64,000 nucleotides of DNA from Acidobacteriota bacterium (GTDB lineage Bacteria > Acidobacteriota > Blastocatellia > UBA7656), in NCBI GenBank assembly GCA_016201275.1, contig JACQDB010000032.1, forward strand, positions 1 through 64,000, read 5' to 3'. Position numbers and translations under genes: made by a program. The notes beneath the pieces were generated by a model. That model was not told the origin of the DNA, searched no databases, and saw nothing but the letters and a program-made list of their open reading frames with translations. Positions 1 through 64,000 of this stretch are shown piece by piece; the stretch's first letter is position 1, and each line of letters begins with the position of its first letter.

Positions 1-210
1 ACGGTCGCGCTCTGGCAGAGAGCGCAGGAGGCTGGCGGCAATCTATCTCCTGCACCCTTTCAGGGCGCATAGCGTTTGCTCAACTTGATTCCAGTGCCTT
101 CAGCACTGGCTAATCTCCTACACCCCTGCGGGGCAAATGGCGTCGCTCAAATTGGCGTCGCGCAAATCGGCTACTCTCCTACACCCCGGCGGGGCAAAGC
201 AAGCTGCGTC
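1..210. repeat. Modular palindromic repeat block, copy 1 (cut by window edge)
   Basis: A run of short stem-loops joined by conserved words. One module carries GCGCTCTG...AGAGCGC, the next CACCCTTTCAGGGCGC, then CCAGTGCCTTCAGCACTGG, then two CACCCC..GGGGC hairpins preceded by CTCCTACA. The same module order recurs at 17382-17643 and 39602-40063, so this is a dispersed element rather than a one-off terminator. Its left end lies outside the window. No credible gene lies in 1-293. Confidence 0.75.
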
Positions 211-293
211 GTTCCCATCCTTCAGCCGTTTTTTTTAGCACTACCAAAGCTTAATGCGACGAATGGTTTTGAAACGGCTGCGCCTGATGAAAA

Positions 294-1934
294 TCATTCG
301 CTCGTCACTTTGATGCGGTGCAGGCCGGTTGCGCCCTTTGGGTCTGGCGCGGTGTTTTGCGAAGTTTGCAGATTGCCGCGCCCATCGGTAGCGCGCACTT
401 TAATTGTATATTGACCGGCGCTCTCAAGCGTCCACGCTTTATGCCACAACACCCAAGTGTAATTCGACAAGGCCGGTTTGATTTCGGCGCTCTGCCAGCT
501 TTTGCCGTTGTCGGTTGACACTTCGACGCGGCTGATTTGCCGATCCCCCGCGAAGGCTATGCCGGAAATGATCGCGTTGCCTTTTACCGCCGCAGCGGGC
601 GTGTCTATGCGCGACATGATTTGGTATTCGGCCTGGTCGTCCCAGCCGCGTTTTTGCCAGTAGCCTTTGAAATCAAAATCCACCGCTTCGATGCCGGTGA
701 TCCATTTGACGTTCTTCATACCGTAAATGCCCGGCACCAACAGGCGCAACGGGAAGCCGTGAATCTTTGTCAACGGCGCGCCATTCATTTCATAAACTAA
801 CAACGTCGCCGCGTTCAGCGCTCGTTCTATGCGGATCGAATCGGTGTAGCCGTCGCTGGCATACAACACAATGTCCACCACGTCCACTTGCAACCCTGCG
901 CTCGTGAGCAAATCTTGCAAGCGCACGCCGCGCCACAACGCATTGCCAATCAAGTTGCCGCCAATGGTGTTGTCTATACATTCGAGGGTGGCGTACTGTT
1001 CAACCGCGGGCAGCGCCTTGAGCGCTTCATACGTCAACGACAGCGGATTTTCAACCCGCCCCTTGACGGTCAACTGCCAGTGCTTCACATCCACATCAGG
1101 GTCAAAGGGATTTTTCGAGACTTGATAAAAATCTTCTGTGGGCGTGATTTCAAGCGCCAGTCCGTCGAGGTTCGGAAAGATGCCGTTGCCGTTTTTCACG
1201 CGCCCTGCATTGGCTTGAAACCAGGTGTCCCACAACGAGATGGCGATGTCGTAAACGCCGACCGCAAGCACAGCGAAACTTATGCCGCGCATGACTTGAC
1301 GGCGCGAGAAGCGATAATTATTGGCCGCTGCGACTTCAGGTTTTTTCGTCAACCACTTTGCCAACACCGCCAACACCGCAGTCAACAGCGCATAACTAAT
1401 CAGCAACGCCATTGCAGTGAACAAGGCTCCTTGTCGTAAACGATTGCCGAACCAGCCGCCGCCAAGCGCCGGTAAAAAACCAAGCAACGTCAACCCCCAC
1501 AGGGCTAGGCAAAAGCCCGACAACCATAACGCCTTGCGGAGGGCGGAGGGCGGAGGGCGGATTGGCGGCACGGGTATGGACGGGTCTTGGGTTGTCGTTA
1601 GCTGAGGGCTTGGGGCTGGTGAAAAGTGCTGGAGAAAGAAAAACGCCGCAGTGGTTAAGGCTGCCGCATACAACACGACGCAAGCCAGAAATGCCAGATG
1701 CTTGGCGAAAGGGCCGAAAAAACCTACGACCAGAGCGATGAAATTGATCGGTAGAATGGCGAACAAGGCTTGCGCCATTAATTCAGGAAGCAGCGGTGCA
1801 TCAAAACCAAAGCGCGCTATGAAACCAATGGCAGTGCCGACGAGCGCCGCCAATAGCGCCACTTGAAAATGCACTTCGCGCCCGGTCGGGGTCTCCGCTT
1901 GGGCTTGGCCTAAATTGAGTTGCAGAATATCCAT
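294..1934 (-). CDS. Membrane-anchored molybdopterin-dependent oxidoreductase, sulfite-oxidase family
   Basis: 546 residues. The N-terminal ~220 residues hold about five hydrophobic segments, then a twin-arginine-like SRRQVMRG followed by another hydrophobic stretch. From about residue 250 the protein matches the sulfite oxidase (SUOX/YedY-like) fold: the motif around ATLECIDNxIGGNLIG (residue ~319) contains the cysteine that ligates molybdenum in this family, and GFPLRLLVPGIYGMKNVKWI is the usual cofactor-pocket signature. The last ~100 residues resemble the Mo-cofactor oxidoreductase dimerisation domain (STDNGKSWQSA, WTLESAGQYTIKVRATD). The catalytic domain is probably periplasmic. The substrate cannot be read from sequence. 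The polytopic N-terminus is unlike soluble YedY; it could be a quinone- or haem-linked membrane module, but no clear haem ligands were identified. A mogA gene lies 12 kb away. Confidence 0.85.
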   Translation of the reverse strand: MDILQLNLGQAQAETPTGREVHFQVALLAALVGTAIGFIARFGFDAPLLPELMAQALFAILPINFIALVVGFFGPFAKHLAFLACVVLYAAALTTAAFFFLQHFSPAPSPQLTTTQDPSIPVPPIRPPPSALRKALWLSGFCLALWGLTLLGFLPALGGGWFGNRLRQGALFTAMALLISYALLTAVLAVLAKWLTKKPEVAAANNYRFSRRQVMRGISFAVLAVGVYDIAISLWDTWFQANAGRVKNGNGIFPNLDGLALEITPTEDFYQVSKNPFDPDVDVKHWQLTVKGRVENPLSLTYEALKALPAVEQYATLECIDNTIGGNLIGNALWRGVRLQDLLTSAGLQVDVVDIVLYASDGYTDSIRIERALNAATLLVYEMNGAPLTKIHGFPLRLLVPGIYGMKNVKWITGIEAVDFDFKGYWQKRGWDDQAEYQIMSRIDTPAAAVKGNAIISGIAFAGDRQISRVEVSTDNGKSWQSAEIKPALSNYTWVLWHKAWTLESAGQYTIKVRATDGRGNLQTSQNTAPDPKGATGLHRIKVTSE

Positions 1935-2116
1935 GCGCCTGATGAATAGTATAGTCGCTCATTCCTTCATGCCGAAAATCATGAAGAATATTCCCGCTGG
2001 AGTTGCAAAAAAATTAACCTGAGATTGCCGCTTTCCCGATTGCCTAGCGCCGCTTTTCAATAGTAAGCTTTCGCTTTCATCCCCTCTTAACCATTCAACA
2101 GCAGGACTATGTGCCA

Positions 2117-3160
2117 ATGAAAAATGGAGTGCCATCGCCTACCGTCACAGCGGATTTACCGGAGCCTCATGAGACCGATGCAACAGCAGCGTCAAGCGAA
2201 CAACCGTTGCTGACGCTTGAGCAAATCATCACCAATCAGTTTGTTACTTTGCAGCATCATCTGGCGGCGGCGCTCACCTCCGACGATGTGGTGGCCATAC
2301 ATAAACTGCGCGTCACCACCAGAAAGCTACAGGCCTCGCTCGATTTATTGCAGTTTGATGATGCGGGTGCGGAAGTGAAGAAGGTCAAAAAGGGGTTGCG
2401 AAATTTGCGCCGCAAGCTGTCGGCGGTTCGCAACTATGATGTCTTTCTCGACCTGCTGCAACAAGAGGCGGAAAGCCGCCGCGCCCTGCACCATCCGTTC
2501 AAGTTTTTAGGCAAAGCCTTGCAGCATCGGCGTGCCGAAAGCGCTTTGCAGATAGCGCCTGTTCTGCGCGCCCTCCAAGTCAAGCAACTGGCCAAAGCTC
2601 TTGGGTTGAAGTTGACGAAAGCAAACGCCGAAGGAAACTCGCAGGCGGTCTCGGAAGCGAAATCCCGCTCCAAATTTGCCCGCTACTTTGCTGAGGATAA
2701 AATTTTACAACACACCGCCAATCGCTTGGATCAGCGGTTAGCGGAATTTCTTTTGCTGACCGCGCAAGTTCAGCCGACCACTCACCCAGAAGAGTTGCAT
2801 CAACTGCGAATCGCCGCCAAGCGGCTGCGTTACCTGTTGGAGATTGCCGCTGAAATGGGTTACGGCGAAAGCCTTGCGGCCTTGCGGTGGTTGCGTGCGT
2901 TGCAGGATAAAATCGGCGACTGGCATGACCTGGAAGCGCTGGAAAGCGAAATCATCAATATTGCCGGACGGCGAAAATTTATACGCAAGCACTTGGAAGA
3001 AGCGAGCGCCATACTGGTGGCGGCAGTGCATCTGCAAAAGAAAAAGCAGACGCTGGCGCAGCCTCTGTTTCCGATTAAGGTGCCGAAAACTCTGGCGCGG
3101 AGCGCAAATCGAGTTGCTAATTCTCTGCATCAGGCTTCACAATCTGAAGTCGAACCATGA
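2117..3160 (+). CDS. CHAD domain protein
   Basis: About 347 residues. Two helical halves carry the conserved CHAD signatures: AIHKLRVTTRKLQASLDLL near residue 60 and ELHQLRIAAKRLRYLLEIA near residue 230, each with the histidine/arginine/lysine pattern expected to bind polyphosphate. CHAD domains are known to bind inorganic polyphosphate and often accompany CYTH triphosphatases; no CYTH domain is fused or adjacent here. A GTG at 2111 is in frame, but AGGA at 2103-2106 is better spaced for the ATG at 2117, which I prefer. The stop overlaps the start of the next gene (ATGA), so the two are translationally coupled. Confidence 0.88.
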   Translation: MKNGVPSPTVTADLPEPHETDATAASSEQPLLTLEQIITNQFVTLQHHLAAALTSDDVVAIHKLRVTTRKLQASLDLLQFDDAGAEVKKVKKGLRNLRRKLSAVRNYDVFLDLLQQEAESRRALHHPFKFLGKALQHRRAESALQIAPVLRALQVKQLAKALGLKLTKANAEGNSQAVSEAKSRSKFARYFAEDKILQHTANRLDQRLAEFLLLTAQVQPTTHPEELHQLRIAAKRLRYLLEIAAEMGYGESLAALRWLRALQDKIGDWHDLEALESEIINIAGRRKFIRKHLEEASAILVAAVHLQKKKQTLAQPLFPIKVPKTLARSANRVANSLHQASQSEVEP

Positions 3161-4737
3161 GCCAGACCGCCAACCCTGAAGCGCGCCATCGCCTATCGAA
3201 TCTTCTCGTTGCACTACTCGCCATACTCTTTGTAACGGCTTTGCTGATCGTCTGCAACGGCGGCATACGCGTCGGCTTTTCCAATCACACGGGGTTGCTG
3301 CCGGTGGTGCGCCGCCTGCTGGACGCCAACTATCTGCCCGATAATTTCAGCATCACGCTCAGGCTCTATCATCATCGCAGCTTTGTTTATATGGTTGCCG
3401 CTTTGGCGAAATTCTTTGGCGAAGACAATGCCCTGATTTTGCTCAGTGTTCTCGGTTATCTGTTTCTCAGCGCCGCTATGTATGCGCTGTGTCGCAGTAT
3501 GAAATTGCCGACGCTGGCCTACCTCGCCTTCGCTTTTCTGGTAGCGATGAGCATCGCCTGGACAGGGTTTGGTTTGGAGGCCAACACCTTTTTGGGCAAT
3601 CGAGAAACTCAACCGCCGATTTTTGCTCACGCCGCTTTGTTGCTGTCGTTGGCCAGTTATCTGCGCCAGCGCTTTCGCTGCGCTGCCTTGTTTGCTGGCC
3701 TGGTGTTGCTCTTTCATTTACAGATAGGCTTTGCGTTTGCCCTGATTTTATTGCCTTTTTTCGTGCTTCACGTAAAACAATTCGGCGTTAAAGAAGCGTT
3801 CGTGGTGATGGCGCTTTATCTGTTGCCCGCAGTCGTAGCCTTGTTCGATGTGCCGCTGATGCTCGAACGCGGATTGGTCAAGCAGCCTTTTACGCTCACC
3901 GATATTAATTTTCGCCAGCCCTGGCACTTTGAATTGAAAGCGCCGCAGGCGGTCTTCTGGTTTGTCGCGCATTTGCTGATTCTGGCGGCGGTTTATTGGT
4001 GGTTGCGTCGCCACAAAAAAGCGGAGAGCCAGGCTGTAGGCGTGGTGTTATGGGTCAGCTTGGCGATTACGGCGCTCTCGTTGCTGCATCTGACGGATTA
4101 TTACGTTGTGAAAATCGGGTCGTTGGTGAAGTTTCAATTTTTACGTATGAGCGTGTTGGTCACGGTCTTTGGCGCGTTGTCGTTGGTCGTTTTGGTCAAC
4201 GCCGTAGTCAAGGAAAAAGCCAAGTCCGCAACTCTTATCGCCAATCTCAGCCTGATGCTGTTGGCCACTGTGCTGTATGCCATACCGGCAACGCGGCAAG
4301 GCATGACGTATAAATTTGCCATCGAAAAATATGCCGAGCAGAATTCCAATTGGGTCAACGCCTGTTTGTGGATTCGTCAGAACACGCCGCCGAATGCGGT
4401 GTTTTTATCGCCTCCCGGCACGGACGGTTTTATCTATCTGGCCAGCCGTTCCAATGTTGTGGAATTTAAGATCAACCCCGACGGGGCGCAGTATTTGCAG
4501 GAATGGTACGGGCGTTTGCGCGATTTGGCGGGCGGCACGTTGCCGGATCGCCAAGGCTTTGCCAATGCTCCTCTGCTCAATAAAGCCTATGCCGCGTTGA
4601 GCGATGAGCAATTGCTGGCGCTGGCCCAACGCTATCAGGCAAGCTATGCCTTGCTGCCGAAATCATCAACCACAAATCTCGAAGTCGTTTACGAAAACGC
4701 CGCCTATAAATTGGTGATTCTGGCGCGCCATCGCTAA
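3157..4737 (+). CDS. Polytopic membrane protein (glycosyltransferase-C-like or DUF6798-like)
   Basis: 526 residues with about ten to eleven membrane segments, the first at residues ~15-38 and the last ending near 380. A soluble C-terminal tail of ~150 residues follows, containing NTPPNAVFLSPPGTDGFIYL, a pattern seen at the start of the extracytoplasmic tail in many integral membrane sugar transferases and in DUF6798 proteins. It begins inside the CHAD stop codon (ATGA overlap at 3157), which implies co-translation. The role is unknown; envelope glycan or lipid modification is a guess from topology only. Confidence 0.7.
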   Translation: MSQTANPEARHRLSNLLVALLAILFVTALLIVCNGGIRVGFSNHTGLLPVVRRLLDANYLPDNFSITLRLYHHRSFVYMVAALAKFFGEDNALILLSVLGYLFLSAAMYALCRSMKLPTLAYLAFAFLVAMSIAWTGFGLEANTFLGNRETQPPIFAHAALLLSLASYLRQRFRCAALFAGLVLLFHLQIGFAFALILLPFFVLHVKQFGVKEAFVVMALYLLPAVVALFDVPLMLERGLVKQPFTLTDINFRQPWHFELKAPQAVFWFVAHLLILAAVYWWLRRHKKAESQAVGVVLWVSLAITALSLLHLTDYYVVKIGSLVKFQFLRMSVLVTVFGALSLVVLVNAVVKEKAKSATLIANLSLMLLATVLYAIPATRQGMTYKFAIEKYAEQNSNWVNACLWIRQNTPPNAVFLSPPGTDGFIYLASRSNVVEFKINPDGAQYLQEWYGRLRDLAGGTLPDRQGFANAPLLNKAYAALSDEQLLALAQRYQASYALLPKSSTTNLEVVYENAAYKLVILARHR

Positions 4738-4831
4738 TCGCGGATCCCCTGCGACTAGCGACACAAGGAATCACTGCGATTCACGCAGATGGTTCAGCAC
4801 CAGATTAATAAGCCGTTTTATCAAGGTTTTT

Positions 4832-5533
4832 TTACTGCGAGACCAAGGTCGAGGCGGATTCAATGCTCCATTGACCCGGCACTCGCGATCCCACCTCGGC
4901 GCTGGTGGAAGCCGCTTGATAGCCCGCATACAAGGCCAGCGCATTGCCCATTTCCCACGCTGCCAGCGCATTGAATAATCTAAGACTGGCGGTGGGCGGA
5001 TCGCTGAAAAACCGATCTGCCGTCACACACACGGCGCGAATCGCTCTGCCATCGGTGGTGCCCACAGCCCAGAAATCCGGCGCATAACCGGGAACCTGAA
5101 ACGGCACGGCTTCCAGCGTCACCAACAGGGAAGAGGGATCGAATCGTCTGGCGGCCTCGGCACAATTGAGTTTCGCTCCCGGCAAAGTATAGCTTCCGGC
5201 GCTCAACCACTTTGCCTGGATTTCGCTGTAGGCATTATCCAGCCACAGCGGAATAAAATTGCCGACCGTCATCTGTGCGGCAAAATCTCTGAACGGGTCA
5301 ATGATATGTTCCGCGTTGCGCTCAAACATACGGTTGACGGTCTTCTTGATGCGATTCTTGCGCGGCATATCAAAGCCGTTGGCCTGATAGCTGATGCGAA
5401 AATCCGTTGAGGTTTTGATCGGGCATAGTTGTGCTTCACCCAAGAAAGGCCACCAGGAGGGAGCGCTTTGCATGGTTGGCATGAACAATGCCGGGGCGGC
5501 GGCTAAGGCCGAGAGAAACTGTCGTCTTTGCAT
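4832..5533 (-). CDS. Tat-exported protein of unknown function
   Basis: About 233 residues. The N-terminus MQRRQFLSALAAAPALF is a twin-arginine signal (RRxFL followed by a hydrophobic stretch), so export as a folded protein is likely. The mature part has no motif I recognise; it contains conserved-looking segments around NRMFERNAEHIIDPF and the FWAVGTTDGRAIRAV stretch. I chose the ATG at 5533 over the in-frame TTG at 5542 because the twin-arginine pair then sits at residues 3-4; AGGAG lies about 11 bases upstream. It converges on the plus-strand membrane-protein gene, whose stop lies about 95 bases away. Confidence 0.7.
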   Translation of the reverse strand: MQRRQFLSALAAAPALFMPTMQSAPSWWPFLGEAQLCPIKTSTDFRISYQANGFDMPRKNRIKKTVNRMFERNAEHIIDPFRDFAAQMTVGNFIPLWLDNAYSEIQAKWLSAGSYTLPGAKLNCAEAARRFDPSSLLVTLEAVPFQVPGYAPDFWAVGTTDGRAIRAVCVTADRFFSDPPTASLRLFNALAAWEMGNALALYAGYQAASTSAEVGSRVPGQWSIESASTLVSQ

Positions 5534-5610
5534 GGGGGGCAAGTCTCCTTCACTTCAGGGTGATGAAATTTATTTAGTCCGCTTCGCCTTGGTGGTTGGC
5601 GGGGCGCAAT

Positions 5611-5637
5611 AACTTCATCAACTTCATCAACTTCATC
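5611..5637 (+). repeat. 9-bp tandem repeat, three perfect copies
   Basis: AACTTCATC is repeated three times head to tail, followed by a degenerate copy. It lies outside genes. No function is evident. Confidence 0.9.
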
Positions 5638-6179
5638 AGCGACATCGCATCATTCGCCAAGCGGCTGTCGGCTTGGTATCGCCGCGCCACGGTGAATCAA
5701 GGCGCAGAAGAGGGTGGCGTCTTGATAGCACCGCATAGCCGTTATGTTTGCTTGCGTCGAACAAAGCGATCTCGATTTTGGCCTGCGTACCAACTGCCGG
5801 TAGGAGCGTGTTGGCTTCAGGCGCGGTTGCTTTCGTGATTGTTTGAATCGTCCCGCTTTCTTCAGGAATCCATCAAGACAACGATGGGTTTGCGGTTCGA
5901 CCTCAATCGCCGTATGAAGGGTTGATGACCATCAGGCGATTGGCTCGGAAAGGGGTACGGATTCATTGCTAAGGTCTTAGCAATGCAGAAGCCCGGGTGG
6001 AGGGTTCTGAAAGGTAAGGAGAACAGTGTGTCTATCCACGGGGGCAAATCAATACAATGCCAGACGCGGCTATGGTAGCCTCTTGAGATAGGTAATAGCA
6101 AGCAAAATCAACTTCACTGAAATTAAAAAAAATAATGAAAAAAGTCCCTAAATAGGCCATTTTTTCACGGGTTTTTCAA

Positions 6180-6188
6180 TGTTATACT
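6180..6188 (+). promoter_or_regulatory. Candidate extended -10 promoter element
   Basis: TGTTATACT fits the TGnTATAAT pattern of an extended -10. There is no good -35 element. It would fire into the gene-free GC-rich stretch, which is why it is noted as a possible RNA promoter. Confidence 0.3.
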
Positions 6189-6629
6189 GAAGCCTTTTTT
6201 TACCACATTGGGCGGGAGTTTCGCGCCATCAAGCAGGGCGCACGACCTGGCCGGTCTGTTGATTGTGGGCAAGACTGATCAAGTCGCGCTCTTGTCTTAT
6301 GGTTGCAGTTGCCATCGCTAATACGAAGCGTGGGCTTGCGGCGGCGCGTGCGTAACGTGTTGGTTCAGCTAACTCAACATCTCGTAAAGGGGGTGCAGAT
6401 TCGATTCACGCGCTGCATAGCCGTGCGCTTCAAGCGGCAGCGCGACGTAGCACGCCGTTGCAAGAGCGTTGCGGTGATTCCACTGAAGTGAGGGGGTGAG
6501 CCGTAGCTCAAAAAGTCACCGTGCGGTCAGGCCGATAGACGCGTTGGCCCGCTTGGTGCAGGTCTTTCGGCAGCAACAGGGAAGCCCGAAATCAGTGGCC
6601 AGCGCAAGGTTGGATTGCGGATTTGCACT

Positions 6630-7079
6630 TCACCCTTGTGGCTCGCTCTCCGGCTCGATTTCGTACCGCGAGGTGATGATAGTCGAACCGTGTAACATCG
6701 CCGAGACGCTACAATATTTGCTCTCCGATAATTCGATGGCGCGGGCGACGGCCTTGACGTCTAGTTGATAGCCCTTCAGTTTATGGATGATTTCGATGTG
6801 AGTATAAATGCGCGGGTGTTCATCGCGGCGCTGTCCACGCACTTCGATTTCATAAGCGGTCACGCGCTGGCGTTTTTTCTGTAGGATCGAAGAGACATCG
6901 GCTCCGGTGCAGCCGCCCAAGGCAATCAGCAGTAATTCCATAGGCGTAGCGGCGGTCGAGTGGTCGTGAGCAAAGCTGGCGATGACGGCATGGCCGGAAG
7001 GCGATTCGCCAATAAACTGATCTTCACCGGCGTAGCGTAATCTTGCGACTTTCACTTCAGGGGCATTTTCTTCAGACAT
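6630..7079 (-). CDS. OsmC/Ohr family protein
   Basis: 149 residues from the ATG at 7079 (GAGGAGA upstream); an in-frame start 14 codons earlier at 7121 is less likely. The sequence has the OsmC layout: an N-terminal beta segment, then SFAHDHSTAATPMELLLIALGGCTG with the family cysteine, and a second region ending ELSESKYCSVSAMLHG with the second cysteine. Such paired cysteines reduce organic hydroperoxides in OsmC/Ohr proteins. This member groups by eye with the OsmC-like rather than the strict Ohr branch. It lies on the minus strand, downstream of the tRNA-Leu gene in transcription order, and may be read through from it. Confidence 0.9.
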   Translation of the reverse strand: MSEENAPEVKVARLRYAGEDQFIGESPSGHAVIASFAHDHSTAATPMELLLIALGGCTGADVSSILQKKRQRVTAYEIEVRGQRRDEHPRIYTHIEIIHKLKGYQLDVKAVARAIELSESKYCSVSAMLHGSTIITSRYEIEPESEPQG

Positions 7080-7257
7080 AGTTTCTCCTCGGCAGTATGG
7101 CAGAAGAAATATATCGCTCAAAGTCTATTGAGACAATCTGAGAACAAGGAATAAGAAGTTGGGGAAATCGAAGATGATGAAAAGACAGAACGTGATTGCT
7201 TGGAGGTGGGAAGGGAAGCCGCGAGAAATTAATGAGAAATCGTAAATAGTTTGGTGA

Positions 7258-7338
7258 TGGGGATGGAGAGACTCGAACTCTCACGGGTTGCCCCACACGC
7301 CCCTCAAACGTGAGCGTATACCATTTCGCCACATCCCC
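7258..7338 (-). tRNA. tRNA-Leu (anticodon GAG)
   Basis: The minus strand folds as an 81-base class II tRNA. Acceptor GGGGATG pairs with CATCCCC, the D-arm is GCG...CGC, and the anticodon stem CACGT/GCGTG closes the loop TTGAGGG with anticodon GAG. A GGG...CCC variable arm and the T-arm GAGAG-TTCGAGT-CTCTC follow. The discriminator is A, as in bacterial tRNA-Leu. CCA is not encoded. It lies downstream of secG with an HNH gene in between; secG next to tRNA-Leu(GAG) is also the order in Escherichia coli (secG-leuU). Confidence 0.96.
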
Positions 7339-7379
7339 ATATTCTATTTCTTTCTCAAAAATCAATAGCCACTACTGCG

Positions 7380-7919
7380 CTACACAGACTGCTTGCGCTT
7401 TTGCCGATAATGACTCATCCATCTTTTACAAGTCGTTACATCGGTCAAGCCCAAACTATTGCCAAAGGTTGATGTTTGGCTATGACAATTCGGACAGAGA
7501 AATCGAAGGTTTGCTCTGCGATTATCGTGCCGATGACCGTTGATATGATCAATCGTCAACATCAAGGGCTTACCATTCCATATCGCTTCAATGCCGCACA
7601 TCGCACACTGGAATGGCATTCCTATTTCAAGCATGGCGCGCCGCAGTTTAAAAGCTTTTTCTGGGTGAGCCAACGGGTCGCGTAATATCAATATCTGTTC
7701 CGCCGAAGCTTTTTCCGGGCCTTTGTGCTGGTCGCCACGATTCCTCGCCTGCCCCAGAAAGTGATCGGTGCGGATGCCATATTGTTGCACCAACCGTTTA
7801 ATATTACACTGCGAACCGCCGGTTTGTTTCAATCCCAGACGCCGCAGCACTTCGGCATACGAGAGCGATGCTTCCACCAAGGGTCTGAGCATCTCCGCAC
7901 TATATTTTCGTTGCGGCAT
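7380..7919 (-). CDS. HNH endonuclease
   Basis: 179 residues from the ATG at 7919. The N-terminal ~60 residues (YSAEMLRPLVEASLSYAEVL...) look like a small helix-turn-helix DNA-binding region common in phage-type HNH proteins. The C-terminal half holds the HNH core: CAMCG, then LTIDHINGHRHDNRRANLRF, then LCPNCHSQT, giving the two CxxC zinc pairs and the catalytic histidines. An in-frame TTG at 7955 would add 12 residues; AGGAGGT lies 16 bases before it, too far to be convincing. It sits 41 bases from tRNA-Leu, between secG and the tRNA, and is probably a free-standing homing-type or mobile nuclease. Confidence 0.88.
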   Translation of the reverse strand: MPQRKYSAEMLRPLVEASLSYAEVLRRLGLKQTGGSQCNIKRLVQQYGIRTDHFLGQARNRGDQHKGPEKASAEQILILRDPLAHPEKAFKLRRAMLEIGMPFQCAMCGIEAIWNGKPLMLTIDHINGHRHDNRRANLRFLCPNCHSQTSTFGNSLGLTDVTTCKRWMSHYRQKRKQSV

Positions 7920-8054
7920 ACAGGATTTATATGCGGGAACATTCGTCGTCGTCAATCTTCAATAACGACTACCTCCTACACCCCCACAAGCAAAAGATGA
8001 ATCAACTTGACAAAGAACAATGCGCGAACGCTGATGAAAAAAACTCAATCAAAC

Positions 8055-8519
8055 CTACTTGGGCTTTTTGTTATCCGTCGGTTTGGCCTCTGGCTTTTTC
8101 GCCTCGCCCGGTTTCGCTGCCGGTTTGTCGCTGCTCTTGGGCGCAGCATTGCCAGTCGCAGGCGTTGTCGGAGTTGCTGCCGGAGCCACTGGCGGCGCGG
8201 CATCCGTTGGCGTCAAGGTCGTCGGCATACTGGCATCAGGCGCGGGTTGCGTCGAAGCGGGGCCTACGCCTTCACCCAGAGACTTCTTGGAAAACAACCC
8301 CGGTATCGAAAACAGAAAAGCGATTAAGAAGAAACAGATCGCTGCCGCGATAGTAATTTTGGCCAACACCGTTTGCGTGCCGCGTGGGCCGAAGGCCGAA
8401 GAATTCGCGCCGCCGCCGCCAAAGACTCCCGACGCATCCGATTTACTCGGCTGCAACAGCACGAACATAATCAATACGAAACAGGAAATGATATAGAGTG
8501 TGATTAACAGATAATACAA
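8055..8519 (-). CDS. secG: Preprotein translocase subunit SecG
   Basis: 154 residues. Two membrane segments (residues ~4-23 and ~52-74) flank the SecG loop motif LLQPSKSDASGVFGGGGANS followed by FGPRGTQTVLAKIT. SecG is an integral subunit of the SecYEG channel and speeds protein export. The C-terminal ~75 residues are an Ala/Pro/Lys-rich tail, longer than in most SecG proteins. The apparent start is a TTG with GAGG about ten bases upstream; no ATG fits. It ends the gap-pgk-lipoprotein-tpiA run, a common secG location. Confidence 0.93.
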   Translation of the reverse strand: MYYLLITLYIISCFVLIMFVLLQPSKSDASGVFGGGGANSSAFGPRGTQTVLAKITIAAAICFFLIAFLFSIPGLFSKKSLGEGVGPASTQPAPDASMPTTLTPTDAAPPVAPAATPTTPATGNAAPKSSDKPAAKPGEAKKPEAKPTDNKKPK

Positions 8520-8535
8520 TGTTTCCGCCTCTTGC

Positions 8536-9291
8536 TTATTTATAATTTACCAGCTTTGCGAAACTCTCGGCTTCCAAGCTGGCACCGCCAACGAGTGCGC
8601 CGTCTATGTCCGCTTCATTCATTAACGATGCGATGTTATCCGGTTTGACGCTGCCGCCGTAAAGGATACGCATTCCTGCGGCAACCCTGTCACCAAACAA
8701 CGATTGCACACAAGCGCGAATGAAGGTGTGCATCTGTGCGGCAAGTTCGGGAGTTGCGGTGCGCCCCGTGCCGATAGCCCAGACCGGTTCGTAAGCGGTT
8801 ATGATAAGTGACGCCTCTTCGAGTGTCAAGTTTTGCAGCCCTTGCTGCACTTGTGTGGCGACAATTTTTTCAGCGCTGCCGGCTTCTCTTTCCGCCAACG
8901 ATTCGCCAACGCAGAGAATTGGCAGCAGTCTGGCATTCAACGCGGCGCGAATTTTTTGGTTCACCGCTTCATCGTTCTCTTGATAAAACTGCCGCCGTTC
9001 GGAATGACCGATGATGGCATAACGCGCCCCTGCATCGCGCAACAGGGTTGCCGAAACTTCGCCGGTAAACGCGCCGGGGCCGTGTTCTGCGGCCACGTCT
9101 TGCGCTCCTACGCTGATGTTCGAGCCTTCCAGTTTATCGGCCACGCTTTTGATAGCCGTGAACGGTGGTGCTACCAAGATGTCGCAATGCGTCGCCGCAA
9201 CGACCAAAGGTTTGACCGCCTGCACGAAGTCCAGCGCTTCGGCAAGCGTTTTATACATCTTCCAGTTTCCGGCAATCAGAGGTCTTCGCAT
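8536..9291 (-). CDS. tpiA: Triosephosphate isomerase
   Basis: 251 residues, normal length. Converts dihydroxyacetone phosphate to glyceraldehyde 3-phosphate in glycolysis. N-terminal GNWKMYK holds the catalytic lysine, IIGHSERRQ the electrophilic histidine and TAYEPVWAIGTGRTA the catalytic glutamate and flexible loop 6; ILYGGSVKPDN binds phosphate. The gene follows the lipoprotein gene by 3 bases and precedes secG by 16, so it is part of the gap operon. Confidence 0.98.
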   Translation of the reverse strand: MRRPLIAGNWKMYKTLAEALDFVQAVKPLVVAATHCDILVAPPFTAIKSVADKLEGSNISVGAQDVAAEHGPGAFTGEVSATLLRDAGARYAIIGHSERRQFYQENDEAVNQKIRAALNARLLPILCVGESLAEREAGSAEKIVATQVQQGLQNLTLEEASLIITAYEPVWAIGTGRTATPELAAQMHTFIRACVQSLFGDRVAAGMRILYGGSVKPDNIASLMNEADIDGALVGGASLEAESFAKLVNYK

Positions 9292-9294
9292 GAT

Positions 9295-9939
9295 TTATTT
9301 CTTCTTCTCCACGGCTTTGGTTGGCTCGGTGATTAGCGACTGGCCTTCCGGCGCTTGCGTGCGGCTCAACAAAATGGAGGTCAGTTGCGTTTGCGTATCT
9401 TTCTTGATGCGTATCAATGCCTGATCGCGTTTGCCTTTTATCAAAGTCATTTCATAGCTGTCCGGGTCTTTGATATTGGCGGCAATTTCCCAGCCGTTAC
9501 TCTTGACGGACTTTTCAAAATAGGCGGCCACCTGATCGGGCGGCTTGTTGGTTTGATAAATATACATGGCGCTGTCCAGGCCATTGACCGGGCCGTATTG
9601 AGCGTTGGCGACAGCCGAATGAGGGAAGGGCGGCAAATCCTTGATACCGCCTTTCACGGTGTCTAAAAAGGCCGGCATATGTATCGGCTTTTGCGCTTCT
9701 GGAGCGCCAGCCGGAGACTGCGGATTGGCGATGCCAGCATCGCGTTCGGCTTTGGCAATTGGGTCTTCGCTTGGCGTTTGTCCCTGTCCATCGTTGGGCG
9801 TAGCGGCTCCGCCGCTCTCACGATTGTCGCCAGTGGTTTTCTTATCAACCTTAATATCATCATACGCCGGTTTGCCGATTTTACAGCCAAACACCAGCAA
9901 ACTTGCTACCATCAAAATGCCTGTTACCACTTTCTTCAT
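9295..9939 (-). CDS. Putative lipoprotein of unknown function
   Basis: 214 residues. The signal peptide ends in LVFGC, a lipobox with cysteine at about residue 19, so lipid anchoring is expected. A low-complexity Asp/Gly/Pro linker (residues ~30-90) leads to a ~90-residue folded region (PPFPHSAVANAQYG, QVAAYFEKSVKSNGWEI). That region recalls small lipoproteins in which a beta-rich domain reports on substrate or peptide binding, but I cannot name a family. It is wedged between pgk and tpiA with 3 and 22 bases of spacing, so it is transcribed with the glycolytic genes. This is odd company for an envelope protein. Confidence 0.7.
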   Translation of the reverse strand: MKKVVTGILMVASLLVFGCKIGKPAYDDIKVDKKTTGDNRESGGAATPNDGQGQTPSEDPIAKAERDAGIANPQSPAGAPEAQKPIHMPAFLDTVKGGIKDLPPFPHSAVANAQYGPVNGLDSAMYIYQTNKPPDQVAAYFEKSVKSNGWEIAANIKDPDSYEMTLIKGKRDQALIRIKKDTQTQLTSILLSRTQAPEGQSLITEPTKAVEKKK

Positions 9940-9961
9940 GGCTACTCCTGAAAAATCCCGA

Positions 9962-11167
9962 TTATGTTTTATCGTTCAAGGCTTCGACGCCGGGCAGTTT
10001 ATCGCCTGCCAGGAATTCCAACGATGCGCCGCCGCCGGTGGAAATATGAGTGATGCGTGTGGCGACTCCGGCTTCGCTAACCGCCGCTACCGAATCGCCG
10101 CCGCCGACAATGGTCAGCGCGCCCGATGACGCAACCGCTTCGGCGATGGCGCGTGTGCCTTTATCAAAAGGCGGACGTTCAAACATTCCCATAGGCCCGT
10201 TCCACACCACCGTCCGTGCCGCTTTAATTTTCGCCGAAAAAGTTTCTATGCTGGCTGCGCCAATATCGAGACCGGCTTCGTTCGCTTTGATGTCTTTGAC
10301 CGAGCAAAGATGAAATTCAAACGACTGATTACCCGCTTGCCAAAACGATTCATCAACCACCAGGTTATCGGTCGGCAAAAGCAATTCAACGCCTTTCTCT
10401 TTTGCGCGTTGCCATAAATCTTTGGCCAAATCTAATTTGTCATCTTCGACCAGCGAACGCCCGGTTTCGACGCCTTGTGCTTTTAAAAAGGTATAAGCCA
10501 TCGCGCCGCCAATCAAGATGGCATCGGCAGACTTCAGTAAATTTTCGATGACAGCGATTTTATCGGAAACTTTTGCGCCGCCCAGTATCACTACGAACGG
10601 GCGCTCCGGTTTTTCCAACGCCGCGCCCATATAGCGCAGTTCTTTTTCCATCAACAGCCCTGCGGCGCTCTGCGCGACAAAGTGCGTGATGCCTTCCGTA
10701 GAAGCGTGTGCGCGATGCGCCGTGCCAAAGGCATCGTTTACATAAAGGTCTGCCAGTTGTGCAAGCTGTCTGGCAAACTCTGGGTCATTCTTTTCTTCGC
10801 CCGCGTGAAAGCGGAGGTTTTCCAGCATCAACACGTCGCCAGCGTGCAACGCCTCGGCCATTGCCTGTGTCGCTTCGCCAATCGCAGCGGGTGCGAGTCG
10901 CACTTCTGTGCCGAGCAATTCGCTCAGGCGTTTGGCCGCAGGTCGTAATGAAAACTTCGCATCCGGTTTGCCCTTGGGTCTGCCCAGATGCGAAGCGAGA
11001 ATTAATTTTGCGCCGTGTTGCAGCGCGTATTGAATGGTCGGCAAAGCGGCGCGTATGCGCGTGTCATCGCTGATGACAAAGTTTTCATCAAGCGGCACGT
11101 TGAAATCTACGCGCATGAAAACACGCTTGTTTGCGAGGTCTAAATCTGTAATGGATAGTTTTGCCAT
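9962..11167 (-). CDS. pgk: Phosphoglycerate kinase
   Basis: 401 residues, typical length. Transfers phosphate from 1,3-bisphosphoglycerate to ADP. The N-terminal [19 protein letters not shown], the [19 protein letters not shown] hinge and the C-terminal GGGDSVAAV phosphate loop are all present. The start codon lies directly beside the long inverted repeat at 11172-11278 and no ribosome-binding site is visible, so the hairpin may control expression of pgk relative to gap. Confidence 0.98.
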
Positions 11168-11171
11168 AAGC

Positions 11172-11278
11172 GGTATTGGTTATTGGTTATTGGTTACTGG
11201 TTACTGGTTACTTGAAAAGAAACACATAACCAGTAACCAATAACCAGTAACCAGTAACCAATAATCAGTAACTAATAA
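11172..11278. repeat. Long inverted repeat built from TTGGTTA units between gap and pgk
   Basis: About five copies of a TTGGTTAC/T word run one way, then after a ~14-base spacer about six copies run the other way as AACCAGTAACC. The two arms can form a stem of roughly 40 pairs. It fills the entire gap-pgk intergenic region and could attenuate, stabilise or process the mRNA. Confidence 0.85.
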
Positions 11279-12286
11279 CTAAAGCCCTTTTTCAACCAGA
11301 AAACCGATGAGGTCAACGACGCGCGACGAGTAGCCCCATTCGTTGTCATACCACGACAGCAGCTTGACCAGATTGCCTTCGAGAACGGCGGTGTATTCGG
11401 CATCAAGTATGGAAGAATGCGGGTTGCCGCGAAAATCTATAGAGACCAACGGCTCTTCGCAAAATTGCAATATGCCTTTCATCTTGCCATTGGCGGCAGC
11501 TTTCATGGCGTCGTTGATTTCCGCTTTAGTAGTGGACTTGGCGATTTCCGCAGTGAAATCTACCACCGAAACATTGGGCGTCGGAACCCGCAAAGAGATG
11601 CCGTCGAGTTTGCCTTTCAATTCCGGCAACACGAGGCCGATGGCTTTTGCTGCGCCGGTCGAAGTCGGAATAATGGACAGGGCGGCGGCGCGGGCGCGGC
11701 GCAAATCTTTATGCGGCAAATCGAGCAACTTCTGATCGTTGGTGTAGGAATGAATGGTGTTCATCAAACCTTTTTTGATAGTGAAATGCTCGTGCAGGAT
11801 TTTGGCAATCGGTGCTAAACAATTGGTCGTGCAGGAAGCGTTGGAAATCACATGATGGGCTTTCGGGTCGTAGGCTTCTTCGTTGACGCCCAGCACCACG
11901 GTCAGGTCTTCGCCTTTGGCGGGAGCCGAGATGATGACTTTTTTCACCGTCGCGCCCAGATGTTTTTCCGCCTGCTCGCGATTGGTGAACAGGCCGGTTG
12001 ATTCGACGACGATTTCCGCGCCCACCGCTGCCCAATCAATTTTGGCCGGGTCGCGTTCGGAAAAAACTTTGAACTCATCGCCATTAACCTTGATGCTGTT
12101 TTCTCCGGCTTTAATGTCCGCGTCGAGGTTGCCCAGCACCGAGTCATATTTCAACAGATGCGCCAAGGTATGCGTATCCGTGATGTCATTGACGGCCACA
12201 AAATCCAGGTCGCCGCGATGCATGGCGGCGCGCATGATGTTGCGTCCGATGCGTCCAAATCCATTGATGCCAACTTTGATTCCCAT
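11279..12286 (-). CDS. gap: Glyceraldehyde-3-phosphate dehydrogenase, type I
   Basis: 335 residues. Oxidises glyceraldehyde 3-phosphate with NAD and phosphate. The Rossmann start [11 protein letters not shown] and the catalytic SNASCTTNC with its cysteine are present, as is [12 protein letters not shown] near the C-terminus. The protein is full length. The start is preceded by AAGGAG. It is the first gene of the gap-pgk-lipoprotein-tpiA-secG run and has a good promoter at 12360-12388. Confidence 0.98.
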
Positions 12287-12359
12287 CTCTCTACTCCTTT
12301 TGTGAATTCAGTATGATCGTCGCCAGAGACCTGCAAATCTCCGCGTAAAAGAACTATCG

Positions 12360-12388
12360 AAATTATCGAATGGCTAAGTGGTTGTCAA
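12360..12388 (-). promoter_or_regulatory. Sigma-70-type promoter of the gap operon
   Basis: On the minus strand TTGACA (12383-12388) is followed after exactly 17 bases by TAATTT (12360-12365). Transcription would start near 12353 and leave a ~67-base leader before the gap start codon. Confidence 0.75.
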
Positions 12389-12627
12389 GGAAGGGCGCAA
12401 TTGGAAAAGTGCGGTTATGAAGTCGTGTTGGTGAATTTGCGGGGAATTATTGCGTAGTTTTGCGAAAAGAAATTTTCAGCGGATTTGACAGGTGCAGCAG
12501 ACAGGCGCGGCTTATCCGTCCGGATCGGCTGCATCCGGCGAATCCGCTGGGAATTCACCTTGGGAATTCGTCGGATTGATTTTTCCGCCTGATGTCGTCT
12601 GCGTGGCAAACCCCTTACGCGCCGGCG
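12389..12627. other. Intergenic region upstream of the gap promoter
   Basis: Lies between the gap promoter and the O-methyltransferase gene. It holds a GAATTC...GAATTC small palindrome near 12550 and a GC-rich stretch, but no gene or clear terminator that I can support. Confidence 0.4.
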
Positions 12628-13260
12628 TCAGCGTTTCAAACAGACCGCCACGCCATCGCGTATCGGCAATATGGTGGTGAACAAATCCTGACTGCCATAA
12701 ATCAAACGATTGAATTCCAGAACGCCCTGGGTATTTTGGTCGGCTTCATTGCGCGCCACTCTGCCGCCCCACAAAACATTGTCGGTGATGAACAAGCCGC
12801 CGCTGCGGATGCGCGGCATAGCGGCGCGATAAGCCTCCGGGTACTGATGCTTGTCCACATCGTTGAAAATCAAATCGAATTCGCCTTCGACCGAATGTAG
12901 CAATTCCATCGAGTCGCCGGTCAGCATCACGATTCTATCGGCGACTCCGGCGCGTTCGATGTAGCGTTGCGCCTCTTCGCGGTTTGTGGCGCTGCCATCG
13001 GTGTAATACACTTTGCCGCCTGCGCCAACGGCGCGCGCCAGCCATATGGTCGAATAGCCAATGGCCGAACCCAACTCGAAGATGCGTTGAGCATGGATTA
13101 ATTGAGCGTATTGATACAGCACCCGCGCCACGGCTGGGCCAATGATGGGAATCTGTCGCAAGCGCGCCTGCTCTTCCATTTCCAGCAGGACATCATCACG
13201 CTCCGGCAATAATTCATAGATATAATTTTCAACCGCAGAGTCCAGGAAAGTTTCTGTCAT
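12628..13260 (-). CDS. SAM-dependent O-methyltransferase, CCoAOMT-like family 3
   Basis: 210 residues. The SAM-binding motif is IFELGSAIGYSTIWLARA, followed by the acidic SAM ribose contact in YYTDGS. FNDVDKHQYPEA provides the metal-binding aspartate and DNVLWGGRV the second metal/substrate loop of the caffeoyl-CoA O-methyltransferase superfamily. Bacterial members methylate small catechols or unknown metabolites; the substrate is not predictable. The gene lies 73 bases downstream of mogA on the same strand and could share its transcript. Confidence 0.92.
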   Translation of the reverse strand: MTETFLDSAVENYIYELLPERDDVLLEMEEQARLRQIPIIGPAVARVLYQYAQLIHAQRIFELGSAIGYSTIWLARAVGAGGKVYYTDGSATNREEAQRYIERAGVADRIVMLTGDSMELLHSVEGEFDLIFNDVDKHQYPEAYRAAMPRIRSGGLFITDNVLWGGRVARNEADQNTQGVLEFNRLIYGSQDLFTTILPIRDGVAVCLKR

Positions 13261-13333
13261 GATTTATCGCTCCATAAAATATTTATGTTTCACCCTATCA
13301 CCTCAAAAGGAGCATCGGACTGAGGACGAAAAA

Positions 13334-13834
13334 CTACATGGCGCATTTGGGTGATTGATCCGAAAGCAGGCCAATGGCGTGAGGGATGTTGCTGCGAATG
13401 GCGGCGAAGTTTTCGATTGCGCCGCGCAAGCTGCCCGGCAGATTGATAATCAAGGTGCCTCCGCGTATGCCGCACACGGCGCGAGATAAAGGGGCAAGCG
13501 GGGTCGAATCGAGGCTGCGAAGGCGCATCAATTCGGCCAGTCCCGGAGCTTCTTTTTCGATGACCTCGCGGGTTGCTTCCGGGGTGTTGTCGCGCGGGGC
13601 AAAGCCTGTGCCGCCCGTCGTGCAGATGAGGTTTACGGCGTTGCTGTCGGCAAAAAACTGCAAACGCGAAGCAATCAAGTCGCGGTCGTCCGAGAGGATT
13701 TCCGTAGCGAAGATGCGCGCTCCGAGTTTTTCCAGTTCAGCGCACACCGCCGGTCCCGATAGGTCTTCGCGTTCGCCGCGTGAGGCTTTGTCGCTGATGG
13801 TCAAAACGACAGCGACGATTTCAACTCTTGCCAT
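13334..13834 (-). CDS. mogA: Molybdopterin adenylyltransferase (MogA/MoaB family)
   Basis: 166 residues. ICTTGGTGFAPRDNTPEATR is the signature of the MogA/MoaB family; TISDKASRGEREDLSGPAV and IRGGTLIINLPGSLRGA are the other family blocks. MogA adenylylates molybdopterin to prepare molybdate insertion. The MogA branch fits better than the smaller MoaB, but the two are hard to separate by eye. A molybdenum enzyme is encoded at 294-1934 in the same window. Confidence 0.9.
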   Translation of the reverse strand: MARVEIVAVVLTISDKASRGEREDLSGPAVCAELEKLGARIFATEILSDDRDLIASRLQFFADSNAVNLICTTGGTGFAPRDNTPEATREVIEKEAPGLAELMRLRSLDSTPLAPLSRAVCGIRGGTLIINLPGSLRGAIENFAAIRSNIPHAIGLLSDQSPKCAM

Positions 13835-13945
13835 GCATATTCTCCTGCAAAAAAATGTAACGATGGTGAACCGATTGCGCTACTGCTTCGAGAGAAAAGT
13901 ATCGCAGCCGCCAATGCGTTTTGTAAATGTCCTTGGTTTTTCCCT

Positions 13946-14122
13946 TAGGGCGATTGCAAAGCTGGGTAAGAGGGGAAAATTCAGCAGACCGGTACGGGCG
14001 CACCCGGAGGTGCGCCCGTTGGCGCATCCGCGAATCATTGAAGTAATCGCTTACCTTTCAACGCGGGACAACCATCGCAGGGTTGCCCCTAGAGAGGCTT
14101 TTACGACTTTGCAATCGCCCTA
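13946..14122. mobile_element. MITE-like element with 16-bp perfect terminal inverted repeats
   Basis: TAGGGCGATTGCAAAG at 13946-13961 is exactly repeated in inverse at 14107-14122, 177 bp end to end, with no gene inside. The ends begin with TA, as in elements that duplicate a TA target. The interior holds a GGGCGCACC/GGTGCGCCC hairpin near 13998-14020. Confidence 0.6.
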
Positions 14123-14220
14123 TCTTCCATCTGTGTTTATCTGTGTTTATTTGTGGTTTCACTTCGGAAAATCAATGATGATGCGCCCTGTGTCTTCACC
14201 AATACATCCTCCAAAATAAA

Positions 14221-14250
14221 TTGACTCGCATGGTTGGCAGGGGCTACGAT
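14221..14250 (+). promoter_or_regulatory. Candidate promoter of the chemoreceptor-SBP gene
   Basis: TTGACT (14221-14226) and TACGAT (14245-14250) are 18 bases apart. The predicted start of transcription near 14257 lies about 30 bases before the ATG at 14288. Confidence 0.5.
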
Positions 14251-14287
14251 AGAACCGCTTGGCAAAAGCTCATGATGATCGCTGGTT

Positions 14288-17200
14288 ATGGAAAACCCTC
14301 GCCACCCATCAAGTAAAAATAAGGAAGCAAAAACCAACCCGCGTGCCAATGGCGAGGCGCTACCGCAATTTGACCGCCGCATCTTCGACGCTTTGGCGCG
14401 CATCGCGCAAGGCGACTTGGGCATACCGCTCAACGGCGCGCACGCCGAATTAAAAGGCCAGAGCAAAGACCTGTTGCTTAATCTTGACGGGCTGGCGCGC
14501 AAACTGCGCTACATCGTAGGGCGTCTGCAACGCGCCGCCGATTCTATTGAAACCGTCGTTGGCGAAGTCCTGCGCGGCACTCAGACGCTGTCGGCCAGCG
14601 TCATTGATGAAGCCACCTCGGTTGAAGAAACCTCTACCTCGATTATCGAAATTAATTCTTCTATGCACTCGATAGGCGACAGCTTGCAATCTTTGTCGGG
14701 GTTGACGCTTTCGACTTCGGCTTCAATTATCAAGATGGCGTCTTCGATTATTCAGGTGTCGCAGAACGCCGACGAACTGGCGCAGTTTGTTGAAGAGACG
14801 ACTGCGGCTATCGAGCAGATGGCTTCGACGATTCGCACTGTTGCCGATTCCACCGAAGCCTTGGCCGAATCCGCCGAAAAGACGGCGCGCTCCATGCAAG
14901 CGATTGATGACTCGACGCGCCGCATAGACGAGTCCGTTAAAGAGACTACGGTGCTTGCCGAAGAGGTAGCGCGTTCGGCGGACGCAGGCAGCCAACTGGT
15001 AGCCGAAACCGCCGCCAGCGTTTCGAAAATCAAAGAAGCCATTGACGCGACTTCCGAAACTATCACCCGCCTGGGCAAACGCTCCGAACAGATAGGCGAA
15101 GTCACGCACGTCATTGACGAAATCGCCGACCGCACACATCTGCTTGCCTTGAACGCCGCGATTCTGGCGGCACAGGCTGGCCAACAGGGGCGCGGCTTTC
15201 GCATCGTCGCCGACGAAATCAAGGAATTGAGCGAACGCACCGCCGCTTCGACCAGAGAGATTGACGAGATGATAAAAGCGGTGCGCGAAGATGTCGTGGA
15301 AACCGTCGAGCGCGTAGTCGTCGGCGGACAACGCGCCGATGAAGGCGTCGAACTGGCTTCACGAGCTTCGGAATTGCTTGCTGAAATCCGCGAAAAGACC
15401 ACGCTTTCATCCGACCGCATACGCCAGATTGCCGACGCCACCGCCGTGCAGGCAGCCGAAAGTCACACTGTGTTAGAAGCTGCCGATCTGGTACGTCAAC
15501 AGGCCAGAGACATCGAACGCGCCACCAGCGAACAGGCCAAAACTTCGCGGCAGATTGGCGAACGCGCTTTGCACATGAGCGAGTTGACCAAGCAAGTGCA
15601 ACGCGCCACCGGCGAACAAGCCAAAGTGTCGCGCTCCATCGCCGACGCTATGGAAGAGTTGAGCCGCGTCGTCGAACAGATACGCACCGCTTCCGATGAA
15701 CAACAATCGGGCGTCGAACAAGTGGTGCGCGCTATCGAAACGATTAAAGAAGTCGTGGACCGCAATCAGGCGTCGGTCTCCGGCATCAACAGCGCCGTAG
15801 ATTTACTGGTGCGCGAAGCCGAATTGTTGAACCGCGAAGTCGAGGCTTTCACTCTGCCTGCTTCTGAACACGGCGGCCATTTGCGCTTTGCGTTGCGGAC
15901 GTCGCAACTGACTTTAGACCCGGCGACGGTCTCTTCGATTTCCCGCAACGAAGTCATCTCGAATATTTTTGAAGGCTTGGTGCAATTTGGCGAACGCGCA
16001 GAGATACGTCCGGCGATTGCTGAACGCTGGGAGATTTCCCCAGACGGTCGCACCTACACCTTTTACTTGCGCGAAGCGGCGCGCTTTCACAACGGTTTGA
16101 AGGTGCGCGCCGAAGACGTGAAGTATTCCTTTGAGCGCCAGATGCGACAGAATGAAATGTCTGCCGCCTGGGTGTTTCGCCCTTTGCTTGGCGCGGAACA
16201 ATTTTTATCCGGCGAGGCCGATAGCGTTGCTGGCATTCGCGTCATCAATGAAAAAGTGTTGAAACTCGAACTCGTGCAACCCGTAGCTTTTTTTCTTTCG
16301 ACCTTGTGCGTGGATTACGCCTACATCATCCCGCGTGATGAAGTCGAAAAAGCGACGCAGGATTTTGAGACCAAGCCCATAGGCTCCGGCCCCTTCAAAC
16401 TGGTCGAGCCGGTAAGCGGCAAAGAAGTGCAGTTGGAACGCTTCGTCAATTACTGGAATCCGGAATTGCCTTACATAGACCGTCTGACCATTCAGTACGG
16501 CTTGAGCGCCGAAGAAATCTTCGATTCATTTTTGCGCGGCGAGTTGGATTATGTCAGCGATTTGCCGTTGACTTATTTGACGGAATTTCGCCAGCGTGTC
16601 GGTGAGATTCATCTGCTCGAAGCCTTGCAATTACAGACGCGTATGCTGGTCTTTGATTGCGAACGTCCGCCGTTTGATGATCGCCGCGTGCGTCAGGCGA
16701 TTTGTTATGCGCTCAATCGCCAGCGCTTTATTCAAGAGGTCTATGCGGAGATGGCGGAACCGGCGATTGGCCCGATACCGCCGGGCTTGCTTGGTTACGA
16801 TGCGACGGAAGTGGCTTATCAATACGACCCGGAACGCGCCAAAGCATTGCTCGAAGAAGCCGGTTATCAAGGCGGCTTTGATACCGAAATCTGGTGGTCG
16901 GATTCGGTCTCTCCTACGGTTGAATGTTTGCAGGAAGACCTGGCGGCGGTCGGCGTTCGCGCAGAGTTTCGTTATGTAGGCTTGACCGAATTGCAGCGCG
17001 CTTTGCGTATGCGAGCGACGCCGATAGTCGGGCGCGACTGGTACGCCGATTATCCCGACCCCGATAATTTTACCTATGTGTTATTCAATTCGCGTAACAG
17101 CGATCTGTTCATAGGCACGTATTCAAACCTCGAAGTTGACCACCTCACCGATGAAGCGCGTTCGGTGTTGGACAGGGAACAACGCGCTCTGCTTTATAGA

Positions 17201-17365
17201 GAAGTGACGCGCTTGTTGATTGAAGATGCGCCCTGCGCTTTCCTGGCGCATCGCCGCAGTTTCGTAGCCCACCGCGCCGACCTCGAAGGCGTAGCCTTGC
17301 ATTTGCTGTCGCCCTTCGTGACCCCGAAAGATTTGTGGTTCGCCAAAACCGGCGAGAATCGCTGA
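14288..17365 (+). CDS. Cytoplasmic HAMP-like/chemoreceptor signalling protein fused to a family 5 solute-binding domain
   Basis: 1025 residues with no signal peptide and no membrane segment. Residues ~25-80 (LARIAQGDLGIPL, then LDGLARKLRYIVGRL) resemble a HAMP unit. A long coiled coil with heptads follows, and residues ~275-335 are a chemoreceptor tip: EIADRTHLLALNAAILAAQAG then GRGFRIVADEIKELSERTAAS. From ~530 to the end is an SBP_bac_5 (OppA/DppA-type) domain: HLRFALRTSQLTLDP, RPAIAERWEISPDGRTYTFYLREAARFHNG, VKYSFERQM and IGSGPFKLVEP. Known chemoreceptors meet such binding proteins across the membrane; here both are on one cytoplasmic chain. It may sense an imported peptide or other cytoplasmic ligand and signal to CheA/CheW. 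No che genes are nearby. The ATG at 14288 has no clear Shine-Dalgarno. Confidence 0.88.
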   Translation: MENPRHPSSKNKEAKTNPRANGEALPQFDRRIFDALARIAQGDLGIPLNGAHAELKGQSKDLLLNLDGLARKLRYIVGRLQRAADSIETVVGEVLRGTQTLSASVIDEATSVEETSTSIIEINSSMHSIGDSLQSLSGLTLSTSASIIKMASSIIQVSQNADELAQFVEETTAAIEQMASTIRTVADSTEALAESAEKTARSMQAIDDSTRRIDESVKETTVLAEEVARSADAGSQLVAETAASVSKIKEAIDATSETITRLGKRSEQIGEVTHVIDEIADRTHLLALNAAILAAQAGQQGRGFRIVADEIKELSERTAASTREIDEMIKAVREDVVETVERVVVGGQRADEGVELASRASELLAEIREKTTLSSDRIRQIADATAVQAAESHTVLEAADLVRQQARDIERATSEQAKTSRQIGERALHMSELTKQVQRATGEQAKVSRSIADAMEELSRVVEQIRTASDEQQSGVEQVVRAIETIKEVVDRNQASVSGINSAVDLLVREAELLNREVEAFTLPASEHGGHLRFALRTSQLTLDPATVSSISRNEVISNIFEGLVQFGERAEIRPAIAERWEISPDGRTYTFYLREAARFHNGLKVRAEDVKYSFERQMRQNEMSAAWVFRPLLGAEQFLSGEADSVAGIRVINEKVLKLELVQPVAFFLSTLCVDYAYIIPRDEVEKATQDFETKPIGSGPFKLVEPVSGKEVQLERFVNYWNPELPYIDRLTIQYGLSAEEIFDSFLRGELDYVSDLPLTYLTEFRQRVGEIHLLEALQLQTRMLVFDCERPPFDDRRVRQAICYALNRQRFIQEVYAEMAEPAIGPIPPGLLGYDATEVAYQYDPERAKALLEEAGYQGGFDTEIWWSDSVSPTVECLQEDLAAVGVRAEFRYVGLTELQRALRMRATPIVGRDWYADYPDPDNFTYVLFNSRNSDLFIGTYSNLEVDHLTDEARSVLDREQRALLYREVTRLLIEDAPCAFLAHRRSFVAHRADLEGVALHLLSPFVTPKDLWFAKTGENR

Positions 17366-17381
17366 ACCTTTCACCCAGGAA

Positions 17382-17643
17382 TCGTCACTACCCAGCCAGT
17401 TTGAAGATTGCCGGTCGTTTAGTTTTTGCGCCGTAGGCGCACAGGAGATTAGCCCGTGGTGAAGCCACGGGAAGGCGAAAGTGGGTTGACGGTCGCGCTC
17501 TGACAGAGCGCCGAAGGCTGGCCGCATCGCCTCTCCTGCACCTTTTCAGGGCGCGCCGTATTTGCCCAAACTTGATTCCAGTGCCTGTAGCACAGGCTAA
17601 TTTCCTACACCCCTTTGGGGCAAATATGACTGGGTGGTGACGA
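17382..17643. mobile_element. Modular palindromic repeat element, copy 2, with imperfect terminal inverted repeats
   Basis: 262 bp. The left end TCGTCACTACCCAGCC matches the inverse of the right end TGACTGGGTGGTGACGA. Inside are the same modules as copies 1 and 3: GCGCC..GGCGC, CCGTGGTGAAGCCACGG, GCGCTCTG..AGAGCGC, CACC..GGGCGC, CCAGTGCC..CACAGG and CACCCC..GGGGC stem-loops. No coding frame inside. It lies between the chemoreceptor gene and the acetyltransferase gene. Confidence 0.65.
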
Positions 17644-17672
17644 GTGAAAACGAATTGGTTTGGCGTCGGTGT

Positions 17673-18185
17673 TCAATCCCTTTTTGCGGGCATCTGGAAT
17701 AATTGCAGGATGATGTTTTGATAATGTTCAGGCAGGTCTTCGTTTGTGCCGGTGTTTTTGCGGCGCACTTTATGAAAGCCTTGGCTTTCATAAAAGCGGC
17801 ACAACTCTTCATTGTTCGCCCAGGAATCCACGCGCAGCCATTGCTTATCGAAAGCGGCGGCACGCTTGTGACTCCATTCAAGCAACGCTGCACCGACGCC
17901 GCGCCCTGCTGCGCCGCGCCGGGAAATCAGCCGATGAATGTAGAGCGCCGTGTCGGGGTCGCCATCCCAAATTTTATCGTCCGCTTCATAAAGGCTGATG
18001 GTGCCAACGATCTGGTCATCAACTTCGGCAAGAAAGACCGCGCCTTTGTTGATCTCCTGGGCGAAGAACGCTGCCGAAAGATGGGCAAAGGTCGGCAATC
18101 CTTTGGCCTCTTGCCAATGGATTGCTTCGGTAAATAAAGCTTGAATGGCGGGGATGTCCGCAACCGTTGCTTGTTTGACGTTCAT
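17673..18185 (-). CDS. GNAT-family N-acetyltransferase
   Basis: 170 residues from the ATG at 18185. GNAT motif A appears as LISRRGAAGRGVGAALLEWS, with the Q/RxxGxG/A acetyl-CoA loop (RGAAGRGVGAAL), and the C-terminal NEELCRFYESQGFHKV is the usual motif B. N-terminal MNVKQATVADIPAIQALF is a standard GNAT start. It transfers acetyl from acetyl-CoA to an amine; the substrate is unknown. An alternative start eight codons upstream at 18209 has no support. Confidence 0.9.
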   Translation of the reverse strand: MNVKQATVADIPAIQALFTEAIHWQEAKGLPTFAHLSAAFFAQEINKGAVFLAEVDDQIVGTISLYEADDKIWDGDPDTALYIHRLISRRGAAGRGVGAALLEWSHKRAAAFDKQWLRVDSWANNEELCRFYESQGFHKVRRKNTGTNEDLPEHYQNIILQLFQMPAKRD

Positions 18186-18260
18186 AAAAAAATAAATCGA
18201 GGAACGCACGACTCACCGGTCGGCTTGAAAAGACAGGCAAGTGAGTTGTGCGCTTCCTAG

Positions 18261-18364
18261 TTAAAGCGTGTCGCAGAAATGGGTTTTCTATCTATATATT
18301 GTGGGTGATGGTGTAACCATCTACAATATATGGGCGATTTCTGGAATTCGGCGACACCCTCTAG
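18261..18364. mobile_element. MITE-like palindromic element, copy A
   Basis: About 104 bp. Outer arms GTGTCGC (18268-18274) and GCGACAC (18351-18357) are in inverse, the ends read TTAAAGC and CCTCTAG, and the centre is a GATGGT..ACCATC hairpin flanked by ATATATTGT and ACAATATAT. The same sequence recurs at 39503-39606 in the same orientation. TA at both ends suggests TA target duplication of the IS630/mariner type. The element lies 24 bases past the end of the Gfo/Idh gene. Confidence 0.75.
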
Positions 18365-18387
18365 TGAAATCTTAAATTATCGAATCG

Positions 18388-19902
18388 CTATTCGCCTAGG
18401 CTCCAGCCTTTGCGGTACTCGCGTTGCAAATACTGATTGGCTTCGGGAACATTGGTGACTTGGCCGGTCGCGCCATCATAGACCAGCTTTTTGCCTTGGC
18501 CGGTTCGCAAAGCCACCACGCCGAGTAGCATGGTTTCAGTCAGTGGTACGGCATATTCAAACGGCGTGCTGGCTTGCTTCTTCTCTTTGATTGCCAGCGC
18601 CCAGTTCATGCGATGCAAGGCTTCTTTCTTTTCGCCGATTTCAATACGCGGTATGGTCTTCTTGACCTTCAACGCTTTTTCCATCAACTTCGCCGGATAG
18701 ACTTTCGGATTCGCGCCATAGGTCTCGTGCATCAAGATGCCTTTTTCGCCTACGAAAATCGCGCCGCCGCCGGGAATCAAAGCCACATCATCGGGTAACA
18801 CCTCCGGTCGCGCCGGCATCAAGCCGCCATCGTACCAGATCAGTTTGACCGGCGGTTGTTTGTCGCGTGCGGCGAAGTGATAAACCACTTTGCTGGCCAG
18901 CGGATAGCTTGCCGGTTTGTTCTTCGCATCGAGACCAAAAGGCGTAGAGGTGGCTTCCACAGTGGTCGGATAGCTGAGGCCAAGCGCCCAGTACGGATGA
19001 TCTATCAGGTGCGCTGCCATATCGCCAATCGCGCCGGTTCCCCAATCCACCCAGCCGCGCCAGTTGAACGGATGATAAATCGGATGATAGGGAATCAACG
19101 GGCCGGGGCCGCAATACAAATCCCAATCCAGGCCCTGTGGTATCGAATAATCACCGGCGATGCAGTTGGCGATTTCTTTGGCCAGGCCGCGTTGATTCCA
19201 GCGTTGATCTTCGGGAACCGCTTCGCCTTTGGTCGGACGCGGCACGCCTTGCGGCCAGACCGGGCGATTGGTCCACACATGAACTTCGCTGACTTTGCCG
19301 ATGATGCCGTCGTGAATCCATTCGTTAATCAAGCGCGCCCCTTCGCTGGAATGCCCTTGATTGCCCATCTGCGTGACCAGCCCCGTGCGTCTGGCGGCAG
19401 CGCGCAAGACGCGGGCTTCCTGTATGGTGTAGGTCAAGGGCTTTTCGCAATAGACGTGTTTGCCCAAATCCATAGCGGTTTTGGCGGCAACCGCGTGCAG
19501 ATGATCGGGGGTGGCAACCAGCACCGCGTCTATGTCTTTTTGCTGGTCGAGCATCTGGCGAAAATCGTTATAGCGTTTGGCCTTGCCATAGGCTTCCTGC
19601 AACTTGAGCCAGGCCGGAGAGGGATTGCCGCTGCGGTCTTTGGTGCGCCGCGCCACCGCGCTATCCACATAATGAAAATCCACGTCGGCCAGCGCGACAA
19701 TATTTTCGCCGCCCAGGACCAGTTCCTGAGCGTCGGAAGCGCCCTGTCCGCCACAACCGATAATGGCGATGTTGAGTTTGTCGCTGGGCGCTTGATAACC
19801 AGTGCCGCCCAGAACGTGGCGCGGCACAATCATTGCCGCCATCGCCAGGCCGGTAGTGCTTTTTACGAAATTGCGTCTGCTGAGGGTATGTTCTTGCTTC
19901 AT
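18388..19902 (-). CDS. Tat-exported Gfo/Idh/MocA-family oxidoreductase
   Basis: 504 residues from the ATG at 19902; an upstream in-frame start at 19959 would bury the signal. The N-terminus has the twin-arginine motif LSRRNFVKS plus a hydrophobic stretch, so the enzyme is probably exported with its NAD(P) bound. The Rossmann region is [17 protein letters not shown], and the family lysine lies in [14 protein letters not shown]. The C-terminal half ([21 protein letters not shown]) matches exported sugar-oxidoreductase-like members common in Acidobacteriota, Planctomycetota and Bacteroidota. The substrate is probably a sugar or sugar acid. It lies downstream of the machine locus by 271 bases, with no clear terminator between, so read-through is possible but functional linkage is unproven. 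Confidence 0.92.
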
Positions 19903-20173
19903 CTCTACGATCCAATCTCCTTGCTTGAATTTGCCAAATCCATGTAGCGCTATGTTCACTTGAGAGAAGCCGTTGATAGCGAACCGTTGACCGACAGCAA
20001 GGCGCGGACAATCGTGGGATGATCGAAATCAACCGCCAAAGCCCAAATGAAAACCACTGTAAATAAGGAACTGTTGAGCATAGATAGACTACTTTTTTTA
20101 CCGGGGATTGTCTAATCGTCCGCGCAAAAGATTTGGTGGAATTGAGACCACGTTACAACAGACGCTAAGGAGA

Positions 20174-21856
20174 TTACACTTTTCTCACAGGTTTCTTCGC
20201 TGGAGGCGAAACTTCATCGCCGTTCGTCAATGGATTGAGAGAGGGCTTCTCTCTCTCAGCTTTCTTTGCTGGAGGAGTAGAGGCGAGAGGCTCTGACTTC
20301 TGGGCCGCATTCGCATCGCTTTCTCCTTGAGCAATTTCCCGCTGAGATTTTGATGAGCCATTTTGAGATGACAGAGAGTTGGGGGGTATCGCTTTATTTT
20401 CTTTCAGTGAGAGTAACGCATTGAAAAATACGACAAGGAAGAATACTTCACAGATATTAGCAAGTGAGCAAAGGAATTTGGCGTAGTCTGTGATTGGTAT
20501 GATGTCACCATATCCTGTGGTTGTGATGGTATAATTAGCGAAATAAATATAGTCCAGAAGTTTAAGAGTTGCATTATTCTCTACCGGCTTATTGCTTGGC
20601 GCTGGTATTTGTGGAGTATATGAAACGGCTTCTATTGAAACATCAACAGTTCTTTCGCTATTTGATTTATTTCCATCTGAAGATAATAAAATATCAAACA
20701 TTGGTTTTTTCGGCTCATTTGACTCTGAAAAGCATATCCATTCCACGTTACACCATTTGTTTCCACTTCCTTCATAAAGTTTTTCAACCAATCTATGCTT
20801 TAGATTATGGGCTCTTGCCTCTGCCAATTCATAATTAGATGGGTAGTAGCCGCCACTGGGCGTATCATCGGCATGACCAACCAAAATAACGCGAGCCTGA
20901 AAATTTTTGTCGGTGATTGTTTTTATTTGCTGTACGGCCTCCTCTAACCTCCGATTGTTTTCATTCATTTTATTTGCGATATCAAACATCTCCGGCCTGT
21001 TATTGGAAATTGTCGCTGTCTTTACGGAGGGATTATTTTTTTCCTCAGCTAAAATAGCCTTACCCTTATCGAAATCAAAAGTATTCGTCCATTGAGGTAA
21101 GTTATCAGAAGGAGTGGGAGGATTTTGCCCTTGACTGGTTGCCGCCGTATCTGATCTTTTTGAAGGGATAGTATCTTGATTTTTGAAATATTCCTTTGCA
21201 TAGAGAGCGTGATTTCCATGGGTTTGGCTCTTATCGTGAAAGGCGAAGGCGAAGCCAAATAGGTATGAAATTATCAGAAAGGTGGTGAAAAACAGCATTA
21301 CCGCGATAATAGACTCCTGCGAAGCTGCAGCCTTTAATCGGAGAAGCTTTTCTTTGCTACTAACTATTTTTTCTATTAACCATTTTTTGAATCCCCTATT
21401 GTTTTCTTCACCACCGCTTCTAATTATCTCCTCACTATTTAGGGGAATCATGGCGGCTATGGTCATGATCACCACAGCTATGACCAAAATAGCGATAATA
21501 ACTAATGCAAAACCAGAATTGATCTCAGTATCTTTGCTAATAGCCACATAAAGTATCCATAAAAATGATTGACCGCATCCACCAATTGTCATCACAGCAA
21601 GATAGAATTTATGGAACGCACTGATATTTGGCTCTCGGTTTTTTGAGTATAAAATCAGCCCTCCAATTAATTGAATTAATATTGGAACGCTAAACAGAAA
21701 GATCAGCCAAATAGATTCTTTTTCTTCCTTGTCTGCCTTACTAAACACCTGACAACTTATCGCTGCTATATAAAAAAAGAGGCAAGCTGTTATGCAACTA
21801 AAAGAGACTGCCCCAAGATGATCGGAAGGGTTATTCGCCTTATTTTGCTTTTCCAT
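20174..21856 (-). CDS. Potassium-channel-like membrane protein with an OmpA-type domain inserted before the pore
   Basis: 560 residues. Four hydrophobic segments lie within residues ~12-135. A fifth at ~190-215 leads into a soluble region (~260-410) with OmpA/MotB features: RVILVGHADDTP, then NYELAEARAHNLKHRLVE. After it, residues ~430-480 are a pore helix with the selectivity filter TTTGYGD (residue ~447) and a final membrane helix. If residues 190-215 are the outer channel helix, the OmpA-type domain sits in the periplasmic turret where it could touch peptidoglycan. The C-terminal ~70 residues are basic and cytoplasmic. The ATG at 21856 is preceded by AGGAGA. The gene is last in the locus, 173 bases after the ZorB-like gene. 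That gap contains only a weak CACTC..GAGTG inverted repeat. Confidence 0.82.
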   Translation of the reverse strand: MEKQNKANNPSDHLGAVSFSCITACLFFYIAAISCQVFSKADKEEKESIWLIFLFSVPILIQLIGGLILYSKNREPNISAFHKFYLAVMTIGGCGQSFLWILYVAISKDTEINSGFALVIIAILVIAVVIMTIAAMIPLNSEEIIRSGGEENNRGFKKWLIEKIVSSKEKLLRLKAAASQESIIAVMLFFTTFLIISYLFGFAFAFHDKSQTHGNHALYAKEYFKNQDTIPSKRSDTAATSQGQNPPTPSDNLPQWTNTFDFDKGKAILAEEKNNPSVKTATISNNRPEMFDIANKMNENNRRLEEAVQQIKTITDKNFQARVILVGHADDTPSGGYYPSNYELAEARAHNLKHRLVEKLYEGSGNKWCNVEWICFSESNEPKKPMFDILLSSDGNKSNSERTVDVSIEAVSYTPQIPAPSNKPVENNATLKLLDYIYFANYTITTTGYGDIIPITDYAKFLCSLANICEVFFLVVFFNALLSLKENKAIPPNSLSSQNGSSKSQREIAQGESDANAAQKSEPLASTPPAKKAEREKPSLNPLTNGDEVSPPAKKPVRKV

Positions 21857-22029
21857 GCCAGATTCTCCTTTTACTATTAATGTGGAAAAAAATCAGATTC
21901 CTCTACAACAGGTCTTTATAGTTCCCTTCAAGTTAGGAAACACTCACCATAACCTCCTTAAATAGGAGTGAGTGATCGGTTATTGAGGAGCCGCGTAACT
22001 AAAGTGATCCATAACGAATGAGGAATTCT

Positions 22030-22722
22030 TTACAGCTTATAAAACAACAGCAATTCAATGCGGCGATTGCGGCTCTTGAGTTCAGGCGAGCGATTATCCT
22101 GAAGCAACTTCTCGCTGTTGTATGGCACTTCGGCGGAGCGTTGCACCGGTTTGAATTCGCCGAATGAAGTGGCCGACATCAAGTGTTCCGCAGGGTCTAT
22201 GCCTACGCTCTTTTGCAGAAACTCGAATACCTGTATGGCGCGCATGGCGGCCAATTGAGTATTGGATTGAAAGCGTCCGGTGCGGTCGGTGTCGGCGTGG
22301 CCTTGTATCTGTATCTCTTTAATCAGCGGCAACTGTTGTTTCAAGGCTGCGCCTACGGTTCGCAATATCTCTTCGCCGCGAGGATTCAAACGATAATCAT
22401 CGGGTTGAAACAACACATGATCGCTGAAAGTAATCTGTTGCAGCGTCGGCTCGTTTTTAATGATGACATCATCAATCTTGGGATCAGCGATTGAAATACC
22501 AAAGACATCTTTGCTGAGCGCTTTCGCTTCTTTGCCATACGATGAAGCAATGGCTTGCACCATGTTCTTCTGGTTTTTATCCACCTGGCTGAGGTCAACT
22601 GCGCCCACCGAAATCACCGCCGCCACCAAAGCCAACACCAGCACCAGTAGCAACACCAACGCCAGCATTAAATCAGCAAATGAAGGCCAGAAATTGAAAT
22701 CTAAAATATTTTCTTCTTCCAT
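22030..22722 (-). CDS. ZorB/MotB-like OmpA-domain stator subunit
   Basis: 230 residues. The N-terminus DFNFWPSFADLMLALVLLLV is the MotB/ZorB pattern: one membrane helix with a proton-binding aspartate at its start (Asp17 from this ATG). The C-terminal OmpA domain has IQGHADTDRTG, NTQLAAMRAIQVFEFL and the terminal NRRIELLL, which bind peptidoglycan in this family. Translation starts at an ATG whose A overlaps the last base of the upstream stop (TAATG), with GGAG in place; a TTG at 22737 is also in frame. Tight coupling to the MotA-like gene is as expected for a stator pair. Confidence 0.9.
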   Translation of the reverse strand: MEEENILDFNFWPSFADLMLALVLLLVLVLALVAAVISVGAVDLSQVDKNQKNMVQAIASSYGKEAKALSKDVFGISIADPKIDDVIIKNEPTLQQITFSDHVLFQPDDYRLNPRGEEILRTVGAALKQQLPLIKEIQIQGHADTDRTGRFQSNTQLAAMRAIQVFEFLQKSVGIDPAEHLMSATSFGEFKPVQRSAEVPYNSEKLLQDNRSPELKSRNRRIELLLFYKL

Positions 22723-24797
22723 TATTTGCGTCTCCAAAAAGTAACCTTATCCAACACTCGCCTGCCGAAAGAGACTTCCTCTTCTGCAAAGGTTTCCTTG
22801 CGGCCAACAGTCGTGGTGTATGGACGCGGGGTTTCGCCCGTTTGTACGGGAGGCGGCACAAGCGACTGACTGTTTGCGGATTTCGTTTGATACACCGGCG
22901 TCCCCGTAGGGCGCGGCGTATAGCCATCACCGCTATATGCTTGACGCGGCTGATTGACGCGACGCCCAATGGTCTCCACCTCTTTTTCGATCACGTTGAT
23001 TTTGCGAACCACGGCTTGCACCAGATCGCTTTGCCCTTTGCTGACCAGGCCAAGTTCTTTGAGCGCCACAACCATCTGTTTATTGGTTTCTTCGAGACCT
23101 TTCATCTGCTGCAAGTAGCTGCCGGAAAAATTCAACGCCTTGCCGAACTCCAATATGCTTGTGCCAAAGATAGCGAAATTCTGTGACAGATTGCCGAGGT
23201 CTTTGCCGGTCGCCTGAAACACTTGATTCGACTGCGCCAGGACTTGCAGCAGACCGGCAATTTGCGTGTTGGTCTTTTCCAGATGATTCAACTGGGCGTG
23301 ATTATTTTCCATCTGTTCACGCATCTCGCGCTGCAATTCTTTGGCGACGATATCGGTGCGCTTGTCAAAATTCTCTAGCGACGAAGAGATGTGATCGGCG
23401 GCGGTCTTGATCGGCGTATCGAATTTCGCCAGCCCGCTTTGCACCTCTTTCAAGCCCACCTTCAAGGTTTCGGCCACGGTTTCGAGGTTGTCGTTCAAGC
23501 CCTCTTTGATCTCGCTCAAGTGCTTTCGCAATTCCTCGCGCAGCGGTGCGCCGAGCGCTTCGATCACTTCCTGATTGCGTGCCTCGATGCCTTGAAAGGC
23601 GTTGTCTGCCGCCTGCAATACTTTTTGCAAATCTTCATCCAGCGTGTGGCGCGATGCGATGAAGGCCGACTCGTAGCTCTTCAAACCGGTCAGCAATTCT
23701 TTGATCTGGTGGTTCTGTTCGTCGAAAACTGCTCTGGCGCTTTGTTGAAAACTCTCGGTGTTCTTGATGTTTTCCTTGACGCTTTGCTGGAAACTTTCGG
23801 ACTCGCCGGTCATCTGTTTGTAGAGCGCTTGCAAATCACTTTGGAAAGGCAGCAACGCGCCTACGCCTTCCACAAATTTATCGGCGAACTCCTTGATCTG
23901 TGCAGAAGCTTTGGTCAATTGTTTCAGGGATTGGCTGGCATCCTTGACGCTCTGCTGCAACTCTCCGGCTTCGTTTTGAATGGCGGTGGAAAACTTCGCC
24001 ACGTCGCGCACCGATTCCAGATTCTTCTGTATCTGCTCTTCGCTCAAGGCCAGCGTGCCAAGCAGTTTCTGCGACGTGGTAGGGAAGAGTTGCGGAATCC
24101 ACACCGTCAAAGTTAAATGCTCCAGCGTGTGTTTAATCGGCGCGCACACCAGATTGAGATAGAGGCTGAAGAGAATCACGCCGCCAATCGTGCAGATGAT
24201 GCCGAGGATGCTGGGCGCAAAAGCGCTTTTCAAATGGCTCAACAGATTGGCGAGGTCTTGCGAAAGCAGATCTTTGGATTGTTGCGCGCCGCCCGGTGCC
24301 AGGTGCGACAGTTGCGCCAGCGAGTCGGCCAGGCCAAAGAGCGTGCCGAGCAAACCCAGCACAATGAACAGCGCCAGCACCGAACGCAATATGCCATGCC
24401 ATTGAAAGAGTTTGTTGGTCGTGTGTTTGATCAACTCTCCGGCATCCAGTCGTCCGTCTTCGACCCCGGCTTCATAAATCGCTTGGATATGTTTGGGAAT
24501 AAGGGCGCTTTGCTTGAGCGAGCGATATTTACAAAACTGTTGAAACATTCCTTTGACGATTTCCAGAGTGGGTTGACTGGAAGCCTCGCCGCTCTTTGTT
24601 TTTTCCACCATCCAATCTTTGAGCGACGCGACCAGAGGCCGAACATTTTCGCATTGAAGCATCTGCTTGCGTTGTTGTCTCAGCCACAGACCATGAAGAA
24701 GCAAGCCGACCAGCCAGGCCCCGGCAAGCATCCAGATCAGCGCAATCACCCGCAACGCGAGGAGGTTTTCGGGGTAAAAATAGTTTGAAAAATCCAT
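22722..24797 (-). CDS. ZorA/MotA-like proton-channel subunit with long coiled-coil tail
   Basis: 691 residues from the ATG at 24797 (AGGAGA upstream); the 61-codon extension to 24980 overlaps the previous gene and is rejected. The first helix is at ~13-39. The MotA/TolQ/ExbB core lies at ~125-220: ILRSVLALFIVLGLLGTLFG and SILGIICTIGGVILFSLYLN. A ~450-residue tail rich in Gln, Glu, Lys and Leu heptads follows, as in ZorA of the Zorya defence system, where a long cytoplasmic tail projects from a ZorA5ZorB2 motor. The C-terminal ~100 residues are Pro/Thr/Ser-rich. In flagellar MotA the tail is absent, so the protein is closer in layout to ZorA. Known Zorya effectors ZorC, ZorD or ZorE are not seen nearby. 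Confidence 0.88.
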   Translation of the reverse strand: MDFSNYFYPENLLALRVIALIWMLAGAWLVGLLLHGLWLRQQRKQMLQCENVRPLVASLKDWMVEKTKSGEASSQPTLEIVKGMFQQFCKYRSLKQSALIPKHIQAIYEAGVEDGRLDAGELIKHTTNKLFQWHGILRSVLALFIVLGLLGTLFGLADSLAQLSHLAPGGAQQSKDLLSQDLANLLSHLKSAFAPSILGIICTIGGVILFSLYLNLVCAPIKHTLEHLTLTVWIPQLFPTTSQKLLGTLALSEEQIQKNLESVRDVAKFSTAIQNEAGELQQSVKDASQSLKQLTKASAQIKEFADKFVEGVGALLPFQSDLQALYKQMTGESESFQQSVKENIKNTESFQQSARAVFDEQNHQIKELLTGLKSYESAFIASRHTLDEDLQKVLQAADNAFQGIEARNQEVIEALGAPLREELRKHLSEIKEGLNDNLETVAETLKVGLKEVQSGLAKFDTPIKTAADHISSSLENFDKRTDIVAKELQREMREQMENNHAQLNHLEKTNTQIAGLLQVLAQSNQVFQATGKDLGNLSQNFAIFGTSILEFGKALNFSGSYLQQMKGLEETNKQMVVALKELGLVSKGQSDLVQAVVRKINVIEKEVETIGRRVNQPRQAYSGDGYTPRPTGTPVYQTKSANSQSLVPPPVQTGETPRPYTTTVGRKETFAEEEVSFGRRVLDKVTFWRRK

Positions 24798-24816
24798 CTC
24801 TGTTTTCTCCTGCTCG

Positions 24817-25980
24817 TTATTCGCCCTGACCAAGTTGAAGCTGTCCCAGTCGTACAAACTTCCAGGTTTGTTTGTCACTTGATTCAAAGATCGCCGCTTG
24901 AGGCACTCTGACCCGGCGATAGCGCAGGCGCGGATCATAGTCGGGGCAATAAAAAACTTCGCCCATCGCATCGGGACCAAAGCACGATTGACGAAAGGTT
25001 AAATCGAAACGCGGTACAACGACATATTGATTCGGGCTTACATTGCCAAGTTTCACGGCATAATAATCGCCATCCGTAGCGCTTTGAAAAATCGGTTCAA
25101 GCGAAGAATCTTTGTGCCGCTGCAAGGCGTTGTGAGTACCAAAACGAATCGGGGCATATTGCTCGCGGAAGGCTTGGCGTAGCGACGCATCGTCAGCCGC
25201 TTGGTTGTACAACACCTGAAAAATTTCCAGATCAGCAGCGTGCGAAGGCTTCGCGCTTGGTTTCTGCGGCGGCGGCTCTTCGTGCCGCAGCGGCGTGTTT
25301 ATCGGTGCTTCGTGAAGAGGTGGCGGGGTTGTCGCGTCTTCCTGTAGCGCTTGCCTCTGGTTCAGAATAGCTTGCGTTGCTTGTTTCAGGATCGCTTCGA
25401 TCTGTAGCGGCGTATGGCTAGGCGTTGGGTCTTGAAGCGACTGACTTTGATTCACCGCTTTTTGATATAGCCGTTGCGTCGTTCCCGTTCCGTGAAACGG
25501 CGTGGGCGTTTTCGCTGCGTCTTGAAGCGGTTGTTTCGATAGCGGCTCTTCCTGAAGTGGTGGCCTGTTTGTCAGCACTTCGGGAAGTGGATCGGTATTG
25601 CCTCGCTTTTTTTTCTTCTTCGTCGTTTGCGAATCGAAAGCTTCTGTCTGTCGTCTGAAGGTTCCGCCAGATTGTTGGTATGAAATAGCGGTTTCGTCAT
25701 GAGGGGGCCATTGACCGGCACGATTGAAGGCTCCTGATTCAGGGGGATCCGCTGGGCGATATTCCCGCCAATTGAAATAATATAAGAGGCCGACAAAAAT
25801 TAATCCGCCGAAAGCAAATAACACCAGGATGCCAAAAACAAAATAGAGAAAAGCAAAGCCCACGTTTTCTGCTTGGTCATTCTCAAGCAATCGCACGCCG
25901 ATGAGAATCACCAAGCTTGAGAGAAAGACGTACAGCAATATCTTGATAGCGGAAAGGAGTTTGTCAGTCGTGTCATTCAT
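24817..25980 (-). CDS. Two-TM protein with Pro/Gln-rich linker and conserved C-terminal domain (paralogue 1)
   Basis: 387 residues. Two membrane helices (~10-32 and ~38-68) lead to a low-complexity linker (~75-245) with repeated PLQE/PLQD and PPPLHE-like units. A C-terminal domain of about 140 residues follows: NQAADDASLRQAFREQYAPIRFG, DGDYYAVKLG, VVPRFDLTF, LRYRRVRVPQAAIFES and GQLQLGQGE. The same helices and C-terminal domain form the next protein in the locus, so the two arose by tandem duplication. I do not recognise the domain; its beta-rich pattern suggests a binding module. It ends 19 bases before the ZorA-like start. Confidence 0.8.
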   Translation of the reverse strand: MNDTTDKLLSAIKILLYVFLSSLVILIGVRLLENDQAENVGFAFLYFVFGILVLFAFGGLIFVGLLYYFNWREYRPADPPESGAFNRAGQWPPHDETAISYQQSGGTFRRQTEAFDSQTTKKKKKRGNTDPLPEVLTNRPPLQEEPLSKQPLQDAAKTPTPFHGTGTTQRLYQKAVNQSQSLQDPTPSHTPLQIEAILKQATQAILNQRQALQEDATTPPPLHEAPINTPLRHEEPPPQKPSAKPSHAADLEIFQVLYNQAADDASLRQAFREQYAPIRFGTHNALQRHKDSSLEPIFQSATDGDYYAVKLGNVSPNQYVVVPRFDLTFRQSCFGPDAMGEVFYCPDYDPRLRYRRVRVPQAAIFESSDKQTWKFVRLGQLQLGQGE

Positions 25981-26049
25981 ACCGTTTCCAAGTTATAGGC
26001 AATGACGCTCGATGCCTTCAAATATCCCAACGAATTTTCAATCATCCAA

Positions 26050-26940
26050 CTATTCGCCCTGACCAAGTTGAAGCTGGCCTCTGCGTCCGGGGACTAGCTT
26101 CCAGGTTTGTTTGTCCTGTGATTCAAAGATCGCCGCTTGATGCACTCTGACCCGGCGATAACGAAGTTGAGGATTAAATTGCGGGCAATCAAAAACCATG
26201 CCCATCGCGCCGGGGCCGTAGCTTGATTCCTGAAAGGTCAAATCGAAACGCGGCACAACAGCATATTGATTCGAGTTACCCAGTTGTATAGCGTAATAAT
26301 CGCCATCGTTGGCGGTTTGAAAAATCGGGTCTATAGAAAAATCTTCGCGGCGCTGCATTGCGTTACTCGTGCCGAAGCGAATCGGGTTGTATTGATTGCG
26401 GAAGGCTTGGCGTTGTGAAGTATCGTCAGCCGCTTGATTGTAATGCTCCCGAAATATTTTGTACTGTGCAGAGGTTGAATACTTGGTGATTGATTTCTGC
26501 GGTGTCGGATGTTTTTGATGGTGAGACGACCTATTTATTGATTCTTCTTGAATGTTTTGAGTATTTCCCTGCGATGCATTATCCGAAACGACGGGGACAC
26601 CTACTGATGGCGTTTGATTTCTGGTTTCACCATCCGATTGCGGTGCAGGCGGTATGGGCTGGTTAGTTGGCGTCCAATGCGGGATTAAGGATTTAAATTC
26701 ATATCCACCTGACTGCCGCTCTTCCCACCAACTGATAAGAAATGCAAAGCTAACAAAAAGTAGGAGTCCCAAAGCACATAAGGACAGGATGCCAAACACA
26801 ACATAGAGAAAAGCATACCCCAGGTTTCCCTGATCTTCGTTCTGAAGAATGCCGACTCCTATAAGAATCACGACGCACAGAATGAAGATAATCAGGAGTA
26901 TTGGAATTATTCGACGAAGATCGTCAGCCATACCATTCAT
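26050..26940 (-). CDS. Two-TM protein with conserved C-terminal domain (paralogue 2)
   Basis: 296 residues from the ATG at 26940, preceded by GGAGAG; the TTG at 26952 is rejected. Two membrane helices (~10-33 and ~40-70) are followed by a short polar linker and the same C-terminal domain as the adjacent gene: NQAADDTSQRQAFRNQYNPIRFG, DGDYYAIQLG, VVPRFDLTF, LRYRRVRVHQAAIFES and GQLQLGQGE. The linker is only about half as long as in paralogue 1 and lacks its PLQE repeats, so the linkers have diverged faster than the terminal domains. The function is unknown. Membrane placement suggests an adaptor for the neighbouring machine. Confidence 0.8.
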   Translation of the reverse strand: MNGMADDLRRIIPILLIIFILCVVILIGVGILQNEDQGNLGYAFLYVVFGILSLCALGLLLFVSFAFLISWWEERQSGGYEFKSLIPHWTPTNQPIPPAPQSDGETRNQTPSVGVPVVSDNASQGNTQNIQEESINRSSHHQKHPTPQKSITKYSTSAQYKIFREHYNQAADDTSQRQAFRNQYNPIRFGTSNAMQRREDFSIDPIFQTANDGDYYAIQLGNSNQYAVVPRFDLTFQESSYGPGAMGMVFDCPQFNPQLRYRRVRVHQAAIFESQDKQTWKLVPGRRGQLQLGQGE

Positions 26941-27050
26941 ATAGCTCTCCAAGGCAATGCTTTGCTAATTGTTGTGCTGGAAAGTGGACTGTAATTCAGC
27001 ATTGCTTTAAGCAGCAGACAGCTTTTCCACAATTCCTCTTACCGCCCCTG

Positions 27051-30000
27051 CTACGCCGCCCAGTCTTCGGTTTTAATCTCTAACAAACTCTTCACCGCTA
27101 GAATGAAAATTGGTTCGACGTTGATAGATTCTGCATCTTCAACTCCCTTCAAATCTAACAACTCGTTGACGATCTGTGATCGAATCTCGCGCAGCAGATT
27201 TTTATCTACCTTGAGTTTGGGAATCACAGAATTTTGTGAAGCGGTGTAGTCATTAAAGGTTTTCAGGAAATCATCCAGACCGGGCATTGCTTCCGGCAGT
27301 GACAGACCTTGTTGCAACATCGTTGCCGAAAGCAACTGGTCCCAATTTTGTTCTTCTCCATTCTCCAAAAAACTTTCTCCGACCAACACCCCCTGCTCGC
27401 CATCCTGCTCGAATTTCAATTTGTCATCGCAAACCAATCCATAAGCTGCTTCGGCTTTCGGTATTGAACTGATCCTGATCTTGAAATCTTCTTTCTGTCC
27501 CTCGAAACCCGAAGCACGCAATAACATCTCTTTGAACAGATTATTAATTGGGCTTTTCTGAGTGTATTTTCCAGCATCCAGCCAATGAAAAAGGCGCGAG
27601 CCGTTGCCGCCAACATAGATATTGGGAATCTGCCGTTCGTACTTGCCTTGCGCCACTAAATATTTCAACAGCAAGCCGACGTAATAAAAGATTCCGGATA
27701 AGCCGATGGCGATCAGTTGCGCGAATTGTTGCACCTCTTCTTTGCCTGCATGGTTGGGAAGTTGGTTCAACCATTGATCGCCTTCTTTATTGATAATCGC
27801 ATCGGTTTTGGCGTAAAAAGCCGCACGATTTCCTTGCACCGCTTTCAATCCGCTGACATCCGGCACAAATTTGCACAGGCTCAGAAAATCGGGATTAGCG
27901 CGTAGCAGATTCAAAAACATATCGCGCCCGGCCATCTTCAAAGAGGTTTGCCAGCACATATTATTTTTTTGCCAGATAGCAATGTCCGAAGTGCTGCCGC
28001 CAATATCTATGCAAACGGTTCCGGTAGCTGTAGAAGCATTTTCATAGTTTTTGAAGAACAAGGCCGAAGACATACTTTCGGTTTTGCTAGTCAACTCTGC
28101 ATCTTTCGTCAGGCCAGTCAACTCCGAACAGGCTTGCGTGATTTTCATCCACGTCTGTGGAAAGCCCTGCCGCAGCTTAGTCGGAAAGGCGGTTGGAAAC
28201 GAGTACGCCCAGTTGATGTGGCGCGCTTGTTTGGCGGCGACTTCGGCGGCGGCTTGCAAACAAAGCTGCAATAAAAACGCCTGCGCCCGATTGCGGTCTT
28301 CATCGCTGACCGACCATTTCAAATCGGCGGCTATGCCTGGCGCATTCGATTGAAACGCTTTGTAATCGAGCAGGTAATAAATATGTCCATCCAGCAAGGG
28401 GCGAATTTCCTGACCCCTGTCTTTGGCCGAAACCGAGCGATGTTGAAAGTCCTGAAACAAGCTTTGAAACGGCGTCTCTTGTTGTTCGCCGGGGAGGAAA
28501 TGAAAATACATATCGGTGCGTTTCTGCCCGGAAGCGGTCACTTGCAAAAAGCGCTTTTCAAACTTGATGGCGACCGGTTCATTCGCGCCTTCCCGCGCAT
28601 AGACATTGGTATTGGTTGCGCCGAAATCTATGCCTACGCGATAGGTCTTGGTTTGCGTAGGCAGGTCGTCGGGTTGGTCCAACAAGATCACCCCTGCCTC
28701 TGTGGTCTCCATCTTTTTGGTATCGGGATTGGCGGTTTGCGATTGGCAAATCATAGCTTCGGGAAAGATATTCATCTGCGTGACGAAGCGTTCAATTTCA
28801 CCGCGCTTGTTCTTGAATTCCTCGCGCCCGGTCTCGGCGCTGGCGGGATAAGGCTGGGCGAAAAACGATTCTTCACCGGCGTTGTTGTAGTAGGTGAAGT
28901 AAGCTTTCCAGCTTCCGTCCTGAGTCTTGAAGTTCGGCCAGACTTCCAACACCGGTGGGCTGCTGATCGGATAGGCGATGCTTTCGTTTTTGGCGCTGAA
29001 CACTTTGCTCACCAGAAAATCTTTGCCCACGCCTGTCGGCCCCGACAGCGGCACAAACAGTTTGGCGATGATGTCGTCGCCGCTCTGCTCGAAGTGAAAA
29101 CGATTGGCGAGTTGTTCTGGCGTCAAGTATGCCAACAGCTCTTTGTTGAGCGGTAAAATCGGCGTCACCACATCGCCTTGGTAGGTCAAATAGTCAGCCC
29201 CCTTTGGGCGATTGGCTCCCGGAAAAGCATTCTCTTGATTGATGACAAAAAGTTTTTCGGTGAAAAAATCTTCGGGCTTCCATTTCTCCAAATGGTTATG
29301 CGGAACCCCGCCGATGAGATGGCGCTGGTTGGCGGTGCTGCTATAGGCATTGCTTTCGGTATCGAGCATCGCGCCGCCCCACACCACGATGTCGTGAGCT
29401 TGCATACGCCATTGTGTGGCTATCGAGGGATCAACCACGAGAATCTTTTTTTCCGGGGGCGAGGTCCTGGATGAGCGCAGGAGAACGTGCGATTCGGCGG
29501 CATCACCGTTGCGGCTTTCGACCGGCTTGCCTATGTATTCGAAGATGCCCAGCATTCCCATGCTGGTTCGTTCACTGAGGGTGACGCTGATCTCTGCGCT
29601 GCCGATCAACTCCTCTTTGAAAACCGTCAGGCGCTGGGACAAGTCACGCCATTCGCTGCCTTGTCGTTCCAGCCAGGGGTGGCTATTCAAGCCCTTGATG
29701 ACTTCGGCGAGCCAACCGGCCAGGTATTTCCGTTGTTGATCGGCGAGTTTGCCCGTAGGGTCTTCCAGATAACGACCGCCGTACCAGGGGACGTTGTGTA
29801 TGCGGTCAAAATAATCTGTCGCCGTCGCCACCAAAGTTGTCGGCGAAGTCATGCCAATCGGCTTGGCGTTGAACAACAGCACATAAAGTTTGTTCCAACT
29901 GGTATCTCTGGAGAGGCTGCGATTGGGCACCAGTTTCGACAAGGTGTGGAGGAAACTGGGCGTGGTGTTTTCTTCAGGCGCTGCCGCATTTTTATCCAGC

Positions 30001-30335
30001 ACAGGAAGGTTCACCTCTTTGACGTTGAGTGCCGAAATGCCGCGCACCTCTTTGAGCGCCAGCAGCGCCAGCAAGCCGCGCCATTCGCCCACAATGCGTT
30101 TGTGCAGCAGATGATTGTGATCAAACAGCGCCATCTCAAAGAGCAAAGGCCGCGCCCACATATCGGGAATCGAGTTGATGTCGAGTTCTATCTTTTCGAC
30201 TTTTAGACTCTCGCTGACTTTGTAAATTTCATCGGCTTCGCGTTCTAACCACTTTCCGGCCTCGTTGAGATTCGACACCGAGCCGTCTTCTTTGAGTCGC
30301 GGTAAAACCGGATGATGACTTTGTTCCTTCGACAT
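27051..30335 (-). CDS. Large actin/Hsp70-fold ATPase (possibly SrfB-like)
   Basis: 1094 residues. From about residue 565 the three nucleotide-binding motifs of the actin-Hsp70 superfamily are present: phosphate 1 YRVGIDFGATNTNVYA (~570), phosphate 2 VCIDIGGSTSDIAIW (~778) and the adenosine motif IYVGGNGSRL (~907). The N-terminal half is unfamiliar and contains SGPTGVGKDFLVSK near ~435, which looks like a P-loop except that Asp replaces Ser/Thr after the lysine. Overall size and the C-terminal ATPase recall SrfB-type proteins, but this is a guess. It has no signal or membrane helix and is cytoplasmic. It follows the tubulin-like gene by 53 bases, with GGAGA before its ATG. Confidence 0.82.
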   Translation of the reverse strand: MSKEQSHHPVLPRLKEDGSVSNLNEAGKWLEREADEIYKVSESLKVEKIELDINSIPDMWARPLLFEMALFDHNHLLHKRIVGEWRGLLALLALKEVRGISALNVKEVNLPVLDKNAAAPEENTTPSFLHTLSKLVPNRSLSRDTSWNKLYVLLFNAKPIGMTSPTTLVATATDYFDRIHNVPWYGGRYLEDPTGKLADQQRKYLAGWLAEVIKGLNSHPWLERQGSEWRDLSQRLTVFKEELIGSAEISVTLSERTSMGMLGIFEYIGKPVESRNGDAAESHVLLRSSRTSPPEKKILVVDPSIATQWRMQAHDIVVWGGAMLDTESNAYSSTANQRHLIGGVPHNHLEKWKPEDFFTEKLFVINQENAFPGANRPKGADYLTYQGDVVTPILPLNKELLAYLTPEQLANRFHFEQSGDDIIAKLFVPLSGPTGVGKDFLVSKVFSAKNESIAYPISSPPVLEVWPNFKTQDGSWKAYFTYYNNAGEESFFAQPYPASAETGREEFKNKRGEIERFVTQMNIFPEAMICQSQTANPDTKKMETTEAGVILLDQPDDLPTQTKTYRVGIDFGATNTNVYAREGANEPVAIKFEKRFLQVTASGQKRTDMYFHFLPGEQQETPFQSLFQDFQHRSVSAKDRGQEIRPLLDGHIYYLLDYKAFQSNAPGIAADLKWSVSDEDRNRAQAFLLQLCLQAAAEVAAKQARHINWAYSFPTAFPTKLRQGFPQTWMKITQACSELTGLTKDAELTSKTESMSSALFFKNYENASTATGTVCIDIGGSTSDIAIWQKNNMCWQTSLKMAGRDMFLNLLRANPDFLSLCKFVPDVSGLKAVQGNRAAFYAKTDAIINKEGDQWLNQLPNHAGKEEVQQFAQLIAIGLSGIFYYVGLLLKYLVAQGKYERQIPNIYVGGNGSRLFHWLDAGKYTQKSPINNLFKEMLLRASGFEGQKEDFKIRISSIPKAEAAYGLVCDDKLKFEQDGEQGVLVGESFLENGEEQNWDQLLSATMLQQGLSLPEAMPGLDDFLKTFNDYTASQNSVIPKLKVDKNLLREIRSQIVNELLDLKGVEDAESINVEPIFILAVKSLLEIKTEDWAA

Positions 30336-30388
30336 AAGAATTTCTCCTTCTTAAAAATTCACGGTGGGCATAATGCTCTGAGCCGACT

Positions 30389-31873
30389 TCAATCTTCCCT
30401 ACATTCGCGATAGAGCGCGTGAATAAATTTGCCGACGCCATCGGCATCATGGTCGCGCACTCTGGCATTGCACACGCGCTCCCACAGGCGCGTCAGTGCG
30501 TGAGCATGGCTGTCGGGATTGGCCAGGGTTAAGTTGTCGAAATCGCCGCTGCGGAAATCGCGCTTCAACTGCATGGCCTCTTTGCCGCCTTCGCTGCCGT
30601 TGACCTTCTGCGCGAAAGCGTTGTAGTTAATCAAGGCGACGCTGGCTCCGCTGGCCGAGCCTTGCAGGTTGGCCAACCATAAGAGCAGGCTTTGGCAATA
30701 CTCTTTCACCTGTAGCAACTCGCTGACCATCGCCTTTTGCAGATCAATATGGCGACGCTCAAAAAAATCTATGTACCAAGGAGCGCGATAGCCTTTGCCG
30801 TGCTGATGTATGTCTTCCAACATAGGGTAGTAAGAACCGAGATAGGCAAAGGCGAAACGCGCCAGTTGATTAAGTTTCTGATGCAGTACCTGCTGCCCTT
30901 GAAAATATGGCAAGTCGTTCCAGGTTACGCTGCTGGCTTGTTGACGCGCCACTAAAGAATACTTCGTCGGATTCTTGCGCCCGAAGAAATCAAGACAAGC
31001 AAGCGCGGCATACAGTTCCATAAAATGCGGCTCGTTGCGTTGCGACCTGCCGCCTATGCTGGGCGCTTTCATAGGGCTGAGTTCCTGTTCGCCCAATAGA
31101 TAAACCGCATCGTAAATGCCCAACTCGTCCTGCTGATGGTAATACTTCAATGCCGCTTGGGTATTGAGCAAAAAATCTTCGGCATCGGCGCGGAGTTTTT
31201 CATCGGTGACTGGCGAGAACGAAAAATAGGGAAGCATCAAAATGCCGCCGACTTTGGCATTCTCCTGGCCAATCTTTTTCAATTCGTTGTGAATCAAGCG
31301 GGCAATGGTCGGCACGCCGGACGCCCCCGTGCCGCCGAAGATCGAGCCGATTAAAATAATCTTTGCACCATCTTCGGCGCGCACATCTTGCCCGATCTTT
31401 TCACGAAAGGTTTTCCACGGCTCGCCCTTGCCAAGTTCAAGTGTATTCGCCATCACCGCCGCGCCTATCGAAGGATGCCCGCGAAAGCCTTTCTCCAAAG
31501 AAGTAACCTTTTCCACAGGGCTATACAACACATCGAACAGATGCGCCGCGCCTGCATCGTTCATCTTCAGATTGGTATAGCGAAAGAATTTTTCCAGCGT
31601 CGGATTGGCATCGTTGAAGGGCGACCAGACGCCGGGTTTCGCCACCGTGACAGGCGTCTTGAATAAATCCGTAGCGCCAAGTTTCAACTGCTGGCAGCGG
31701 GTGTATTGTTGCAGGGTAATCTCTGCTCGTTCTAAACTGCCGTTGGCTTTGTCTGGGTCAACAAAGAGCGTATAAAGCTCGCCCTCCGGCATCAATCCGG
31801 CGGCGCATAGATGGGTCAACGCCTCTACGCATTTCGCGCCGGTTCCGCCTATGCCGATTATGTAATATCTCAT
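30389..31873 (-). CDS. Tubulin/FtsZ-like GTPase
   Basis: 494 residues. The N-terminus MRYYIIGIGGTGAKCVEAL is a Rossmann-type GTP-binding start as in FtsZ and tubulin, followed by LYTLFVDPDKANGSLERAE. Near residue 180, GSIFGGTGASGVPTIARLI is the tubulin-family G-box (GGTGxSG). The rest is not FtsZ-like in sequence and is longer than FtsZ, so this belongs to a divergent branch. Such FtsZ-like proteins have been proposed to drive membrane remodelling together with VWA and OmpA proteins. It sits between the RHS gene (41 bases) and the actin-fold gene (53 bases); AGGAGA precedes its ATG. Polymer formation is inference. Confidence 0.85.
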   Translation of the reverse strand: MRYYIIGIGGTGAKCVEALTHLCAAGLMPEGELYTLFVDPDKANGSLERAEITLQQYTRCQQLKLGATDLFKTPVTVAKPGVWSPFNDANPTLEKFFRYTNLKMNDAGAAHLFDVLYSPVEKVTSLEKGFRGHPSIGAAVMANTLELGKGEPWKTFREKIGQDVRAEDGAKIILIGSIFGGTGASGVPTIARLIHNELKKIGQENAKVGGILMLPYFSFSPVTDEKLRADAEDFLLNTQAALKYYHQQDELGIYDAVYLLGEQELSPMKAPSIGGRSQRNEPHFMELYAALACLDFFGRKNPTKYSLVARQQASSVTWNDLPYFQGQQVLHQKLNQLARFAFAYLGSYYPMLEDIHQHGKGYRAPWYIDFFERRHIDLQKAMVSELLQVKEYCQSLLLWLANLQGSASGASVALINYNAFAQKVNGSEGGKEAMQLKRDFRSGDFDNLTLANPDSHAHALTRLWERVCNARVRDHDADGVGKFIHALYRECRED

Positions 31874-31914
31874 CGCTGTTCTCCTTGTGATAAAAAAAGC
31901 TCAATCTGCCGCGC

Positions 31915-34900
31915 TCATTTCGCGCCCGGCACGATGCGCTCTTCGCGCAGGTAGCCCGTCGCTTTGTCGTACAGGAATTCGACACATCTGCCATCGGGAA
32001 GCTTGATGCGGCGCACGCGGTTGTCTTCATACGTCAAAGCGGTCTGCGCCTGATTTGCGCCGATCACTTTATGCAATTGACCGTTGGCGGACAATTCAAA
32101 AGTCTTTTCGCCGCCATAAAAATTTCTTTGTACCACTTGATCTTCGCGGCTCAAGTCCACACCGCTGCGGCGTCCGTCTTTGCTGATTTCAATCGCTTTC
32201 AAACGATTGTTCGCCTGATAGGAATAATTCATAGACGCGCCATCGGGAGTTTCCAGTTTCGCCGGTCGGCCTTCCCCATCGTATTGACAGCGCAGGGCTG
32301 CGCCTTGATGAATCAAGGCGGTTTGCTCTGCGCCTCGGATTTCCTGCAACGCGCCAAGCGCGGGGTGTGCGAACGTGGTCGCTTGTTGTTGGCTATCGGC
32401 GTGCATCTCCAGAACGTCGCGGTCGGGGCTTTCCGGGGCGCTGCGGCGATAGCGTATGAGGTTGCCAAGGCCGTCATATTCGTAGCGCTCGCCGTAGCCG
32501 CCTTCATAATTGATCTCCGTGAGTTGGCCATTTTCGCCATACTGATATTGTGCTACGCGGCGATTGTTGATCAGCATTTCGGTGAATTTTCTATCGCTGT
32601 CAAAACGCATTTCGGTGCGGTTGTGGCGCGGGTCTTGCACAACGATTTTGCTTTTATCGGCTGCCGCTTCCCACTTTGCTTGACCGCCGTTTGCCAAGGT
32701 CGTCTCCGCGCTGACCAACTCGCCGTTGTTGTCGTACTTGTATAGACTGGCAGCGCGTGTGTGATCTTCGGTGCGCGTCAAACGGTTCTCTTTGTCGTAG
32801 TATTTTTTGACGAAGCGTTCGCCCTGTTTGTCTATCAGCACTTTGCCGTCGGCAGTCTTTTCGACGCTGCGCGACACCTCCTCAGCTTGATGAGCGGTTT
32901 GTTTCAACAGGCGTCCGGCGGCGTCATAAACATTTTCGATCAGCGGCTCATCATTCTCTAAAAGTTTGATAAGCAGTCGTCGCTCATCATAGCGATAATC
33001 GAGATTGCGGACGCCGTAACGAACGTGCGCCAGATTGCCCGCTTCGTCATATTCATAGTGCGTTTTTCGCTGACCGGAGGAAATGGCGATGAGTCGGCCT
33101 GCGTCGTCGTACTCGAAAGTCAGTCGCCAACTGACTCCAAGACAGCCGGAAAAACTGATTTGCGCGAGTTGGCCTGCGGCGTTGTAATCGTACAGAGCTG
33201 TGCTGAAGTCATGCTCGGTAGCGGTTGCCGACGAGGAATTTTTTTCCGCCATCGAGGAAGCTTTTGCTGTCGAAGGCGACGCCGTTTTCCCCTGCGGGCT
33301 GGCGCTTTTGCTTATGCCAACGCCAACGCCAGCACCAGCGCCAGCCGTTGATGAATTTGGGGCGCGATTTTTTTGGCAATCATCAGTCAGCACGGCGCGC
33401 AATCTGCCGGTTGAATCGAAGAGCCATTGTTGATGGGTTGCTGTAATCAGGCGGTACAAGCCGCCGCTTTCCGCGTAGAGCGCCTGAAAATTGGACTGCG
33501 GATTTTTCGGTATGAAGACGATGCGTTGCAAGCCTTGATCAATGTGATATTCATCGAAACGCTCTTGCCGCAAGCCGAACGGGTCGGTGAGGTGAAAGCG
33601 TTGCACCAGCGTTCGCGTCGCGGCGTTGCCTTCGACTTGAACATATTGCAGGCGTTTGGCTACGGTGGCTTCGCTGTGCGCCGAGTCGTAGCGCTCGGAA
33701 GCGTTGGCGGCTTCGTTGTCTTGCGGCCTTTCAAATTCGAGGCGCGGCAACAGCATACTCCATGAATGACCGAATTCCGACGCTTCGTTATGCGAGGAGT
33801 TGTAGTAGCGCGCCAGTCCCGGAAGCTCATTTGCGACCTCCAGCCAATCGGCGATTTCGCTTTCAACCGCGCTGAAACTTGCCAACTCGCGTTGTTGACC
33901 GGGGAACAAGGCGACCGCAACATAGGTTTTCTTGTGATGCTGAAAATCGAAAGCGGCTTGGTCTTGTTGACGCGCTGCGGCCCAGGCTTTCTTGAATTCA
34001 TCGCCGAACTGATTGGCGTTGCTATCGGTTTGCAGGCGCACCTCCATATCAACGCCGCCAAACGAGGTGAGCCGTCGCGTCAAGGTGCCGCGTCCAGTGG
34101 TCTGAGTTTGCGTCTGTTCATAAAACGCCGACGGGGTGATTTGCGGCGTCGGATAGGGCGCAAATAGCTGCACGAAATTCCAGTCGGCGGGAATGTTTTG
34201 CGAGTACATCCATTTGGCTATGGCGACGGCTTGCGTTACCTGTTTCAACTCTGCGAAGGTCGGGTGTTCGTTGGCGAACTCTTCATAATGACTGGTGAAA
34301 TGCGCGGCGAAGGCTTCGGCCTGGGGGTCGCGTATGCCGCCAGCGGATACCAGTTTGCCGCCACTCCACTGCATAGTTTCGGTCTTGACGCGCAGCTTGA
34401 CAGGATCAAAGAGGATGGCGTTGCCGCCTTCATTCAAGTGCGCGGTCACCGGTTCGGGAACTAACCAAAAACGATTCCACAATTCCGGCCCCTGATGCCC
34501 TTGTGTAAAACTCATTTCGGCAAGGCTGCGATAATCGGGAACCGCCGAGGTCACTTTTTCTCTGGTGATATTATCCGCGCCGACGCTGTAGCCTTTCATC
34601 AAGCGGTCGCACTCGAACATCACCCAGCCGAGCCGGGTGTTTTCGGTGTTGCCAAAAAATTTCACCAGCATGGTCGGCCCCATAGGGTTTTGTGGATGCG
34701 GATCAATCGTCATGCCGGGTTCATAAGGACTGGCGGAATAGACGGCGCGCATAGCCGCCGCCAGATACTCCGGCTTCAAGGGCGGCAACGCGGTATTCTT
34801 CTCGCCGACCAAAATTAATTGTCCGCTATCGCGGTCATACATGGCGCCGTTGATGGCTCCCATCTCGCCTATGACTTTCGCCGCCTGGTCAAGATATACG

Positions 34901-37047
34901 CCGCCTACTCTGGGAACGCCGCCGCCACCGCCGCCGCCACCGGGTGGGAAATAGATGGTTTTGTTGCGCTCAGATGAGAGGAGGGAGGGTTGATTGAGAC
35001 TCGATAAGGAATCGCTCGTTCGCCGGTGAAACCAATTATCGAAAGTTGTGTACCCGCGTCTGAATAAATTGGTGTCTGCCAGTTCTGTGAATGTGCCGAC
35101 GCCTCTTGCGCCATATTGCAAGCCGCTCACCAAAGTGGATTCGCCGCGTGAAAATAAACCGGCTGATTGCCTGGATTTTAACTCTCCCTGCAATCCTCTC
35201 AAGGTCAGTTTGGTTAGCGCCGCGCCTTTCCGATCATGAGTCAGGTCATACAAAATATCGTTGCCAAATATGACATCGCGTGCAACTGGAACCCAACGCG
35301 CTATGGCGCGAAGATAGCGTTGATTGTCGGTGTTCGCATGAAACAATTCACCACGTACCAAAGCGCCGCCGAATTCCCTCGCCAGATAATATGGATAACT
35401 ATGTGGTTGAACCGGATACCGCGCAGTCGGGATGGGCGGAAACCTTATAGGGTATCGAAACGGATTGTAGGTTGGGTTATAGTAAGGCGGTGGCGGCCAG
35501 CCTTGCATTCCTGTAGGGTCTAGCAAATTGATCGGGTCATTGTTGACGTAGGCGTATTGATTGAAACTTTCTGGCTCCGTAGGCACGCCGGGCTGACTGT
35601 CGGGGGAGAGGAAACGTCCCAGTTGCGGATCGTAAAACCGCGAGCGCAGGTATAGCAATTGCGCCTCTTCGTCCCATTGCTCGCCGGTGTATAGAAAATC
35701 AGTTTGGGCGTTGCCTGCTTCAAGAATCGGTGCGCCAAACGGCGTGTACTGGTAACGCGCTACCACTGCGCCGCGCTCATCCACTACGCAGCGCGTCGAG
35801 CCTAAATGGTCTTCGAGCAGATAGACCACCTTGCCTTTGTCGTTTCGCAGGGCTAGGCGTTCGCTTCCCGATAAATAGTGCGACAGCGTTCCGCTCTTAT
35901 CGTATTGCGCGACGACCTTCGTCACTTCGCCGTTCACATCGTTGAGGTACTCGATGCTTTTGCCATTCACCTCGCGGCGCACACGATTGCCGTTGCCGTC
36001 ATAAGCGTAACGAATCACGCCCTGATTGTTTCGCACTTGAGTCAAACGGTTTGCCTCATCGTACTGGTAAGTGGCGCGCTTGGCACCATCGGTGCTGGTC
36101 AACAAATTGCCGTTGGCATCATAAGTGAAAGTCGCTGTCCCGGCTCGTAGCAAGCGGCCTCTGGCATCGTAGGAATATTGTATGGTTCCGTTGGCGTCGG
36201 TCTGCGCGACGCGATTGCCTATGGCGTCATAACGATAAGCGACGGTTAAGCCATCGGCGTTGCTTACTTGCATTAAATGGCCGGAGAGGTCGTATTCATA
36301 GCGCGTGGTGAAGGTGGCGTGGGCGGCGGTTTCGGTAATCTCTGTGATGCGGTCTTCGGCGTCGTATTGATATTGGAAGGCGCACAGCGGGGTGCCATCG
36401 GCTTGACGATGACGCAGCGCCAGAAGGCGACCGGTGGGCGAAAACTCTTTGGTCGTGGTAATGCCATTGGGCAAGCGACGGATGATTTGATGGTTCGCGC
36501 CATCGTATTCATACCTTATAGCGGTCTGGCCATCGCTGACTTCGGTGAGATTGCCTAGCAGGTCGTAGTTGTATGCGATGCGCTGATTTTCCGGCAGCGT
36601 CAACCGTCGCACTTGCCCCCAGGGGTCATATTCATAGGCGAGTTTTTTCCCGTTGGCGTAAGTGATTTCCTGCAAGCGATTGAATTCATCGTAGGCGAAA
36701 GCGGTGCGACCTAGGGCGTCTTTCATGGTCGTGCAGTTGCCCGCCAGGTCGTAGTCAAATTTGACGCGCCCACCGCCTGGATAGTTCCACCCTGTCCATT
36801 TTCCGGCTTTGCCGTAAGCGATTTCGGTTACTTGACCGGCGCGGTCATAGCGGTAAGTAATCACCCGACCGTTGGGGGTTGTCAGTTTGCGGAGGTTTCC
36901 TTGAGCATCATGCTCAAAGCGTTTTGCATCGCTAACCGCAGGGAGAAAATAATCCAGGGCGAAGAATCCCACTAGGCTGCATATCGCCATCAGCACTACG
37001 CCGATCAGCCAGCCTCGGCCTGGGCGATGTGAAGAGTTTTGAGCCAT
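31915..37047 (-). CDS. Membrane-anchored RHS/YD-repeat protein with an internal core domain
   Basis: 1710 residues. A membrane helix at ~13-35 (WLIGVVLMAICSLVGFFALDYF) acts as signal anchor. Residues ~40-410 are YD repeats (repeated YxYDxxGxL units) and ~410-512 are the RHS core: DHLGSTRCVVD, YTPFGAP, LYLRSRFYDPQLGRFLSPD and LLDPTG. In most RHS toxins the core is followed only by a short variable tail. Here ~690 residues follow, beginning with a Pro/Tyr-rich stretch and including an eight-Gly run near ~705, then a second YD-repeat block (~1280-1710) that ends at YLREERIVPGAK. No nuclease or deaminase motif is evident. The N-terminal anchor and locus context argue for an envelope structural or encapsulating role. 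A strong GGAGG precedes the ATG. Confidence 0.88.
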   Translation of the reverse strand: MAQNSSHRPGRGWLIGVVLMAICSLVGFFALDYFLPAVSDAKRFEHDAQGNLRKLTTPNGRVITYRYDRAGQVTEIAYGKAGKWTGWNYPGGGRVKFDYDLAGNCTTMKDALGRTAFAYDEFNRLQEITYANGKKLAYEYDPWGQVRRLTLPENQRIAYNYDLLGNLTEVSDGQTAIRYEYDGANHQIIRRLPNGITTTKEFSPTGRLLALRHRQADGTPLCAFQYQYDAEDRITEITETAAHATFTTRYEYDLSGHLMQVSNADGLTVAYRYDAIGNRVAQTDANGTIQYSYDARGRLLRAGTATFTYDANGNLLTSTDGAKRATYQYDEANRLTQVRNNQGVIRYAYDGNGNRVRREVNGKSIEYLNDVNGEVTKVVAQYDKSGTLSHYLSGSERLALRNDKGKVVYLLEDHLGSTRCVVDERGAVVARYQYTPFGAPILEAGNAQTDFLYTGEQWDEEAQLLYLRSRFYDPQLGRFLSPDSQPGVPTEPESFNQYAYVNNDPINLLDPTGMQGWPPPPYYNPTYNPFRYPIRFPPIPTARYPVQPHSYPYYLAREFGGALVRGELFHANTDNQRYLRAIARWVPVARDVIFGNDILYDLTHDRKGAALTKLTLRGLQGELKSRQSAGLFSRGESTLVSGLQYGARGVGTFTELADTNLFRRGYTTFDNWFHRRTSDSLSSLNQPSLLSSERNKTIYFPPGGGGGGGGVPRVGGVYLDQAAKVIGEMGAINGAMYDRDSGQLILVGEKNTALPPLKPEYLAAAMRAVYSASPYEPGMTIDPHPQNPMGPTMLVKFFGNTENTRLGWVMFECDRLMKGYSVGADNITREKVTSAVPDYRSLAEMSFTQGHQGPELWNRFWLVPEPVTAHLNEGGNAILFDPVKLRVKTETMQWSGGKLVSAGGIRDPQAEAFAAHFTSHYEEFANEHPTFAELKQVTQAVAIAKWMYSQNIPADWNFVQLFAPYPTPQITPSAFYEQTQTQTTGRGTLTRRLTSFGGVDMEVRLQTDSNANQFGDEFKKAWAAARQQDQAAFDFQHHKKTYVAVALFPGQQRELASFSAVESEIADWLEVANELPGLARYYNSSHNEASEFGHSWSMLLPRLEFERPQDNEAANASERYDSAHSEATVAKRLQYVQVEGNAATRTLVQRFHLTDPFGLRQERFDEYHIDQGLQRIVFIPKNPQSNFQALYAESGGLYRLITATHQQWLFDSTGRLRAVLTDDCQKNRAPNSSTAGAGAGVGVGISKSASPQGKTASPSTAKASSMAEKNSSSATATEHDFSTALYDYNAAGQLAQISFSGCLGVSWRLTFEYDDAGRLIAISSGQRKTHYEYDEAGNLAHVRYGVRNLDYRYDERRLLIKLLENDEPLIENVYDAAGRLLKQTAHQAEEVSRSVEKTADGKVLIDKQGERFVKKYYDKENRLTRTEDHTRAASLYKYDNNGELVSAETTLANGGQAKWEAAADKSKIVVQDPRHNRTEMRFDSDRKFTEMLINNRRVAQYQYGENGQLTEINYEGGYGERYEYDGLGNLIRYRRSAPESPDRDVLEMHADSQQQATTFAHPALGALQEIRGAEQTALIHQGAALRCQYDGEGRPAKLETPDGASMNYSYQANNRLKAIEISKDGRRSGVDLSREDQVVQRNFYGGEKTFELSANGQLHKVIGANQAQTALTYEDNRVRRIKLPDGRCVEFLYDKATGYLREERIVPGAK

Positions 37048-37300
37048 GACTGCCTCCTTCCTATCGCTACAAAAAAAATGCTTTCATCGAGCCGTCGCCA
37101 AAAAGAAGTGGTGGAGGCGCTGAGGTACGAGCAAGCGGCAGGCGGCAGCCTTCACGAGTTAGCGCCTGATGAATCTATGGTGCATCAAGTGCAGCCAATC
37201 AAACTGCTCTGCGGCTCCAGCGTTCGGGTTGGTCGCGGCCAGCGCTGCGGTTGAACGCACCGTTTGCAACGTCGCGCCATTTGGCTGCTGTCGGGTTTTG

Positions 37301-37768
37301 TTACCAGTGCCGCAAAGCTTTGGCACCAAGCGGCGTGTACTTAAAAGCCGAAGGGGAAAACCACACTGTCGCCAGATAAAAGCACAACAGCCAGTTCACG
37401 CCATAAAAAATATAGGCGTAGATCGCCCCTTCCTGAGCCTGTTCGGTGAACCAGATTCCCAGTATCACGGCAACCACAGGCACAAACAACATCACATACC
37501 ACAAAGGGCGCTTGTAGGAGGCCGACCATTGATCGGTGTGAAAACTCCATTGCCCCAAAATGTACCAGAGCAAGGCCGAGGCCCAGGATGTGACAATGCC
37601 TATCGTTCCCCAGCGCTTGAAACTGTCTAGCCAATCTTCAAGCGTCACGTTCGCCGGTGGCACGACCCGCTCGTACAGCCACAACTGCCCTTCCAGAAAG
37701 AGCAGGAATAAAAAATAGATGAGTAAGGCGATGACGATCATTCCGACGATATTCAACAGATGCCGCAT
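37301..37768 (-). CDS. Small polytopic membrane protein
   Basis: 156 residues from the ATG at 37768 (AAAGGAG upstream); the longer frame overlaps the VWA gene and is rejected. Four hydrophobic segments are seen: ~5-27, ~50-72, ~88-108 and ~115-137. The motif FTEQAQEGAIYAYIFYGVNW lies in the last helix pair. It has no family I recognise. It starts 16 bases after the VWA-like gene and is followed by 253 bases with no gene before the RHS start, so it is probably co-translated with the lipoprotein. Confidence 0.75.
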   Translation of the reverse strand: MRHLLNIVGMIVIALLIYFLFLLFLEGQLWLYERVVPPANVTLEDWLDSFKRWGTIGIVTSWASALLWYILGQWSFHTDQWSASYKRPLWYVMLFVPVVAVILGIWFTEQAQEGAIYAYIFYGVNWLLCFYLATVWFSPSAFKYTPLGAKALRHW

Positions 37769-37784
37769 AGCTGCTCCTTTCGCT

Positions 37785-39119
37785 TCAAGCGTTTTGCACG
37801 AAGAAATAAAAATCGGCGATCTTGGGTTTGTGCAGTTGTACCAGGGTCTCCCATAAATCATTCAAAAACGGTTTCAGGTTATAAGTCGTCGCGCCGTTGA
37901 AACTCTGGGGATGGCGTCGCCATTCTTCGACCAGATTGAGCGGCATATCCCAACGCGAAAACCCTTCCGGCAGCCGATACTCTTTCGGACGCAGCACGAC
38001 GCGAAAACAATGTATGCTTTTGGCTGGCAGTTGCATAGCGTTCAAGGTCAACTCCACATTCATCTTGCCTTCGGTGAAATTGATGCCGTTCACTTTCACG
38101 GCCTGCTTGGCCTCTTCGTTGCTCTCCAAATGCGGATTGGTAAATTTCCAGGCGCTAATCTCCGTATCTACGGCTGCCGGATTGAAGGTCATGGTGTAGC
38201 GCAGCGGCGTATAGGCAAGCGCGGCAATCAAGGAAGCGGTGCTGGAACTATCGCGCAGGCGGAACTGCTTGAACTGTTTGATGCGCTTCTCTTTGACCGT
38301 GGGCGAGACGATGCCGGAGGTCTCGACAATTTTGATCGGCGTTTCAATGCGTCCGCCTTCAAAAGTGGTGGCGGGATGTTCGAGAAAGGGCGAGAAGATG
38401 AGGAAATTATTGCTCGGAAAATTTTTCAAGCCGCTCTTTTCCAACTCGTCATAATAGCGTGTGACATCCAGATGCTTGCCCAGCATCAACACATAAAACG
38501 GTCTGTAGGTCTCCGGCTTGGTCATCTCGCTGACGTAAGAAAAACTGTAGTTGCGTATGCCCACATCATAGACATCGCCATTAAATTGGCTCTTGATACC
38601 GAGTATGCCGATGGCGAGATTTTTGGCCAGGTATTTGTCTTTCAGCTTGCGCGTCAGCAGGTTGATGTCAGCATCGTTTTGAAACAGGTCGGTGACAATG
38701 ACCGTCAGATGATCGCTTCTGGCGGCATCAATCACATTTTCGATGTAGGTCTTTTGAAAGAAGTTTTTGTCGGTATAAAAACCGGGTTGCGCGGCTTCCA
38801 GATAGCCGCGACTTTTAATCGGTGAAATCGTCGAACCGAAGCGATAAAAAGTCGCCTTGCCGCCTTCCCAGCCGCGACTGACGGCGCGCTCCAATAATTG
38901 GATGGTCTGCTCGTAATGACTGGCGATGCCTGGCACGACAAAGCCTTTCATGGAGAGCGTGGCATCCAGATAGATGTCCACGTCCAGCGCACCGGAGACG
39001 GCCTCAAGGCTGTCAGCATTCTCTTCGGGAGGCAATTCTTTGACCTTCGATTCGCACCCCGAAGCCAACAGCAGCAGCAGCGCCGTGAGAATAAAATAGC
39101 TATATCTAGGCTTGCACAT
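37785..39119 (-). CDS. VWA-like lipoprotein
   Basis: 444 residues. The signal peptide ends in LASGC with the lipid-bearing cysteine at residue 22. DIYLDATLSMKGF follows at ~48-60 and fits a von Willebrand A MIDAS start with Thr in place of the first Ser (DxTxS), and VIVTDLFQND near ~140 fits the later metal aspartate. The C-terminal half (~270-444) is a separate beta-rich region. VWA domains usually bind metal ions and protein partners; here it would sit on the outside of the inner membrane or on the outer membrane. First gene of the minus-strand locus; GGGAG precedes the ATG. The upstream region has no clear promoter, though TTGAAA occurs near 39208. Confidence 0.78.
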   Translation of the reverse strand: MCKPRYSYFILTALLLLLASGCESKVKELPPEENADSLEAVSGALDVDIYLDATLSMKGFVVPGIASHYEQTIQLLERAVSRGWEGGKATFYRFGSTISPIKSRGYLEAAQPGFYTDKNFFQKTYIENVIDAARSDHLTVIVTDLFQNDADINLLTRKLKDKYLAKNLAIGILGIKSQFNGDVYDVGIRNYSFSYVSEMTKPETYRPFYVLMLGKHLDVTRYYDELEKSGLKNFPSNNFLIFSPFLEHPATTFEGGRIETPIKIVETSGIVSPTVKEKRIKQFKQFRLRDSSSTASLIAALAYTPLRYTMTFNPAAVDTEISAWKFTNPHLESNEEAKQAVKVNGINFTEGKMNVELTLNAMQLPAKSIHCFRVVLRPKEYRLPEGFSRWDMPLNLVEEWRRHPQSFNGATTYNLKPFLNDLWETLVQLHKPKIADFYFFVQNA

Positions 39120-39502
39120 AAACTCCCACCATTTATGAAAATGAATCGCACGCCAGAATGTTGAGAAAGTTCAATCGTTAAGATTTACGTTACTGTATCA
39201 TTTTTCAAACCTAAGCGCAGGACGAGAGGGCGCTTCCAAGTAAATCAAACATAGGATGAAAATTGCCATAGCAGTGAACCTGTCTATGATGGCAGGCGGG
39301 ATTATACATAAAAGCCTGTGAATCGCAAAACCATTTTTGCCAGAGCCGAACCCCCGTGATTTCCCCTGAAAAGTCGTAGGCCTTCAACCATCAGGCAATC
39401 AAATCATGGGAAACGCGCCAGGCCGAATTTTTCGACAGCGCGCCAGTTTCAAGCAAACTTGGTGCGCCGTGCAAATCATCAGCAAGCGCTGGTGAAAGGT
39501 AA

Positions 39503-39606
39503 CTAAAGGGTGTCGCAGAAATGGAGGTTTTGTCCATATATTGGGTATGATGGTTGAACCATCTACAACATATGGGCGGTTGCTGGAATTTTGCGACACG
39601 AGCTAA
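39503..39606. mobile_element. MITE-like palindromic element, copy B
   Basis: About 104 bp, closely matching copy A. Ends read CTAAAGGGTGTCGC (39503-39516) and GCGACACGAGCTAA (39593-39606); the centre is a GATGGT..ACCATC hairpin between ATATATTGG and TCTACAACATAT. It has the same orientation as copy A and lies outside the other end of the machine locus. It abuts the modular repeat element that begins near 39602. Confidence 0.75.
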
Positions 39607-40063
39607 CGACCCAGCCGGTTTGAACATTGCTGGTCGCTTCGTTGTTGCGCCGTCGGCGCACCGTAGAGCCAAGCCAGCGGTCACAGACCGCTGCTCAACG
39701 GGAATCATGGGATTATATTTTTTCCCCTCCCTTAGTTTTGCGCCAGAGGCGCACAGAAGAGTAGCCCGTGGGAGCGCCACGGGAATTCGTTTTTGCGCCA
39801 GAGGCGCACAGGAGAGTAGCCAGTGGTGAAGCCACGGGAATTCGTTTTTGCGCCAGAGGCGCACAGGAGAGTAGCCCGTGGTGAAGCCACGGGAAGGCGC
39901 AGGCAGCTTGATGGTCGCGCTCTGAAGGAGCGCTGGAGGCTTGCGGTATCGCCTCTCCTGCACCCTTTCAGGGCGCGCCGCGTTTGCCCAGCATGATTCC
40001 AGTGCCTACAGCACTGGCTAATTTCCTACACCCCTTGCGGGGCAAAGAAAGTTGGGTAGTTAC
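39602..40063. mobile_element. Modular palindromic repeat element, copy 3 (expanded)
   Basis: About 460 bp with the same modules as copy 2, but expanded: three 55-bp tandem units at about 39735-39898, each a GCGCCAGAGGCGC stem-loop followed by CCGTGGTGAAGCCACGG. The left end CTAACGACCCAGCCG and right end GTTGGGTAGTTAC are imperfect inverted repeats related to those of copy 2. A CAGCGGTCACAGACCGCTG hairpin lies near 39680. There is no gene in 39120-40109. Confidence 0.65.
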
Positions 40064-40109
40064 AATTTTTTTGTGTACGACGCCGGGCACCGCACCGCAG
40101 ACGGTGAGA

Positions 40110-41003
40110 CTATAGCGCAATCGGCACCCACAACAAGGCGTGGCGCATGACCTGTATGTTGTCGGGTTGCAGACCAATTTCATAGATGTCGTATTCGTTG
40201 GCCAGAGTCAGATATTCATCATACAGACGGCGCAAAGCGTTGCTGGCTTCCTGTTCGATGCGCCCCAAATCTTCGCGCAGTTCGCTGTCCAACCAACTGA
40301 TGCTGTCGCTCTGGCGTCGCGGTTTGGCAGCGCCAAAGACCGAGCCTGCCAGCGTCGAAAACATTTCCGCCAGTCGGTGTTCACTTTCGGAAAAGCGCAG
40401 GTTGCGGGTAAACAACGCTTCGCTCAATTCATCGCTGTCCATCTCTCGGTCGCTGTGCGCTTCGCGAATTTGTTCGAGGTGCAACTGGAACTTGCCGCGC
40501 AGGTGGCGCAGTTCCGGCTCGACGCGCCCCAACGCTGCTTCGGCGACCAGGGGCAGAAAATCCTGCAAGTCATCTTCGGGTGCAGAGAACAGACCGAACA
40601 CCGGATTGAAATAAATCCGCAGCCGTTCTTTGCGAATCAGATTGTTGAGCAGTTGCGCCCGATACTGCTCGAAATCGCTTGCCGCAGTGGTGTAGTTGCC
40701 CTGTAGATAGGCGATGTCGGGGTCTTCCTGCAATTGCAGTTTCAACTCCGTATCAATCGGCGTAGCGAAATTGTCCCAGTCAATGGCGAGGTCGGATTCG
40801 GGCAACCAGGCCGTGTAGTTGCGCTCTTCGGAATGATTCAAACCGGCGCGCAGGCTGCGATAATTGAGCGTGCATTCGATTAAGACTGCCGGTTTGTAAG
40901 ATAGCGCCGCCGCTTCAGGGCGTTCGGCAGCCAACCAGTATTCACTGATGTCTTGGAGGCTCAGGGGTTTCATAAAACGCGCTTTCGCTGATGCCACTGG
41001 CAT
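40110..41003 (-). CDS. Protein of unknown function
   Basis: 297 residues from the first in-frame ATG; an ATG at 40973 would drop ten residues and neither has a good ribosome-binding site. The protein is acidic and helical, with no signal peptide or membrane segment. Recognisable stretches are the NYRSLRAGLNHSEERNYTAW segment and the ADLAIDW-like ESDLAIDWDNFATP near the N-terminus, a long helical middle (EPELRHLRGKFQLHLEQIRE) and IGLQPDNIQVMRHALLWVPI at the C-terminus. The last segment resembles the end of ATPase or helicase-associated accessory proteins, but I would not name it. It is separated from the machine locus by the repeat region. Confidence 0.65.
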   Translation of the reverse strand: MPVASAKARFMKPLSLQDISEYWLAAERPEAAALSYKPAVLIECTLNYRSLRAGLNHSEERNYTAWLPESDLAIDWDNFATPIDTELKLQLQEDPDIAYLQGNYTTAASDFEQYRAQLLNNLIRKERLRIYFNPVFGLFSAPEDDLQDFLPLVAEAALGRVEPELRHLRGKFQLHLEQIREAHSDREMDSDELSEALFTRNLRFSESEHRLAEMFSTLAGSVFGAAKPRRQSDSISWLDSELREDLGRIEQEASNALRRLYDEYLTLANEYDIYEIGLQPDNIQVMRHALLWVPIAL

Positions 41004-41070
41004 ACTGCTCTGTTACCTGCACCGCGCAGGATTTTGGGACGCGCCCGTTTGTCGAGCGCCAGACGAAAGA

Positions 41071-41820
41071 TTAATTGATGCCCGCTTCTACGATTTGCGA
41101 AGAATCCGGGCGATAGTACAGGATGCGTCCACAGCTTTCGCAAGTGATTAATTGATCGCCTTTGCGAACGTCGCTGAAGAGTTTGGGGCGCACTTTGACG
41201 CGACAGGCCGAGCAGATGCCATCGCGCACCGCCGACAATGCCTGTCCGCGCCGCGTTCGCGCCATGCGTTCATAGGTCGAAAGCATCTCGGTGGAAATGC
41301 TGACCACCAATTCCTGACGACGGCTTCGCATGGTGGTCAGCAAGGTGTTAGTAGCGGCAATTTCCTGGTCCAGGGTGTGCAGCAGTTGATCTACTTCGCC
41401 GCGTTTACGTTCGATGTCCGGCTCGTTTACCTTGATGTCGGTCTCTAACTTTTCAAGCTCTTCCATGCGCTTGAGGATTTCCGATTCATACGTGCCAATC
41501 TGTTTTTTGGTGGCATCAATTTCGCGCAACGCCGTGGTGTACTCTTTTTCATTGCGTACACGCATCAAGTCCTGCTTGTATTTATCGTGGTGTTCTTGGG
41601 CGGTGGCGAGGTCGGATTCGATTTGACTGCGGTCTGCCAAGGTCTGTTCGTGTTTACTCTTCAGTGCCAGGAACTCAGCCGCGTGAGCAGCAAACTCTTT
41701 CTCCATCTGGTCACGTTCAGCAGGTATCTTTGACAGCCTGTCCGTGAGCTTTTGAATGTCAAGGTCAAGTTCCTGGAGTTCGATGAGCTGGCTCAATTCT
41801 GCGCTCAAGGCATCCTCCAT
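41071..41820 (-). CDS. Coiled-coil protein with C4-type zinc ribbon
   Basis: 249 residues from the ATG at 41820; the longer frame to 41910 is not supported. About 190 residues form an antiparallel coiled coil (LIELQELDLDIQKLTDRL, then EKLETDIKVNEPDIERKRGEVD). The C-terminus is a zinc ribbon with CSACRVKVRP and CESCGRILYY. This is the layout of the widespread YbgI-neighbour/CT583-type C4 zinc-ribbon family, whose role is still poorly defined. It lies 67 bases upstream of the unknown protein gene on the same strand. Confidence 0.88.
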   Translation of the reverse strand: MEDALSAELSQLIELQELDLDIQKLTDRLSKIPAERDQMEKEFAAHAAEFLALKSKHEQTLADRSQIESDLATAQEHHDKYKQDLMRVRNEKEYTTALREIDATKKQIGTYESEILKRMEELEKLETDIKVNEPDIERKRGEVDQLLHTLDQEIAATNTLLTTMRSRRQELVVSISTEMLSTYERMARTRRGQALSAVRDGICSACRVKVRPKLFSDVRKGDQLITCESCGRILYYRPDSSQIVEAGIN

Positions 41821-42020
41821 TCTTTGTTCACGGCCAAGCATACTATACTGAAACGTGATTCTCAAGTTGAGGAAGAAATTCCGCCACGATATTGCTCGGC
41901 TGATTGCCATGTCGCAGGCGTTGCCGCTAGAATTTCAATTCGTTTCGGCAAGCGTTAGCGGAATCAAAACCACCCGAAGCGGATTCTACGCAACGACAGA
42001 AAAATTTTGGAGGATACTTG

Positions 42021-42527
42021 ATGAAAGCGTTTTTATTGACTGTGGCGCTGGCGCTGTTGGCGCTGCCCGCTTTTTCGCTGCCGCCGACTTCCACAGAGGA
42101 AACCTTAAAACCATTGCCGAAATTGACGCTCACGGATTTGAACGGCAAGTCGGTCAAGCCCGAAAGCCTCAATGGCAAAGTCTATGTCCTGGATTTCTGG
42201 GCGACCTGGTGCGGCCCCTGCATTATGGAGATTCCCTCGTTCAACCGCCTGCAAGCGAAATACGCCGACAGAGGCTTGAAAGTCATAGGCGTAACTCTGG
42301 CTTCTGGCGAAGCCAAAGAGGTGCAGCCTTTCCTGACGCGCTACAAAATGAAATACAACGTGGTGATGGGCGATGACGAACAGGCTGGCGAGTTGAATAT
42401 CATGGGATTCCCTACGACTTATGTGGTGACCAAAGACTGGAAGATTTATAAACGCTATATGGGCGCGGGAGCGAAAAAGGCCGAACAGATTGAGGCCGAT
42501 ATTCAACAACTGCTGGCCAATCCGTAA
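42021..42527 (+). CDS. TlpA-like thioredoxin-fold protein, exported
   Basis: 168 residues. A signal peptide (MKAFLLTVALALLALPAFS) leads to a thioredoxin-like domain with the active site FWATWCGPCIMEIPSF and the cis-proline loop IMGFPTTYVV. TlpA/ResA-type proteins reduce disulfides outside the cytoplasm, for example in cytochrome c maturation. GGAGG lies 8 bases before the ATG; the in-frame TTG at 42018 is rejected. It is transcribed divergently from the zinc-ribbon gene. No cytochrome genes are nearby, so its partner is unknown. Confidence 0.9.
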   Translation: MKAFLLTVALALLALPAFSLPPTSTEETLKPLPKLTLTDLNGKSVKPESLNGKVYVLDFWATWCGPCIMEIPSFNRLQAKYADRGLKVIGVTLASGEAKEVQPFLTRYKMKYNVVMGDDEQAGELNIMGFPTTYVVTKDWKIYKRYMGAGAKKAEQIEADIQQLLANP

Positions 42528-42657
42528 GCCTCTGGCGATCAGCCGGGAACCCTTGAAGGAGGAATCATTGGAGCAATGATGCAAGGGTTCTCAACGGCTA
42601 TTGCTGGGAACGCGGATTGGTTACGCCGCCATTGGCTGGCTGCCGACAGCTTACCTT

Positions 42658-42927
42658 TTATCTGCTGCTGCCAACGGCTTTGCGCCCTCGGTTACGTCTG
42701 AGGCGCGCTCCTGCCATGTGACCATTTTGAAAATAATTGCCCACCTGTTTGCTCAAGGTGTTGCGATGCACCCCCAAGGCTTCAGCGGCTTTCGACAGAT
42801 TGCCGTTGGTGCATTTCAAAACCGCCAGGAAAAAATGTTTTTGAAACTCCTCCATCGCATCCTTGTAGGCAATGCCCCCCGCGACCATTTCATTCACGAC
42901 ATCTTCCAACTTGCCTTTTATCGTCAT
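42658..42927 (-). CDS. Fis-type helix-turn-helix protein
   Basis: 89 residues. The Fis/NtrC C-terminal helix-turn-helix is LSKAAEALGVHRNTLSKQV at residues ~44-62. The preceding DAMEEFQKHFFLAVLKCTNG is the usual Fis linker. The protein has only a short N-terminal part and a basic tail (RLRRNRGRK). It is probably a small DNA-binding regulator or nucleoid-associated protein. It lies 39 bases downstream of cvpA. Confidence 0.85.
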   Translation of the reverse strand: MTIKGKLEDVVNEMVAGGIAYKDAMEEFQKHFFLAVLKCTNGNLSKAAEALGVHRNTLSKQVGNYFQNGHMAGARLRRNRGRKAVGSSR

Positions 42928-42966
42928 AGTCTCCCCTTAAAAGCTCGATTTTGCTTCTGTTTATTG

Positions 42967-43491
42967 TTAATGCTTTTGTTCCCACAACTCTTTCACGCTC
43001 TTGTATCCGGCAAAAAACTTGTCGCGCAATTCCTGTGAGGTCAAGTAGGAGACGATGCGCGTGCCTTCCAACAGCAACGGCGCGAAGCTGGCTTTTTCGA
43101 CCGCTTGCAAACGCACCGGAAAAGCGGTCAAGGCCAGATATAACACCGAACAAAACAGCCAGGCGCGCAAGAAACCGAAGGCCGCTCCCAAAGCGTGATC
43201 CACCCAATCCAATTTGGCGCGCTTCAACACGCCGCGCAACTTTCTCGATAACAAACTTCCAGCAATGATGATGAGTAAAAAGATGAAGATGAAGCCCAAC
43301 AAATTAGCGGTACGTTCGCTCGTCACAAACCCTTTAACCAGCCCCGCCGCATAGGGGTAACCATAGGCCGCGACGATCAACCCGATAATCATCGAAGCCA
43401 ACGACAGCAAACTTTTGAGAATGCCTTTCAAGGCTCCGAATGCCGTCGAAATAAGCACTACTATGAGGACAACATAATCCAGAATATTCAT
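42967..43491 (-). CDS. CvpA family membrane protein
   Basis: 174 residues from the ATG at 43491; the 24-codon upstream extension is not supported. Four hydrophobic segments fit CvpA: NILDYVVLIVVLISTAFGALKG, LASMIIGLIVAAYG, ANLLGFIFIFLLIIIAGSLL and LGAAFGFLRAWLFCSVLYLAL. CvpA is required for colicin V production in E. coli and its broader role may concern envelope integrity; here it may share a transcript with the Fis-type gene. Confidence 0.9.
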   Translation of the reverse strand: MNILDYVVLIVVLISTAFGALKGILKSLLSLASMIIGLIVAAYGYPYAAGLVKGFVTSERTANLLGFIFIFLLIIIAGSLLSRKLRGVLKRAKLDWVDHALGAAFGFLRAWLFCSVLYLALTAFPVRLQAVEKASFAPLLLEGTRIVSYLTSQELRDKFFAGYKSVKELWEQKH

Positions 43492-43671
43492 GCGCTTGCC
43501 ATCACAGAGGGGCCTTGCAATGATGCGCCGATTGCCACACCGGATTGAGGCTTGGCTCATCAATCGGCAATTTTCAGTTTTCCCATTACCCTTGAAACGA
43601 GCTGCTGTCAGGCCACATCAACGGCGCAGATCGGCGCGGCGGATGTGGCGCGTGCGCTATCAGTTGGCGCG

Positions 43672-44571
43672 TCACGCCGCGCCAACTGATAGCGTTTTGC
43701 CGGTCAACAATCTGTAAGCCTCAAGATATTTTTCGCTGGTTCGCCGTATGACTTCGGCGGGCAAGGCTGGCCCCGGCGCTTGTTTGTTCCAGTCTAAAGT
43801 TTCCAGATAATCGCGCAGGAACTGTTTATCAAACGACGGTTGCGCCTGGCCTGGCGCGTAGCGGTCGAGCGGCCAGAAGCGCGATGAATCCGGCGTCAAG
43901 GCTTCGTCAACCAAAATCACTTCGCCATCTTTGACGCCAAACTCGAATTTCGTATCGGCAATGATGATGCCGCGTTCAAGGGCGTACTGCGCCGCGCTCG
44001 CATAAATCGTCAAGGTCAACTCTTTTAATTTGGCGGTCGCCGCTTCGCCTATGTGATTGACCATCTCGCGTTCGCTGATGTTGATGTCGTGACCGCTTTC
44101 GGCTTTCGTAGCGGGCGTGAAAATCACTTCCGGCAACGGGTCGGACTCTTGCAACCCGTTGGGCAGTTTGACGCCGCACACCGCGCCGGTCTCGCGGTAT
44201 TCTTTCCAGCCGGAACCCGACAGATAACCACGCGCCACGCATTCAATGGGAAACACCTGGGCGTGGCAGACCAGCATCGAACGCCCCGCCAATTGGTCGC
44301 GGTAAGGTTGCAGCGGCGCTGGGTACTGCGCCACCTCTGTGGTGAGCAGATGATTGGCAATGGTCTCTTTTAAGAAGTCGAACCAGAATAGCGACAGCGC
44401 CGTCAGCACCGCGCCTTTATAGGGAATGGTGTTGGGCATAACCACATCGAAAGCCGATATGCGATCCGTAGCGACGATTAATAATTGGTCATCAATCGCG
44501 TAAACGTCGCGCACTTTGCCGCGCCGAAATAATTCCACGCCTTCCAGATGTGTTTGCGAGACTGTGTTAAT
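43672..44571 (-). CDS. purC: SAICAR synthase (phosphoribosylaminoimidazole-succinocarboxamide synthase)
   Basis: 300 residues if started at 44571. Joins CAIR and aspartate using ATP in purine synthesis. Motifs present: LFRRGKVRDVYAI (N-terminal phosphate loop), ATDRISAFDVVMP, FPIECVARGYLSGSGWKEY, TKAESGHDINIS and DTKFEFG...LVDEALTPDSSRFW. Homologues normally begin about 12 residues before RGKVRDVY, and here that position is ATT (coding Ile-Asn-Thr-Val), with AGAGG about 8 bases upstream and no ATG, GTG or TTG in place. In-frame upstream starts lie before the predicted transcription start. The simplest reading is a rare ATT start or a sequencing error; a GTG eleven codons downstream is the alternative. 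Confidence 0.93.
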   Translation of the reverse strand: MNTVSQTHLEGVELFRRGKVRDVYAIDDQLLIVATDRISAFDVVMPNTIPYKGAVLTALSLFWFDFLKETIANHLLTTEVAQYPAPLQPYRDQLAGRSMLVCHAQVFPIECVARGYLSGSGWKEYRETGAVCGVKLPNGLQESDPLPEVIFTPATKAESGHDINISEREMVNHIGEAATAKLKELTLTIYASAAQYALERGIIIADTKFEFGVKDGEVILVDEALTPDSSRFWPLDRYAPGQAQPSFDKQFLRDYLETLDWNKQAPGPALPAEVIRRTSEKYLEAYRLLTGKTLSVGAA

Positions 44572-44652
44572 CGCCGTACCTCTTCGCTGAAATTGCCAAT
44601 CGCAGGGAATCGTTTTTGACTGACTTCTATAGTCACTCGATAAGCAGACCGC

Positions 44653-44681
44653 ATTATTTACTCGCCTCAATTCATTGTCAA
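44653..44681 (-). promoter_or_regulatory. Sigma-70-type promoter of purC
   Basis: On the minus strand TTGACA (44676-44681) is followed after 17 bases by AATAAT (44653-44658). The start of transcription would be near 44646, about 75 bases before the proposed purC start. Confidence 0.7.
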
Positions 44682-44916
44682 GTCCAATGGCAAAAGTCCG
44701 TAGCCTGTGGTTCCTAGTTCGCCGTTTTGCTTTTCCGGTTTCGCCGCCTGGAAAAAAAATCAGCAAAGAAAATCCGGCTACAGCGTGATGGCTGCAAGCT
44801 GCGGACTATGGATTACGGACGGGTCAGAAATCTCTGGCATTGCAAAACCCCCTGTATTATTGTGGTTTTTATGCCCCGTCGGTGATGCAACGAATATTTT
44901 TTTGAACCTGAATTTT

Positions 44917-46422
44917 ATGATTTCAAATGACGGTGAACTTTTGCCAAGCGACCTCGAAGAAGCCAAGCGTTATATGCCGCAGGCCAATGACGCAGAGTTG
45001 CGCGCCTTTGCATGGCGACAACTACGGGCGCGGCGACGCTTGACCTTGATGCTCGATTTTTATCGTCGCCATGGGTGTCGGTTGGCAAGGTTGCAACTGC
45101 TTGCCGGTTGCGCCATTGCCTTGGGACGCTTTGCGGCGTTCTCGCAAAGCTTCGATGATTTGGGCGAGGCCTTTATGCCGGTTGATGAGCAGGGGCAGCC
45201 GCGTCATCAAGAATGGCACAACTATGCAGCGGCTTGCGCGGCGCGCCGACCTATGGAAGTGCGCGAAGAGTTGTGGCTGGCGGCGCACATGAAAGATTTA
45301 GAGGCGGCACGGCGCACAGGGCTTGACGACGCCTTTTATGAAGAGTTGCGGCAACACCCTGATGAACCGACTTGGCGTTTGTTGCAGCAGCACATGGAGG
45401 TGACGGTTGGCGCACGGCTGTTGGATCACGCGGCGTTGAGTGGTGCCTGGGCTTATGAAACGGCGTTCGGTGACAGCCTGGTTGTAACCGTTCGCCGATT
45501 GTTCACCAAGGGCTGGAAACTGCTCGGTCGTTATGCCTTGGAGACGGCGCGAGCCTTGTTGAAATGGGAACGCAATCTGCACCCCGAAGTAGTGAGCAAC
45601 GCCCGCACCGCTGTGGAATTGCTGCGTTATTCGCTCCGCGTGTGGTCGGCCTCGCAGGTGTTTCGCAGAGGCATGCGGGCGCGTGAGCGCGGCAGTTGGC
45701 AAAGCGAAAACGGCTGGCCTCTGCTGGAAGAAGTGTTGGGTGAACGGATCCATGAAGTGCATCCGCTGATCGTTGATTTTTACACCAACCCGTCGCGTTA
45801 TGCGGTGAAGGCGAGGCTGGAATTGAATACCTTGCCAGCGAAATTTTGGTCAAGGTTGGGGACCTTGCTGGTCGGGCAAGGGCTTTATGAAAGCGACGCG
45901 ACGGCAATGGAGGCGCGCTTTCGCGTCTTTCGTCGGCAAGACGGCTCGATGCACTTTGTGCGCGAATTGTATTGCGGCGAGGTGATGCGGGTATTTGATT
46001 CCGATTTCATCGTGCGCCAGATGCAGGGCGAGCCGCGTTTGTTTGAAGTCTTCGTTGATTTGAAAGTTGACATCGAGATGGCGGTAACGCCTATGGCGGA
46101 CGGGGGGCTGGCGATTCGTTGCACCAATTTTTACTTGCGCGGCGTGCGCCTGCCGGTAACCGGACTACAGGTCGAATTTCAAAGTCGCGTCGTTGGCAAA
46201 GACAATGCGCCACCAAAAACTCTCGGAGCAGAGCAAGCCGCCCCTTTCGACAAGGGATTGTTGAGCGCGCCGCAATTACAGATTGACGGGCATTTGCGGC
46301 TACAGCCGCGCACTCGTTGGGGAAAATTTTTCGCCTATAAAATTCTGCGTCGCCCCGAACAACTGGCCTGCATACATTACCTCGTCACGGCGGTTCAACC
46401 GGTTGGGTCGTCGGTATCTTGA
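44917..46422 (+). CDS. DUF4166-like protein with unknown N-terminal part
   Basis: 501 residues from the ATG at 44917; the frame is open from 44707, but the first 70 residues (FCFSGFAAWKKNQQRK...) do not look like protein and cover the purC promoter. From about residue 330 to the end the pattern VHPLIVDFYTNPSRYAVKARLELNTLP...SRLGTLLVG recalls DUF4166, a domain found beside short-chain dehydrogenases. The N-terminal ~330 residues are helical and Arg/Ala-rich (AFAWRQLRARRRLTLMLDFYRR), which I cannot place. It is followed by an element at 46522-46731. Start choice is uncertain because the ribosome-binding site is weak. Confidence 0.65.
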   Translation: MISNDGELLPSDLEEAKRYMPQANDAELRAFAWRQLRARRRLTLMLDFYRRHGCRLARLQLLAGCAIALGRFAAFSQSFDDLGEAFMPVDEQGQPRHQEWHNYAAACAARRPMEVREELWLAAHMKDLEAARRTGLDDAFYEELRQHPDEPTWRLLQQHMEVTVGARLLDHAALSGAWAYETAFGDSLVVTVRRLFTKGWKLLGRYALETARALLKWERNLHPEVVSNARTAVELLRYSLRVWSASQVFRRGMRARERGSWQSENGWPLLEEVLGERIHEVHPLIVDFYTNPSRYAVKARLELNTLPAKFWSRLGTLLVGQGLYESDATAMEARFRVFRRQDGSMHFVRELYCGEVMRVFDSDFIVRQMQGEPRLFEVFVDLKVDIEMAVTPMADGGLAIRCTNFYLRGVRLPVTGLQVEFQSRVVGKDNAPPKTLGAEQAAPFDKGLLSAPQLQIDGHLRLQPRTRWGKFFAYKILRRPEQLACIHYLVTAVQPVGSSVS

Positions 46423-46521
46423 GCCAGGCGCGGTGGTGTGGCTTTGCTGAGGCAAGAGTCTCGGACTGTCTGCATGGCCAAGCCGCGCTGCCGCCATCAC
46501 GATAGCGCCTTGCACCGGAAG

Positions 46522-46731
46522 GTACGGGCGACACTGCGGTGATCGCTCCTTCTTGAAATTCTTTTGGCGCTTTGGTGGCTGTCGGAAAAATGAATGAGGC
46601 ATACCAGGAAGTGTAGTCGCCCTCTTCCTCTTGCCCATATATAGTGTTCGGCTCAGGAGTTTTCCGACCACTGGCAAAGCCTTAACCGTTTGCTTATGGA
46701 GAAAGGGCGACCACTGCAGAGTCGCCCGTAC
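46522..46731. mobile_element. MITE-like element with GTACGGGCGAC terminal inverted repeats
   Basis: 210 bp. The left end GTACGGGCGACACTGCGG and the inverse of the right end, GTACGGGCGACTCTGCAG, match over about 30 bases with a few changes. The same end sequence forms the hairpin at 57865-57945. No gene is inside. It occupies most of the gap between the DUF4166-like gene and cstA. Confidence 0.6.
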
Positions 46732-46809
46732 TGGTCGTTTCAGCAGCACGCTTTTTCTTGCAGGCTATAGAAGTCAAGCTGGTCAATATCGGCGCAATAG
46801 AAGTGGGTT

Positions 46810-46838
46810 TGCAAAAGCTCAAGGTATCAGATAAAAGA
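46810..46838 (+). promoter_or_regulatory. Candidate promoter of cstA
   Basis: TTGCAA (46810-46815) and TAAAAG (46833-46838) are 17 bases apart, about 30 bases before the ATG at 46871. The -10 is a weak match. Confidence 0.35.
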
Positions 46839-46870
46839 TTAGGACGATTCAATTCATCACGGAGAAAAAT

Positions 46871-48736
46871 ATGAGCGCACTTCCAATTATGATTGGCGTG
46901 TTGTGTTTTCTGGCGATTGCTTATCGCTATTACAGCGCCTTTCTCGCCACCAAAGTCATGGTCTTGGACGACAGCCGCGAAACCCCTGCCCACACCATGT
47001 ATGACGGACAGAATTATTACCCGACCAATAAGTGGGTGTTGTTCGGGCATCACTTCGCGGCGATTTCCGGCGCGGGGCCACTGGTGGGGCCGGTGCTGGC
47101 GGCGCAATTCGGTTTCCTGCCGGGCTTGCTCTGGCTGGTCATCGGCGTGACGCTTGGCGGTGCAGTGCATGATTTCATCATCCTCGCCGCTTCAACCCGA
47201 AGAAAAGGCAAATCGCTTGCCGAAATCGCTCGCACCGAAATCAGCCCGTTATCCGGCGTTATCACCGGCATAGCGATTATGTTCATTGTCGTCATTGCGC
47301 TCGCCGGTCTCGGCCTTGTCGTCGTCAAGGCGTTAGGCGAAAGCCCTTGGGGAACTTTCACCGTGGGCTTCACCATTCCACTGGCCTTGTTGATGGGACT
47401 GTATATGTACAAGTTCCGCAAAGGCAAAATCACCGAAGGCACAATCATCGGCGTCATCGGTTTATTTATAGCGGTGATTTTAGGCGGCAGAATCGCCGAA
47501 TCATCGCTTGCGCCAACCTTCACGTTGTCGGAAACGACGATCACCTATTTAATGGCGGCCTATGGTTTCATCGCTTCAGTGCTGCCGGTGTGGATGTTGT
47601 TATGTCCGCGTGATTATTTAAGCTCGTACATGAAAATCGGCACGGTGGCGTTTTTAATCATCGGCGTCATCGTCGTCGCGCCGCATTTGAATATGCCGGC
47701 GACGACGCCGTTCGTGAATGGCGGCGGCCCAATTATTCCCGGCAAACTCTATCCCTTTGTTTTTATCACCATTGCCTGCGGCGCGATTTCCGGTTTTCAT
47801 TCGCTGATCAGTTCCGGCACAACGCCGAAGATGATTTCTCTTGAAAGCCATGCGCGCATGATTGGTTACGGCGGGATGTTGATGGAAGGCGTGGTTGGCG
47901 TCGTCGCGTTGATCGCCGCGACCTCGCTGTTACCGGGCGATTATTTTTCCATCAACATTGATCAGAAGGACGAGCAGAAGAAGGCGGCTTATATGCAGTT
48001 CGTGGATACGCACAGCACCGAAGGTTTCGATTTACACGAACAGGAATTGGAACGCTTGACGCAGGAGACCGGCGAAAAAAATCTGCGCGGACGCACCGGC
48101 GGCGCGGTGACGCTGGCCATAGGCATTGCGCGCATCTTCGAAAAAATTCCCGGCTTGAATGGCTTGATGAAGTATTGGTATCACTTTGCGATTATGTTCG
48201 AGGCGTTGTTCATCTTGACAACGATAGACACCGGCACACGCGTAGCGCGATTTATGCTCGGCGAATTTTTAGGGCGGGTGTATAAACCGCTGGAGCGCCC
48301 GGATTGGTTGCCTGGGGCTATTGTTACTACGGCGTTGATTGTTTTCGGCTGGGTCTATTTCATACGCACAGGGTCGGTGTCAACGATATGGCCGATGTTC
48401 GGCATCGCCAATCAATTGCTGGCGGCCATCGCTTTGTGCGTAGGCACGACGGTGATTATCAATTCCGGTCGGGCGAAATATGCGTGGGTGACGATTTTGC
48501 CGCTGTCGTTTGTGGCGACGACGACCTTGATTGCCGGATGGCGTTCGATATTCGATATTTTTTTGAAGGACACCGTAAAACCGGAAACCGCAGCGCGTGG
48601 TTATACCAACGTCACATTGACTGCCATCATGATGTCTTGTGTGATTATCGTTTTGGTGGATTCAGTGTTGAAATGGCGGCGCACCATTCGCGCCGCCAAA
48701 GACGTAGCCGAAGCGGTTGTTGTCACCGGTGATTGA
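46871..48736 (+). CDS. cstA: Carbon starvation protein CstA
   Basis: 621 residues. About 16 membrane segments. Family blocks are all present: [20 protein letters not shown], then [30 protein letters not shown] and a C-terminal [15 protein letters not shown]. CstA proteins take up pyruvate or peptides during carbon limitation. The ~50-residue hydrophilic insert ([20 protein letters not shown]) between helices is unlike the shortest homologues. The ATG follows GGAG, and a weak promoter precedes it. It converges on the kinase gene at 48743. Confidence 0.95.
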
Positions 48737-48742
48737 GGAGAT

Positions 48743-49282
48743 TTAGATCGGCGTTTTCTCTATAGTGAGCAGCGCTTGCTGCGCTTCATCCAGCACCCAC
48801 ACGGCATCGAAGCCTTCATCGGGAATTGTGCGTACACTCGCTTGGAACAATTCGTACTGACGAAACAAGGCGTCTTCGGGGACGACGCGCTGGCGGCGGG
48901 CGTTGCGCGCCAGACAGGTTTCGATAGGCAAATCAAAGACCATCACGGTCGCAAAAAAATTATAATAGCGCGCCGTATTGAGTAGCCATTTGCGGTCGCC
49001 GCTTTCCAAGTTCGTAGCGTCGGCGACAGTAGTTTTGCCGATTAACAGGCGCTTGCGAATAATCAAACGCCACAGTTCAAAAGCGTGACCGGTGACTTGT
49101 TGATTCATCGCGTCATCGCAAATCAAGGCGCGACATTCATCCGAAGAAACAATTTGCGTCGGCAGAAAATGTTTCGCCGCAAACGTAGATTTGCCGCACC
49201 CTGCGATGCCGCACAACACCACAAGAGTGTTTTGCGCGATGATGATTTTATCTGACAGTTTGACAATCACCTCCGTTTTCAT
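48743..49282 (-). CDS. P-loop kinase-like ATP-binding protein (AAA_33/PNKP family)
   Basis: 179 residues from the ATG at 49282. LVVLCGIAGCGKSTFAAKHF is the Walker A loop; IVSSDECRALICDD, TTVADATNLESGDRKWLL and VFDLPIETCLARNARR are the remaining blocks of the PNKP-type kinase/AAA_33 family, which phosphorylates polynucleotides or small molecules. In-frame starts at 49366 and 49387 would overlap the upstream Nudix/MBL gene; I prefer 49282 because family members start about 15-20 residues before the P-loop. The gene ends near the stop of cstA (6 bases apart, convergent). Confidence 0.85.
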   Translation of the reverse strand: MKTEVIVKLSDKIIIAQNTLVVLCGIAGCGKSTFAAKHFLPTQIVSSDECRALICDDAMNQQVTGHAFELWRLIIRKRLLIGKTTVADATNLESGDRKWLLNTARYYNFFATVMVFDLPIETCLARNARRQRVVPEDALFRQYELFQASVRTIPDEGFDAVWVLDEAQQALLTIEKTPI

Positions 49283-49355
49283 TCCGGCGATTTGAGTCAA
49301 GCAAAGAGGCGGATAGTATTTTTTCAAATCACGCAATGAAGATTGAGAAGAGCCC

Positions 49356-50858
49356 TCAGCGGTCATTTGCAAGTATGAACCGCTCATCAGAGATTTGTTT
49401 CACTCGTTCTTCTTCTACCAATTTCTCCAGATGCGCGATGGTCGAACGCCGCGCCAGCGGGTGCAACCCCGGCTTTACGTCGGTGTAAGCCGCCGGGACG
49501 ATTTCATCCAGCGTCGTCGCCCCCGCTTCTATCGCCGCAAAGATTTTATCTTCGCGGGCGGTGCGATGCGCGATGTACTCTTCAATCTTCAATCGCGCAT
49601 TGGCGATGGCGGGGCCGTGCGCGCCGTACAGCGAAGTCAATTTCGGCAAGGCAAGCAGACGATGCAGCGAATTGAAATACTGCTTCATGTTGCCTTCGGG
49701 CGGGTCTATGACGACCGTGCCGATGCCGACGACCAGATCGCCGGTGACGACATAACCGCGTGTCTCTTCGTAAAAACAGAGATGCCCGCGAGTGTGGCCG
49801 GGAGTGTGCAAAGCGCGAAACCGTAAATCCGGCAAATCGTCGAACTCGATTAACTCGTTGTCTTCGATGAAGCGCGTAACTTTTACTTGACCTGCAAGGC
49901 GCTCTGCCGCCAGCCGATGCGCTGCCACGCCCACGCCGAAACGCTGGCTCAAATAATTGACGCCGCCGACATGATCCGGGTGATGATGCGTCAAGATAAT
50001 TTCGCGCACTCGACGACCTTCGGCTATAAACCCGTCGAGCAACGTATCCAAAGTTTTCTGTTCCTCTTCGTAAGGCGAAGCCGGGTCTATGACAAGCAAC
50101 TCTTTGCCGCCGATGATAAAACAATTGGTGTGCGTCGCTGGCGGCAGGGTTGGCGTTTTAACCGGCCACAAAAAGAACCCCGGCTTGAATTCCATACGCC
50201 GTATGTCGCCGTTGGTCGCCCTGGAAATGGCTACCAGAGCCGGTTTCAGGGTTCCAGGTTGATGACAGTTTGCCGCCAGCGTTTGAATAATGTGCAGGGT
50301 CGGCGGAGCCATCATGATTTCGCCGCTCTGCCATCTTGCATAAGCATCGAGCGGACGAATCCATTCGCCTTCGGTCAATTCACCTTCTTCGATATGCGGC
50401 TCCTGATTGTCGGCCAGCCAAGTCAGATAGAAGAATGTATCGAAGCGGCGCGGAGCCATAGGCGGCGTCACCCAGCGCCCAGACGCTTCGAGCGTCGCGC
50501 CGTCAATGACCAGTTTTTCGGTTTCGAGAAGCGCTTTGAACGACGTTGATTTTTCGTGCAGCGCCTGACGATAGGCTTTCCGGGTTTCGCTGGCAAGTTC
50601 ACCTGCGCCTTCGATAAGCAGCACGCCGGTCTCTTCAAAAAATTCGCGGACAGCGGCGGCGCGCATGATTGCGCCTTCTTCATCCGAGCAATTAATGACG
50701 GGGGTGTGCAGGTCTTCGGGGTCAACCTGGCCGCCAGGAAAAGCGTGAAAACCGGGCATAAACATTAACTTTTCGCTGCGCTTCACCCAGAACACTTTGG
50801 GGTCTTGGGGGTCTTTTAAGAGCAGGATGGCGGCGGCATTTTTCGGTATGGCGATCAT
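49356..50858 (-). CDS. Nudix hydrolase fused to a metallo-beta-lactamase-fold hydrolase
   Basis: 500 residues. The N-terminal ~200 residues hold a Nudix domain: FPGGQVDPEDL, then after an insert AAVREFFEETGVLLIEG supplies the REUxEExGU core. From ~230 a metallo-beta-lactamase domain follows: ILTHHHPDHVGG is the HxHxDH metal motif, and LHTPGHTRGHLCF, VTGDLVVGI and SLYGAHGPAI are the later metal-site blocks. The last ~70 residues are helical (HPLARRSTIAHLEKLVEEE) like LACTB2-type proteins. The fusion could link removal of nucleoside diphosphate derivatives with a thioester or RNA hydrolase. The substrate is unknown. Confidence 0.92.
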   Translation of the reverse strand: MIAIPKNAAAILLLKDPQDPKVFWVKRSEKLMFMPGFHAFPGGQVDPEDLHTPVINCSDEEGAIMRAAAVREFFEETGVLLIEGAGELASETRKAYRQALHEKSTSFKALLETEKLVIDGATLEASGRWVTPPMAPRRFDTFFYLTWLADNQEPHIEEGELTEGEWIRPLDAYARWQSGEIMMAPPTLHIIQTLAANCHQPGTLKPALVAISRATNGDIRRMEFKPGFFLWPVKTPTLPPATHTNCFIIGGKELLVIDPASPYEEEQKTLDTLLDGFIAEGRRVREIILTHHHPDHVGGVNYLSQRFGVGVAAHRLAAERLAGQVKVTRFIEDNELIEFDDLPDLRFRALHTPGHTRGHLCFYEETRGYVVTGDLVVGIGTVVIDPPEGNMKQYFNSLHRLLALPKLTSLYGAHGPAIANARLKIEEYIAHRTAREDKIFAAIEAGATTLDEIVPAAYTDVKPGLHPLARRSTIAHLEKLVEEERVKQISDERFILANDR

Positions 50859-50944
50859 AAACAGTCAATATAGCATGAAGCGCGCACGCTGCTACAGCGC
50901 GGAAAAACTGAAAAAAGCAGTAAGATTCTGCGCGCCGATTCCTG

Positions 50945-50950
50945 TATAAT
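50945..50950 (+). promoter_or_regulatory. -10 box of the J-domain protein gene
   Basis: A perfect TATAAT with a poor -35. Transcription would begin near 50957, next to the ATG at 50958. An in-frame ATG at 50949 overlaps this box and would be upstream of the transcript. Confidence 0.6.
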
Positions 50951-50957
50951 GCGCGGG

Positions 50958-51554
50958 ATGCAAAACTTCGATGCCAACAAAGATTATTACGAAGTGCTGG
51001 GCGTTGAGCCTACGGCGACTTCGGAAGAAATCGAAAAGGCCTATCGAAGCGAGGCGCGCAAAAAACATCCCGACAGCGGCGGCAGCGAAGAAGCCATGAA
51101 AGAACTCAACGAAGCCCGTGATTTCCTCGCTGATGCACAAACCCGCAAGGCTTATGATGAAGCGCGCCAGCCGCCGGTCATCGCTTATGGTTCGTCGTAT
51201 GCGTTCGATGTGGAGGCGACGGAAAAAGTCGGAGCCTTTGAAACCCCCGCTGATGATGAAGGCTTTGGCGGTACGGTCATCAGCGCAGTTATCTGTCTGG
51301 CTTTGGGGCTGCCGTTTCTGATTCTGGTTGAAAGCCAGTGGATGTTTTTTTTGTGGCCGCTGCGACTCATGGCCATAGGCGTAGTCGGTCTGGGCGTGTT
51401 GATGGCGCATTCGGCTTTATCTGCATCGCATCGCAAATACAAAAAGAGCCACGCTGTTTATTCGCGAACCCGTGTGGTGTTGAGCGAAATCCTCTTCTGG
51501 AGTTTTGCGATGGTCAGCGTCGGAATGCTCATCTTGACGTTTTATGTGAAGTAA
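50958..51554 (+). CDS. J-domain protein with membrane segments
   Basis: 198 residues. N-terminal J domain (DYYEVLGVEPTATSEEIEKAYRSEA, then the HPD loop KKHPDSGG, then AYDEAR) stimulates DnaK-type chaperones. Two or three hydrophobic segments follow (VISAVICLALGLPFLILV, FFLWPLRLMAIGVVGLGVL and FAMVSVGMLILTFYV), so it is anchored in the membrane, unlike DnaJ; there is no zinc-finger region. The start at 50958 is preferred over 50949, which lies in the TATAAT box. This makes the mRNA apparently leaderless. It is transcribed divergently from the Nudix/MBL gene. Confidence 0.85.
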   Translation: MQNFDANKDYYEVLGVEPTATSEEIEKAYRSEARKKHPDSGGSEEAMKELNEARDFLADAQTRKAYDEARQPPVIAYGSSYAFDVEATEKVGAFETPADDEGFGGTVISAVICLALGLPFLILVESQWMFFLWPLRLMAIGVVGLGVLMAHSALSASHRKYKKSHAVYSRTRVVLSEILFWSFAMVSVGMLILTFYVK

Positions 51555-51583
51555 CGATTCCAACCAAACTTTAGAAGGTGCTT

Positions 51584-52963
51584 ATGAAAATTGTAAATCG
51601 TTTAGACCTTGTGCAACCGTTATTGCCGTCGAAGCGGGCGAAAGTTCTGGCTTTTGCCTTGCTGTTTATCGTGATGTTTTCCGTCAGTTTTTCCGCCTCA
51701 GCAGATACCTTGCGAAAGCGTTATACCTTTCCCTATGACCGCGCCACGCGCAAAGCCTCTTCGCTGATTGCCGCCAAACAGGCGCGCAAACAATTCCTGC
51801 GCGATTTTTTAGCGGAGAAGTTTTCGCCGGAAATCACCAGCAAATTTTCCGAAGACATAGACATCGCTTTAGACCCGCCCGACCAGTTCATCACCGCTTT
51901 TGAAGTGGTCAGTGAAAAAATTAACGACAGCGAAACCCAGGTGACGCTGACGGTGGAAGGCGATGTGGATTTCGCGGCGATGATTTCATCACTGGTGCAA
52001 AACAAGGTTCTCAGTTTTGGCAAGGACGCGCCGAAAGTGATGCTGGTGCCGTCGTCGCGCTTTGAAGACCCGAAAGCGGCAAAGACTTTGCGGGCATTAA
52101 TCTATGACAAAGTGAAGCAGGCGGGGTTGCGTCCCGTGGCTTTTGAAAGCGCTACGGAGTCTGTGAGTTTTCGCATCAAAACCAAAGTCACGCCTACGGA
52201 AATCGAACGCAAGGCGCTCATACGACAAGCCACGCAATACGGCGCGGACTACTTGATTTATATTGATGCGGAAGTGGAAACCAAGCCGTTCAGTCAGGGC
52301 GGTTATATTTCCGATGGCAATTTCACTTACACCATCTTGCGCCCGAACGGCAGTTTGATACTCGGCGAATCCATCGTCAGCGAACGCGGCAGCGGCTCAT
52401 CGCCAATGCTGGCTTTTGATCGTGCGCTGGATTCGGTTGCGCCGGTCATCGCGCAAACTTCGATAGGGCAACTCTATCAAGCCATCTATTCCGACAGCGA
52501 TGTGATTTATGACAAGCCTATGTTGAAAGAAGAGAAGACCCTGGTCATCAATTGGGCGAGCGCGCCCGTGGTGCAGGCCATCATCGAGCGTTTGCAAAAT
52601 CGCGGCACCAAGGCGACCTTGGGAACCGGCATGAGCGAAGTCGCTTCGCGTGTGAAACTGGAAACCGATATGGATGATTTGGATTTGTACGAATGGTTCA
52701 ATGGGCAAAGTTTTACGGTTGGCGGCAAGACGTATAAAACGCCTGTGGTGGCGTATTCCGAGAACGTGATCGAAGTCGAAGCCGTAGCGCAACAGGCGCA
52801 ACCGCGCCGACCGGCACTGGCGAAAGCGCCGCCGCGTCCGCACAAAATGCCTTCACCGAATAAAACAACGCCTGCGAAAACGACTCCGGCGATGACCAAT
52901 TTAACCGGCGAACCGATTGCCAAAGTGATGTTGAAATTGCGCCCTGTGCAATTCAATCGCTGA
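51584..52963 (+). CDS. Exported protein of unknown function
   Basis: 459 residues from the ATG at 51584 (AAGGTG upstream). A hydrophobic segment at ~20-42 ends in FSASADT, so a signal peptide is likely. The mature part has two alpha/beta regions: AAKQARKQFLRDFLAEKF with VEGDVDFAAMISSLV, and KVMLVPSSRFEDPKAAKTLRALIYD. It recalls periplasmic flagellar or CsgG/FlgT-like accessory proteins in pattern only. The C-terminus is a Pro/Lys/Thr-rich tail. It is followed by a strong hairpin at 53002-53055. Confidence 0.65.
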   Translation: MKIVNRLDLVQPLLPSKRAKVLAFALLFIVMFSVSFSASADTLRKRYTFPYDRATRKASSLIAAKQARKQFLRDFLAEKFSPEITSKFSEDIDIALDPPDQFITAFEVVSEKINDSETQVTLTVEGDVDFAAMISSLVQNKVLSFGKDAPKVMLVPSSRFEDPKAAKTLRALIYDKVKQAGLRPVAFESATESVSFRIKTKVTPTEIERKALIRQATQYGADYLIYIDAEVETKPFSQGGYISDGNFTYTILRPNGSLILGESIVSERGSGSSPMLAFDRALDSVAPVIAQTSIGQLYQAIYSDSDVIYDKPMLKEEKTLVINWASAPVVQAIIERLQNRGTKATLGTGMSEVASRVKLETDMDDLDLYEWFNGQSFTVGGKTYKTPVVAYSENVIEVEAVAQQAQPRRPALAKAPPRPHKMPSPNKTTPAKTTPAMTNLTGEPIAKVMLKLRPVQFNR

Positions 52964-53001
52964 AATTGGGAGAGAGGGGAAAAATAAACTTCATTCGTTA
53001 T

Positions 53002-53055
53002 CGTTGAGAAGCGGTCTCTGACCGTGAGTCCGGCGGTCAGAGACCGCTTCTCAAC
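53002..53055. terminator. Perfect 23-bp hairpin, probable bidirectional terminator and repeat-family member
   Basis: CGTTGAGAAGCGGTCTC... at 53002-53024 pairs perfectly with 53033-53055 around an 8-base loop, followed by a run of seven T at 53062-53068. Convergent genes on both sides make a terminator likely. Related GCGGTCN..GACCGC hairpins occur near 39680 and 55442-55500, so it is also a dispersed repeat. Confidence 0.7.
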
Positions 53056-53098
53056 GGGAGGTTTTTTTCTTTTCGGTTTCTGTGGCACGGTACGGAAA

Positions 53099-55312
53099 TT
53101 AATTTCCTGTCGTCGCCGGAGGCTTGGCGCGTCCCGCTAAAATCTCTTTGATGCCAGCGGCATAATTGCCCTTCGGCGCGGCTTGCAAATATTTATTGTA
53201 CAAAATTTTTGCACCTTCTACGTCGCCTGCGTTCTGCAAGGCAAAGCCGCGATGCGCCAGTAAATCGGCGTCGGTTGAATCAATTTCATAAGCGCGTTGA
53301 AAGGCATTCGCCGCCTCTTTGTAGCGCTTCAGTTCATACAGCGCGAGTCCCAAATTGGTGAAGACCTGCGCTGTCGGGTTCTTCTGTTGCTGGGTGTACT
53401 GGTCAATCGCGGTTTTGAATTCCGTCAAGGCGGCCTCGATGTTGCCTATGCTGTACAGCGCCGCGCCGAGATTTTCATGCGCCTGTGGAAAGACCGGCTG
53501 CAAAGCGATGGCCTGTCGGTATTCCTCTATCGCCTTTTTATTTTCTTCCGTGGCATCGGCTTTCGCGTTCAACGAAGCCGCCTGCACCTGATGCTTCTTA
53601 CCATTTTCATAATGAATATTGGCGGCTTCCAGATTCGTCTTCGTAGGCGGTACATTGGGGATGGTGAGTGGGTTGTCTTTGGTAGTCGGCGGATTGTTGG
53701 TTGATGTGGTTAGCGGCGTCACATTTTGGGGACTGATATAGTTGGTATAAACGAAATAACTGCCGCCCAGTAAAGCCAGCAATAGAATCACAACAACGGC
53801 GCTGATGACCAGAGCTTTGCTGCCCGATTTCGGCGCAGGCAGCGCCGGGGTTGGATATGACGGTTGCGTTTGAAAGGGCGGCGTGACCGCTTGATAAGGA
53901 TTTTGTTGCGGCGGTTGATGAGCAAAAGTTTGCACGGTTTTCTGTGGTTCAGAAAACGGCGCGCTCATCGGCGGCGGCGCAGGTGTCGAAGGCTGCCAAG
54001 GTTGCGGCACTGCCGGTTGCGGCGATGGCGCAGGGAATTGCCGCTCCGCTTTTTCCGAACCGAAAGGCCGCGTCGCTTCGGCTTCGGGTTGCGAAGTGGA
54101 CTTGGGGTTTGGCGCGCCCGTCACTTCTCTGGTGATGTAAGCCGAGGGCGGACGCTGTGGCTCTTCAACAAGCGTTTGCGAGGCCGGATTGACTACGGCT
54201 TCCTGCGGCGTTTGCGAAACCGGTTGCTCAACTTGTGCGCCGCTTCTCTGCGCTTGCTCTATGCCTATGGTGTGCGCGAAACCGGCACCGTGAGGGGGTT
54301 GCGAAGAGGGCGGTGCATCCTTGATTGAGCCAATAAATTCGGTGCTTTTTTCAAAGCTTGTCGGCTGCTCGCCTATCGAAACCGTAGCGCGATTACCGCC
54401 GTCCTCGCTGATGGAATTGGTCGAGCGATGAGATAAATTTTGAGTAGCCACAATCGCCTGTTTCAACTGCGCGGCAAATTGCTCGACGCTGGCGGTGCGG
54501 TGGTCGCGGTGGCGCTCTAGGCCGTTCATTACGGCCTGTTCGACTTCGCGGCTCATCGCCGGGACGTATTCGCGCAAAGGTTTCGGTTCGGCCAACAAGC
54601 GCTTCACCATGATGGCCTGCGAGTTGTCGCCCTCGAAAGGCAGCTTGCCGCTGAACATTTCATACACCAGCAAGGCCAGACTATAAACATCCGAGCGCGC
54701 ATCGAGACGTTCACCCGACAATTGTTCGGGCGACATATAAAACGGCGTTCCCAACACAAAGCCGGTTTTGGTGAGGTTATCTTTGTCGTCATCTTCGACG
54801 GGTTTGGCGATGCCGAAATCCAGCACCTTGACATAATCGGCGTCCTCGCCTTTGCGCGTAATCATGATATTTTCCGGCTTGAGATCGCGGTGGACGATGC
54901 CCAGCGAATGCGCGGCGCTCAAGGCGGCGGCAATTTGCGCGGTGATATGAACGATGCGGTCGGTCGCCAGTGGGCGTTCTTTGGCGAGCAATTGTCCGAG
55001 GTGACGGCCTTCGATAAACTCCATCGCCAGATACAGCATACCGCCTTCGGCTTCGCCAAAATCATAAATCGTCACCGCGTGCGGATTGTCTATGCGGCTG
55101 GCCATCTGGGCTTCGCGTTTGAATCGCGCAATCATCGAATCGGTATCCGAAGTCATGGGCAACAGCAATTTAATCGCGCAGGTGCGCCCCATTTGCGTAT
55201 GTACCGCTTTGAAGACCGCGCCCATGCCGCCCTGCCCGATCTTTTCGATCAGGCGAAATCGTCCGGCAAAATCTTTGCCAATCAGCGCATCAATATTTGG
55301 CGTGCTGCTCAT
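53099..55312 (-). CDS. Membrane-anchored Ser/Thr protein kinase with extracytoplasmic TPRs
   Basis: 737 residues from the ATG at 55312. The kinase domain (residues ~15-280) has IGQGGMGAVFKAVH, CAIKLLL with the ATP lysine, IVHRDLKPENIMI, KVLDFGIAKPV and GTPFYMSPEQL. A Pro/Gln/Thr-rich linker (~300-500) leads to one membrane helix (ALVISAVVVILLLALLGGSYF, ~500). The C-terminal ~180 residues are TPRs (FPQAHENLGAALYSIGN and related repeats) placed outside the cytoplasm. This is the common PknB-like layout with TPR in place of PASTA. The substrates are unknown. An in-frame TTG 12 codons upstream is also possible. Confidence 0.92.
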   Translation of the reverse strand: MSSTPNIDALIGKDFAGRFRLIEKIGQGGMGAVFKAVHTQMGRTCAIKLLLPMTSDTDSMIARFKREAQMASRIDNPHAVTIYDFGEAEGGMLYLAMEFIEGRHLGQLLAKERPLATDRIVHITAQIAAALSAAHSLGIVHRDLKPENIMITRKGEDADYVKVLDFGIAKPVEDDDKDNLTKTGFVLGTPFYMSPEQLSGERLDARSDVYSLALLVYEMFSGKLPFEGDNSQAIMVKRLLAEPKPLREYVPAMSREVEQAVMNGLERHRDHRTASVEQFAAQLKQAIVATQNLSHRSTNSISEDGGNRATVSIGEQPTSFEKSTEFIGSIKDAPPSSQPPHGAGFAHTIGIEQAQRSGAQVEQPVSQTPQEAVVNPASQTLVEEPQRPPSAYITREVTGAPNPKSTSQPEAEATRPFGSEKAERQFPAPSPQPAVPQPWQPSTPAPPPMSAPFSEPQKTVQTFAHQPPQQNPYQAVTPPFQTQPSYPTPALPAPKSGSKALVISAVVVILLLALLGGSYFVYTNYISPQNVTPLTTSTNNPPTTKDNPLTIPNVPPTKTNLEAANIHYENGKKHQVQAASLNAKADATEENKKAIEEYRQAIALQPVFPQAHENLGAALYSIGNIEAALTEFKTAIDQYTQQQKNPTAQVFTNLGLALYELKRYKEAANAFQRAYEIDSTDADLLAHRGFALQNAGDVEGAKILYNKYLQAAPKGNYAAGIKEILAGRAKPPATTGN

Positions 55313-55341
55313 CAATGCGAGACTACTAGAAGCACGCAAAA

Positions 55342-55597
55342 AAGGCAAAAGTGAGAAGAAAAAACTAAAGGGTAAAAAGTAAAAGGCAAACCGCAGAAAA
55401 GCAGATGGTCCCGAACCGTCGAATAAAATCGGATGAGTTGAAAGGCGGTCTGTGACCGTCGGGATTCACAGCAACATCACCAGATGAGTTTAGCGGCGGT
55501 CTGTGACCGTCAGGATTCGCAGCCCGTCTTTTTACTTTTGCCTTTGCACCTTTTTCTTCTCACTTTTTTCTTCTCACTTAGCCTTTGCACTTTTGCC
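55342..55597. repeat. Inverted simple-word repeats and GGTCTGTGACCG hairpins
   Basis: Near the kinase start the word AAAAGTGAGAAGAAAAAAC appears, and near 55545-55597 its inverse recurs several times as CTTTTGCCT and TTCTTCTCACTTT. Between them two copies of GGCGGTCTGTGACCGTC lie at about 55443 and 55500. No gene is seen. Confidence 0.6.
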
Positions 55598-57718
55598 TTA
55601 TTTTCCCGTGTTCGGATTTTGCAAGCTCTCAAGGCTGGCGTTCAACAGATTTCTCGCTGGCGTATAACTGGCATCCAAAGCGAGCGCTTGGTGGAATGCT
55701 TCTATGGCTTGGGCGTGGTGATTTTGCGCTGCCAGAAACCGTCCGCGATTGGTGAGCATAGACAGATAAACCGGCAGCACTTTCTTTATCACCACGTCAT
55801 CGTCGGCAAACTTCAAAGTGCCATCGGCAAGCCCGCGAGTATTGAGCGCAACGTCGTTGGTGGGCGCAACCGCGTTAGTGGTCGAGGCACAAAAGAGCAA
55901 GCCTTTCGGGATGAGGGTGAATTTCTCGTTTAAGAAAGTGGTCAACTCCATATTGGGGCCGCCGCGATTGATGACGATTTCCTGCGTCGCGTAAACCGGC
56001 GCAACTTTGCTGCGAGTATTGATGAAAGAGAAAATCATGTCGTAAAACCGCGTGTTAATGCGTTCGCTCAACTTGGGATTGTTCGCGTAAGCTTCGGGGT
56101 TTTGCTCCCAGCTTTTCAGGTCTTCCAGATAAGCCTCGACGGCCTTGCGGGATTGCTCAATCACCTCTGGATAGACTTGGCGCAAATAATCGAAATACCA
56201 CGACCGCCGCAATTGATTCACATCTATCGCTACGACATCGGGGCGCTGCCCTTCGAGTTGGCGCACATACAGCATAGGCGAATAGACTTGCCAATCGCTG
56301 GTCAACAGCAAGGCGTTGGGTTCTAGTCCCTGCAAAATGTTAGTGACGTAATCGTGCGCGATGAAATAGCGGCTGCGATTGTTGTAGCGAAAATTTCCCG
56401 CCAGCGTGAGCAGCGGAAGCAGCAGGAAAATCATAGCTGCGCGCCAAGGCGTGAAGAGTTGTCGAAATTTTGGCGTTGGCAAAAACCGCATGAACCATTG
56501 CGCGCCACTACCTGCGGCAATCGTTAAGGCAATGAAAGCGGGCAAATAGTAAGCGTCTTTGTCTTCGTCTATTTCGTAGCCTAAACCGTAGAGGAGGTCG
56601 GCGGCGACCATGAGAGCAAGAAAAAAGAACATCGCTTTGTCGTGTTTGAACAGATAGACGAATCCGACGGTGGCAAGCGCCAAACCGAGAGGCAGCCAGG
56701 GGAAGCCGAATTCACGAATAGATAGCGCGGCGAACTCGCTGATTCTTGCCAGCGAAAAATCGAAGAATACCTGATATTGGCGGCCTGTGATGTGCCACCA
56801 GAAGCGTTCCAGATTGTCAGGGTCGCCCCAATTCATCAACGGTGAACGCGACGCGGCGAAGGGCAGATAGAGATAAATGCTCAAGCCTGAAAAGGCCGAA
56901 AGCGCCGCATACAACAAGCGTTTGCTTGTGAAAAAGCGTAAGCCTGCACTTGCCCAGACCAGCGCGGCGAGAGCGGGTAACAACAAACCGACGGTGACGT
57001 GATGAACGCCTAAAGCGAGGCCAAAGAAAAACGCCGCAAGATACAGCGCTTTGTCATTGGGCGCTTGAGGGAGCGTGTGGGCGGTGCGGATTTGCCGTCG
57101 CCAGCGCATCATTAAATAGATCACAGCGAGGATGAGCATGGCGTTGAGCGTATAGACTTCGGCAATGGTGGCATAAGCCCAGAGGGTGCGCGAAACGGCC
57201 AGTAGCAAGCCGCTGATTACGGCGGGTGCCAGCATCCATAGCGGAGGGAAGGATTGGTTCACAGCGTCTGCGAGATTGTTTGGCGCAGACTTGCCGCGCT
57301 TTCTGAGCTTGTCTTTTCGGCGTTTTGCCTTGGTTTGCAGTGATGATTGAGTCAACAAAGTTTCGCTTACGAGCAGCATCATCAACATAGATGCGAGCGC
57401 CGCACACAATGCCGAAAGTAAATGCACGCGCAGCGCAAGATTACCGATAGGCAACAGCGTAGCGAAATGAGCGAGCAAAACATAGAGCGGAAACCCCGGC
57501 GGATGAGCGATGCCTAGAGTTTTCGCCGCGAGAATTAATTCGCCGCTGTCCACCAAGGTGACGGTTGGCGCGAGCGTGAAGGCATACAAAAGAAACGCCA
57601 ACAGAAAAACGCCGGCAGCAAGAAACTGGCGCGCTGTGGTGAAAGAGCCTGATTGCTGCATGGGGGGATTGTTGTTGTGCGTGGTTGCGAGTTGATCTGC
57701 TTTGGGTTTTTCCATCAT
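55598..57718 (-). CDS. DUF2723-like polytopic membrane protein
   Basis: About 706 residues from the ATG at 57718. Around eleven to twelve membrane segments, with the DUF2723 signature near the N-terminus: VDSGELILAAKTLGIAHPPGFPLY then LPIGNLALRVHLLSALCAALA. The C-terminal ~250 residues are soluble and contain LLTSDWQVYSPMLYVRQLEG. DUF2723 proteins are related to protein O-mannosyl- and other GT-C glycosyltransferases and are probably involved in envelope glycosylation. The GT-C catalytic acidic residues cannot be assigned with certainty here. The C-terminal tail has a TPR-like ALALDASYTPARNLL stretch. Confidence 0.85.
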   Translation of the reverse strand: MMEKPKADQLATTHNNNPPMQQSGSFTTARQFLAAGVFLLAFLLYAFTLAPTVTLVDSGELILAAKTLGIAHPPGFPLYVLLAHFATLLPIGNLALRVHLLSALCAALASMLMMLLVSETLLTQSSLQTKAKRRKDKLRKRGKSAPNNLADAVNQSFPPLWMLAPAVISGLLLAVSRTLWAYATIAEVYTLNAMLILAVIYLMMRWRRQIRTAHTLPQAPNDKALYLAAFFFGLALGVHHVTVGLLLPALAALVWASAGLRFFTSKRLLYAALSAFSGLSIYLYLPFAASRSPLMNWGDPDNLERFWWHITGRQYQVFFDFSLARISEFAALSIREFGFPWLPLGLALATVGFVYLFKHDKAMFFFLALMVAADLLYGLGYEIDEDKDAYYLPAFIALTIAAGSGAQWFMRFLPTPKFRQLFTPWRAAMIFLLLPLLTLAGNFRYNNRSRYFIAHDYVTNILQGLEPNALLLTSDWQVYSPMLYVRQLEGQRPDVVAIDVNQLRRSWYFDYLRQVYPEVIEQSRKAVEAYLEDLKSWEQNPEAYANNPKLSERINTRFYDMIFSFINTRSKVAPVYATQEIVINRGGPNMELTTFLNEKFTLIPKGLLFCASTTNAVAPTNDVALNTRGLADGTLKFADDDVVIKKVLPVYLSMLTNRGRFLAAQNHHAQAIEAFHQALALDASYTPARNLLNASLESLQNPNTGK

Positions 57719-57864
57719 GGAGGCAACACCGAAGTGAAAATTCAAAACGGCAATATACCAATAAAGAAATCACTTGTTCAAAAACGAAAACGCGAAAATA
57801 GGTTTGGTCGGTACGAATGGTGGATGAAAGAACCGGCAAGACTTGAGAGTTTTTCCCCTGCCCT

Positions 57865-57945
57865 GTACGGGCGACCCTCTGTGGTCACCCCTCCTTGAAA
57901 TCCATTAACTTTCAAGGAGGGGCGACCACAGAGGGTCGCCCGTAC
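57865..57945. repeat. 36-bp near-perfect hairpin of the GTACGGGCGAC family
   Basis: Left arm 57865-57900 and right arm 57910-57945 match in inverse with a single mismatch around a 9-base loop. Both ends read GTACGGGCGACC. The same end sequence borders the element at 46522-46731, so this is a short member of one family. Confidence 0.8.
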
Positions 57946-58153
57946 AAGGTTGCACTTGATTTCATCCACAGTTCTAAGTACAGGGCGCGACAACTTCGCC
58001 GCTCGTTAGAAAATACTGATTTGCTGCAAAAAGCCTATGTTTATTGGCTTATTTGAAAAATCATGGCGTTGCTAACTAGCGGCGTATTTACTGTGCCTTG
58101 TACTAAGTTCGACTTTGTACGTTTTTCAGAGGCGAACCAACCGCGCCAATCTT
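57946..58153. other. Intergenic stretch without a gene
   Basis: No open frame or RNA signature is evident between the hairpin at 57945 and the repeat array at 58154. Together with 58498-58822 this makes up the rest of the gap between the DUF2723-like gene and the LolA-like gene. A small CTCAACTT..AAGTTGAG hairpin lies near 58674. Confidence 0.4.
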
Positions 58154-58497
58154 TCCTATGGAAATCGGTAGATGACTAAAGTTCAGCCTACGATTAACCA
58201 ATCCCCCAACGGCAGTTGGAGGATGCTTAAAACTCAGCCTACGAAATACAGCGCAACATCAACCAATCCCCCCGATGGAAATCGGGGGATGGTTAAAGTC
58301 CAACCTACGAAACGCTGCCAACGAGAAACGAATCCCCCCGATGGCAATCGGGGGATGGTTAAAGTCCAACCTTGCCCGATGCTCAAGGCTGGACTTTAAC
58401 TATCCCCCAACTACCGTTGGGGGGATTGCAAAAAAACTTTGCTTGCCTGTGGTGTAAGTTGGACTTTAACCATCCCCCAACTGCCGTTGGGGGAATT
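58154..58497. repeat. Array of six related stem-loops with GGTTAAAGTCCAACCT spacers
   Basis: Each unit is a hairpin of the form ATCCCCC..ATGG.AAT..GGGGGAT, followed by GGTTAAAGTCCAACCTACG or a close variant. Four units run in one direction and two in the other. Short frames that read through them are not genes, because the periodicity explains the repeated peptides. Spacers and repeats vary in length, which rules out CRISPR. Confidence 0.8.
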
Positions 58498-58822
58498 CAG
58501 ACGAATGGCCTCACTGCCTCGGCTCTGCGTTGATAAACTTCTCAGCGGCGCATTACCTGGAGTGAAACCGCTTTTTACTTTCAACCCTTGAAATGAGTGA
58601 ACCGCAAAAAATTGAGGCTGACGACTTCCAAGCGCTACCCGCAACGTCAGATATGGATTGATGCTGGCCAATCTCAACTTGTACAAAGTTGAGCTTTGAT
58701 CGCGTGTCGAATGTTGATCGAGCGAAATCCTGTGCAGCGATGTTGCGGGAGTTCGCGCCAAAAAAATGGCGACCGGAGGCCGCCAATCAACGCTAGAAAT
58801 TTGTTTGCTTACCTGTTCGCGT

Positions 58823-59785
58823 CTATTCGATCAGCGGTTTTTTGGTTACCGGCGCTGCGGGTTTTTTAGTTGTGGTTGGCGCTGGCGTTTCAGGCTTCTT
58901 CGGAGTTGTAATTGCTGGCGCTGGCGTTTCAGGCTTCTTCGGAGTTGTAGTTGCTGGTGCGTTCGGTTGGTTGATCGTCGGCGCGCTCTCCGGCTTTTTC
59001 ACTTTGTCGCCTTCTTCGGTGGCTTCCTCGCCGGGGTCGTCGCTGACGCGAATACCGGTAGAGAATTTTTTATAGCTGGTGAACTTCACGCTCAAACGCA
59101 TATGCACGCTGTTACCTCTTTTGAATTCCAGCACGTCATCAGCATAGATATAAGTCGGGAACCAGTATTTGCCGTCAATGTTTTCGCGGTACGATTCAAA
59201 GTGCGGAGAGACATTTTTTTCCGTGTCGGGTATGGATTTTCCTGCCACTTTGACGATTTGTAAATCCACATCATCCACCCATATACGCCCTTCCAAATAG
59301 CGTTCGCCTTTGACTAATTGTTTCGGTTTGACCTCAAAAACATAGGTGGTGAGTTCATCAATTTTTTCTTTGCGAAGAAAAGTCACTTGATATTTGGGCA
59401 ACGTCTCTGTCGTCAATCCAAAGGGTTGAATCTCCGCAAGGTCCTGCATATCTTCTCTGGTCAGGATCAAGTTTTTCAGCGTTGAAGGTGGAAAGAAGGT
59501 AATTTTTTCGAGGCGATTGCCGTGATTATCCAGGACAATATCGGAAACGCGATGAAAGCGACCGATAATCGAACCGGCTTCGCCAATCTCCATCATGTCG
59601 AAATTCTGAGTAAAGGTGTAGTTCAAGCGCGCCGCTTTATTCTGGCTTTCGGCGGCGGCGAAGCGCTGAATCACGTCGTCAATCGAAAGCTGTGGCGGCG
59701 TTGGCGAAGTTTGCGCCTGACCTATGATGGACAGTGAAACGAGCAGGGTGAATAGTAAAAGTGAATCTCTCAGCTTGATACGCAT
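58823..59785 (-). CDS. LolA-like outer-membrane lipoprotein-sorting protein, exported
   Basis: 320 residues from the ATG at 59785 (GGGAGA upstream); the in-frame start at 59860 is rejected. A signal peptide (MRIKLRDSLLLFTLLVSLS) is followed by a LolA/LppX-like beta fold: RLNYTFTQNFDMMEIG, then EGRIWVDDVDLQIVKV and SYRENIDGKYWFPTYIY. These proteins bind lipid or lipoprotein acyl chains. The C-terminal ~60 residues are repeats of KKPETPAP, a low-complexity extension not found in LolA itself. This layout is common in Acidobacteriota. Confidence 0.8.
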   Translation of the reverse strand: MRIKLRDSLLLFTLLVSLSIIGQAQTSPTPPQLSIDDVIQRFAAAESQNKAARLNYTFTQNFDMMEIGEAGSIIGRFHRVSDIVLDNHGNRLEKITFFPPSTLKNLILTREDMQDLAEIQPFGLTTETLPKYQVTFLRKEKIDELTTYVFEVKPKQLVKGERYLEGRIWVDDVDLQIVKVAGKSIPDTEKNVSPHFESYRENIDGKYWFPTYIYADDVLEFKRGNSVHMRLSVKFTSYKKFSTGIRVSDDPGEEATEEGDKVKKPESAPTINQPNAPATTTPKKPETPAPAITTPKKPETPAPTTTKKPAAPVTKKPLIE

Positions 59786-60027
59786 TGTGTTTCTCCCGTT
59801 CAATTGATGAGGTAATTCTACTGGGTTATTTGTCATTGTCACAAGCGGGTACGGTGACAACTTCTCTGATGAATGAAAACTCGCTGGGTGTTGGACGCGC
59901 CGGAAATTTTTTTGGCGAAATGTCCGGCGCTCTTTGTAAACTCCTGAGAGCTTGACTATGATAAGTTCTCAAGGCCACGCGGAAAGCGTTTTGACACGAG
60001 GCATTTCAGGAAAGACAAAACGACATC

Positions 60028-60933
60028 ATGGCTATGAAAATCTTACTTTGTAGTGACGGCTCCCTACAGGCCACTCAGGCCCTTCAGTTCGGCGGAATCA
60101 TTGCCGCCGCCTGCCATGCGGAAACCACGCTGCTCGGCATCACCGAAAAATCGGCAGAAGAAGACGCCTTGTTTGAAGCCTTGAAACAGGGCGCGCAAAT
60201 CCTCAAGCAGTTGAACGTCAACGCCGAATTGATTATCAAAGCCGGAGAACCGCTTGCCGAAATTGTGCGCCGCACTCAGGAAATGCATTATGATCTGGTG
60301 GTCATAGGCGCAGTGCAAAAAGGCACACGCGGACCGTTTCTGATGTCGGCCAAGGCCTACAAAATTATCAAAGCCGTAGAGCCGCCGGTGCTGGTCGTCA
60401 TGGGCAGCCACAAGACTTTGAAGCGCTTGTTGATTTGCAGCGGCGGCGAAAAATATATAGACACGGCAGTGCATTTCGCCGGTGAGATGGCCAAAAATTT
60501 TGCCGCACGCATTACGCTCTTTCATGTGATGGCCGAGCCGCCCGCCGATTATGCCGATTTAATCAAGATGGAAGAGGATGTGAATTTGTTGCTGCATTCG
60601 GAGTCCGACTTGGGGCAGAACCTGCGAAATGAAAAAGAGTTGCTCGATAAAATGGGCGTCGAGAGTCGCGTCCGCCTGCGCCACGGTTTGGTGTTGAGCG
60701 AGGTGATGAAAGAGATCAAGCGCGGCGAATATGATTTGGTCGTTACCGGTTCGTCGCCAGCGGGCGGAAATTTGCGAACCTACATCATGGGCAATATCAC
60801 CAGAGAGATTGTCAATCGCGCCGAATGCCCAGTGCTGGTGGTGCGCGGCGCGCAAACCCCTGCAGGTTTGGGTAGCAGTCTGAAAGATTTTTTCTCGGAA
60901 GTCTTCGGCCAATCCAAAGGCCAACCGCAATAG
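60028..60933 (+). CDS. Tandem universal stress protein (two UspA domains)
   Basis: 301 residues. Domain 1 covers ~1-130 (MKILLCSDGSLQATQALQFG ... HYDLVVIGAVQKGTRGPFLMSAKAYKIIKAVEPPVLVV) and domain 2 covers ~135-300 (TLKRLLICSGGEKYIDTAVHFA ... YDLVVTGSSPAGGNLRTYIMGNITREIVNRAECPVLVV). The second domain's GSxxxG nucleotide loop is degenerate. Double UspA proteins act in stress survival, often binding ATP. There is no regulatory site nearby that I can name. Confidence 0.9.
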   Translation: MAMKILLCSDGSLQATQALQFGGIIAAACHAETTLLGITEKSAEEDALFEALKQGAQILKQLNVNAELIIKAGEPLAEIVRRTQEMHYDLVVIGAVQKGTRGPFLMSAKAYKIIKAVEPPVLVVMGSHKTLKRLLICSGGEKYIDTAVHFAGEMAKNFAARITLFHVMAEPPADYADLIKMEEDVNLLLHSESDLGQNLRNEKELLDKMGVESRVRLRHGLVLSEVMKEIKRGEYDLVVTGSSPAGGNLRTYIMGNITREIVNRAECPVLVVRGAQTPAGLGSSLKDFFSEVFGQSKGQPQ

Positions 60934-60946
60934 ACCCATAGCACGC

Positions 60947-61026
60947 AGTGCAGACCGCGAGCGCGACCCTAGCTGTCCGTCCGCTTGCAGATGCGAACAA
61001 GGATGACGGCGCTCGCGGTCTGCACT
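60947..61026. repeat. 18-bp inverted repeat, GC-rich hairpin
   Basis: AGTGCAGACCGCGAGCGC at 60947-60964 is inversely repeated at 61009-61026 around a 44-base interior. It lies between convergent genes and could act as a terminator, but no T-run follows. A second GGGGTTC-based inverted motif lies at about 61036-61070. Confidence 0.6.
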
Positions 61027-61159
61027 ACAGACCGCTTGGGGTTCGAGCGGCGAACCTCATCGCCGTTCGGGGTTCCGCCTTTTCCTTACCCGTAGAGCCA
61101 ACGACAAAGGCAACGCTGAACCCCGAATTTCACAACCATAGAAGTTGCGTCGGGCGCGC

Positions 61160-61837
61160 TCAAGTCATGCGTAAACCGTTGGCATCGGTGTTGATGGCGA
61201 TGACTTCGATGAGCGCCCAAAACCCCGTGATGAATATACCGATGCCGAATACCCAGCCGAGAAACACGGTGATTAGCAATTGCGCGACGCCCTTTCCGGC
61301 ATACCCTGCATAAAAGTTATGCACGCCGAAACAGCCGAAGAACAATCCTAAAATGATATAGGCGGCACGACTTTTGGAAGACCACATGGGGCCGGAATAC
61401 ATGGCCTGATTCTGATTGACCTGATTGATGACAATCTGATTGCCCGCCGATTGATTAGCCGCCGGTTGATCGAGAAAATGGCGTATGTTGGCCAACGGTT
61501 GCCAACCTGCCATACCGGCCTGCCAATAATTGGTGCCGGCATTGATGCTGCCGTTTTGCCACATGGCTTTCATTTGATTAATGGTGAAGGGGCCGTTCTG
61601 TTGCCCATTGAGGAACAGAAAATAGGTATCGCTGCTCATCATGTTGACCGGCAGCGGAGCCGAGGGCGACGGAGCCGGTGGCACCCTCATGGGCGGTGCC
61701 ATCAACGCCGCGCTGGGAGTGGCCGAAAACTGATTGGGCGGCGATGAAGGGGTAGCGTACTCCTCGATAGTCATTCCGCAACCGGGGCAGAATTTTGCGG
61801 TCACGCTTAGAAATTGTCCACATTGATGACATTGCAT
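61160..61837 (-). CDS. Zinc-ribbon, GYF_2 and TM2 domain protein
   Basis: 225 residues from the ATG at 61837 (AAAGGAG upstream). Residues 1-22 form a zinc ribbon (CHQCG...CPGCG), 22-70 a Pro/Ala-rich linker, 70-120 a GYF_2 domain (YFLFLNGQQNGPFTINQMKAMW) and 150-218 a TM2 domain (AAYIILGLFFGCFGVHNFYAGYAG then FGIGIFITGFWALIEVI). TM2 is a two-helix membrane domain; the combination is found in several Acidobacteriota and Planctomycetota. It may be an adaptor that recruits a proline-rich partner to the membrane. Function unproven. Confidence 0.9.
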   Translation of the reverse strand: MQCHQCGQFLSVTAKFCPGCGMTIEEYATPSSPPNQFSATPSAALMAPPMRVPPAPSPSAPLPVNMMSSDTYFLFLNGQQNGPFTINQMKAMWQNGSINAGTNYWQAGMAGWQPLANIRHFLDQPAANQSAGNQIVINQVNQNQAMYSGPMWSSKSRAAYIILGLFFGCFGVHNFYAGYAGKGVAQLLITVFLGWVFGIGIFITGFWALIEVIAINTDANGLRMT

Positions 61838-61890
61838 CTGGTTTTTCTCCTTTGGTTGAAGCTCAAACCGCACGGTGCTGAGGCCATCGG

Positions 61891-63537
61891 TTAGCGGTTT
61901 GAGAGCGATGAAAGAGCCTCCGGCAAAGCGCTCGGTTTTTTCCGCAGCGCCTGTCCGGGGGCAGGTTTCGAAAGGGTCAGGTTGCCGTGATCCACGACGA
62001 TTGCACCGTTGACCAGCACATAATCAATGCCGGAGGGTTCGGCGAACGGCTGTTCATAATCGGCGCGGTCTTCAATGGTTGCCAAATCGAAGATCACCAC
62101 ATCCGCCCACGCGCCTGCGCGCAAGAGGCCGCGATTCTCCAAGCCGAAAATCTCTGCCGCTTCCCGACTGGTTTTGCGAACCGCCGCGCTCAAACTCAGC
62201 AACTGCTTCTCGCGTACATAAATCCGAAAGATGCGCGGAAAGGTGCCACAGCCTCGCGGATGCGGTTTGTATTGACCTTCGACATCGCGCACGGCGCTAT
62301 CGCTACCAAAGACGCCAAACGGCGCAGTGACGATCTGTTCGACATCGCCTTCATTCATATCGGCGTAAATGGCCTGCGCGCCGCCGCGCAGAGAGACCTC
62401 GATGAGGTTATCAATTTGATGGTCAAGGTCGTGTGCCGACTGAGGCACATCGGCGAGGGTCTTGCCGATCCATTCGGGTTTTCCGGCAACCAGACGTATA
62501 TGCCGCAGGTCTGGCCAGCCCTCTTGCCGGAGGCGTATGAAAATATCATCGTGAAGTTGTTGGCGCTTACCGGCATTGCGCGCCGCTTCGTGCAAGCCTC
62601 GGCGATTGTCTTGGAGCGCCCAATCCGGCAACAAGACATCGGTGGTGGTGCTGGAACAATCATAGGGGTAAGCATCTATATTGACGCGCTGTCCCTTGGC
62701 TTGCGCCGCTTCCACCAGTTGCAGGCGTTGCAAGGCGGTGTGCCATTGCGATGGACTGGAACACTTGAAGTGCGAAATCTGGGTTGGCATTCCGGCGGTT
62801 TGACCGATGTCCAGCGCCTCTTCGATGGCGCTTATGCCGCCACGCGCTTCATCGCGAATGTGCGACGCATAGATGCCGCCGTAATCGCTTGCCGATTTGG
62901 CCAGCGCAATCACCTCCGGGCGTTTGGCGAAACGCCCGGGGACATAAACCAAGCCCGTAGATAAACCCAGCGCGCCGTCTTTCATGGCCTGTTCGATCAT
63001 CCCTCTCATGCGATTCAATTCGTCGGGATTGGGGCTGTGCGCCGCTTCTCCCATGACCTCTTTTCTGACGCTGTTGTGGCCGATCAGCGTTGCGACGTTG
63101 ATATAGGTTCCGTGTCGTTCCAGCCCACGAAACAGCCCTGCAATGTCGGTGCGCGAGCGACCACAGTTGCCGGTGATTAAAGTGGTGACGCCTTGGCGCA
63201 AAAAATTGGCGGGCGCAAAAGCCGCGCTTGTCGGCAGATTTGGCTCAACGTGGGTGTGAACATCAATGAAGCCGGGAGCGACGATGCGATGGTTGGCGTC
63301 AAGGGTCACTTTCGGTTTGGCGAAAAAGAATCGCCAGGTGCCCAGTCCGATGATTTTGCCGTCCCGTATGGCAACATCGCATTGGCGTGGCGCGCTGCCT
63401 GTGCCATCTACAACGGTGCCATTGACAATCAAAATGTCCAGATTACGAAACGGCGCAAATGCCCACCACGCGCCAATCGCCAGGAGTACCAACAGCAGCA
63501 AGGCAAAGCTTGCCATCATCCAATGTTTTGCAGTCAT
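61891..63537 (-). CDS. Membrane-anchored D-aminoacylase-like amidohydrolase
   Basis: 548 residues. An N-terminal helix (MMASFALLLLVLLAIGAWWAF) precedes an amidohydrolase domain. DILIVNGTVVDGTGSAPRQCD is the small beta domain. PGFIDVHTHVE carries the HxH metal site. LITGNCGRS, the ASHIRDE segment and the late AWADVVIFDLATIED match the N-acyl-D-amino-acid deacylase family. Cytosolic D-aminoacylases lack this helix, so the present enzyme probably faces the periplasm and acts on peptides or muropeptide-derived D-amino acids. The start at 63537 is supported by the hydrophobic helix being in frame. Confidence 0.88.
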   Translation of the reverse strand: MTAKHWMMASFALLLLVLLAIGAWWAFAPFRNLDILIVNGTVVDGTGSAPRQCDVAIRDGKIIGLGTWRFFFAKPKVTLDANHRIVAPGFIDVHTHVEPNLPTSAAFAPANFLRQGVTTLITGNCGRSRTDIAGLFRGLERHGTYINVATLIGHNSVRKEVMGEAAHSPNPDELNRMRGMIEQAMKDGALGLSTGLVYVPGRFAKRPEVIALAKSASDYGGIYASHIRDEARGGISAIEEALDIGQTAGMPTQISHFKCSSPSQWHTALQRLQLVEAAQAKGQRVNIDAYPYDCSSTTTDVLLPDWALQDNRRGLHEAARNAGKRQQLHDDIFIRLRQEGWPDLRHIRLVAGKPEWIGKTLADVPQSAHDLDHQIDNLIEVSLRGGAQAIYADMNEGDVEQIVTAPFGVFGSDSAVRDVEGQYKPHPRGCGTFPRIFRIYVREKQLLSLSAAVRKTSREAAEIFGLENRGLLRAGAWADVVIFDLATIEDRADYEQPFAEPSGIDYVLVNGAIVVDHGNLTLSKPAPGQALRKKPSALPEALSSLSNR

Positions 63538-63542
63538 ATCAA

Positions 63543-64000
63543 TTAATCACCTATGCAGCGATAGCGGATTCTTTCCAGTCTCTTGCGCGCATTGTCGGTT
63601 TCATCAAATCCCAACGAACTGGGGCTGCCGACATTGCTGATGGTTTGTTCGTACTCATTGACAGCGGCGCACCAGTTCTCCTGCATCTCGTAGGTTTGCG
63701 CCAGCATATAATGGGCGTTGGCTTTTTGCGGGTCTAACTGCAAGGCGCGTTGCAAAGACTGTTCGGCTGCCCAAGGATTTTTTAACTGCATATAGGTTCC
63801 CCCCAAATTCATCCAAGGGTTGATCCACATCGGCTCGGCCTTGGTAGCGCGTTCGTAATACTCTCTGGCGCTCTCTAGATTTTTCACCTTGACATAGGTA
63901 CGTCCCAGGCGGTTCAGCGCCAGCGCCCAGTTCGCATCAAGTTCAATGACGCGCTGATAATCGGCCAACGCTTTCTTAAAATCGCCCTTGAGGAAGGTCA
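63543..64000 (-). CDS. TPR-repeat protein (5-prime end outside the window)
   Basis: At least 140 residues, open to the window edge. The residues seen are TPR units: AKVKNLESAREYYERATKAEP-like helices, then MWINPWMNLGGTYMQL and NPWAAEQSLQRALQLDPQ. The TTG at 63968 is internal, because the frame continues upstream as LKGDFKKALADYQ. It is probably a scaffold. It lies immediately upstream of the amidohydrolase gene, which starts 5 bases after its stop, so the two are likely co-transcribed. Confidence 0.85.
   Translation of the reverse strand, partial: TFLKGDFKKALADYQRVIELDANWALALNRLGRTYVKVKNLESAREYYERATKAEPMWINPWMNLGGTYMQLKNPWAAEQSLQRALQLDPQKANAHYMLAQTYEMQENWCAAVNEYEQTISNVGSPSSLGFDETDNARKRLERIRYRCIGD

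Follow-up and report, generated by a model that had tools for sequence, protein, structure and literature searches.

On the reverse strand of the window, the 64,000-nucleotide stretch of DNA analyzed here, an intact open reading frame of 560 amino acids (P0001; positions 20174–21856) encodes a potassium-channel pore with an OmpA-like domain inserted in its turret, as proposed in the initial annotation. The start codon is ATG, with the ribosome-binding site AAAGGAGA ahead of it, and only one copy of the gene was found in the genome. According to hydropathy and the AlphaFold2 model, the chain consists of four transmembrane helices, a basic loop, S5, the OmpA-like insert, the pore helix and S6, in this order.

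The four N-terminal membrane helices, identified by hydropathy and AlphaFold2 secondary structure, occupy residues ~17–146 (21419–21808, reverse strand, as for all parts of the protein); by the same two approaches the Arg/Lys series is absent from the fourth helix, so that no voltage sensor is recognizable. S5 (residues ~181–208; 21233–21316; hydropathy, AlphaFold2) is preceded by a basic, presumably cytoplasmic segment, loop 135–182, containing 9 Lys/Arg. The OmpA-like peptidoglycan-binding domain, with the sequence GHAD330...LAEAR348, occupies the turret between S5 and the pore helix (residues ~255–411; 20624–21094) and was detected by Pfam, NCBIfam, profile and Foldseek searches. The pore helix and selectivity filter follow (residues 433–451; 20504–20560; Pfam, PDB sequence matches, AlphaFold2). 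The filter TTTGYGD, expected near residue 447, is located at residues 445–451 (window 20524–20504), after helix 433–445 and before S6 (residues ~457–488; 20393–20488; Pfam, AlphaFold2), which corresponds to a TxGYGD filter behind a pore helix and between two transmembrane helices. The tail after S6 is of low complexity, and no RCK, cyclic-nucleotide-binding (CNBD) or ligand domain was recognized in it by Pfam. Since RCK and CNBD domains and S4 charges were not recognized, the OmpA domain is the only recognizable regulatory part of P0001.

Pfam Ion_trans_2 was found at residues 429–482 above the curated cut-off (E 3.1e-10; 40.2 bits against 22.5), and the closest PDB sequence matches of the pore are the Ion_trans_2-type potassium channels NaK, Lmo2059 and K2P. 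Pore helix, TTTGYGD and S6 are common to P0001 and these channels, but P0001 additionally contains an OmpA domain of 150–180 amino acids in the turret and four N-terminal transmembrane helices lacking S4 charges. P0001 is presumably a six-transmembrane, potassium-selective channel, which would assemble as a tetramer and conduct K+.

The turret insert and its homologues

Pfam OmpA was matched in the single sequence of P0001 at residues 301–358, below the curated cut-off (E 7.3e-4; 20.3 bits against 27.2), on the chain in which Ion_trans_2 passes its own; the match of the NCBIfam T6SS OmpA-type domain TIGR03350 at residues 277–360 (E 1.1e-6) is likewise below the cut-off. A profile of the insert, built from three homologues, retrieved 13 chains from the PDB at E <= 0.01, every one of which is of the OmpA/MotB/TssL type (best 4.5e-5). 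The AlphaFold2 model of the full chain is poor (mean pLDDT 44, pTM 0.29; alignment of three sequences only) and contains six long helices, pore helix 433–445 and a beta-alpha-beta-alpha-beta-beta order in the insert; the same order was obtained for the insert modelled alone (pLDDT 64.5, pTM 0.64). In Foldseek searches with the full chain and with the insert alone, OmpA-like peptidoglycan-binding domains ranked first (probability 1.00, TMt to 0.67), the best PDB match of the isolated insert being 3td5 (E 4.8e-5), in which the OmpA domain of A. baumannii is seen together with a peptidoglycan peptide. The region 260–410, assigned to OmpA in the initial annotation and placed there between a membrane helix and the filter, is thus predicted to be OmpA-like.

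The residues D330 and R348 of the motif GHAD330...NYELAEAR348 are invariant in all three full-length homologues. In A. baumannii OmpA, diaminopimelate is bound by D271 and R286 (PMC6572160), and, judging by the GHxD...R motif, D330 and R348 would be the equivalent Asp/Arg pair. Retention of this pair supports binding of the P0001 insert to peptidoglycan, as the initial annotation had stated for such domains. The insert is probably located on the periplasmic side, outside the membrane as previously proposed, since by the positive-inside rule the 9 Lys/Arg before S5 would lie in the cytoplasm. Fold and the motif GHxD...N-x-x-L-x-x-x-R are shared with OmpA/MotB/TssL domains, as is, in all probability, the periplasmic position after a transmembrane helix, whereas the P0001 copy is located inside a channel turret and theirs at the chain end. 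Recent copying of the domain from the adjacent MotB gene was rejected, as BLASTP detects no similarity between the two.

With P0001 as a single query, no further full-length relative was found in 396 genomes of the phylum; homologues came to light through an operon-based scan and when 162 genomes of the class were searched with a profile. Three full-length channel-OmpA proteins are encoded in these genomes, namely, that of the window and those of the loci L039 and L123. The two other genomes contain the same domain order in intact frames at 25–32% identity, which rules out a fusion artefact and confirms that the architecture is real and conserved beyond a one-off fusion. The protein of the Pyrinomonadaceae MAG (L039/G477; 27% identity) retains TTTGYGD. 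In the homologue L123:4830–6719 (G416:C859) the peptidoglycan-binding residues are kept and the filter reads TTNAAGD; therefore, the family as a whole does not retain potassium selectivity, and the L123 protein, keeping the tether without the potassium filter, may be non-selective or non-conducting. The linkers flanking the OmpA domain comprise 50 and 21 residues in P0001, 68 and 47 in P0003, and 72 and 70 in L123.

The fusion is absent from twenty other core-bearing genomes, which contain separate generic pores or OmpA proteins only, and a scan of genome contigs, plasmids and viral contigs with the channel protein gave no match. A pore-only remnant of the channel gene, adjoining a transposase resembling IS30, was observed at L124:11655–11927 (G408:C139). 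No protein of this domain order had been known to the initial annotation, and literature searches, which were not exhaustive, likewise revealed neither such a protein nor a channel whose turret carries an OmpA or a peptidoglycan-binding domain.

The operon around the channel and its conserved core

The strongest clue to the function of the channel is its operon, which the initial annotation did not include. All its genes are located on the reverse strand and are transcribed in the order VWA-like, 4-TM, RHS (insertion), tubulin-like, actin-like, membrane proteins B and A, MotA-like, MotB-like and channel. The intergenic gaps from the RHS gene to the MotB gene are <= 98 nt, the MotA and MotB genes share 1 nt, and 173 nt separate MotB from the channel gene.

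The exported VWA-like protein (37785–39119) contains a MIDAS-like DATLS motif and has homologues in 65/80 loci; it gave no match in a Pfam search, and the VWA assignment is based on motif and context. It is followed by a small multi-TM protein with about 4 TM (37301–37861; homologues in 74/80 loci), also a core member, and by an RHS/YD-repeat protein of 1,710 amino acids with an N-terminal membrane helix (31915–37047; Pfam RHS_repeat 3e-78). In this genome the RHS/YD-repeat gene is inserted so as to separate the 4-TM gene from the tubulin gene, and it probably stands outside the core, because other loci contain no gene of such size there. The tubulin/FtsZ-like GTPase of 494 amino acids (30389–31873; Pfam Tubulin_2 2.2e-11, 44 bits against a cut-off of 27) contains GIGGTG and GGTGASG, and the actin/HSP70-superfamily ATPase of 1094 amino acids (27051–30335; Pfam MreB_Mbl 6.9e-6, just below the cut-off; homologues in 90 loci) contains DFGAT, DIGGSTSD and GGNGS. 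Membrane proteins B (26050–26952) and A (24817–25980), the latter with TM helices and a conserved C-terminal domain, are paralogues. The MotA/ZorA-like protein (22722–24797, start taken as ATG 24797; Pfam MotA_ExbB 4.9e-4, below the cut-off; PADLOC ZorA 5e-5) carries a long coiled-coil-like tail, and the MotB/ZorB-like protein (22030–22722; Pfam OmpA 6e-14, PADLOC ZorB 6.5e-17) has an N-terminal helix with SFAD, containing the ion-site Asp, and a C-terminal OmpA domain. The NTPase, MIDAS-like, MotB Asp and peptidoglycan motifs of the operon are intact. Elsewhere in the window, a single ORF (14288–17365) combines a methyl-accepting chemotaxis signalling domain with an ABC-type solute-binding domain (SBP_bac_5).

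The set of VWA-like, 4-TM, ~500-aa tubulin-like and ~1,100-aa actin-like genes (window 22030–39119) was observed across many phyla, in dozens of genomes, with SAR11 and cyanobacterial plasmids among the carriers. Among 80 loci found via the tubulin-like protein, the actin-like gene is present in 78, the 4-TM gene in 74, the VWA-like gene in 65 and all four in 59, some loci being cut by contig ends; 13 loci contain a MotA-like gene, and 10 contain MotA together with MotB. Among the hosts of the core are Cyanobacteria, Poribacteria, Nitrospirae, Acidobacteria, KSB1, Veillonellaceae and Pelagibacteraceae. No description of the tubulin-actin pairing of the core was found in the literature, and the conserved four-gene core is possibly a larger finding than the channel itself.

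The channel is absent from most core loci, including most of those with MotAB. In L039 it follows MotA-MotB, in the same place as in the window, and in L123 it is located in the core, between the 4-TM and tubulin genes, with MotAB not seen on that contig; therefore, the channel goes with the core and not strictly with the motor, and the operon is the likely home of the channel-OmpA architecture. By eye, a secreted transglutaminase-looking protein with a C-terminal TM was noted in the post-MotB place in Poribacteria (L043:16600–17568; also L046, L047, L048, L050 and L051), and a second VWA-like secreted protein after MotB in a KSB1 locus (L041:19891–21132).

An ORF of 949 amino acids (L118:8431–11280; G254:C100), from another class of the phylum, contains a potassium channel (Ion_trans_2 1.5e-10) and a VWA-like domain with one more TM between them; its turret differs from that of the window channel and has no OmpA match. 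The codons from S6 to this TM include no ATG, GTG or TTG, so that a true channel-VWA fusion is likely. The fused ORF is followed by a small TM gene and has divergent MotB/MotA/VWA/actin/tubulin-like genes as neighbours. The pores of G254 and the window are reciprocal best non-self matches among about 390 genomes of the phylum, by a small margin (35.5 against 32.1 bits); the two channels may have entered the system in a single event or independently.

FtsZl1 proteins have been described with VWA and OmpA partners in membrane-remodelling operons (PMC2875224), and in both cases a Tubulin_2-type protein is encoded beside VWA and OmpA genes. The tubulin-like protein of the window, of ~500 amino acids, differs in lacking the extended coiled coil and helical C-terminus of most described members; the median open frame of its subfamily is 506 aa against about 1,000 aa for the Tubulin_2 matches of the phylum, and we treat it as a separate ~500-aa subfamily. 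The channel, MotA and the actin-like partner are not mentioned in the main text of that work, the supplements of which may list part of this operon.

Role of the channel

The best explanation, held with moderate confidence, is that P0001 is a peptidoglycan-tethered potassium channel serving an envelope-spanning cytoskeletal machine. The OmpA-type domain of the turret would tether each channel non-covalently to peptidoglycan, and the channel would be a subunit of an envelope-spanning system composed of the VWA-like protein, the small membrane protein, cytoplasmic tubulin-like and actin-like NTPases, the other membrane proteins and a MotAB/ZorAB-like ion-driven motor, with the OmpA domains of channel and motor anchoring the complex to the wall. 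In the mechanism considered most likely, the tension on the turret would be altered when the wall moves or is damaged or when the motor acts, and potassium flux and membrane potential would change as a consequence.

Gating of the pore by turret tension is speculative. The initial annotation, partly supported overall, had suggested a channel gated or positioned by the cell wall, and this is left as a hypothesis, as linkers of ~50 and 21 residues suit anchoring as easily as gating. Such long, flexible linkers fit a slack tether, effective just when wall and membrane separate, or simple anchoring, and for this reason anchoring is favoured over mechanical gating.

An alternative that we regard as possible, though doubtful, is that the OmpA domain merely positions the channel at the wall or in the complex, with the pore gated by other means or constitutively open. 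The unstructured linkers, longer still in the homologues, agree with this, as does retention of the OmpA residues in the homologue lacking GYG, and OmpA/MotB domains are anchors in general. However, no other gating domain is recognizable in the P0001 chain, and the domain is located inside the turret, from where a pull could be passed on to the pore helix, and not at a terminus. A more far-reaching reading is a tether-gated potassium channel, the outer mouth of which is pulled by the wall via the peptidoglycan-binding domain, with the signal coupled to the tubulin-like/actin-like NTPase and stator-type motor machine; in this full form the proposal is rather unlikely.

A role of the operon in anti-phage defence, along the lines of Zorya, with wall damage sensed by the MotAB-like complex and the channel acting as depolarizing effector, appears improbable. 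ZorAB is a peptidoglycan-binding motor of 5:2 stoichiometry that carries a cytoplasmic tail (PMC11890865); in the operon, too, the MotA-like protein has a long cytoplasmic tail, and its MotB-like partner, an OmpA protein, matches PADLOC ZorB models (6.5e-17). The ZorA match, however, is just 5e-5, NCBIfam ZorB1 and ZorA are far below the cut-off, no ZorC, ZorD or ZorE match was found among the operon proteins with PADLOC and NCBIfam, and tubulin-like, actin-like, VWA-like and channel genes are additional to the Zorya set. Filing the operon as a Zorya system was rejected on account of the missing effector genes and weak ZorA, and Zorya is retained as an analogy. A defence-island setting was also rejected, as PADLOC on 71 neighbouring genes, run without a control set, gave single hits only, mostly to UvrD-type helicase models. 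Moreover, the core is common in cyanobacteria and present in SAR11, which suggests a general role, and no depolarization was observed with Zorya itself (PMC11890865).

That an OmpA domain entered an ordinary potassium channel by chance, with no function, would suit the rarity of the fusion within the class, but is highly improbable given that the three genomes have retained its order, intact frames and invariant functional residues at such low identity, in the same kind of operon each time.

Ligands or voltage control the gating of known bacterial potassium channels, and membrane tension that of mechanosensitive channels. A wall-binding domain in the outer mouth of a pore provides a direct route from the state of the wall to membrane potential, and, through its genetic link to the channel, a widespread operon with tubulin-like, actin-like and motor-like parts, which has received little study, gains a measurable output, ion flux. 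If true, the tether-gated reading would mean that the extracellular matrix of a bacterium gates one of its ion channels.
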